A DNA stretch of 27,500 nt from a virus: the IMG/VR virus record IMGVR_UViG_3300034418_007637, positions 1 through 27,500 of that record. One strand, written 5' to 3'. Under the pieces are notes generated by a model. That model did no database searches and had not been told where the DNA came from. It saw nothing but the letters and a program-made list of their open reading frames with translations. The first letter of the stretch is position 1, and the number at the start of each line of letters is the position of its first letter. This document shows, piece by piece, positions 1 through 27,500 of the stretch. Position numbers and translations under genes: made by a program.

Positions 1-44
1 ATATCATCCCCTAGCGATTTTATAGCCCCCTACCCATTAATAAA

Positions 45-209
45 TTATTTATTTTTTTTATTCTCTGGTAACCATAGCTCTCTATCACTAGCTACATCTT
101 TACCATCTATATAAACCCTTATCATATCTCCTTCTTCTCTTATGGTTAGCCTATATAACTCTCCATTATCTTTAGTTATGTATTGATTACATATTGTCTT
201 TACTATCAT
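45..209 (-). CDS. Small hypothetical protein (54 aa)
   Basis: I found this ORF by reading the strand directly. Its ATG overlaps the stop of the gene before it as ATGA (206-209), the same junction as in the preceding tiny genes. The product is soluble and charged, with a short beta-like stretch (RVYIDGKDVASDRELWLP) and a lysine/asparagine-rich end. It has no recognised family. The case for a real gene is the unbroken ATGA chain and phage-like codon use. It is the last gene at the left edge. The 44 bases after it hold no clear terminator. Confidence 0.55.
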   Translation of the reverse strand: MIVKTICNQYITKDNGELYRLTIREEGDMIRVYIDGKDVASDRELWLPENKKNK

Positions 210-415
210 AACTCATTTAGTTTATTATCCATATCTATTGCTACTTCTACTATTGTATTACCTATCTCCTTATCCTTACATATATTATCTAAGTGTTTGT
301 TTATACACCTTAGTAGTGAGTTAGCCTTATGCTTAAGCTCTTGGCTTAGTTGTTCTTCTTCTATATCATCTCTTAGTATGATTAGTAGTCCTGCTATCTT
401 AGTTAGTTTGTTCAT
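206..415 (-). CDS. Small hypothetical protein (69 aa), helical
   Basis: The product is predicted to be almost entirely alpha-helical and mixed-charge, with no membrane span and no known motif. It sits in the run of tiny genes that follows the tail and HNH genes. Both of its junctions are translational overlaps: its ATG lies in the stop region of the 33-codon gene upstream, and its TGA is shared with the ATG of the gene at 45-209. An ORF on the other strand here is a shadow. Its function is unknown. Its position after the tail genes would suit a lysis or late accessory role, but nothing in the sequence shows one. Confidence 0.6.
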   Translation of the reverse strand: MNKLTKIAGLLIILRDDIEEEQLSQELKHKANSLLRCINKHLDNICKDKEIGNTIVEVAIDMDNKLNEL

Positions 416-513
416 AATCTGTTGGCTTTACCATCCTTATATCCTTTAATAAACCCTATTATAAAGGCTGTTATAGGATAGGCTATTATGATTAGTACTA
501 TTGTTAGTATCAT
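412..513 (-). CDS. Tiny membrane peptide (33 aa)
   Basis: One hydrophobic segment (about residues 2-22, rich in Ile, Leu, Thr and Ala) is followed by a short basic tail (KGYKDGKANRL). The start ATG overlaps the stop of the 21-codon gene before it (ATGA at 510-513), and its own TGA overlaps the next gene start at 415. A single-span membrane peptide with a positive cytoplasmic tail could be a small holin-like or membrane-anchoring protein, but that is inference. The gene is supported mainly by the tight coupling on both sides. Confidence 0.5.
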   Translation of the reverse strand: MILTIVLIIIAYPITAFIIGFIKGYKDGKANRL

Positions 514-575
514 TCTTTTTCTTTATGTATTAAATAAGCTAATAGTAATATTGCTAAACAGTATAATATAATCAT
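510..575 (-). CDS. Tiny membrane peptide (21 aa)
   Basis: The ORF encodes MIILYCLAILLLAYLIHKEKE: one hydrophobic span and a charged end. It begins in an ATGA overlap with the zinc-ribbon gene (572-575) and ends in an ATGA overlap with the 33-codon gene (510-513). At this length coding status cannot be proven from sequence. The two exact overlaps and the membrane-like composition make chance less likely. It could belong to a lysis or superinfection module together with the following peptide. Confidence 0.4.
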   Translation of the reverse strand: MIILYCLAILLLAYLIHKEKE

Positions 576-760
576 CTCTTATGCTTATTACTTTCTTGAG
601 TACCTATATGATATATATTTGTTACTATTCCCAACTCTTTTAGCTCTTGTCCACAATACTCACATAGTTCTTTAGACCTTTGAGCCTTTTTTATATGTAC
701 ATCCTTGCGTGGTGTTTGTGTACACTTATCATTAATGCAGTAGTATTTATATGTTGTCAT
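572..760 (-). CDS. Small zinc-ribbon-like protein
   Basis: The protein (62 aa from the ATG at 760) has cysteines in a Cx4C pair (CINDKC) and a Cx2C pair (CEYCGQ), spaced like a small zinc ribbon or knuckle. A TTG 21 bases further upstream would also extend the frame. I prefer the ATG because a TATATTTG promoter box ends at 790 and puts the likely transcript start at about the TTG. The gene heads the chain of four tiny genes that follow. Its role is unknown; DNA, RNA or protein binding are all possible. Confidence 0.55.
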   Translation of the reverse strand: MTTYKYYCINDKCTQTPRKDVHIKKAQRSKELCEYCGQELKELGIVTNIYHIGTQESNKHKR

Positions 761-789
761 ACGTTGCTCATTTTTAAACAAATGTAAAA

Positions 790-797
790 CAAATATA
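790..797 (-). promoter_or_regulatory. Candidate Bacteroidota promoter (-7 box)
   Basis: The minus strand reads TATATTTG, an exact match to the Bacteroidota -7 consensus TAnnTTTG. It lies between the HNH gene and the zinc-ribbon gene and would drive the left-end gene chain. I see no clear -33 TTTG at the ideal spacing, so this is a candidate only. Confidence 0.4.
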
Positions 798-803
798 TTA
801 AAA

Positions 804-1124
804 TCAAAAACTTTTTGCTGTTTTTTTATTGTGGCATATATGACATAGGCATCTTAAATTATCTATATCCCACTTGTCGCCACCTTTAGAAATAGGCTTA
901 ATATGGTCAACTACTTCGCTTTTTGTTGTTTTCCCTTGTCGCAAACATTCCTCACATAGTGGATTTTCACGCCTTAATGCTAAAGAGTACTTTCTCCACC
1001 TTGTTGAATTATAAAAAGATTGGTTTTCGTGGCTTATGCCCTCAAATGGCTTTTTCTTGCATTTATCACAATCATCTCTTTTGATTTTATGACATTTACC
1101 ACATATTGTCTTTTTCTTTATCAA
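804..1124 (-). CDS. HNH endonuclease
   Basis: This 106-aa protein has the full HNH layout: an N-terminal CxxC pair (CGKC), a CDKC pair, a CEEC knuckle (about residues 57-60), the catalytic DH of VVDHIKPISKGG (about 72-73) with Asp-Asn in DIDNLRCLC, then CHICHNKK. Such enzymes cut or nick DNA using a metal held by the HNH fold. In many phages one sits near the terminase and helps packaging; here it follows the tail genes and no terminase is visible. The start is TTG, overlapping the TGA of the upstream gene. No in-frame ATG exists and the N-terminal cysteines belong to the fold, so the TTG is credible. Confidence 0.85.
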   Translation of the reverse strand: MIKKKTICGKCHKIKRDDCDKCKKKPFEGISHENQSFYNSTRWRKYSLALRRENPLCEECLRQGKTTKSEVVDHIKPISKGGDKWDIDNLRCLCHICHNKKTAKSF

Positions 1125-1906
1125 TCTGCTACTAATAATAATTCAAATTCTACACTAGCATCTGTTGTACCACTTGCTTTAGCTAAAAATCCTATATCTG
1201 TTTTAGCTGGAAATGGGTCGTAGCTTTTATGGGTATATTCAAATGCTCCTTGAGTTCCTACATTAGCCTGTTGTAACCTCATTACTCCAGTATAACTACT
1301 TGCTACATCATCTGCGTTTTCTCTTTTAAAAAAGTAAAAATCTGTTGTTTTTGTTCCTGATACATCACTTGAGTATTGTTGTGTTAATATGTAAGCCGTA
1401 TATCCATTAGGTACAGTATAAGCGCCTATTAATGATTGACCTAAACCAAAAGAGCCCTCTAAGGGTATTGTTGCATAAGTAGTCCCAGCGCCTTGTATTC
1501 TTACTGTGATTGTTCCAGCGTGTGAGCTAGTTGAAGCACTAGCATAAGCACCTGACTTAGTAATATAAGCTCTAAAAACTCTTAACCAAGTACCACTTAT
1601 GTTAACTGCTGTTTGTCCATTTGTTGCGTGAGCCGCTGTCGTTACTGATTGTAAATCCCAGTTAGCATCTAACCCCTCTATTGTTATTTCGTGCATTCCT
1701 GTACTATTTAAAGCATCTGTTGTAGCACTTGATACAAATTCTAAACTTACTGCTGCTGTAGGTGTTTGATATATACCACCTAAACTAACAGGCACTAAAG
1801 AAGTTGATATGTTTGTATTTCTACCAAATTTATGGACAAATGAATGTCCTGCTACATTACCCTTTGCTACTTCTAATAAAAAATCACTATTTCCTATATA
1901 ACTCAT
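1121..1906 (-). CDS. Putative virion protein (tail-tip or fibre associated)
   Basis: The 261-aa product is beta-rich, full of Thr, Ser, Gly and Ala and nearly cysteine-free, as is typical of phage surface proteins. From memory it resembles a conserved structural protein of marine phages with similar elements: a start with VAGHSFVHKFGRN, a central GAYTVPNGYTAYIL, and an end like DASVEFELLLVAD. No enzymatic motif is visible. It is the last gene of the tail operon, right after the LamG-type fibre, which suggests a distal tail or receptor-contact part. A capsid decoration role cannot be excluded. Confidence 0.55.
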   Translation of the reverse strand: MSYIGNSDFLLEVAKGNVAGHSFVHKFGRNTNISTSLVPVSLGGIYQTPTAAVSLEFVSSATTDALNSTGMHEITIEGLDANWDLQSVTTAAHATNGQTAVNISGTWLRVFRAYITKSGAYASASTSSHAGTITVRIQGAGTTYATIPLEGSFGLGQSLIGAYTVPNGYTAYILTQQYSSDVSGTKTTDFYFFKRENADDVASSYTGVMRLQQANVGTQGAFEYTHKSYDPFPAKTDIGFLAKASGTTDASVEFELLLVAD

Positions 1907-1910
1907 AATA

Positions 1911-3104
1911 TTATTTTAAATTCCATTGTGTACCGTTATAAACTAAATGCCAACTATCATAATTTGCGTTCATTGGCTGTGTTGCTGCTCCTAATATGTT
2001 ATTACCATTTCCATCTACTGTAACTGCATTACTACCACAACTACCAACACTGTCTATTATTTCTATTTCTCTATTTGTTGTTGGGCTTGCTTCTAATGTT
2101 ATTGTAAAAGCTCCTCCACTTGAATCTACATATATCCTTTGGTCTGTATTTACTATTGTATAATTAGCAGTCTTTGTTGAGCTGTTTTTTATTACTCCTT
2201 CTCTACTTAAGCAGTATAGTTTTTTAGCATCTGTAAATGCTTCTGTTGACAAACTAACTCCATTATACCAACATATAGAATCATCCTCAAACTTTACAGA
2301 ATATTGTCTATCTGTGTCCCATAAATGCCCTACTCTTCTGAATACACTACCACTACCTATATTGCTTGAAATAGGGTAAAATCTATATTCTGAATTAGTA
2401 CCAATCCAACTAACAATACCATATTTAGTTGTGTCAAATACATCTGCTGCTATTATATCTCCTACCTCATAGCTAGGGTCAGCCCCACTATCTGAATAAA
2501 CACCATTTTGTTCTGCTATTAAAGCCGCTATGTTATCTGTGCTTATAGCGCTATCATATAGTTGTATTTCATTTAACAAAAAGTTAGCACCCGAACTAGT
2601 TCCTGCTGCATCTCCAATAGCCATTGCATTTGCATTAGTATCTACTACTCCACTTTGTGTGTTATCTGTATCTGTGCTTACTCCATCAATATAAAGCGTA
2701 AGAACATCATTAGACCACACTAAGTCTATATCATAAAAAGTATCTGTTGTTAATGTTGCTGTTACTGTCGCTGTTCCACTTGCTACAAATAAATTAGCAG
2801 TTAATACATTTGTGGTGTAGTTATAATTAAAGCCTATTTGACTTACTTTACCGTATATTGATTTTGTGCCTGTTCCTGTTTGTACTTTTACAGCTAAATG
2901 AACAGATATGGCAGCCTCTCCATCAAATAAATCCTTGCTTGTTAGTGTTATTTTATCCGTAGTAGCATTAAATACAGCATCATAACCAACTCTAGTAGAA
3001 GCAGCTATTGTAATATTGCTTCCTGTTCCATTGTTGCCATTTTCACTATAATCTCTTATAGTAGTTGCGCTATTCTCGTTAAAATTATATATCAATCCAG
3101 CCAT
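1911..3104 (-). CDS. LamG-domain tail fibre / receptor-binding protein
   Basis: Residues 1 to about 205 form a concanavalin/LamG-type jelly roll. Visible pieces are LIYNFNENSATTIRDYSENGNNG at the start, an FDGEAAISVHLAVK strand, LTLYIDGVSTDT, and a NEIQLYDSAIS ending, all typical of Laminin_G_3. A linker domain (about 205-300) follows. The C-terminal part (about 305-397) resembles a domain shared by many phage fibres, with a TITLEASPTTNREIEIID segment and a closing WHLVYNGTQWNLK. LamG folds often bind sugars, so this protein probably contacts a host surface glycan. It lies between the hub-like protein and the final virion protein. Function is inferred from domain and position. Confidence 0.75.
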   Translation of the reverse strand: MAGLIYNFNENSATTIRDYSENGNNGTGSNITIAASTRVGYDAVFNATTDKITLTSKDLFDGEAAISVHLAVKVQTGTGTKSIYGKVSQIGFNYNYTTNVLTANLFVASGTATVTATLTTDTFYDIDLVWSNDVLTLYIDGVSTDTDNTQSGVVDTNANAMAIGDAAGTSSGANFLLNEIQLYDSAISTDNIAALIAEQNGVYSDSGADPSYEVGDIIAADVFDTTKYGIVSWIGTNSEYRFYPISSNIGSGSVFRRVGHLWDTDRQYSVKFEDDSICWYNGVSLSTEAFTDAKKLYCLSREGVIKNSSTKTANYTIVNTDQRIYVDSSGGAFTITLEASPTTNREIEIIDSVGSCGSNAVTVDGNGNNILGAATQPMNANYDSWHLVYNGTQWNLK

Positions 3105-5311
3105 TAAGGATAATTTGTTAAGTTAGTTTGATTTGATTGAATTGGTGATTGTGTACCACCTACTATCTTATTTGTTGATATAGGGTCGTTACCGTTTGCT
3201 GCTGCTGAAGTGTCTATGTCTAAACCTATCACAACTACCCCCGTTTCTTCTGAATAAGTAGGAGATACGGCAGAATAGTCTGCTAACTCAAATAAATCAA
3301 CACTCCATTCATTAGTTTCTACCATATATTCATAAGTCCTTATCCAAAACTCTACACTACTTGTTGCATCTTGTATTGAGTTATAAGGCTCTATCTCCCC
3401 TATTAGTTCTCCGTTTAATATCTTAACAAAGCCACCTCTTAAATCTCTTAATTGTCTTAATAGTAAGTCTAATATACCAAATGTTTCTACTTTTCCACGC
3501 CTAGCCCATACATCGGTTATTTCTCCTGTTGATAACCTAAAAGAATTTAACGTATTAGTAGAAAGACCATCTCCGTGTATCACCTCTATTTCTTCTATCT
3601 TTTCATCTTCATCTATTTTAGCGTATAGTATCAATTCGCTAGGTGGTGGTGATTCGTTAGGTAAATAAACTAACTTAAAGCACTTTTGACCTAATGAAAT
3701 CCAATCAAATGTAAAATCAGAGTTTGTACCTATGTAACTAAACCAATTAGAATAAGGTTTATAAACTTTTATACTAAAGTCATATATTCCGTTCTGTGGT
3801 AAAGTTGGTAAAGTTTGTTCTATTGTAAATACTTCATAAAAGTTATAAACAGAACGAACAACTCCTTTATCTTCAAATCCTTGTTTTTTAAATGTTGCTC
3901 TACGTGGTAAAGTTGTCCAACTATATCCATTGTCTGCATCTCCATCTAAATAATATGTACCAAATTTAATCTCCACTTCCCATACAAACTCTAAAGAACC
4001 GTAAAAGAACATACTAGGCGAATTATTTATATTTCCCCCACTTGCTATATTTACATTAGCCCTAAATATAAAGTCAAAACTAAACTGCAAAGAATCCGCT
4101 GTTGATGTTGGTATGCCTGTCTTTGTTTGCGACATATAAATACTAGTGTCTATTGCTACTTGTTCCTCTTGTGCATCACTAGCGTTATTAAATATAAAGA
4201 AGTCATCCGTACCATTAAGAGCATAATAAGCATAGTAAGTACTTGGGTCATCCCCTGTAAAACTCCAATAACTTGGCGTTGTGTAATTATTGTTCCCTAC
4301 TGCCGTATTAGACCTTTTTTCAAAGCAACCATTTTTAATTAAATTACTATCTTCTATATCTAAACTATCTGTGTTGTATGTTACCTTAATTCTGTTTAAA
4401 GGTGGCTCTATACTCATTTCAGTACTTGGTGCAACTAATACTAATTCATTAGCGTTGCCAAAATCTGCTCCTGTTGTTGTTCTTTTGTTTGTGGTTAAGT
4501 TTCCAGTAAAATCTACTGTAACTGTGCTTTCACTACCAGCTCTAGGTATAAACTCCCTATAATATATTGTTGTTTCTTGATAACCTTGTGGTTGCCATAT
4601 TTGCCATTTACCCTCTGCTATATAAATATGAGCATTGAAAGGCTTTAATATCTCGTTTATTACATCCCAACAAAAAAATCCTACTTCTGTGGGTTGGTCT
4701 TTATCTTCTTCTTCTTTATATACACTAGGGTCAACATATATTTGGTTAAATGCTGAATCACCCGTAGTAGAGTTTATAGAATCTTCATAAATTAAATTAA
4801 ACTCTCTTATGTTTAATGGAGTAGGTAGTTTATTTAAGGCTAATCTTAATACTTCTATAATTGTTTTTTGCCCTGTGTATAAAGTACCACTATTATCAAA
4901 TCTAATATACTTTAAATGATTTAAACCACAAGTAAACTCTAATACACTTACATAAGGTGGTTGGTCGTAAGGCTCTGTAAATATCTCACTTTGGTTATAC
5001 CCTACAAATTTAGTAACTGGTGTTCCATTAGGGTCTTTTATTAACTCTACTTTATAATCTCCCCATCCTGCCGTTCTAAACTCTGAAAATTGTCCCTCTG
5101 TTTGATTAAATATACCAAAGGTTAATTTAGTACCTAATACGTTTTCTAATATATCGCCATCTCTACTTAGTTTGATAGAATCTTTTTGTATAAAGTTTAT
5201 CTCACTATCAGAGCCACCATAACCATCTAAATATATTTTTAGTTTCCATTCTTCGGTTGTGTAAGTCTTTATTTGCTTAAACGTATAAGTATATTTTAAA
5301 GCGTATGCCAT
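3104..5311 (-). CDS. Large tail protein (baseplate hub / tail-tip like)
   Basis: This 735-aa protein follows the tape measure gene and precedes the fibre gene, the usual place for the distal tail and hub protein of a siphovirus. Its N-terminal 140 residues (YTYTFKQIKTYTTEEWKLKI onward, with YVSVLEFTCGLNHLKYI) look like the beta-sandwich start of Dit/Tal-like proteins of Bacteroidota phages. The middle is beta-rich and probably carries carbohydrate-binding-like folds. No peptidase or lysozyme motif is recognised. It shares one base with the fibre gene's start. The assignment rests on position, size and general composition. Confidence 0.65.
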   Translation of the reverse strand: MAYALKYTYTFKQIKTYTTEEWKLKIYLDGYGGSDSEINFIQKDSIKLSRDGDILENVLGTKLTFGIFNQTEGQFSEFRTAGWGDYKVELIKDPNGTPVTKFVGYNQSEIFTEPYDQPPYVSVLEFTCGLNHLKYIRFDNSGTLYTGQKTIIEVLRLALNKLPTPLNIREFNLIYEDSINSTTGDSAFNQIYVDPSVYKEEEDKDQPTEVGFFCWDVINEILKPFNAHIYIAEGKWQIWQPQGYQETTIYYREFIPRAGSESTVTVDFTGNLTTNKRTTTGADFGNANELVLVAPSTEMSIEPPLNRIKVTYNTDSLDIEDSNLIKNGCFEKRSNTAVGNNNYTTPSYWSFTGDDPSTYYAYYALNGTDDFFIFNNASDAQEEQVAIDTSIYMSQTKTGIPTSTADSLQFSFDFIFRANVNIASGGNINNSPSMFFYGSLEFVWEVEIKFGTYYLDGDADNGYSWTTLPRRATFKKQGFEDKGVVRSVYNFYEVFTIEQTLPTLPQNGIYDFSIKVYKPYSNWFSYIGTNSDFTFDWISLGQKCFKLVYLPNESPPPSELILYAKIDEDEKIEEIEVIHGDGLSTNTLNSFRLSTGEITDVWARRGKVETFGILDLLLRQLRDLRGGFVKILNGELIGEIEPYNSIQDATSSVEFWIRTYEYMVETNEWSVDLFELADYSAVSPTYSEETGVVVIGLDIDTSAAANGNDPISTNKIVGGTQSPIQSNQTNLTNYP

Positions 5312-7120
5312 TTATCTACTATAAGATTGGTTTTTATTATGTCTGTTTAGTATTCCTACTAATTCATTACCTTGTATTCTAAACACTACTTCTCCACCAC
5401 TATCGCCACCACCTATCATATTTTGTAGTTTATCTAAAGGACTTATTACCTCTGGATTACTTCTAGTTGTTCCTCTACCCTCTCCTACTAATCCCATTGT
5501 TGGCGCAGTAACTAAACCACCTTCTGCGAATGGTGTGGCACTATCTGAAAGCAAATTACTCATTGCGGCTGAAACTGCTATTAAAGCAATACCAGCACCA
5601 ATAGCTGCAAATGGATTAGCAAATAAAGTCTTTAATGATTCTTTAGCTAATAAAGCCGCTGTACCCAATGCAACCATTTGTTTACCTATTCCATCTATAA
5701 CTCCTGCTATCTGCTGTAAAAATTGTTGACCTATTGCTGTTACATCTCCACCAGCTAAAGCAGTCCCTAAAGCCTCTCCCATTGTTGAAAATCCCATAAC
5801 TACTCCTTGAGTAATTCCATCACTCATAACTCCACCTATCTCTTGACCCATTTCAGCGTATCTCTCAAAGTCATTCATAGCCTCTCCACTACCAACTTCT
5901 AATTCTACTTTTGCTGGTATTGCTAATCTTGCTTTAGGGTTATCCTGTATTTCTTTATTAATATTATCTACCTCATTACTTATAGCCTTTGTGACTCCAC
6001 TAAGTTTTGATGTTACGGGTTCAATTTTAACAAAATCCCTTAGTTCTTTAGCCATTTTCTTTTGGGCATCTGTTAAAACTACGACTTCTTTTTTTGTTCT
6101 ACCTAGCTCCGTTCTTAAAGGTTTAAATGTGTTTATTTTCTCTTGTGCCGCTTTACCTACCTTTTGTAGTGCTGTTTTATATTCCTCTAAACTTAATTCT
6201 CCACTATCATAAGCAGCCTTTAAATTAGTTACTGTTATCTTAGTGTTGTTTAATGTTCCTTTTAAAGTTGTTGCTGCGTTTACTCCTGCTGTTAGTTGTT
6301 GGTTGAATTTAACCATTGCAGCTCCAGCACTAGAATTAATTAACCCTCCTAGTTTTTGCCACCAAGCCAATGTATCATCATCAGCTAAAGTTTTCATAGC
6401 TTGTGATGTTTCTATTAGTTGAGGTATTAATGGCTTTAAACCATCGCTTATTACTTTTCCTATACTTTCTTTAAAATCTCCGTAAGCATTGTTTAATTGC
6501 TCAACACCACCTAACCCTTCGTTAGCCATCTTCTCTGCTGCTCCACCTACTGAATCTGTTAAGCCCTGTAATGTTATTTCAAAATTCTCACTTAATGAGT
6601 TGGTAGATGTCAACGAAACACCATACTTTTCTAATGTTGTAGAGCCTGTTGCTAATGCACTTGTTACTTCTTTTGCTGCCTTACTTAATGGTTTCCCTGT
6701 TTGAGCTGCTAAATCTTGAACTAATGGAGTAAGTTTATATACTTGGTCTTCTGTAAGTCCCATAGTAGCAAGTTGGGCTTGCATAGCCATTGTTGCTTCA
6801 TCCCCGTATCTTGTTATGTTTTGTAATTCGCTTGCTTGTCTTTGAAGGGCAGAAGATGTAAAACCTAATGCGTTTTCTAATTTCTTTTGAGCTTGTATTT
6901 GCTCATCATAAGCACTTAATGAACTAGAAAGAAAAGAAGAAATACTTGATACAGCAAAAGCACCAGCAATAGCACTACCTAAACCTCTCATTCCTTTTGT
7001 TAAAGAGTCGGTTTCTTTTTGAAAGCCTTTTAGCTTGCCCCTTGATTGTTTTACACCTTTACTAAATTGGTCGGTTCTTAGTCCTAAACTTACCCATATT
7101 GAACCACTACTTTTAGCCAT
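5312..7120 (-). CDS. Tape measure protein
   Basis: The 602-aa protein has the tape measure pattern: a start typical of these proteins (SLGLRTDQFSKGVKQSRGKL), a long Ala/Ser/Gln-rich helical body, a hydrophobic segment near residues 46-70 and a second near the C-terminus (FAAIGAGIALIAVSAAMS). It fixes tail length and passes through the membrane during infection. By the usual proportionality of length to residues the tail would be fairly short, about 90 nm (inference). It follows the chaperone pair and precedes the hub protein, the standard order. Confidence 0.92.
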   Translation of the reverse strand: MAKSSGSIWVSLGLRTDQFSKGVKQSRGKLKGFQKETDSLTKGMRGLGSAIAGAFAVSSISSFLSSSLSAYDEQIQAQKKLENALGFTSSALQRQASELQNITRYGDEATMAMQAQLATMGLTEDQVYKLTPLVQDLAAQTGKPLSKAAKEVTSALATGSTTLEKYGVSLTSTNSLSENFEITLQGLTDSVGGAAEKMANEGLGGVEQLNNAYGDFKESIGKVISDGLKPLIPQLIETSQAMKTLADDDTLAWWQKLGGLINSSAGAAMVKFNQQLTAGVNAATTLKGTLNNTKITVTNLKAAYDSGELSLEEYKTALQKVGKAAQEKINTFKPLRTELGRTKKEVVVLTDAQKKMAKELRDFVKIEPVTSKLSGVTKAISNEVDNINKEIQDNPKARLAIPAKVELEVGSGEAMNDFERYAEMGQEIGGVMSDGITQGVVMGFSTMGEALGTALAGGDVTAIGQQFLQQIAGVIDGIGKQMVALGTAALLAKESLKTLFANPFAAIGAGIALIAVSAAMSNLLSDSATPFAEGGLVTAPTMGLVGEGRGTTRSNPEVISPLDKLQNMIGGGDSGGEVVFRIQGNELVGILNRHNKNQSYSR

Positions 7121-7564
7121 TTAATTAAAATATTTTAACTCGCCATTTTCCATTCTAGCGATAACATTTGTTTTTTTACTACACCACAAATTACCTTTGG
7201 TGTCTAAATATCCCCTCACTTTACCATTCCTTATTAATGGCTCTTTCTTGTTTGAGTTTTGTTTTATGTATTCCTCTGTTATGGTTGTTTCTTTTTCCCA
7301 CCAAAACTTTAAATACTTCTGCCTACTGTCGTTTCTCCCTTTCTTTGGAATACTACAATAAACTGTGTAACCAATTTCTCTCAACAAATAAAGGGTTTCC
7401 CTATGTAGCGATTCGTTATATTCACGCTTCATCAAGAAACCCTGCTCCATTAATATAATATCTTTAGGTTGTAATTCCCAAAACTCTTTAGGTTTTAACC
7501 CTAGAAAACCGTAAGCGACTTTCTGCACCTCATCCCAATCCCACTTATTAGATTTTTCGCCTAC
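7121..7564 (-). CDS. Tail assembly chaperone, frameshifted extension (gpT-like)
   Basis: This is the -1 frame continuation of the chaperone gene at 7561-7863. No good start exists in this frame. A GTG at 7528 opens an ORF, but the reading frame stays open upstream to the slippery site and encodes VGEKSNKWDWDEVQKVAYGF, which contains the WDWDEV...GFLGLKPKEFWELQPKDI signature of gpGT-type extensions. The long product would be gpG plus about 147 residues. In lambda the extended form binds the tape measure while gpG coats it. The charged, basic C-terminus ends next to the tape measure start. Confidence 0.82.
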   Translation of the reverse strand, partial: VGEKSNKWDWDEVQKVAYGFLGLKPKEFWELQPKDIILMEQGFLMKREYNESLHRETLYLLREIGYTVYCSIPKKGRNDSRQKYLKFWWEKETTITEEYIKQNSNKKEPLIRNGKVRGYLDTKGNLWCSKKTNVIARMENGELKYFN

Positions 7565-7863
7565 TTTTTTTTTGTAGCCTTATCTAATCCAAATGCTTTT
7601 GTTATTAACACAGAAACTTCTCTAGCAGCATCTATATACTGATTTGGTTTGATTGCTTTTGATGAGTTTATACTAGTAAAGTCATTAAAAGAGTCAAATT
7701 CATCACTCACAGTAAAAAAAATAAAGTGAGCCAAGTCTTTTGTTGTAAAGCTAGATGCATTATTCATTAATGTAATTATATCTCCTTTATCAAAATGTTC
7801 TTCAATAGCGAAAATAACTTCATTATCAATTCTTGGTTTTAAGTCTCTGTCTCCGATTTTCAT
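7561..7863 (-). CDS. Tail assembly chaperone (gpG-like)
   Basis: The 100-aa protein lies between tail tube and tape measure, the gpG position. It is small, acidic and helical, with a start like MKIGDRDLKPRIDNEVIFAI, and ends in TKKK encoded on a run of nine A. The stop TAG follows the slippery A_AAA_AAG at once. It should act as a cytoplasmic chaperone for the tape measure protein, with a minority of ribosomes shifting to give the longer form. Confidence 0.8.
   Translation of the reverse strand: MKIGDRDLKPRIDNEVIFAIEEHFDKGDIITLMNNASSFTTKDLAHFIFFTVSDEFDSFNDFTSINSSKAIKPNQYIDAAREVSVLITKAFGLDKATKKK
7564..7570 (-). promoter_or_regulatory. Programmed -1 ribosomal frameshift site
   Basis: The minus strand has nine A then G (ACAAAAAAAAAGTAG). 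In the gpG frame the codons are A_AAA_AAG followed by the stop TAG, an exact X_XXY_YYZ heptamer of the dnaX type. Slipping back one base gives GTA GGC GAA and an open frame through to 7121. Distance from stop, frame direction and gene position all match lambda-type G/GT frameshifting. Confidence 0.85.
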
Positions 7864-7873
7864 ATATTATAGT

Positions 7874-8275
7874 TTATGTTAAAGCTATATAAGTTAATTC
7901 TCCAGTTCCTTGAAATTCAACACTAAATGTAGCAGATTCTTCTACTCCTCCAGACTTCTCTAAAGATGTTAAATAAGCCATTCCTTGCTCATATTCCTCT
8001 CCTGATGTGTTTGTTGAAATTCTTACACTAACTTGACTTCTATCTCTCCAGATAGCTGCTAAGTCATTAAATCCGTAAGCTGATTCTAAGTCAATAAATC
8101 CTTCTGCTGATGCAGACCAATCTCTCATTCCTTCTAATGATTCTTGATAACCTCCTGAATCTTTACTTGATGCATCTCTTACTGAATGGTTTCTTGTGAA
8201 GCTGGTAGATGTACAGTCAGCCACTTTAGTTCCTCCGATGTATATTTTTATCTCGGTAGCATTTTTAATTGCCAT
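7874..8275 (-). CDS. Major tail tube protein
   Basis: The 133-aa protein resembles TP901-1-type major tail proteins: a short N-terminal beta strand (EIKIYIGGTKVADCTS), a central GYQESLEGMRDWSASAEGFI segment, and a C-terminal beta pair ending SATFSVEFQGTGELTYIAL. It forms the hexameric rings of the non-contractile tail tube. It precedes the chaperone pair and is preceded by its own candidate promoter at 8319, fitting a protein needed in many copies. No sheath gene accompanies it. Confidence 0.85.
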   Translation of the reverse strand: MAIKNATEIKIYIGGTKVADCTSTSFTRNHSVRDASSKDSGGYQESLEGMRDWSASAEGFIDLESAYGFNDLAAIWRDRSQVSVRISTNTSGEEYEQGMAYLTSLEKSGGVEESATFSVEFQGTGELTYIALT

Positions 8276-8293
8276 ATCTTAAATTTTTGTACC

Positions 8294-8326
8294 CTATTAC
8301 TTAATAGAGTTGGTTTTACAAATATA
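8294..8326 (-). promoter_or_regulatory. Candidate promoter with palindromic leader for tail tube
   Basis: The complement of 8319-8326 reads TATATTTG (TAnnTTTG -7 box). Positions 8294-8307 form the palindrome CTATTACTTAATAG, which would lie just inside the transcript, before the tail tube ATG at 8275. The -33 element is unclear. The layout (box, then palindrome) resembles that at 14547-14579. Confidence 0.45.
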
Positions 8327-8327
8327 A

Positions 8328-8630
8328 TTATTTTTTATCTTTATTACTTGTTTTAGGCTTAGTTTCTTTTTCAAGTTCTTTTTCAGCCTCTAACTCGATT
8401 CGCTTTTTCTCTTTAGCCGCTTCGATTTTAGCTTGTTTTTCTCTTTGTTCTTCTTGAAATCTCTCTTTAGCTTTAGATGTTTTTATCTGCTCTTTTTCAG
8501 ACTGCATTAAACTTCTAGCGTTGCCTTGATTAATTAAGTTGTTACAAAAGTCATCTGTGCCTTCCATTATTAAGCCAGCCTTCTTTTTAACTCCTCTCAT
8601 CTCTATATCTTTTATCAATAGTACTTGCAT
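8328..8630 (-). CDS. Hypothetical protein with charged coiled coil
   Basis: The first 40 residues form a small ordered domain (VLLIKDIEMRGVKKKAG, then EGTDDFCNNLINQGNA), similar in style to short phage proteins found near head-tail genes. From about residue 43 the rest is a Lys/Glu-rich coiled coil. It lies between the tail terminator and tail tube genes. It may be a minor assembly factor. I do not recognise a named family. Confidence 0.6.
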   Translation of the reverse strand: MQVLLIKDIEMRGVKKKAGLIMEGTDDFCNNLINQGNARSLMQSEKEQIKTSKAKERFQEEQREKQAKIEAAKEKKRIELEAEKELEKETKPKTSNKDKK

Positions 8631-8636
8631 AATTTA

Positions 8637-9023
8637 TTATTTTACCAGCCTAAACGTATAGGACTGCATTATTAAAAATATTCGGTCTGCATCTGCATAA
8701 CCAAATTCTTCATCATTATATTTTACTGATTGTATATTTAAACTTTGTACCGTTCCAGAGTATCTATCTAAAACATCCCTTACTGCATCTGCTAATACTT
8801 TAACCGTTTCTGGGTTTTCGTGCCATACTTCTACGTGGTAAGTAATAACATCTAAAGGGCTTACTCCATCCTTTATATTGTGAGGCTCTAAAGTTTCTTG
8901 TGTATAAACTATATAAGGAGCTACAACTTGCTCAATAGCCATAAAAGGATAAATACGGTTAGATACATACCCACTTACAGTTGCATCGTTTGAAAGTAAA
9001 TTATATATTGCTTTTCCTATCAT
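8637..9023 (-). CDS. Tail terminator / tail completion protein (DUF3168)
   Basis: The 128-aa protein matches the DUF3168 (gp17-like) pattern: an N-terminal AIYNLLSNDATVSGYVSNRI motif with IYP, a central PYIVYTQ strand, YHVEVW and a C-terminal QSYTFRLV strand. Members form the ring that ends tail growth and joins tail to head. It overlaps the HK97 gp10-like gene by four bases and precedes the tail tube, the expected order. Confidence 0.85.
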   Translation of the reverse strand: MIGKAIYNLLSNDATVSGYVSNRIYPFMAIEQVVAPYIVYTQETLEPHNIKDGVSPLDVITYHVEVWHENPETVKVLADAVRDVLDRYSGTVQSLNIQSVKYNDEEFGYADADRIFLIMQSYTFRLVK

Positions 9024-9478
9024 ATACTATCTATTTGTTTTTGTATTTGACTGGCTATTTTTTCTGCTAAAGATTCGCCTATCCTTCTTCTTACCGCTGG
9101 CTCTGACTTCTTAACTACTCTTGGTACTGGGTTTGTATTTCTAACAAATCCATCTCCCCTTGTCTTATGTGATAATAAAGCTAAGTGATGATACCAAGCA
9201 CCCTCCCCATCATTTTGTCCCTTAGTTCTTGAAAATTTAAAGAAAACACCAGCCATAAATGTTTTTCTATCGCTATTTTTCATTAGCTTAGTTTTTAAAG
9301 ACCTTTTTAATTCTCCCTTATCTTTTGGTAGTTTTGTCTTTATTTCTTTTGATACGGTGGTAGCACCTTTCTTTAATGATGAATTAACAAGCCTACTAGC
9401 TATACTTTGCCTTTCTACTTTTAAAAGTAAACGGTCTAATTTAGCTCCATTTTCTAATTTTATGCTTAACCCATCCAT
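9020..9478 (-). CDS. HK97 gp10-like neck/tail component
   Basis: The 152-aa basic protein has the HK97 gp10 layout: a helical N-terminus (KLDRLLLKVERQSIASRLVN), the KKGATTVSKEIKTKLPKDKGELKRSLK core, an exposed AWYHHLALLSHKT region and a C-terminal helix with arginines. Such proteins act at the head-tail junction during assembly. It sits between head closure and tail terminator genes, as in HK97-like phages, and overlaps each by one to four bases. Confidence 0.82.
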   Translation of the reverse strand: MDGLSIKLENGAKLDRLLLKVERQSIASRLVNSSLKKGATTVSKEIKTKLPKDKGELKRSLKTKLMKNSDRKTFMAGVFFKFSRTKGQNDGEGAWYHHLALLSHKTRGDGFVRNTNPVPRVVKKSEPAVRRRIGESLAEKIASQIQKQIDSI

Positions 9479-9798
9479 TACGTTTGCTGTAATTTAGAAC
9501 ACATTAAAATCATTCCTTGTTGTCTTTGTATTTCTTTTATGTCCTCTATTTTATAATAATCTCCATTGTAATAAACTCTCATTTGATTTGTTACAGTAGA
9601 AAACCATCTTGTTTTAAATTCTACTATCCTTGATGTAGTACGGTTTTTATCATCTGTATTTTCACCTCCAGTCTTATGTACAAAACTAGCCCAACAAGCT
9701 TTATGAACAGTCCAACTCAAAGACCTAAAACCCGAAGCACCTATAACTTCTGACTTTACCTCTATGTTTATTCTCTTATCTAAACGTCCACTTTTCAT
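9478..9798 (-). CDS. Head closure / head-tail adaptor protein (SPP1 gp16-like)
   Basis: The 106-aa protein fits the phage head-tail joining family: it begins SGRLDKRINIEVKSE, has the W...KACWASFVHKTGGE segment, then RIVEFKTRWF and VYYNGDYYKIEDIKEI, ending in a strand. Members plug the portal after packaging and form the tail docking surface. Its ATG overlaps the stop of the embedded glycosyltransferase gene (9795-9798). Confidence 0.85.
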   Translation of the reverse strand: MKSGRLDKRINIEVKSEVIGASGFRSLSWTVHKACWASFVHKTGGENTDDKNRTTSRIVEFKTRWFSTVTNQMRVYYNGDYYKIEDIKEIQRQQGMILMCSKLQQT

Positions 9799-10472
9799 AA
9801 ATCAACTATTGAATCTATTTGCTTTGTTTCTAATTCTTTTACTGCTTCTTCAAATGTTACCTCATCCCCTGATAATATCTTGTAATCCCAAATGTTAACA
9901 TCGCTTTTAATATCTATTAAACATCCAAAGCCTACATCTATTATATGAGCTACATACTTCTCAAACTTCTTCATACTGTTATTATCTAAACCTACTTGAA
10001 TCTTATCGTAAATATCTCCTTTCTCTAATTCTCTTTCTAATATATCCCTTTTAATACATCTTCCTGCTCCTATTAATATCTTATAATCAAAATTCTTAGC
10101 CTCTTTACTTACTGAATCTAAAAATGTTACTTTACTTATTCCTAATATTGGAGTTTCATTTTCCATATAAGGCTCATAAGTTTTTAATAGTCTTTCTGTT
10201 ATTATATCATCATCTCCTAAATTCATCAAATAGTCAAAAGGATATTTAACAGCTTCTCTTATTCCTATATTCATTTTAGTTCCTAGACAATCATTAGGAG
10301 CATTTACATATTTAAACCCCCTATCAAATGCAGCAACTTTAGCCCATTGCTCACTAACTATACAAAGAACGTCTATATCGTAACTCTTTTGTAACTTCTT
10401 TAGATTATCTAAACAAATTAGAGTTATCTTTTCTCTTTTCCAAATCGGTAATAATACTAATATCTTAGCCAA
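9795..10472 (-). CDS. GT-A type glycosyltransferase embedded in the head-tail operon
   Basis: The 225-aa protein starts with a Rossmann-like strand (ILVLLPIWKRE) and carries a DxD-type metal/nucleotide-sugar site, LGDDD at residues 85-89, after YLMN. These are hallmarks of GT2-like GT-A enzymes, which move a sugar from an activated donor. It has no membrane segment. It is inserted between the head-tail connector and head closure genes, joined by an 8-base and a 4-base overlap. It shares general features with the enzymes of the glycan cluster at 14592-19912. A role in glycosylating virion proteins or a host glycan is possible; the substrate is not shown. Confidence 0.8.
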   Translation of the reverse strand: MAKILVLLPIWKREKITLICLDNLKKLQKSYDIDVLCIVSEQWAKVAAFDRGFKYVNAPNDCLGTKMNIGIREAVKYPFDYLMNLGDDDIITERLLKTYEPYMENETPILGISKVTFLDSVSKEAKNFDYKILIGAGRCIKRDILERELEKGDIYDKIQVGLDNNSMKKFEKYVAHIIDVGFGCLIDIKSDVNIWDYKILSGDEVTFEEAVKELETKQIDSIVDL

Positions 10473-11055
10473 AATGTTTTACTCTATAAAATCCTAATAA
10501 CTGTTTTACATTATCTGGTAAAGGTATCTGTGATGCGTTTGTCATACTTACATTAACACCTTCTCTATTCTCATATAAATGAGAAATCATTAATTTAACA
10601 GCGTGTATTATATCCTCTGGTATATCTGTTGAGGCATCCCCATATCCACATATATAAATAATCTCAATAGGATTAATAGTGCTTGTAGATGTTGTTGGAA
10701 ATCCTGCGCTTACACCCTCGTAAATAGTACTTACATCATCTAATAAATCTACTTGGTAGTTAGAAGTAGATAATGTTTGCTGTGTTTCAGAACTATCATA
10801 GTATTTTACACTTGTTACACTTTGTACTGGAGATACTTTTAATTCTATTTTTTCTCCAAAAGAGTTCTCATTTTGCCTCCACGTTTGAGTAATAAATACT
10901 CTATTGCAGTAATTCTCACATATTCTCCTAGCCGTTTTTATAATACTTGTTATGTAAGTATCATCGTAAGATTCGCCCTCATATCTTAAATGCGCTCTTG
11001 CTTCTGCAACCGTTACTGGTTCTACTGCTGGTTCTGATGTGATTTGATAACTCAT
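10465..11055 (-). CDS. Head-tail connector protein (gp6-like)
   Basis: The 196-aa protein starts PAVEPVTVAEARAHLRYEGE, followed by DDTYITSIIKTARRICENYC and later strands IELKVSPVQSVTSVKYYD. This is the standard pattern of the HK97 gp6/SPP1 gp15 connector family, including the ...EDIIHAVKLMISHLYENRE helix. It forms the ring under the portal. It overlaps the small coiled-coil gene upstream by four bases. Confidence 0.88.
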   Translation of the reverse strand: MSYQITSEPAVEPVTVAEARAHLRYEGESYDDTYITSIIKTARRICENYCNRVFITQTWRQNENSFGEKIELKVSPVQSVTSVKYYDSSETQQTLSTSNYQVDLLDDVSTIYEGVSAGFPTTSTSTINPIEIIYICGYGDASTDIPEDIIHAVKLMISHLYENREGVNVSMTNASQIPLPDNVKQLLGFYRVKHFG

Positions 11056-11309
11056 TTTTTCTTATTAAACTTTTTAAGTTCCTTTTTCAAGTTGCTGTTT
11101 TCTTCTGATAATTCCTCTACCTTTATTTTAAGGTTAGATACCTGCTCTTTTAAGTCTGTCACCTCTTGTGGCTCTGTTGCTTCCTTACAAGTTCCATTAG
11201 CAATTAATCTATTGGCTAATCCTTCTTCTAAATCATACTCATTTGTTGGAAGTAACGGTTTATCTTCATAAACCATAGCCCAAATCATTTCTACTCTTTT
11301 TGTTTTCAT
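11052..11309 (-). CDS. Hypothetical protein with C-terminal coiled coil
   Basis: The 85-aa protein has a small N-terminal part (about 1-45, with PLLPTNEYDLEEGLANRLIA) and a heptad-like coiled coil (about 48-85) ending in lysines. It directly follows the terminator after the major capsid gene and precedes the connector. Short proteins at this site in other phages are often minor capsid or assembly factors. I do not recognise a family. Confidence 0.6.
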   Translation of the reverse strand: MKTKRVEMIWAMVYEDKPLLPTNEYDLEEGLANRLIANGTCKEATEPQEVTDLKEQVSNLKIKVEELSEENSNLKKELKKFNKKK

Positions 11310-11318
11310 ATCTTTAAA

Positions 11319-11350
11319 TTAAAAAGGGGTGGTGATAGACACCACCCCTT
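11319..11350 (-). terminator. Rho-independent terminator after the capsid gene
   Basis: On the minus strand an 11-bp GC-rich perfect stem (AAGGGGTGGTG with CACCACCCCTT) and a 5-base loop are followed by T5 and an AT-rich stretch. It lies 20 bases past the capsid stop. It probably makes capsid mRNA more abundant than downstream connector and tail mRNA, with partial read-through. Confidence 0.9.
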
Positions 11351-11370
11351 AAAGTTAAGTTACTTATTTA

Positions 11371-12573
11371 TTATGTTACAATTTGTAGCATATGTTTAAC
11401 AGCTGAAGTGTCCATTAAACCAGAATCAGTACGTAAGAATCCAACAAATACTACTTGGTCAGCAGTCATATTAATTTCATCTGAACGTCTAATTGATAAA
11501 TCCATTACATCTCTAATGTAGAATTTCTTGAAATCTCCATAAAGAACAGATTTAGTATAATCAGCCATAGTTGCCATATCTTGATTAACTGTGTATGGGT
11601 CACCATCAATAGTTGAAGGCGCTCCACCTACAACTCCTGGTTGCCATAATGATTGATTAGCACTTGCTAAAGCTACTTGCTTTAATTTATTTAAAGTGTT
11701 GTCGTTAAACATCCAAGAACCATTCATTCTGTAAGCTGGGTCAACTGAATGTTTAAGGTCTAACAATTCTAAGAAAGTAGTTGTTGTACTTGCTGCTGAT
11801 AATTTACCAAAGCTAGAACCTGTTACTACTCCTTCTGGTTGAGCAGAACCTGTACCAGTTGTATAAGCTGTATTAGTACCTCTTGCCATTCTCTCAACAA
11901 ACAATTCTCTTACATATTGCTCAATATTAAAGCTAGAATCTTGAATTAACTCGTTAGGAACAATAATCTTACCAGTTGTGTACTTGTAAGCATTCATTTG
12001 TTTAGTTCCTAAAGTAAATGCTGATTCACTTGCTCCAGTATTAATAGACAATAAAGAAGCTGAATTACTTGTATCATCACTTGTTGGAAAGTCTAAGTTA
12101 TTCCCTGTTGCTGTTGGTATAATTCTTGCAACACTTCTAACCCCTCCGAAATCTTGTAAAGACTTAATGTATTCAGAAGCTAAAGAAGTTGGAATAAAAT
12201 AACCACCACCAGTTGTTGTAACTGTTTGCGCTCTGATAAATTGCTTATCTTCATTTGTTAAAGCATCTCTCAAATATCGGTCATAAACTTCTACTTCTCT
12301 TTTTTGGTCTCCTAATACTTGCTCAATATCTTTTTGGCTTCTTTCAGCTACCTCTAAGTTTCTTTCTTCATCTTGAGATTCTTTCTCATTTAAAGTTTCA
12401 AAACGTCTAATGTTTTTTTCTAAGTTAGTATCTCGTGCTGCTAACTCATCAAATTTCACTAAATCGTCTGCGTTCCATTCTGCCTTATCTCTGTTTCTGT
12501 CGGCTATGGATGTCATTTCATCAACTATCTGACCTCTTTCGTCTTTTAGTTTTTTTACATCATATTTACTCAT
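11371..12573 (-). CDS. Major capsid protein, HK97 fold
   Basis: The 400-aa protein has a charged, coiled-coil N-terminal delta (scaffold) domain of about 100 residues, then the HK97 core. Recognisable are TTTGGGYFIPTSLASEYIKS (start of the mature part), GGVRSVARIIPTATGNNLDF, ESAFTLGTKQMNAYKY, a NELIQDSSFNIEQYV E-loop/helix region and the C-terminal VVFVGFLRTDSGLMD. The prohead protease encoded just before would remove the delta domain. The gene is framed by twin hairpins in its leader and by a strong terminator. Confidence 0.93.
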   Translation of the reverse strand: MSKYDVKKLKDERGQIVDEMTSIADRNRDKAEWNADDLVKFDELAARDTNLEKNIRRFETLNEKESQDEERNLEVAERSQKDIEQVLGDQKREVEVYDRYLRDALTNEDKQFIRAQTVTTTGGGYFIPTSLASEYIKSLQDFGGVRSVARIIPTATGNNLDFPTSDDTSNSASLLSINTGASESAFTLGTKQMNAYKYTTGKIIVPNELIQDSSFNIEQYVRELFVERMARGTNTAYTTGTGSAQPEGVVTGSSFGKLSAASTTTTFLELLDLKHSVDPAYRMNGSWMFNDNTLNKLKQVALASANQSLWQPGVVGGAPSTIDGDPYTVNQDMATMADYTKSVLYGDFKKFYIRDVMDLSIRRSDEINMTADQVVFVGFLRTDSGLMDTSAVKHMLQIVT

Positions 12574-12589
12574 TATCTAAATTTTTGTG

Positions 12590-12642
12590 TGAGGCATCTT
12601 TACCTCATTAATAAAATAATTGTACTAGGCTTCTCCACCTAG
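12590..12642 (-). promoter_or_regulatory. Twin short hairpins in the capsid gene leader
   Basis: The minus strand carries two hairpins with 5-bp stems and 8-base loops: CTAGG-TGGAGAAG-CCTAG (12625-12642) and TGAGG-TAAAGATG-CCTCA (12590-12607). The stems differ but the loops share T-R-R-A-G-A-W-G. Neither is followed by a T run, so they are not terminators. They sit 17-70 bases before the capsid ATG and could affect mRNA stability or translation. Confidence 0.45.
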
Positions 12643-12646
12643 CGAT

Positions 12647-13288
12647 TTATTTAGTTTGTTGTCTCAAACTTATCTTTCTCAAAGTTAGTATTTTTTCTCG
12701 ATAATTTGGAATTTTATTTGGTGTTTCTTCTTTTTCTTCCAATATTGTTTCGTTAACTGTTAAATCTCTAAAATTTTCTGGTACTTCACATTCTACTACT
12801 TCATCACTAGAACGACCTATTCCAACTGTTGGGTCTGCTGGAACTCCTACAATAGAAATTTCATAAGGCGACCAATCAGTACTTCTATAAGTTGGTGCTT
12901 CTCCTTCTTTTTCTTCTTCTAATGTTAGGTTTCTTAATTCATACCCAAATGATACATTCTTTCTTATACCATCTAAAACATCTTGATATATTTCTTGTCC
13001 TCTTTGGCTTTGTGAGAATTTAATTTTAGCCATTCCCCTACCATTTTCTATCTTAGCGCCTAAAACAACTCCTATCTGCCCTCCTTTATGGTCTTCTAAT
13101 ACTGCTGCTGAATTATTCAATCTTGACAAATCAACGCTCTTAGGGTTGTGGTCTAATATCTCATTACCAAAGTATCTCATTACTGGTAATTCTGAACTGA
13201 ACGACAATTCAACCGTTCTATCATCTTCGTTTACTTCTCCTCTCTCAAAGTTAAGTGTTCTGTATTGTTTCTTTATCTGTGTTTTCAT
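12647..13288 (-). CDS. Prohead protease (HK97 family, peptidase S78)
   Basis: The 213-aa protein has the S78 catalytic set: His67 in AVLEDHKGG, Ser113 in KNVSFGYEL, and a Glu143-containing WSPYEISIVGVPAD strand. It would cleave the capsid delta domain during prohead maturation. The gene overlaps the portal gene by 38 bases and precedes the capsid gene. The C-terminal 50 residues are charged and are probably self-cleaved. Confidence 0.9.
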   Translation of the reverse strand: MKTQIKKQYRTLNFERGEVNEDDRTVELSFSSELPVMRYFGNEILDHNPKSVDLSRLNNSAAVLEDHKGGQIGVVLGAKIENGRGMAKIKFSQSQRGQEIYQDVLDGIRKNVSFGYELRNLTLEEEKEGEAPTYRSTDWSPYEISIVGVPADPTVGIGRSSDEVVECEVPENFRDLTVNETILEEKEETPNKIPNYREKILTLRKISLRQQTK

Positions 13289-14531
13289 CTTTTTTAGTTA
13301 TTGCGGCTTGATTTGAGCCTTTTTCATCTATTGGAGCTGTGTTTGTTTGCATCCAATAAGTATCTCCACCCTTATATGGATTCATATTTTCTAATTTTCT
13401 TACATCATTAGCACTTAAAAATCCGTTTTGTATTCCTACCTTATGTGCTTCGTATCTTGTTTTAATATCTCCCCTTAAAAGTCCTTCCATATTAAACTGT
13501 GGATAAACTTCTGATTTCTCTTGTTCTCTAAATAGTTTTCTATGTAATTCTTGTTCTATGTTTGTTACTAATGGAAGTATAGAATGTTTTACTAAGTTTA
13601 AATCTTGTGCATCTATATTAGTGAAAGTTGCGTGTGATAAGTCTGCAATCATATGTGGTGGTAATGTAAACCATCTTGCTATATCCTCAATAGAAAATCT
13701 TTTAGTTTCTAAGAATTGTGCTGAATCTGGGGGGATAGATATTTGCTGATACTTTAAACCCGCCTCTAATATTGCTGTGTTATGGTTGTTTTCTGAGCCT
13801 GCGTGTCTTTTATTCCAAGATTTAGATAATCTTTCAAATGACTTCTCATTTAATACTTGGTCTGTGCTTAATACTCCGTTTGTGTTTGCTCCGTTCTTAA
13901 AGAATGATGCTCCAAATACTTCTGTGGCTTTTGCTGAACCTAAGTTATCTTTTGCGTGGTCTATTACACTTTGCCCTATTACATTATTCCCTTTACCTCT
14001 AAAGTGTAGCATTTGGTATTGGTCTGCTTTTATCTTTGTGCCATCATCTAATAAAATGTAGTACATTAAAACCCCCTTTTCTATCTCAACCTTTGCTATA
14101 TTATTTGGGTGTATTGGCATAATAGATATAGGGCGATAATTACCACCTTTCTTAAAATCTATTAAACAATAAGCATTACCCCATAAAAGTATATGAGGAA
14201 TAATTATTTGCCTCCATACAAATGAAGTCATTAATTGATTAGGCTGCATTGCTAACAGCTTATAAATAGGATGTGATTTATCTTTTATTTTAGTGTTGCC
14301 ACTTTCTCTTATAATGTGGATTGGTAAAGATGATATTGCATTGGCATAAACTGTAACAGCAGCATAAACACCACTCAAAGCCATTGAGTTCTCTTTTGTT
14401 ATCCTTACACCTGATGCTGTATTAGTACCTAAAAAGGCATCGTACCACTTGCCAGACTCAAAATCATCTTGAGCCTGTGTTCTTTGTTCAGACCCTTGAT
14501 TGATGTTAAAAATTCTTTGGAAGAAACCCAT
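13251..14531 (-). CDS. Portal protein (HK97 family)
   Basis: The 426-aa protein matches HK97-type portals: an N-terminal Ser-rich entry with ENSMALSGVYAAVTVYANAI, SLPIHIIRE, LLWGNAYCLIDF, the QMLHFRGKG strand with IGQSVIDHAK, and IEDIARWFTLPPHMI. It forms the dodecameric DNA entry channel. It is the first gene of the late operon; no terminase gene stands before it, which is unusual for this family. Confidence 0.92.
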   Translation of the reverse strand: MGFFQRIFNINQGSEQRTQAQDDFESGKWYDAFLGTNTASGVRITKENSMALSGVYAAVTVYANAISSLPIHIIRESGNTKIKDKSHPIYKLLAMQPNQLMTSFVWRQIIIPHILLWGNAYCLIDFKKGGNYRPISIMPIHPNNIAKVEIEKGVLMYYILLDDGTKIKADQYQMLHFRGKGNNVIGQSVIDHAKDNLGSAKATEVFGASFFKNGANTNGVLSTDQVLNEKSFERLSKSWNKRHAGSENNHNTAILEAGLKYQQISIPPDSAQFLETKRFSIEDIARWFTLPPHMIADLSHATFTNIDAQDLNLVKHSILPLVTNIEQELHRKLFREQEKSEVYPQFNMEGLLRGDIKTRYEAHKVGIQNGFLSANDVRKLENMNPYKGGDTYWMQTNTAPIDEKGSNQAAITKKDENTDKETIQNT

Positions 14532-14546
14532 TAAATCTATATAGTG

Positions 14547-14579
14547 TCGTATAACTTTATACGATTAACTGCAAATATA
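14547..14579 (-). promoter_or_regulatory. Late-operon promoter with palindromic operator-like site
   Basis: The complement of 14572-14579 reads TATATTTG, matching the -7 consensus TAnnTTTG. Seven bases on, 14547-14564 is an 18-bp palindrome, TCGTATAACTTTATACGA, which overlaps the expected transcript start. It would be a fitting binding site for a regulator of portal-to-tail transcription. It lies in the gap between the glycan cluster and portal. Confidence 0.6.
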
Positions 14580-14591
14580 ATAAAAATTTAT

Positions 14592-15251
14592 TTAACTATT
14601 GAAATATTTATTTACTATTTCTGTTTGATAATCACAATTATTAGCTTCTACTTCATATATCGTGTTAGGAACGTGCTGGTATTTAAAATAATCTTCTGAA
14701 TGTGGTAAGGCTAAAATCATTTTATTTTGTTTATGAGCTTCTATTCCTATCCAAATATCAGCCATATTTGCTCTTTTGAATATATCGAAACTTGGTTTAA
14801 AATAATCTGTATGAAATCCCATTACCCCTGTTCCACCAAATTGAACATTTCTTAATTCTTTTTCTTCTCCTAAACACCTATGTTTTATTGCTGGAGATTT
14901 ATAGTAAGATTTAATAGGAAACTTATCAAAACTTCTAGCGTGGTGTGTTACTATAAAACAATCATCTATTTCTTTAATCATATCATAAACGTATGTTGGT
15001 GGGTAAATCAAATCATCATCCCCAGTAAAATAATACCCTTTAAAATCTTCTAAAAACATAAATTTTCCAGCATCTCCATAACGGTTATCTGAAAAAACTA
15101 CGTTTACTTTTTCGTGTGGGTATGGATTAGCTTCATAGTTATTTAAGCATAAATTAACTACATCTACTTGGTCTATTATAGAATCAATAGTTTTTACTAA
15201 GTTACTTTCTCTTTCAGATAATGAGGCTATATTAAAACTTATTTTATCCAT
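14592..15251 (-). CDS. GT-A type glycosyltransferase
   Basis: The 219-aa protein begins with a strand and SLSERESNLVKTIDSIIDQV, the usual donor-fold start of GT2-like enzymes. It has a DxD-like site GDDD at residues 77-80, after KGYYFT. FGGTGVMGFHTDYF, near the middle, resembles an acceptor-side loop. It has no membrane span. It is the last gene of the nine-gene glycan run and overlaps the methyltransferase gene by eight bases. The substrate is unknown. Confidence 0.75.
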   Translation of the reverse strand: MDKISFNIASLSERESNLVKTIDSIIDQVDVVNLCLNNYEANPYPHEKVNVVFSDNRYGDAGKFMFLEDFKGYYFTGDDDLIYPPTYVYDMIKEIDDCFIVTHHARSFDKFPIKSYYKSPAIKHRCLGEEKELRNVQFGGTGVMGFHTDYFKPSFDIFKRANMADIWIGIEAHKQNKMILALPHSEDYFKYQHVPNTIYEVEANNCDYQTEIVNKYFNS

Positions 15252-15849
15252 TTATTAAATATGTTTTACGCCCGTTATTTTTAGTGCAATCATCTTTAGA
15301 GTGGTTTATAATACATTCAACTTTACAATCTTTAAAAAACTCTAACTGTGGTTTACCCTCTACATCGTTATTAGTTTCTAATATTATAGTTGCTCCAGTA
15401 TCTAAACACTTTTGATATATTTCTCTCCAATTCTTTACCCAACTTCCTATACTTAATATAAATATAATATCATAAGCATTTGTTATCTCAAAATTTTCCT
15501 TATCAAAGTCTAATGTGATAAAAGATAAATTTCTTAACCCTAATATGTCGCTTATATTATTTGCAGCCTCTATACAAGTTGCATCGTAATCTATTCCAAC
15601 GCCTAATTTAATTTCTGGTAAATGATGTAACATAGCACCAACATTACATCCTAAGTCTAATACTCTTTTGTCTTTAAAGTCAACAAACTTTTTAATCTCA
15701 TCAAGTCTTTGCTTCGGGTTTCTTTGCCCTTGTATATGTATCTCGCCAATATCGTAAGAATGATAACCATAATTTGTTCTATTGTTCCATCCGTTGTAGT
15801 GGTATTTACCTACTGTTTTTTTTAGTTCGTTTTCAATCTCTAATTTCAT
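15244..15849 (-). CDS. SAM-dependent methyltransferase (class I)
   Basis: The 201-aa protein has the SAM-binding motif I, VLDLGCNVGAM (63-73), and motif II acidic strand GVGIDYD (83-89), then a DIIFILSIGSW strand at motif IV. It probably methylates a sugar or a glycan end, because its neighbours are glycosyltransferases, but small-molecule or protein targets are possible. It overlaps the ParB-like gene by 17 bases and the last glycosyltransferase gene by eight. Confidence 0.8.
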   Translation of the reverse strand: MKLEIENELKKTVGKYHYNGWNNRTNYGYHSYDIGEIHIQGQRNPKQRLDEIKKFVDFKDKRVLDLGCNVGAMLHHLPEIKLGVGIDYDATCIEAANNISDILGLRNLSFITLDFDKENFEITNAYDIIFILSIGSWVKNWREIYQKCLDTGATIILETNNDVEGKPQLEFFKDCKVECIINHSKDDCTKNNGRKTYLING

Positions 15850-16183
15850 AATAACAATCTTTTAAATCTATTCCGTTATATTTTAATAAGGCTATCCTAT
15901 GGCAGCCATCGTTAATAAGGTATTTTTGTATTTCTCCGTTCCACTCAAGTTGGATTGGTTGCATTTTTGATAAGCTAAATTCCTCTTGTAATTCTTTATA
16001 TATTTTTTCGCTATGCTCTGGTTGGTTTTTAACAAGCTCGTTGTAGTCTTTATAATCTCCACTTACTAATGTTTTAAAATGTACCGAATTTTCAATACTA
16101 AATATGTAATGAGGATAAATAAAAGCCTCACTATCTTTACTTTTTTCTGTTAAATGTTTTACTCTTATATCGTTATAGTCCAT
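15833..16183 (-). CDS. ParB-like domain protein
   Basis: The 116-aa protein ends in YLINDGCHRIALLKYNGI, the typical (N/D)GxHR signature of ParB/sulfiredoxin-like domains (residues 89-106). Proteins of this type are NTP-binding or NTPase and are also found in glycan clusters beside methyltransferases. Chromosome partition is unlikely because there is no ParA and no HTH domain. It overlaps both neighbours by 11-17 bases. Function is unknown. Confidence 0.6.
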   Translation of the reverse strand: MDYNDIRVKHLTEKSKDSEAFIYPHYIFSIENSVHFKTLVSGDYKDYNELVKNQPEHSEKIYKELQEEFSLSKMQPIQLEWNGEIQKYLINDGCHRIALLKYNGIDLKDCYYEIRD

Positions 16184-16817
16184 ACTTTTTTAGTAATCCT
16201 TTTATATCGTGTGTCTTTGTATTAAAGTTGCTTTTATCGTGTATTCTGTGGTGAACCAATATATTAGTAACATTTATAAATGTACAATTTTTTTTCATTA
16301 ATGACAACCATAAATCAAAATCTTCTATCCCATCTATTTCTTCATTCCAACCATTTAATACTTCTCTACGTATTAAAGCTGATGTATTAGCTATTTGGTT
16401 TATCCCTCTGTTTGATTTTTCAACTATATCATTATTGCTTATAAATAATTTTGGCATCCCTAAATCTTCTCCATCTTCATTAATATATTCTATCATACTT
16501 CCAACAACATCTGAATCATCTAAATAAGGTAATTGAATTTCTAACTTATTTAACATCCATATATCATCATCATCTTGGATAGCTATGTAATCTCCTTTAG
16601 CTTCTTTTAATAACTTGTTTAATGTTCTACCCTTTCCTGCTTCTTTATACTTAAATATCCTTATCCTAGAATCTTCTATTTTAGGTATTATTATCTCACA
16701 ATCATTAAAGCCTATTAATAATTCTATATCTTTATAAGTCTGATTTAATACAGATAAAACAGCCTCTTTAAAATAGGTTGGGTTAGGGTTTCTTGTTGCT
16801 AGTAATACGCTAATCAT
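16173..16817 (-). CDS. GT2 family glycosyltransferase
   Basis: This 214-aa protein is a clear GT2 enzyme: it starts MISVLLATRNPNPTYFKEAV, then LSVLNQTYKDIELLIG, has the metal/donor site QDDDD at residues 81-85 and the catalytic ED in GIEDFDLWLSLM (165-166). It would transfer one sugar from a nucleotide donor with inversion. It overlaps the GT6 gene by four bases. There is no membrane span, so it acts in the cytoplasm or at the inner membrane face. Confidence 0.92.
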   Translation of the reverse strand: MISVLLATRNPNPTYFKEAVLSVLNQTYKDIELLIGFNDCEIIIPKIEDSRIRIFKYKEAGKGRTLNKLLKEAKGDYIAIQDDDDIWMLNKLEIQLPYLDDSDVVGSMIEYINEDGEDLGMPKLFISNNDIVEKSNRGINQIANTSALIRREVLNGWNEEIDGIEDFDLWLSLMKKNCTFINVTNILVHHRIHDKSNFNTKTHDIKGLLKKYGL

Positions 16818-17473
16818 TCCCTTATTTGTTTATGGTTCTTATCAAGCGCTAATATTTTGCTATTCTCGTTTTGCTCTTTCTCTGGTGTGCAATAATCTCT
16901 ACCTAATATAATACTTGGTCTTACTTCTGTTAAGTATTTATTGTAGTGTGTTTCATCGTGCCATCTTGCTACTATTCCGTTATTATTATCTTTATCTACT
17001 CTGCTTGCTATTTCTTCTGACATCTTTAAATAAGCCTCACTTGTACCACCTTGAAAACCACCACAACAATAAGGGTTTATTAAATTAGTATCTTCTAAAT
17101 ATGCTGTTGACTTTTCGTTTAATTCGTAAGTATTTTTTTTGCTTCTGCTTTCTGAATATGGATGTGTTATTGCTGTTAGTCCATCTCCTAGTATTTCATC
17201 TCCTACTTCTCCAACTACTAACATATCTGCATCTAAATAAAATAAGTAATCCATTTTAGATAATACATCTTTTTGTTTTATGAATTGGTGGTATCTCATT
17301 AACGTAGGATAAGGAAAAGGCTCGTGCTTCATATAAAATCCCATCATCTTATCAGAAAAATAATGTATAAAAACATTATGATTAACTAAAAAATATTTCT
17401 TAATAGAAGCCTCTAAAGCTGGTACAAACTTTGTATAACTTGCTGTGGCTATTATTAATATTCCTACATTCAT
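16814..17473 (-). CDS. GT6 family (ABO blood-group type) alpha-1,3-Gal/GalNAc transferase
   Basis: This 219-aa protein has every mark of family GT6: donor motif LDADM (DAD at 81-83, matching the human DVD), the substrate-selecting loop NPYCCGGFQGGT (133-144, matching YLGGFFGGS of the A enzyme), and WHDETHYNKYL (171-181, matching WHDESHLNKYL with catalytic Glu174). The family adds Gal or GalNAc in alpha-1,3 linkage, with retention, to a galactose acceptor; ABO enzymes need an alpha-1,2-fucose on it. It lacks the transmembrane stem of animal forms, as do bacterial members. The neighbouring GT11 could make its acceptor. Donor choice cannot be read safely; glycine at the position of human Gly268 leans to GalNAc. 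Confidence 0.9.
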   Translation of the reverse strand: MNVGILIIATASYTKFVPALEASIKKYFLVNHNVFIHYFSDKMMGFYMKHEPFPYPTLMRYHQFIKQKDVLSKMDYLFYLDADMLVVGEVGDEILGDGLTAITHPYSESRSKKNTYELNEKSTAYLEDTNLINPYCCGGFQGGTSEAYLKMSEEIASRVDKDNNNGIVARWHDETHYNKYLTEVRPSIILGRDYCTPEKEQNENSKILALDKNHKQIRE

Positions 17474-18063
17474 ATTTTATTTAATTCGTTATTTAGGCAC
17501 TTAACATAATCTTTTTCAGTAATAGGCATAGACATATAAGTACTACCATTATCTACACTAACACAAAAATTATGATTATTAACACCAAATTGTATTATAA
17601 CAAACTTATCATTTTTTGTGTAAAACCTATCATATCTACAAATATTTTTAACCCCCTTAATAATTATCTTATCTTTTTTTTTATAGTAAGAATCTCCAAA
17701 TATATTAAAACAAGGGTTCATAGCATTTAAAAAACCTATACTACCTATTTCCCAGCCATTTTCTACCAACCATCTTTCAAACCCAAAAACACCAGTGGCT
17801 ACTCCAGTAGAATTCTTTTTTATTATTTCATATTCTTTAGAGTTGAAGTAATTATAAAACTTTAAACTAACCTCATCCTTTGGTATTTCTTTATATGTTT
17901 CATAAGCCTTACCTACTTTATAGTTATTAAAACAAACATAACCACAATACCCTCTAAATAAATAGGTCTTTTTATTATTCTTAATAACACAGTCCTTTTT
18001 AGGCTTCCAGTAATAACCACCACCTTTTATATTTATAATATGCTCATTTATAAAACCACCCAT
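17470..18063 (-). CDS. Unrecognised protein of the glycan cluster
   Basis: The 197-aa product lies between GT11 and GT6 and is coupled to both (16-base and 4-base overlaps), so it probably acts in the same pathway. It is rich in Tyr, Lys and Asn. I recognise no known motif. A stretch near residues 82-112 (IIKKNSTGVATGVFGFERWL then GSIGF) faintly recalls the S/TG...G and GFxx elements of GT29/GT42-like sialyltransferase folds, but this is weak. It contains a run of nine A (lysine codons). It has no signal peptide or membrane span. Confidence 0.65.
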   Translation of the reverse strand: MGGFINEHIINIKGGGYYWKPKKDCVIKNNKKTYLFRGYCGYVCFNNYKVGKAYETYKEIPKDEVSLKFYNYFNSKEYEIIKKNSTGVATGVFGFERWLVENGWEIGSIGFLNAMNPCFNIFGDSYYKKKDKIIIKGVKNICRYDRFYTKNDKFVIIQFGVNNHNFCVSVDNGSTYMSMPITEKDYVKCLNNELNKI

Positions 18064-18695
18064 CCTTTACAATATAAATCTGATACATTAACATTTTCTT
18101 TACTTCCTGCAAACCACTTATCTGGTGCTATTACTATTTTATTAGGGGTTGGATTTAACCAAGCACCCCACCAACTGAATGATGAATTACTAATTATGTT
18201 GTGTTCGCAACGGCTCATTAATTCTAAATCTTCTCTTTCGTTTCCGTTTGATATTTCAAAAGGTAAATTCTCACTACACCATTGTTTATCATCTGTGAAT
18301 ACTATAAAATCATTATACCCTAAGTCTTTAAAATACTTAACTGCTTTTTTAATATACTCTAAAGTAACTACTGGATGACATTCTATATTACAATAATCCC
18401 CACGCCTTACGTGAATACTAATTTTATTTATTTGTTCTCTATTCCAATCCTTTGTAAAGTGTTTTATTATTTCTTCTTTGCAATGGCTAAAATATTTTTC
18501 ACTTTGAAAGTAACCACTTAAACAAAGGTTTTCCATATATGGAATTTCTCTATACTCAAAACAAGGCTCTTTATATATTGGTAATCCTTGTAAATTAAAT
18601 TCATAAGGCATATTATGTTTTAAAGCATAACCTATTGTGGCTGCCTCTTGAAACATTTGATTACCTAACCTACCTACGTAATTACAACTTACCAT
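18048..18695 (-). CDS. GT11 family alpha-1,2-fucosyltransferase
   Basis: All GT11 motifs are present: GRLGNQMFQEAA (8-19), IHVRRGDY (94-101) which is the donor-binding motif, FTDD (133-136), EREDLELM (153-160) and SNSSFSWWGAWLN (169-181). The enzyme transfers fucose from GDP-fucose to a terminal galactose in alpha-1,2 linkage, making the H-type structure. At 215 residues it is shorter than usual bacterial members (about 280-300), mainly in the region between the first and second motifs, but no motif is missing. It follows the GT25 gene with a 14-base overlap. GDP-fucose would come from the host, as no synthesis genes are visible. Confidence 0.94.
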   Translation of the reverse strand: MVSCNYVGRLGNQMFQEAATIGYALKHNMPYEFNLQGLPIYKEPCFEYREIPYMENLCLSGYFQSEKYFSHCKEEIIKHFTKDWNREQINKISIHVRRGDYCNIECHPVVTLEYIKKAVKYFKDLGYNDFIVFTDDKQWCSENLPFEISNGNEREDLELMSRCEHNIISNSSFSWWGAWLNPTPNKIVIAPDKWFAGSKENVNVSDLYCKGWVVL

Positions 18696-19287
18696 ATCTT
18701 AAATGTTGGTTATCAGTTTCCATTTGTACTAAATCGCTATACCCTGCTTTTTGCCAAGTTAACTCTGGGTATGATATAAAACAATTATTTTCTTTTTGAA
18801 ATTCTGTATAAAGAACATCTACTTTATAGGCTCTTTTTTCTAAATGCTTTATTAGCTTCTCTATTGAGTTAATATTTACTAAATAAGATTGTGTGCATAA
18901 AACATTATTAGCTATCTTTAAATGGTCCGAATAGTCTTTTATAGCATCTTCCCATAATAAAGAACCACCAAGAAAAAATAAATCCCAGTCTTTTGGTAGT
19001 TCGCATAATCTCTTAGTAAAGTTTTCCCAAAAGTTATCTCCAAATACACAATCATCTTCTAATATTAAAGCGTGTCCCTCTCCTTGTAATGCTAGTTTTA
19101 ATACTTCTAAATGACTTTCATAACACCCTAAAGCACCTTTCATTATCTTGCCTTCTACATTTGGGTATTTCTCCCTACCGTTTATTGCTTCAAATAATTT
19201 AAAATCTAACTTAACCTTATTACATTCTTTTGTAATATGTTGTAGTCTATCCTTTCTGTGCTTTAAGTTAATTACGTAAACCTGCAT
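18682..19287 (-). CDS. GT25 family glycosyltransferase (LPS galactosyltransferase type)
   Basis: The 201-aa protein shows the GT25 signatures: YVINLKHRKDR at residues 4-14, KGALGCYESHLEVLKLA at 50-66 and LILEDDC at 74-80, the metal-binding EDD. Bacterial members such as LgtB/LgtE and collagen-modifying types mostly add beta-linked galactose to an LPS or lipid acceptor. Here it would give the galactose on which the GT11 enzyme acts. It overlaps its neighbours by 14 and 20 bases. Galactose is the typical donor, but this is inference. Confidence 0.92.
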   Translation of the reverse strand: MQVYVINLKHRKDRLQHITKECNKVKLDFKLFEAINGREKYPNVEGKIMKGALGCYESHLEVLKLALQGEGHALILEDDCVFGDNFWENFTKRLCELPKDWDLFFLGGSLLWEDAIKDYSDHLKIANNVLCTQSYLVNINSIEKLIKHLEKRAYKVDVLYTEFQKENNCFISYPELTWQKAGYSDLVQMETDNQHLRYGKL

Positions 19288-19912
19288 AGTTGTTCATCTT
19301 TGAAATATGACCTTTGCGATGTTCACAAAGTGTGTCTTTTGCGTGGTACATATTATATCCTTTACTTAATAAATTTCTACTTATCTGCCCCCCTACTCCA
19401 CTACCTAATCTTTTTTCTCCTTCCCATCTATCTGGGTTTATATATCTTATGTTTACTTCTTCAAAAAACTTTCTTTCAGCTATAAAACATAAGTCATTCC
19501 ATTGTGATAATATAACATCTCCTTTTATTTTTGGTTGTAGATTAGTCCAACAAGGGGCTTTAATTCTATCATCACTCAACAAAGATAAACAAATCTTGCT
19601 ATTATCCAAAATTGATTCGTATAATTCTATTGATTTTTTTACAAAGTCTTTACATAACACAACATCATCGGGAATAAATATATAATAATCGTAATCGTAT
19701 TCATTTAATATAAAGTTAAATATTCTTTGAAACTTTCTCCAAGCGTTTTTCTTTCCGTAGTTTTTGCTAAACTGATAAAAATAAAAATCTCCAGTTAATC
19801 TAAAGTTGCTATTATCATCCCATACTACAACATCATATCCCTTTAATTGAGATAATGTTTCCTCTAGCATTTCTTTTCTATCGTAGCTTGTTATGTTAAT
19901 TAGAACATTCAT
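19268..19912 (-). CDS. GT2-like glycosyltransferase
   Basis: The 214-aa protein starts MNVLINITSYDRKEMLEETL, has VVVWDDNSN (28-36), and a donor/metal site IPDDV at 80-84, fitting a GT2-like GT-A fold. A later DRWEGEKRLGSGVGGQISRN segment is acceptor-like. No membrane span. It is the first enzyme of the glycan operon and overlaps the Fis-like gene by 17 bases. Substrate unknown. Confidence 0.72.
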   Translation of the reverse strand: MNVLINITSYDRKEMLEETLSQLKGYDVVVWDDNSNFRLTGDFYFYQFSKNYGKKNAWRKFQRIFNFILNEYDYDYYIFIPDDVVLCKDFVKKSIELYESILDNSKICLSLLSDDRIKAPCWTNLQPKIKGDVILSQWNDLCFIAERKFFEEVNIRYINPDRWEGEKRLGSGVGGQISRNLLSKGYNMYHAKDTLCEHRKGHISKMNNYAGLRN

Positions 19913-20087
19913 TCTCTATATTATGTTGAGCTAATTTATTATATAAGGTTCTTTCTGTTATTCCTAATATTAAAGCTGTTGTATTTCTTTTGTGTTTGAC
20001 TAATTTAGATATTTTTATTATATGGTTTCTTTCCATTAAGTTAAGGTTGAACTCTCCTTTGTAATCTTTTTCTGTAAATATATCCAT
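19896..20087 (-). CDS. Fis-type HTH DNA-binding protein
   Basis: The 63-aa protein ends in an HTH_8 (Fis/NtrC C-terminal) motif, about residues 18-57: ERNHIIKISKLVKHKRNTTA then LGITERTLYNKLAQHNI, the classic xLGI(T/S)xRTLYxKL pattern. It has no receiver or AAA+ domain. It could regulate late phage genes or the glycan run it directly precedes. The 10-base gap upstream and 17-base overlap downstream place it in the same transcript. Confidence 0.82.
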   Translation of the reverse strand: MDIFTEKDYKGEFNLNLMERNHIIKISKLVKHKRNTTALILGITERTLYNKLAQHNIENECSN

Positions 20088-20097
20088 TATTTTTTAA

Positions 20098-20547
20098 TTA
20101 CTCTTTTATTGTTAGTTCTTCTCCTGTTAATGCAAAGTAAAGGTTTTGTAGTTGGTGTACGTAATCTATTGTTTTTTCCTTTTGATAGTTTACGTATTTT
20201 TCATCATTCCATTTAAATTTATATCCTTTTGCGTAACTTCCCATTGCAATATATTCCCAATATATTATATCTAATTCTTTCCAATTTCTTTCGTCTTTAT
20301 AACCAAGTTTTTCATCTTTTGACTTATCAATTATCCTAAACGTCCTTTCGTTTATTTTTTCAAACCCAAACTTTATCAACCATTCTTCTGTTAGTGGTAT
20401 TGGTAATAAACATTCTGTAATATCATCAAATTCACTTGCCTTATAAATATCATAAGCATCTAATTGATAATCTTTATTTTCATAAATATTTTCTTTTACC
20501 AATACAACCCAATTTCCTATTCTTAAATCTGTTGCTTTTAATTCCAT
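20098..20547 (-). CDS. Conserved Bacteroidota phage protein
   Basis: The 149-aa protein has the pattern I recall from hypothetical proteins common in Bacteroidota phages: an N-terminal LRIGNWV, a central LLPIPLTEEWLIKFGFEK, and the C-terminal IDYVHQLQNLYFALTGEELT. It is acidic and soluble. Its function is unknown. It overlaps the next gene by ten bases and sits in the early/accessory run. Confidence 0.75.
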   Translation of the reverse strand: MELKATDLRIGNWVVLVKENIYENKDYQLDAYDIYKASEFDDITECLLPIPLTEEWLIKFGFEKINERTFRIIDKSKDEKLGYKDERNWKELDIIYWEYIAMGSYAKGYKFKWNDEKYVNYQKEKTIDYVHQLQNLYFALTGEELTIKE

Positions 20548-20957
20548 AGTTTTAATGCTTTATCTGTTAGGGTTAAATTGTAAGGTATTAAGTCTTCTAT
20601 TGTTTCGGTAGTGAATTTATCAATAATTATTTTAGGTAGCCTCCCATTATCTAAACACCCGTATGTACTTTGTAATCTTAAAAAATCACACTCGAATAAA
20701 CACAAGTCTTTTGCTTTTTGGTATTGTGTAACAGCTCTTTGTCTTGATGCTAAACTTGGGTAATCCATATTATATGGCTCTTCTAATAAATTCCCATCTT
20801 CATCACAAGGTATAAACATTCCTAATTCTAAAGGGCGTTTTAAAAAGTTGGCGTACTTGGTAATTCTATCTAAATTTTCTTTTGAATATGGCTCACTTGA
20901 TGCCTTATCCCATTTACCACTTAATACGAAGTCTGTCATTGAAATTAATTTATCCAT
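20538..20957 (-). CDS. Hypothetical phage protein
   Basis: The 139-aa product is soluble and mixed in composition, with LISMTDFVLSGKWDKASSE near the start, FLKRPLELGMFIPCDEDGN and ASRQRAVTQYQKAKDLCLFE in the middle. I recognise no enzyme motif. Similar short proteins occur in accessory regions of Bacteroidota phages. Its ATG overlaps the stop of the small membrane ORF upstream, and it overlaps the next gene. Confidence 0.7.
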   Translation of the reverse strand: MDKLISMTDFVLSGKWDKASSEPYSKENLDRITKYANFLKRPLELGMFIPCDEDGNLLEEPYNMDYPSLASRQRAVTQYQKAKDLCLFECDFLRLQSTYGCLDNGRLPKIIIDKFTTETIEDLIPYNLTLTDKALKLWN

Positions 20958-21048
20958 AATTCATAAGTATTAACAAGGCTAAAGTATAGCCTATAATTGT
21001 TCCTGTTAGTATTGCTAATAGTATTGTTATTTTAGTTGGTGATTTCAT
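20950..21048 (-). CDS. Tiny membrane protein (32 aa)
   Basis: The ORF reads MKSPTKITILLAILTGTIIG and on to LLILMNYG: a single transmembrane span with a short N-terminal basic stretch. Its TAA overlaps the ATG of the gene at 20957 (TATGGATAA), and an A-rich leader precedes its ATG. It is the first gene after the hairpin-filled gap. It could be a small membrane anchor or an exclusion protein. No family is recognised. Confidence 0.5.
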   Translation of the reverse strand: MKSPTKITILLAILTGTIIGYTLALLILMNYG

Positions 21049-21090
21049 TTATTTGTTTTGTATTATCTTTTTAACTTCTTGACTACACAC

Positions 21091-21190
21091 CCCACATTAA
21101 AACGTGGGATAACAGCCGATAATTTGCATTAAAACGCAAACTATCTTGGTGTTGTGCTTCATTAAAACGCCACTTCGTTAAGCACAACAC
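21091..21190 (-). repeat. Three hairpins sharing CATTAAAACG in the gap after the methyltransferase
   Basis: The 240-base gap 21049-21287 holds no gene. It contains three copies of CATTAAAACG (21095, 21127, 21160). The first two are loops of hairpins with different stems (CCCAC/GTGGG at 21091-21108; TTTGC/GCAAA at 21123-21140, extendable with GATA/TATC). The third lies in an 11-bp perfect stem GTGTTGTGCTT/AAGCACAACAC (21149-21190). The stems differ but the loop is constant. None has a T tract beyond it. Confidence 0.7.
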
Positions 21191-21214
21191 GCAATATAAA
21201 TAATGCTTAGTGTA

Positions 21215-21240
21215 GTGCTTCGATTTAACTTTTCTGCGTT
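21215..21240 (-). repeat. Duplicated 26-bp motif, copy A
   Basis: GTGCTTCG, seven bases, TTTTCTGCGT on the plus strand. The same arrangement with the same spacing stands at 22154-22178. Copy A is about 48 bases past the methyltransferase stop. Confidence 0.6.
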
Positions 21241-21287
21241 CATTCTTTTTCTTTTTTTGCCCACGCTCTTTTGCTTTTTCAAAGCAA

Positions 21288-22106
21288 TTAGGTAAACAAA
21301 TTATTCATTAATGGCTCTAATCTCTTTTCAATTATATCACAGTATTCTTTTGATATTTCGCTACCTATCCATTTTCTATTGGCACATATCGCAGTTTTTG
21401 CAACTGTACCACTCCCCATAAATGGGTCATAAATTAAATCGTTTTCATTGCTCCAACTTAAAATATGGTAGTAAGCTAAATATTCAGGAAATGTTGCAGG
21501 ATGCTCAAACGTAATTTTGTCTTTACTTCCTACCATAAACCCAGCAGGAATATACCAAATGTTTTCAGCAAGGCAATACATATCATCCTGTGCGTTTTGT
21601 AATCTTAAAACAGCTTTTTCATTTGGGTTTAATGTTTCACCATTTTTATTTCTGTATGTTTTCGATGCAACATTATCTGAAAATGATTTTTCGCTTTTCA
21701 ATTGTTTTAGTACCGGGTTAAATGTATTTGCTTTTCCTTTACTAAAAACAAACATATATTCAAATGCCTGTTGGTATCTTACATTTGACGGGAAAGGGGA
21801 AACTCTTTTGTAAATCATAGTATCGTGTAAATTAAAACCACATTCCATAAAATACAAAGCCTGTTTAAAACTTGTACCTGATTCACTACCATCTTTTGTA
21901 GCATCACCAACAACCCAAACAACATATCCGCCATTTTTTGTTACCCGGTATAATTCTTTCGCTACATTTTCAAAGTCAAAAGAATAACCGTTATAGTTTC
22001 TTAAATCATCATATGGCGGTGATGTTACAGTCAAATCAATAAAACAATCAGGCATCTTTGCCATTGTTTCCAAGTTACTCTCATTATAATTTACATTCGT
22101 TTCCAT
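21288..22106 (-). CDS. DNA methyltransferase (N4-cytosine/N6-adenine type)
   Basis: The 272-aa protein has catalytic motif IV TSPPYD (28-33) before the SAM-binding motif I DPFMGSGT (227-234), the beta-class order. A conserved GGYVVWVVGD strand and KRVSPFPSNVRYQQAFEYMF segment lie between. TSPPY points to N4-cytosine, though N6-adenine is possible. With no restriction enzyme beside it, it is probably an orphan enzyme protecting phage DNA from host restriction. It belongs to an island with the GP88-like gene, flanked by unusual repeats, and uses codons a little less AT-rich than its neighbours, which suggests recent import. Confidence 0.92.
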   Translation of the reverse strand: METNVNYNESNLETMAKMPDCFIDLTVTSPPYDDLRNYNGYSFDFENVAKELYRVTKNGGYVVWVVGDATKDGSESGTSFKQALYFMECGFNLHDTMIYKRVSPFPSNVRYQQAFEYMFVFSKGKANTFNPVLKQLKSEKSFSDNVASKTYRNKNGETLNPNEKAVLRLQNAQDDMYCLAENIWYIPAGFMVGSKDKITFEHPATFPEYLAYYHILSWSNENDLIYDPFMGSGTVAKTAICANRKWIGSEISKEYCDIIEKRLEPLMNNLFT

Positions 22107-22153
22107 ATTAAACTTTTTTAAAAACCCTCCCTAAAAAAAAAGAAAAAGGGTTC

Positions 22154-22178
22154 GTGCTTCGTATCTAATTTTCTGCGT
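22154..22178 (-). repeat. Duplicated 26-bp motif, copy B
   Basis: GTGCTTCG, seven bases, TTTTCTGCGT, matching copy A at 21215-21240. It lies about 41 bases past the stop of the GP88-like gene, the same relative position as copy A. The rest of the gap (22107-22218) is AT-rich, with an A9 tract, and contains no gene. Confidence 0.6.
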
Positions 22179-22218
22179 AATTTTCGCACTATTCATATTG
22201 CCACCGTTGTGTGTAATA

Positions 22219-22809
22219 CTATTTAGCGAAGTTATCCAATAAGCAAAAGTTTACATTAGGTTTTCTTGCTTCCCTATCCTTTTCGTCTATTGGTCTGCCA
22301 TTAGCGTGTTCCTTTTTCTTAATTATTTCAACGTTTTTAAGGTTATGCTTTTCAATTAGGTTATCATGCTTGCCACCTCTACTTGCTGTTAGTGTTAAGT
22401 TTGTAGGTATTTCACCCAATCTATTCACCCAATAGTTAACGCTTTTTGTATAAGCCCAAAACTCAACATCTTTATGCTCCGAACAAAGTTTTATCCACAT
22501 ATCAAAATACTCTTGTGAGTAAAAATCCCCACTCATGTGTATTCTAATATGCTTTGCCTTTGCTGGTATTTCTGGTATGCCTCCACCACGTAGAAAATCA
22601 AAGTTTTTCCACCTATGCTCACGTACTGCGGGGAATCTTTCCTGCATAGCTGAATAGCATCTGTATGCACTACTTTTATTATCAAACTTTCCAGTATCTC
22701 TATCTACTTTCACTAAACATTCAAGGGCAAATGGGCAACTAAATCCACTCGGTAAATTCCATTCATATACTATGCCGTCATAGTATTTTGTTTTCCTTAA
22801 AAACTTCAT
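22219..22809 (-). CDS. GP88-like phage protein
   Basis: The 196-aa protein resembles the GP88 (gene product 88) family: WNLPSGFSCPFALEC with Cys25 and Cys31, Cys51 in YRCYSAM, HIRIHMSGDFYSQEYFDMW (87-105) and WAYTKSVN (118-125). Family members occur in many phages; the function is not known to me. The conserved cysteines suggest a metal or cluster site. It precedes the methyltransferase in the repeat-flanked island, and the pair may have arrived together. Confidence 0.85.
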   Translation of the reverse strand: MKFLRKTKYYDGIVYEWNLPSGFSCPFALECLVKVDRDTGKFDNKSSAYRCYSAMQERFPAVREHRWKNFDFLRGGGIPEIPAKAKHIRIHMSGDFYSQEYFDMWIKLCSEHKDVEFWAYTKSVNYWVNRLGEIPTNLTLTASRGGKHDNLIEKHNLKNVEIIKKKEHANGRPIDEKDREARKPNVNFCLLDNFAK

Positions 22810-22854
22810 TCTATTTAATTTTATCTGTTAATAATCCGTACTATGCACAACAAC

Positions 22855-22884
22855 GTATAAAGCGCATTAAAACGCACCTTATAC
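22855..22884 (-). repeat. CATTAAAACG hairpin at the right border of the island
   Basis: CATTAAAACG (22865-22874) is again the loop of a hairpin, with imperfect arms GTATAAAGCGC and GCACCTTATAC. Further outside stand GCACAACAACG and CAATGCGTTATC, which are partly complementary. It is 26 bases past the stop at 22911, the fourth copy of the loop element. Confidence 0.65.
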
Positions 22885-22910
22885 AATGCGTTATCTTCTT
22901 CTTTCATAAT

Positions 22911-23114
22911 TCACACTTCTAATATTTTTAATCCATTTTCACTAAAATTTCTTGTTTCATACATTCCTGTTACTTCATTATAATATTCACCATATACATC
23001 AGTCCATTCAATTTTTTCCCCAAATATAATATTTTCTTTTTCAATAACGCTTAGTACTAATACACGCCTATCTGTTAGTACACACATATAAACTTCATTT
23101 TCTTTAATTTCCAT
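22911..23114 (-). CDS. Small hypothetical protein (67 aa)
   Basis: The product is acidic and beta-rich (VYMCVLTDRRVLVLSVIEKE at residues 8-27), like a small SH3- or KOW-style fold. It has no known motif. It follows the coiled-coil gene by 14 bases in the accessory run, and stops 26 bases before the border hairpin at 22884. Confidence 0.65.
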   Translation of the reverse strand: MEIKENEVYMCVLTDRRVLVLSVIEKENIIFGEKIEWTDVYGEYYNEVTGMYETRNFSENGLKILEV

Positions 23115-23128
23115 AATTCCTAATTTAA

Positions 23129-23413
23129 TTATTGTTTAATCTGTTTGGCTTTTAAATTTTCATATAACTTAAAATGAGCCTCACTTCTTTCTTGGCTTTC
23201 TTTTAGTTTATCCTTTAATTCTTTGTTTTCTTCAATTATTGGCTCGATTACCTTTTCTTTAATTACTTCCTTTTCTCTTTCTGACTGCTTAACCATTTCT
23301 TCAAGTTCTTCTATTTGCTTTGCTTGGGATAATATTATTTTTTGATTAAAAGAAAGAATATGACCATCTTTTTTTAATTCTTGTAAAGTTTTTGCAATTT
23401 CTTCTATTTCCAT
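23129..23413 (-). CDS. Coiled-coil hypothetical protein (94 aa)
   Basis: The protein is mostly one long charged coiled coil (about residues 28-90; EELEEMVKQSEREKEVIKEK and repeats of KE/EL), preceded by a short helical region with LKKDGHILSFNQKIILSQAK. No further motif. Position in the early run suggests a small accessory or anti-host protein, but nothing shows it. Confidence 0.6.
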   Translation of the reverse strand: MEIEEIAKTLQELKKDGHILSFNQKIILSQAKQIEELEEMVKQSEREKEVIKEKVIEPIIEENKELKDKLKESQERSEAHFKLYENLKAKQIKQ

Positions 23414-23441
23414 AATCTTATTTTTTACTTATGCTAACTAA

Positions 23442-23567
23442 TTATCTTAAATATTTAGCCTTTAATGTGTGTACTATCTCCTTGTTTACACTCCTATCAT
23501 TCTTTTTAGCTTCTTTCTCTATTTTCTTAAATAGTTCTTCTTCTGCTTCTATTAGTTTCTTTTTCAT
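23442..23567 (-). CDS. Arc-like ribbon-helix-helix protein (41 aa)
   Basis: The 41-residue product starts MKKKLIEAEEELFKKIEKEA and ends with KKNDRSVNKEIVHTLKAKYL. The K/N-D-R-S-x-N-K-E-I-V-x-x-L signature is that of the Arc/MetJ family second helix. Arc is about 53 residues, so this is close to minimum length. It would bind DNA as a dimer and repress a phage promoter; the promoter at 23989-24019 upstream is a natural candidate. It follows the gene at 23582 by 14 bases. Confidence 0.72.
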   Translation of the reverse strand: MKKKLIEAEEELFKKIEKEAKKNDRSVNKEIVHTLKAKYLR

Positions 23568-23581
23568 ATTGTTTTAGTTTT

Positions 23582-23950
23582 TTAGTAGTAATACATATCA
23601 GAAATCATATCTTCTCTCATCTTCCCTGTAATTTCTTCAATTTCATCAATAGCTCTATACCCATTTAATTTAGTCATTTTTGTAAAGTTATCATAATAAT
23701 AACTTCCAACCTTAATAACTTCTCCGTAATAAAGCCTATAACCTACCATAAAAGAAACATTTACTTTTTCTAATTTATCAAAATAACATTCCTGTTGACA
23801 TTCTAAAATCTTTTCAGCTTTATCTAACTCTTTATCAGTTTCTAAAGTGTTTTCTCCTCTTCTAATCAACTCTGTGTTAACTCTTATAATTCTTTTGTTT
23901 TCTTCTCTAACTTTTAAGTTTTCGTTAAATTCTTTTGTCGTTGTTTTCAT
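23582..23950 (-). CDS. Hypothetical early protein (122 aa)
   Basis: This charged protein has a helical N-terminal half with TELIRRGENTLETDKELDKA and a C-terminal segment with RLYYGEVIKVGSYYYDNFTK. A TTG six bases upstream is also in frame, but I choose the ATG at 23950. No family is recognised. It is the first gene after a well-formed promoter, so it should be strongly expressed early. It heads the operon with the Arc-like, coiled-coil and 67-aa genes. Confidence 0.65.
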   Translation of the reverse strand: MKTTTKEFNENLKVREENKRIIRVNTELIRRGENTLETDKELDKAEKILECQQECYFDKLEKVNVSFMVGYRLYYGEVIKVGSYYYDNFTKMTKLNGYRAIDEIEEITGKMREDMISDMYYY

Positions 23951-23988
23951 TGTCAAGTATTTTTTAATGTTTGTTTTAAATTATAATG

Positions 23989-24019
23989 TAAAGATACATA
24001 TATATTTTATATATACAAA
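23989..24019 (-). promoter_or_regulatory. Bacteroidota promoter with -33 and -7 boxes
   Basis: The minus strand reads TTTG (24016-24019), then 19 bases, then TATCTTTA (23989-23996), matching -33 TTTG and -7 TAnnTTTG at the standard spacing (one mismatch, final G to A). The spacer is an almost pure alternating A/T run. It drives the gene at 23950 and its downstream partners. Confidence 0.7.
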
Positions 24020-24073
24020 CTATTTAACAACTTTTTTTAATCTTTTTTGCTAACTTATTGATTTTCATTGCTT

Positions 24074-24133
24074 TTACTCCTGCAAATTTTTTATTAATTC
24101 TTTATAATATTCTATCAATTCTCTTAACTCCAT
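24074..24133 (-). CDS. Possible 19-codon ORF after the homing endonuclease
   Basis: MELRELIEYYKELIKNLQE starts one base after the homing endonuclease stop. It has a helical, amphipathic composition. A 14-codon ORF (24024-24068) follows. Such small ORFs might be real or remnants of a gene disrupted by the homing endonuclease. The evidence is weak. Confidence 0.25.
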   Translation of the reverse strand: MELRELIEYYKELIKNLQE

Positions 24134-24134
24134 T

Positions 24135-24557
24135 CTACTCCACTTTTTTTGTATGATTGTTTATATGTCTAGTAAATGGTCTATTTTTACTCAAGGCGTG
24201 CCATCTACCAACCTTAACACAGTGTTTTACATTTTCAGATTGCGTACACCACTCTAAATTCTCTATTCTATTATCTTTTCTATCACTATTTATGTGGTTA
24301 ATAAATGGTTTATTTTCTGGGTTAGGTATAAATGCTTTTGCTATAATTCTATGTAACATAACACGCCTAGATTTACCCTTATTAGATAGTTTAATTCTTA
24401 GGTAGCCCAAACCATTATCTAATGGTTTTAAATAGTAACCATCCCTATATTTTAAATTACATCTTTTTAGGTTGCTAATTCTCTTGACTCTACCTAAATT
24501 AGATACTTTATAGATGCCCTCATATCCAACGACATCTTTCCAAATTTCTTTTGTCAT
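24135..24557 (-). CDS. NUMOD4-HNH homing endonuclease
   Basis: The 140-aa protein begins with a NUMOD4 domain (EIWKDVVGYEGIYKVSNLGRV, residues 4-24), then the HNH_3 core: VMLHRIIAKAFIPNP, NHINSDRKDNRIENLEWCT (about 88-106). The HNH histidines and asparagines are present. Such free-standing enzymes spread by cutting alleles that lack them. It lies between a structured leader (24589-24641) and the promoter region before the gene at 23950. No group I intron is visible. The C-terminal tail (KKVE) is short. Confidence 0.9.
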   Translation of the reverse strand: MTKEIWKDVVGYEGIYKVSNLGRVKRISNLKRCNLKYRDGYYLKPLDNGLGYLRIKLSNKGKSRRVMLHRIIAKAFIPNPENKPFINHINSDRKDNRIENLEWCTQSENVKHCVKVGRWHALSKNRPFTRHINNHTKKVE

Positions 24558-24588
24558 TTTATTACGCTTTTATTCACGTTGTTAAAGA

Positions 24589-24641
24589 ATCGGTGCGTGA
24601 ACGTGAACACTTTGCATAGGTTAATTAGACCTAACACCGAT
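24589..24641 (-). other. Structured leader: nested stems before the homing endonuclease
   Basis: A 7-bp outer inverted repeat (ATCGGTG at 24589 with CACCGAT at 24635) encloses a second stem TAGGT/ACCTA (24617-24633) and a CGTGAAC direct repeat (24596-24608). It fits a branched RNA or a protein-binding site. It is too short for tRNA and lacks a T tract, so it is not a terminator. Confidence 0.45.
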
Positions 24642-24647
24642 ATAAAG

Positions 24648-25022
24648 TTAAGAATTATTTTTTATATATTCATTCAAAGCCTTTAATAATATCTCTTTTT
24701 CATAATTACTCCATTTCATAGTTTGATTAGCTTTTAACCTTAATGCGTTATACCAATCTTCCCCCCTTTGTTCTTTTGCAAATTCTATAAATTCTAATGG
24801 GCTTTTATGAGCAGACCAACTACCAAATGTATGATGTGCCACACATAGACAATAACCATTTGTTAAATCCCATCTTACAGAACGGTTAGACCTACTATAA
24901 ACGTGGTGTGAATTTAATGTTGTTTCTTTACCGCATTTTTCACATTTAAACCCAGCCTTTACTTTTATTGCTTTACTCCAAGCTTCATCTAATTTACCGT
25001 CTATTCCTTTTAGTTTTTTCAT
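24648..25022 (-). CDS. HNH endonuclease-like protein (NinG/Rap type)
   Basis: The 124-aa protein has CEKCGK (28-33), then NSHHVYSRSNRSVRWDLTNG (42-61) and CLCVAHHTFGS, the zinc/HNH arrangement of phage recombination nucleases related to NinG or Rap. The His-His pair and the WDLTN segment are typical. It lies in the replication gene run, as ninG does in lambda-like phages, which suggests a role in recombination of phage DNA. The closest named family is uncertain. Confidence 0.75.
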   Translation of the reverse strand: MKKLKGIDGKLDEAWSKAIKVKAGFKCEKCGKETTLNSHHVYSRSNRSVRWDLTNGYCLCVAHHTFGSWSAHKSPLEFIEFAKEQRGEDWYNALRLKANQTMKWSNYEKEILLKALNEYIKNNS

Positions 25023-25044
25023 CTATTTATTAGTTGGTTTGTTG

Positions 25045-25233
25045 TTAGTGGTTTTCTTGCCATTGTTTTTCATTTAATAGTTTTTCTAAATCTATATCAC
25101 TTATCTCTTCATACCTTGTTCTTTCCTTTAATTTTGAGTACGGTAATTTTATAGTATGATACCAAGCACCGTTACTTCTTCTTCCAGTACCTACCTTTTC
25201 ATACTTTAATCCTTTTATGTAAAATACTAACAT
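25045..25233 (-). CDS. Small hypothetical protein (62 aa)
   Basis: This small protein has a basic, beta-like N-terminal half (LKYEKVGTGRRSNGAWYHTI) and an acidic helical end. It overlaps the stop of the gene at 25394 by seven bases. It is between that gene and the NinG-like nuclease in the replication run. No known family. Confidence 0.6.
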   Translation of the reverse strand: MLVFYIKGLKYEKVGTGRRSNGAWYHTIKLPYSKLKERTRYEEISDIDLEKLLNEKQWQENH

Positions 25234-25394
25234 TTGTTTATGTATTTTTTCTTTAAATTCTTTAAAAATTCAATATCCTTTTTGCAAACTAATATTTCTT
25301 TTTGCTTATGCTCATAGTTTCCGTTCTGAAAAATCTGAATACATTTTATATTTTCTTTTATTAATTGGTTTATTAATTCTATATTCTTTTCCAT
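25227..25394 (-). CDS. Small helical protein (55 aa)
   Basis: I found this ORF by direct reading. MEKNIELINQLIKENIKCIQ begins two bases after the helicase stop, and the product runs through QKEILVCKKDIEFLKNLKKK, all helical. Its TAG overlaps the next ATG. Gene density and coupling on both sides support it. It may be a small partner of the replication genes; no family is recognised. Confidence 0.6.
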   Translation of the reverse strand: MEKNIELINQLIKENIKCIQIFQNGNYEHKQKEILVCKKDIEFLKNLKKKYINKC

Positions 25395-25396
25395 AT

Positions 25397-26728
25397 TTAA
25401 AAATCTACATTAGGTAATATTGTAGTAAATGGCTTTGGCTCTTTTAAATCTTCTAATTCTATAAATTTAGTTAATTCAGCATTAAATCCAAGTGTTATAT
25501 GCTTAGTTGCTCCGTGCCTATTTTTAGCAAAATATATAATTGCTTTTCCTGCTGTACTTTCTCCGTTTTCATCTTCTGAAATTCCATAATACTCTGGTCT
25601 ATAAATAAACCTTACTATGTCAGCATCTTGCTCAATACTTCCGCTATCTCTTAAATCTGATAATTGAGGTAATTTAGCCCCACCCCTAGACTCTACTGCT
25701 CTACTTAATTGGCTTAAACATATTATTGGAGTATCTAATTCTTTGGCTAGTAATTTTAATTCCCTTGAAATTTCGCTTACTTCGTTTTCTTTACTTCTAC
25801 CCTTATCAACTCTATGTTTAATCAACTGTAAATAATCAATATAAATAGCGTCTAATTTTCTTATTGCGTTTTCTTTTCTGCTTTGTGCTTTTATTTGATA
25901 TAATGTATAGCAGTTATCTATTAACTTAAACCCACTATCTATTATAGGCTTTATTTTTTCATTTAAAGTATTGAAATCAATTTTTTCTTCATTGCTTAAA
26001 TTCTTTAATTCTATATCCGTTATTAAAGCTATTTGTCTTTTCATTAACTCTACTCCAGACATTTCTAAACTAAAAAATAATATATTCTTTTCAAAATCAA
26101 TAGAACTGTTTAAAGCCTCTGTTATTGCTAGACTTGTTTTACCCATTGCTGGACGCGCTGCTAATATTATTAAATGTCCTTTTTGCCATCCTCCAGTCAA
26201 TCTATCTACTTCTGTAAATCCAGTAGGACAACCAGTTAACCCTTTATTGTTTTTTGCAAATTCAATCTCTTTAATAGCCTTTCTTATTAATTCTATATTA
26301 TCATCAGAATCTTTATTTATTAATATATCTGATAGTTTTATAATGTCGTTATTTAGATTTTGGCTAATTTCAAATACATCGCTTGTTTTATTATTTGCAT
26401 CATTAACAATTCTATTTGAAATAACTAATAATTCTCTTTTAAATTGACACTCTTTTAACATAGATAAATACTTACTTATATTGTAAATATTTAAAGGACT
26501 ATCATAATTAAATAAATCTATTTTATCATTTTTTAGTTGGCTTTCTAAAGTATCAAAATCAACCTTATAACCTTTATCTTTAATTTCTAACATCGCCTTA
26601 ATAACTTCTTTGTTATTTAGGTCGTAAAACATATCAACACTAATATCATTAATGTTTTCTAAAAGTAAATCATCATTACCTATAAATGTAGATATTACTT
26701 GTTTTTCTATTTTTAAGTCTTTTATCAT
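25397..26728 (-). CDS. Replicative DNA helicase, DnaB family
   Basis: The 443-aa protein has the DnaB N-terminal helical domain (1-100), linker, and RecA-like C-terminal domain: Walker A ARPAMGKTS (191-199), LEMSG, Walker B IYIDYLQL (295-302), SQLSRAVE (339-346) and the arginine-finger region NRHGAT (403-408). It unwinds DNA ahead of the phage fork as a hexamer. Its ATG overlaps the replication protein gene, which probably helps load it. Confidence 0.95.
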   Translation of the reverse strand: MIKDLKIEKQVISTFIGNDDLLLENINDISVDMFYDLNNKEVIKAMLEIKDKGYKVDFDTLESQLKNDKIDLFNYDSPLNIYNISKYLSMLKECQFKRELLVISNRIVNDANNKTSDVFEISQNLNNDIIKLSDILINKDSDDNIELIRKAIKEIEFAKNNKGLTGCPTGFTEVDRLTGGWQKGHLIILAARPAMGKTSLAITEALNSSIDFEKNILFFSLEMSGVELMKRQIALITDIELKNLSNEEKIDFNTLNEKIKPIIDSGFKLIDNCYTLYQIKAQSRKENAIRKLDAIYIDYLQLIKHRVDKGRSKENEVSEISRELKLLAKELDTPIICLSQLSRAVESRGGAKLPQLSDLRDSGSIEQDADIVRFIYRPEYYGISEDENGESTAGKAIIYFAKNRHGATKHITLGFNAELTKFIELEDLKEPKPFTTILPNVDF

Positions 26729-27285
26729 TTGAAACTAAATGTATCTTTTTTATCTACTTCTTTAATGTAAGGTAAAGTATTTAATAAAGTTGATTTCCAA
26801 TTTTTAATTGATTTACCATTTCCATTTTTCCAATCATTCTCAATCCAGCTTTCGTATTTTAATTTAAGCGTATTAATACATACTTTAGGTTTCTTTTCTA
26901 AAGAGTATTTTTTAAAATCTTCAAAAGTGGGTATATTTTTATTATCTATATCATTATCTATATCATTATCTATATCGGGTTTTTTGGGTTTAGTTGGGTT
27001 GCCAGATAACCCACTGGGTTTTTTGGGTTTCTTTGGTCTACCACCTAACCCACCGTTTCTCCTATTCCTATCACATATTTCTTCATACTTTTTTAAATCT
27101 CTTTTTAATTGTTGTTGTATTGGTTTCCAAGCACCTAGTAAAACCCTATCTTCTAAAACTGGGTTCATATCATTTACATACTCCAAAAGATGTTGAAATA
27201 ATTTGCCTTTTTCCTCGTTAGTAAGGTGGTCTATTGTGTGAATAATATCACAATAAATGAGAAATGATTTTTTGTTTTCTGCCAT
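26725..27285 (-). CDS. Replication initiator / helicase-loader-like protein (DUF6291-like)
   Basis: The 186-aa protein starts with a DUF6291-like domain (SFLIYCDIIHTIDHLTNEEK, KLFQHLLEYVND, RDLKKYEEICDRNRRNGG, GGRPKK), then a low-complexity linker (KKPKKP units and DIDN repeats), then a C-terminal domain with YESWIENDWKNGNGKSIKNW typical of phage replication proteins. It lies directly before DnaB, the place of a loader or origin-binding protein. Exact role is inferred. It is the first gene after the promoter at 27382. Confidence 0.72.
   Translation of the reverse strand: MAENKKSFLIYCDIIHTIDHLTNEEKGKLFQHLLEYVNDMNPVLEDRVLLGAWKPIQQQLKRDLKKYEEICDRNRRNGGLGGRPKKPKKPSGLSGNPTKPKKPDIDNDIDNDIDNKNIPTFEDFKKYSLEKKPKVCINTLKLKYESWIENDWKNGNGKSIKNWKSTLLNTLPYIKEVDKKDTFSFK
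26941..26976 (-). repeat. Three tandem 12-bp repeats in the replication gene
   Basis: ATTATCTATATC occurs three times without change, encoding three DIDN units in the linker. Next to it a 15-base GGGTTTTTTGGGTTT occurs twice (26977, 27016), encoding KPKKP. Such repeats are prone to slippage in steps of four residues. Confidence 0.85.
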
Positions 27286-27321
27286 TTTAATACATTTTTT
27301 ACTATACGTTATTTATATTAG

Positions 27322-27389
27322 AGTAGTAGCAGGAACGTATAAACCTCATTGAATCAGACCGCTAAATCTGAACTACTACTGCAAATATA
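27322..27389 (-). promoter_or_regulatory. Replication-operon promoter with structured leader
   Basis: The complement of 27382-27389 reads TATATTTG (-7 box), giving a transcript start near 27376. The leader up to 27286 has an 8-bp inverted repeat, AGTAGTAG (27322-27329) with CTACTACT (27373-27380), enclosing a smaller stem TCAGA/TCTGA (27354-27371). It could fold as a branched leader or serve as a repressor site. The -33 box is not clear. Confidence 0.55.
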
Positions 27390-27403
27390 AGCATAATTTT
27401 TAA

Positions 27404-27500
27404 TTAAATAAACATTTTCCTAATAAATTTCATTGCTAAATTTTCAGCGTGTTCTATTGCTTCTTCTTTAGTTGGTATATTAGAAACTTTAATATCCTTT
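27404..27500 (-). CDS. C-terminal fragment of a gene entering from the right edge
   Basis: A frame open to the window edge encodes 31 residues (KDIKVSNIPTKEEAIEHAEN through MKFIRKMFI) before TAA at 27404-27406. It is helical and basic at the end. It is partial because the window ends, not because of a mutation. No family can be assigned. Its stop lies just before the replication promoter. Confidence 0.5.
   Translation of the reverse strand, partial: KDIKVSNIPTKEEAIEHAENLAMKFIRKMFI

Follow-up and report, generated by a model that had tools for sequence, protein, structure and literature searches.

A phage glycosyltransferase cassette with a GT11-GT6 pair adjoins virion structural genes and suggests a self-directed, blood-group-like glycan

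The window analysed here, an incomplete viral record of 27.5 kb taken at its full length, encodes glycosyltransferases of the families GT25, GT11 and GT6, which raises the question of whether a phage assembles a glycan akin to the ABO blood-group antigens and, if so, on which acceptor. The initial annotation had placed an ABO pathway at 16814-19287. The three ORFs do lie there, but the interval falls short of the full locus, a glycosyltransferase cassette of nine overlapping minus-strand genes that runs from 19912 to 14592, comprises GT25, GT11, GT6, further glycosyltransferases or glycosyltransferase-like proteins and a methyltransferase, and leads without a break into the portal, protease and capsid genes:

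19268..19912, minus strand, w1, GT-A-fold glycosyltransferase-like protein, 214 aa (Foldseek of AlphaFold model)
18682..19287, minus strand, GT25 family glycosyltransferase, 201 aa (PF01755)
18048..18695, minus strand, GT11 family fucosyltransferase, predicted alpha-1,2, 215 aa (PF01531)
17470..18063, minus strand, w4, orphan ORF between GT11 and GT6, 197 aa (window and twin contig only)
16814..17473, minus strand, GT6 retaining alpha-1,3-Gal/GalNAc transferase homolog, DxD type, 219 aa (PF03414)
16173..16817, minus strand, w6, GT2 family glycosyltransferase, 214 aa (PF00535, E 1.4e-16)
15833..16183, minus strand, w7, small conserved protein with a DGCHR motif, 116 aa (50% homolog in L280)
15244..15849, minus strand, w8, SAM-dependent methyltransferase, 201 aa (PF13847, E 1.1e-8)
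14592..15251, minus strand, w9, GT45-like protein (KfiA / heparosan synthase GlcNAc-transferase domain), 219 aa (PDB profile search)
13251..14531, minus strand, portal protein, start of the structural module (PF04860, E 4e-101; phrog_12)
12647..13288, minus strand, head maturation protease (phrog_4523, E 3.9e-51; phrog_80, head maturation protease, E 6e-9)
11371..12573, minus strand, HK97-type major capsid protein, candidate acceptor (PF05065, E 2.6e-54; phrog_10)
9795..10472, minus strand, w13, GT-A-fold glycosyltransferase-like protein (AlphaFold and Foldseek)
7874..8275, minus strand, major tail protein, candidate acceptor (phrog_1407, E 3.7e-29)

From w10 to w9 neighbouring genes of the operon overlap by 4-20 nt, and 60 nt then separate w9 from the portal gene; the cassette proteins are probably made together with the virion. 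GT25, GT11 and GT6 are complete ORFs of full length with intact motifs, and their family calls held when profile HMMs were run. The GT25 protein matches PF01755 (E 2.5e-21, 76.9 bits, cut-off 24) and phrog_2835 (E 5.5e-19), the GT11 protein PF01531 (E 5.3e-25, 88.7 bits, curated cut-off 23.9) and phrog_2644 (E 2.4e-48), and the GT6 protein PF03414 (E 3.2e-28, 98.9 bits, curated cut-off 25) and phrog_3317 (E 2e-42); since the family matches lie far above the curated cut-offs, they are not due to chance. The galactose type proposed for the GT25 protein at the outset is putative; its best phage family is labelled glucosyltransferase, by annotation only. GT11 and GT6 share orientation and cluster and are separated by w4 alone, the one gene of no known family that had been noted between them, which has no match in Pfam, PHROGs, NCBIfam or the 50,697 phage records of INPHARED.

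The GT11 protein carries the motifs GRLGNQMFQ, HVRRGDY (HxRRGD type) and SNSSFSWWGAWL; an alpha-1,2 linkage to galactose is predicted. The GT6 protein contains DAD (residues 81-83), GGFQGG within CCGGFQGG, and WHDE (WHDET), and its DxD motif, present in 99 of the 102 viral GT6 found, predicts metal dependence. In phmmer searches it matches B. ovatus GT6a over the full length (9e-28) and human ABO transferases at about 1e-19, and it hits NCBIfam NF041524 at E 7.9e-45, below the cut-off of that model. Its C-terminal stretch has an Ala that was aligned by eye to the acceptor-pocket site of Trp356 in the alpha-Gal enzyme and Ala343 in the human A-transferase; this alignment carries no weight as evidence. 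The donor tripeptide (266-268 position) reads Cys-Gly-Gly, with Gly268 as in the A types and with a Cys266 that occurs in no tripeptide tested in PMC6351642, where LGG and AGG mark the A type, MGA the B type and HAA the alpha-Gal type; on this feature the enzyme appears nearer to the A-transferases than to those of the B or alpha-Gal kind. BoGT6a (AGG) and human GTA (LGG) have tripeptides close to that of the window enzyme and share its fold family and WHDE region (PMC3961637, PMC6351642), whereas BoGT6a is of the NxN, metal-independent type.

The remaining cassette proteins are a mixture of recognisable and obscure sequences. No Pfam family matched w1, for which the AlphaFold model (pLDDT 75.9, the individual models differing widely) finds SpsA, POMGNT1 and GnT-I as best Foldseek matches (E 8e-8 to 3e-6, TM about 0.5). 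The GT2 protein w6 also has a TuaG/EpsE-like NCBIfam match below cut-off, and unrelated phages carry its homologs near GT6, while w7 gives no significant match in Pfam or NCBIfam. Against PDB profiles w9 matches heparosan synthase B (E 9e-23) and KfiA (E 1.7e-15), but it stands alone and lacks the GlcA-transferase partner domain of these systems. A further glycosyltransferase-like protein, w13, lies between the head-tail adaptor and head closure genes, a position kept in about a dozen related contigs; it has no match among INPHARED phages, and its model (pLDDT 88.9, pTM 0.89) has glycosyltransferase 6p61 as top match (E 3.5e-9, prob 1.00, TMq 0.66).

Comparison with sister contigs divides these genes into two sets. 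The fixed glycosyltransferase core consists of w9 before the portal, w13 between the head-tail genes and often w1, so that w9 and w13 are glycosyltransferase genes inside the virion structural module of the related contigs. Directly upstream of the portal, w9 recurs in L022, L280, L364, L365, L367, L370, L373 and L375, and w1, with homologs at 45-63% in L280, L364, L365 and L375, keeps its place immediately before the variable region. GT25, GT11, GT6, GT2 and the methyltransferase form a swappable insert, which L280 has in full apart from w4, L022 has in part, and L364, L365, L367 and L370 lack. Homologs of GT11 (68-69%) and GT6 (66-68%) occur in L280 and L022, of GT25 in L280 (62%) and not in L022, and of w8 in L280 and L373 (about 72%). 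In both L280 and L022 another short ORF fills the slot of w4, and L022 keeps the GT11-GT6 pair without w4, GT25, w7 or w8. The host is probably a member of the Bacteroidota, a call based on the Saprospiraceae MAG that contains L280 and on missing Shine-Dalgarno motifs, bearing in mind that phage contigs can be mis-binned. Portal homology was dropped as a guide to the host, the matches being scattered over many phyla.

The triplet had been thought notable for its rarity, an idea rejected after a search of other phages, since many cyanophages carry GT11 plus GT6. In Prochlorococcus phage P-SSM2, which may be the GT6-carrying cyanophage mentioned in the initial annotation, a single cluster holds GT11, GT6 and GT25; GT11 and GT6 are also paired in the seven further cyanophage isolates checked (ACG-2014f, B23, DSL-LC02, S-CAM9, Bellamy, SynMITS9220M01 and S-8S56) and in the single-cell virus AG-345-E15. 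The pair is therefore not new and is already found in many marine phages. A search of the openly accessible literature returned no paper on phage GT11 plus GT6. As in the window, the cyanomyovirus genes are co-oriented, often directly overlapping, and accompanied by GT25 in several clusters. The cyanomyoviruses are T4-like with genomes of about 168-252 kb whereas the window phage is of HK97 type, and their GT6 proteins share at most about 41% identity with that of the window. Nor is the proposal that gene order follows pathway order supported: GT25 lies upstream here, downstream in the cyanophages, and is lacking from the sister contig L022.

Co-occurrence in viruses was likewise abandoned as proof of a pathway after a GT25 control, and the argument was rebuilt on bacterial loci. 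GT11 accompanies GT6 at 55 of 78 viral GT6 loci, but on viral contigs GT11 is equally frequent near GT25 genes that have no GT6 (28 of 33 against 47 of 63), a base rate that may be overstated as the GT25 control profile was built from clusters containing GT11. Phage co-occurrence alone does not tie GT11 to GT6 because GT25 loci without GT6 carry GT11 as often. Of 80 bacterial GT6 loci, 54 have a GT11 gene no more than 8 kb away, which in 25 cases is directly adjacent, in both orders, and five have a GT25-like gene; by comparison, any GT11 is present in 26 of 248 Bacteroidota genomes. Three bacterial ORFs are GT11-GT6 fusions. A coupling of GT11 and GT6 in bacteria is thus supported, with adjacency and fusion far over the base rate, and the bacterial GT6 enzymes BoGT6a, WbnI and BgtA act on Fuc-alpha-1,2-Gal (PMC3961637, PMC4202792). 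The GT11-then-GT6 relationship proposed at the outset gains from both observations. The label 'ABO pathway' is not supported, given that the cassette holds other glycosyltransferases or glycosyltransferase-like proteins and that a GT11 enzyme can form an alpha-1,3 linkage, as HhFT2 does (PMC4202792).

The explanation tentatively preferred, at slightly under an even chance, is that the cassette is a phage glycan assembly line through which a virion protein receives a fucosylated, GT6-capped glycan. The core glycosyltransferases w9, w13 and often w1 would start and extend the glycan, most likely on a capsid or tail protein, and the insert would add and vary its outer part. For this outer part we infer linkages, donor sugars and order of action: GT11 would place fucose on a terminal hexose, predicted to be alpha-1,2 on galactose, and GT6 would next cap the fucosylated galactose alpha-1,3 with GalNAc or Gal, yielding an A/B-type, blood-group-like tip. 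The position of the cassette next to the shell genes suggests a virus that covers its own particle with such a sugar. In favour of the scheme are the family calls with their complete motifs, the overlapping genes that run into the portal, w9 beside it and w13 among the head-tail genes, the varying presence of the insert in the sister contigs, the bacterial coupling, retention of the pair in L022, and the CGG tripeptide with DxD (read with PMC6351642). None of the cassette proteins has a membrane-helix-like segment, which also speaks for it. GDP-fucose would be supplied by the host; no gene for its synthesis is among the ORFs of the incomplete 27.5-kb record, which counts against the scheme, as does the possible alpha-1,3 linkage of GT11. 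None is annotated near the GT11-GT6 pair of B23 either, so GDP-fucose genes are not constant in phage GT11-GT6 clusters. Virion glycosylation has been reported for mycobacteriophages Che8 and Rita, with glycans on the capsid protein and phage-encoded glycosyltransferases as candidates (PMC11256854); these are other phages on other hosts. The glycosyltransferases of Maravista lie near the 3' genome end whereas those of the window adjoin the portal.

The main rival, possible but rather less probable, is modification of the host surface. In an infected or lysogenic cell, GT11 and then GT6 would act on a host glycan that is lipid-linked (LPS, O-antigen or capsule precursor), so that the receptor is masked and superinfection is blocked. 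Bacterial GT6/GT11 pairs do occur in polysaccharide loci, and in E. coli O86 WbwK (GT11) and WbnI (GT6) act sequentially to make the B antigen (PMC4202792), although that pair sits in an O-antigen locus and the window pair by a phage structural module. The Saprospiraceae MAG has gmd and gives GT6 and GT11 matches nowhere but on the phage contig, so that the host glycan would gain a new step from the phage. The cyanophage clusters lie near hli, psbA or tail-fibre genes, away from capsid genes, and several of them include GDP-mannose dehydratase and epimerases alongside many glycosyltransferases, which weighs against a virion acceptor; the window has no nucleotide-sugar genes in view and its cassette lies beside the portal. 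Against a host glycan, the cassette lacks genes for membrane proteins, for a flippase or polymerase and for any GtrAB-type component, continues directly to portal, protease and capsid, and belongs to a family in which two core glycosyltransferases are locked into the structural module.

It is unlikely that GT11 and GT6 merely belong to a general phage glycosylation cluster and serve separate branches or acceptors, with no H-to-A/B sequence and an ABO likeness at the family level only. The ubiquity of GT11 in viral glycosyltransferase clusters regardless of GT6, the shifting position of GT25 among phages, the latitude of linkage within GT11 and an atypical QGC donor tripeptide in some phage GT6 would fit such a reading; bacterial adjacency and fusion in both orders, the pair kept in L022 and the acceptor preference of BoGT6a, WbnI and BgtA argue for sequential action. 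Decoration of phage DNA bases as hypermodification against restriction is highly improbable: the SAM methyltransferase could be a partner, and an ORF for a DNA methyltransferase of the TSPPY type lies outside the cassette at 21288-22106, but no hydroxymethyl-pyrimidine or deoxyuridine-modifying gene was recognised in the window, the acceptors known for GT6 and GT11 are oligosaccharides, and the core glycosyltransferases are in the virion rather than the replication module.

Returning to a glycan on the virion, the fullest version, a Bacteroidota phage family that glycosylates its own capsid or tail with a constant glycosyltransferase core and a swappable outer cassette, here ending in a true A/B-type tip (GalNAc or Gal alpha-1,3-[Fuc alpha-1,2-]Gal), is doubtful as a whole. 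The cassette also offers a GT11 and a DxD-type GT6 that are small, soluble and directly testable, and adjacency and fusions provide comparative evidence that bacterial GT6 generally depend on GT11 products. If the fullest version is true, phages would dress their own particles in complex, blood-group-like glycans whose core is fixed and whose tip can be exchanged, and the surface identity or binding of the virion could be changed without altering its coat proteins.

The GT25, GT11 and GT6 family calls of the initial annotation are correct, and its pathway reading is upheld in part. The three genes are complete minus-strand ORFs that score far above curated cut-offs in HMM searches, and their catalytic motifs are intact. 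The cassette exceeds this triplet and comprises nine genes running from 19912 down to 14592, with overlaps of 4-20 nucleotides:

19268-19912, minus strand, w1, GT-A-like model
18682-19287, minus strand, GT25
18048-18695, minus strand, GT11
17470-18063, minus strand, w4, orphan ORF of 197 amino acids
16814-17473, minus strand, GT6
16173-16817, minus strand, w6, GT2
15833-16183, minus strand, w7
15244-15849, minus strand, w8, methyltransferase
14592-15251, minus strand, w9, GT45-like

The portal gene begins 60 nucleotides past w9 and is followed by the protease and capsid genes. No Pfam family matches w9 above its cut-off, but a three-sequence profile of it matches the GlcNAc-transferase domain of heparosan synthase (E 9e-23) and KfiA (E 1.7e-15). 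The w1 model is of modest confidence (pLDDT 75.9), with structural matches to SpsA, POMGNT1 and GnT-I. The virion module itself holds a further GT-A-fold protein, w13 (9795-10472), placed between the genes for the head-tail adaptor and for head closure; it is modelled with confidence (pLDDT 88.9, pTM 0.89), and the best structural match is to a glycosyltransferase of Leptospira (E 3.5e-9, TMq 0.66). The window is the whole IMG/VR virus record (27,500 bases, linear, probably a fragment), and the same genes are found in a twin contig (IMGVR 3300007640_007720), their proteins 98.5-100% identical. A DNA methyltransferase-like ORF with a TSPPY motif (21288-22106) lies upstream of the cassette, two ORFs (24135-24557 and 24648-25022) are HNH-like by eye, and, where the record ends, an HNH protein (804-1124, Pfam) neighbours the putative tail-fibre genes. 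Of 34 genes checked, only 2 carry a Shine-Dalgarno-like motif; such scarcity is expected for Bacteroidota, to which the host probably belongs.

A near relative, the 39-kb contig L280, sits in a Saprospiraceae MAG, where mis-binning is possible; this MAG carries a gmd gene (593.9 bits) and has its sole GT6 and GT11 matches on the phage contig. L280 reads w1-GT25-GT11-GT6-GT2-w7-methyltransferase-w9-portal at 50-73% identity to the window, without w4, and the sister contig L022 (IMGVR 3300038315_000387) retains GT11-GT6-GT2-w9-portal. The slot between GT11 and GT6, occupied by w4 in the window, holds a different short, YEVGDKIEFKTDIGLKIMTI-like ORF in L280 (about 7810-8000) and L022 (about 2720-2846), which makes this junction a small variable site. 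Profile searches find w13 relatives in 16 viral contigs, including the twin and that of L022, and GT11 was not found in eight of the w13-bearing records, all fragments. Contigs covering the sites have w13 after the head-tail adaptor and w9 before the portal; no w9 match was seen in the remote contig L376. As w9 directly follows w1 in two related contigs (L364, L365) and is kept in two others that lack the insert (L367, L370), GT25-GT11-GT6-GT2-w7-w8 represents a variable insert ahead of w9. Neither w9 nor w13 has a match in the 50,697 INPHARED phage records, where no member of this family, with w13 fixed between its head genes, was found.

The initial annotation called a phage with both the H step and the A/B step notable, but the triplet is not without precedent: P-SSM2 has GT11, GT6 and GT25 in one cluster, together with GDP-mannose dehydratase and epimerases. 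GT11 and GT6 are also paired in ACG-2014f, B23, S-CAM9, Bellamy, SynMITS9220M01, DSL-LC02, S-8S56 and the single-cell virus AG-345-E15, many of these cyanophage-type pairs having a short overlap, and the pairing is thus already present in deposited phage genomes. Relatives of the window GT6 and GT11 occur in 71 and 102 INPHARED records, respectively, and one IMG/VR scan returned 491 GT6 relatives. In two phages of 634-642 kb, GT6 and GT11 are separated by about 5 to 20 kb; in the 642-kb phage (LR756502) the frame that contains GT6 stays open for about 534 codons (8227-9828 of locus L032) and is possibly a fusion. GT6-GT2 recurs as a second pair: in six contigs of otherwise unrelated phages (L036, L039, L040, L041, L054, L094), a w6 relative of about 48-53% identity is encoded no more than about 3 kb downstream of GT6. 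The GT6 tree groups the window with L022 and L280 in a single clade (100/98); viral GT6 sequences as a whole are not monophyletic and require 11 label changes. No paper discussing phage GT11-GT6 pairing was found in the open-access literature searched. New here are this family of phages, its core-plus-insert architecture within the virion module, and the quantified bacterial GT6-GT11 coupling with fusions.

The proposed H-then-A/B order draws its support from bacteria more than from phage co-occurrence. In IMG/VR, GT11 lies within 8 kb of GT6 in 55 of 78 loci, always on the same strand and upstream in 52, and GT6 is near only 11 of 79 GT11 loci. The control failed, as 28 of 33 GT6-free GT25 loci of at least 12 kb also contain GT11; GT11 is a frequent member of phage sugar clusters in general, and phage co-occurrence by itself is thus weakly informative. 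Among 80 bacterial GT6 loci, which span many phyla and include L280, GT11 lies within 8 kb in 54 and is directly adjacent in 25, in both orders, and a GT25-like gene is near five. When whole genomes of Bacteroidota were searched, just 26 of 248 had a GT11, a rate against which 54/80 has a binomial probability of 6e-34, a guide only (relatedness is ignored and the loci are of many phyla). Both GT6-bearing genomes of this sample have GT11 nearby, in one case on the phage contig. The two domains are fused in three bacterial ORFs, from Haliotispira prima, a Planctomycetota MAG and a Gastranaerophilales MAG:

L334, 7992-10712, GT6-GT11
L336, 7998-9629, GT6-GT11
L340, 3774-5363, GT11-GT6

The characterised bacterial GT6 enzymes BoGT6a (PMC3961637), WbnI and BgtA (PMC4202792) act on Fuc-alpha-1,2-Gal. 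An H step followed by an A/B step is rather probable in the window phage.

The window GT6 has a DxD motif, which also occurs in 99 of the 102 different viral GT6 sequences sampled; bacterial GT6 are mostly NxN (49 versus 25 DxD). DxD accompanies metal dependence in GT6 (PMC3961637). The tripeptide at 266-268 is Cys-Gly-Gly in the window and most commonly AGG among viral GT6 (73). LGG is found in human A-transferase, AGG also has A activity, MGA denotes B and HAA alpha-Gal activity (PMC6351642). The sequence leans towards GalNAc as the putative donor.

The favoured candidate acceptor is a virion protein, because the cassette lies in or just before the virion genes, w9 and w13 are fixed, and no membrane component was found among the cassette proteins. 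Modification of the host surface by the phage enzymes remains a serious rival, since cyanophage clusters with the GT11-GT6 pair resemble polysaccharide loci and lie elsewhere in the genome, away from capsid genes. The putative tail fibre (1911-3104) matches PF13385 (E 3e-11), a lectin domain of the LamG/ConA-like type, and the virion may therefore both bear and bind glycans.
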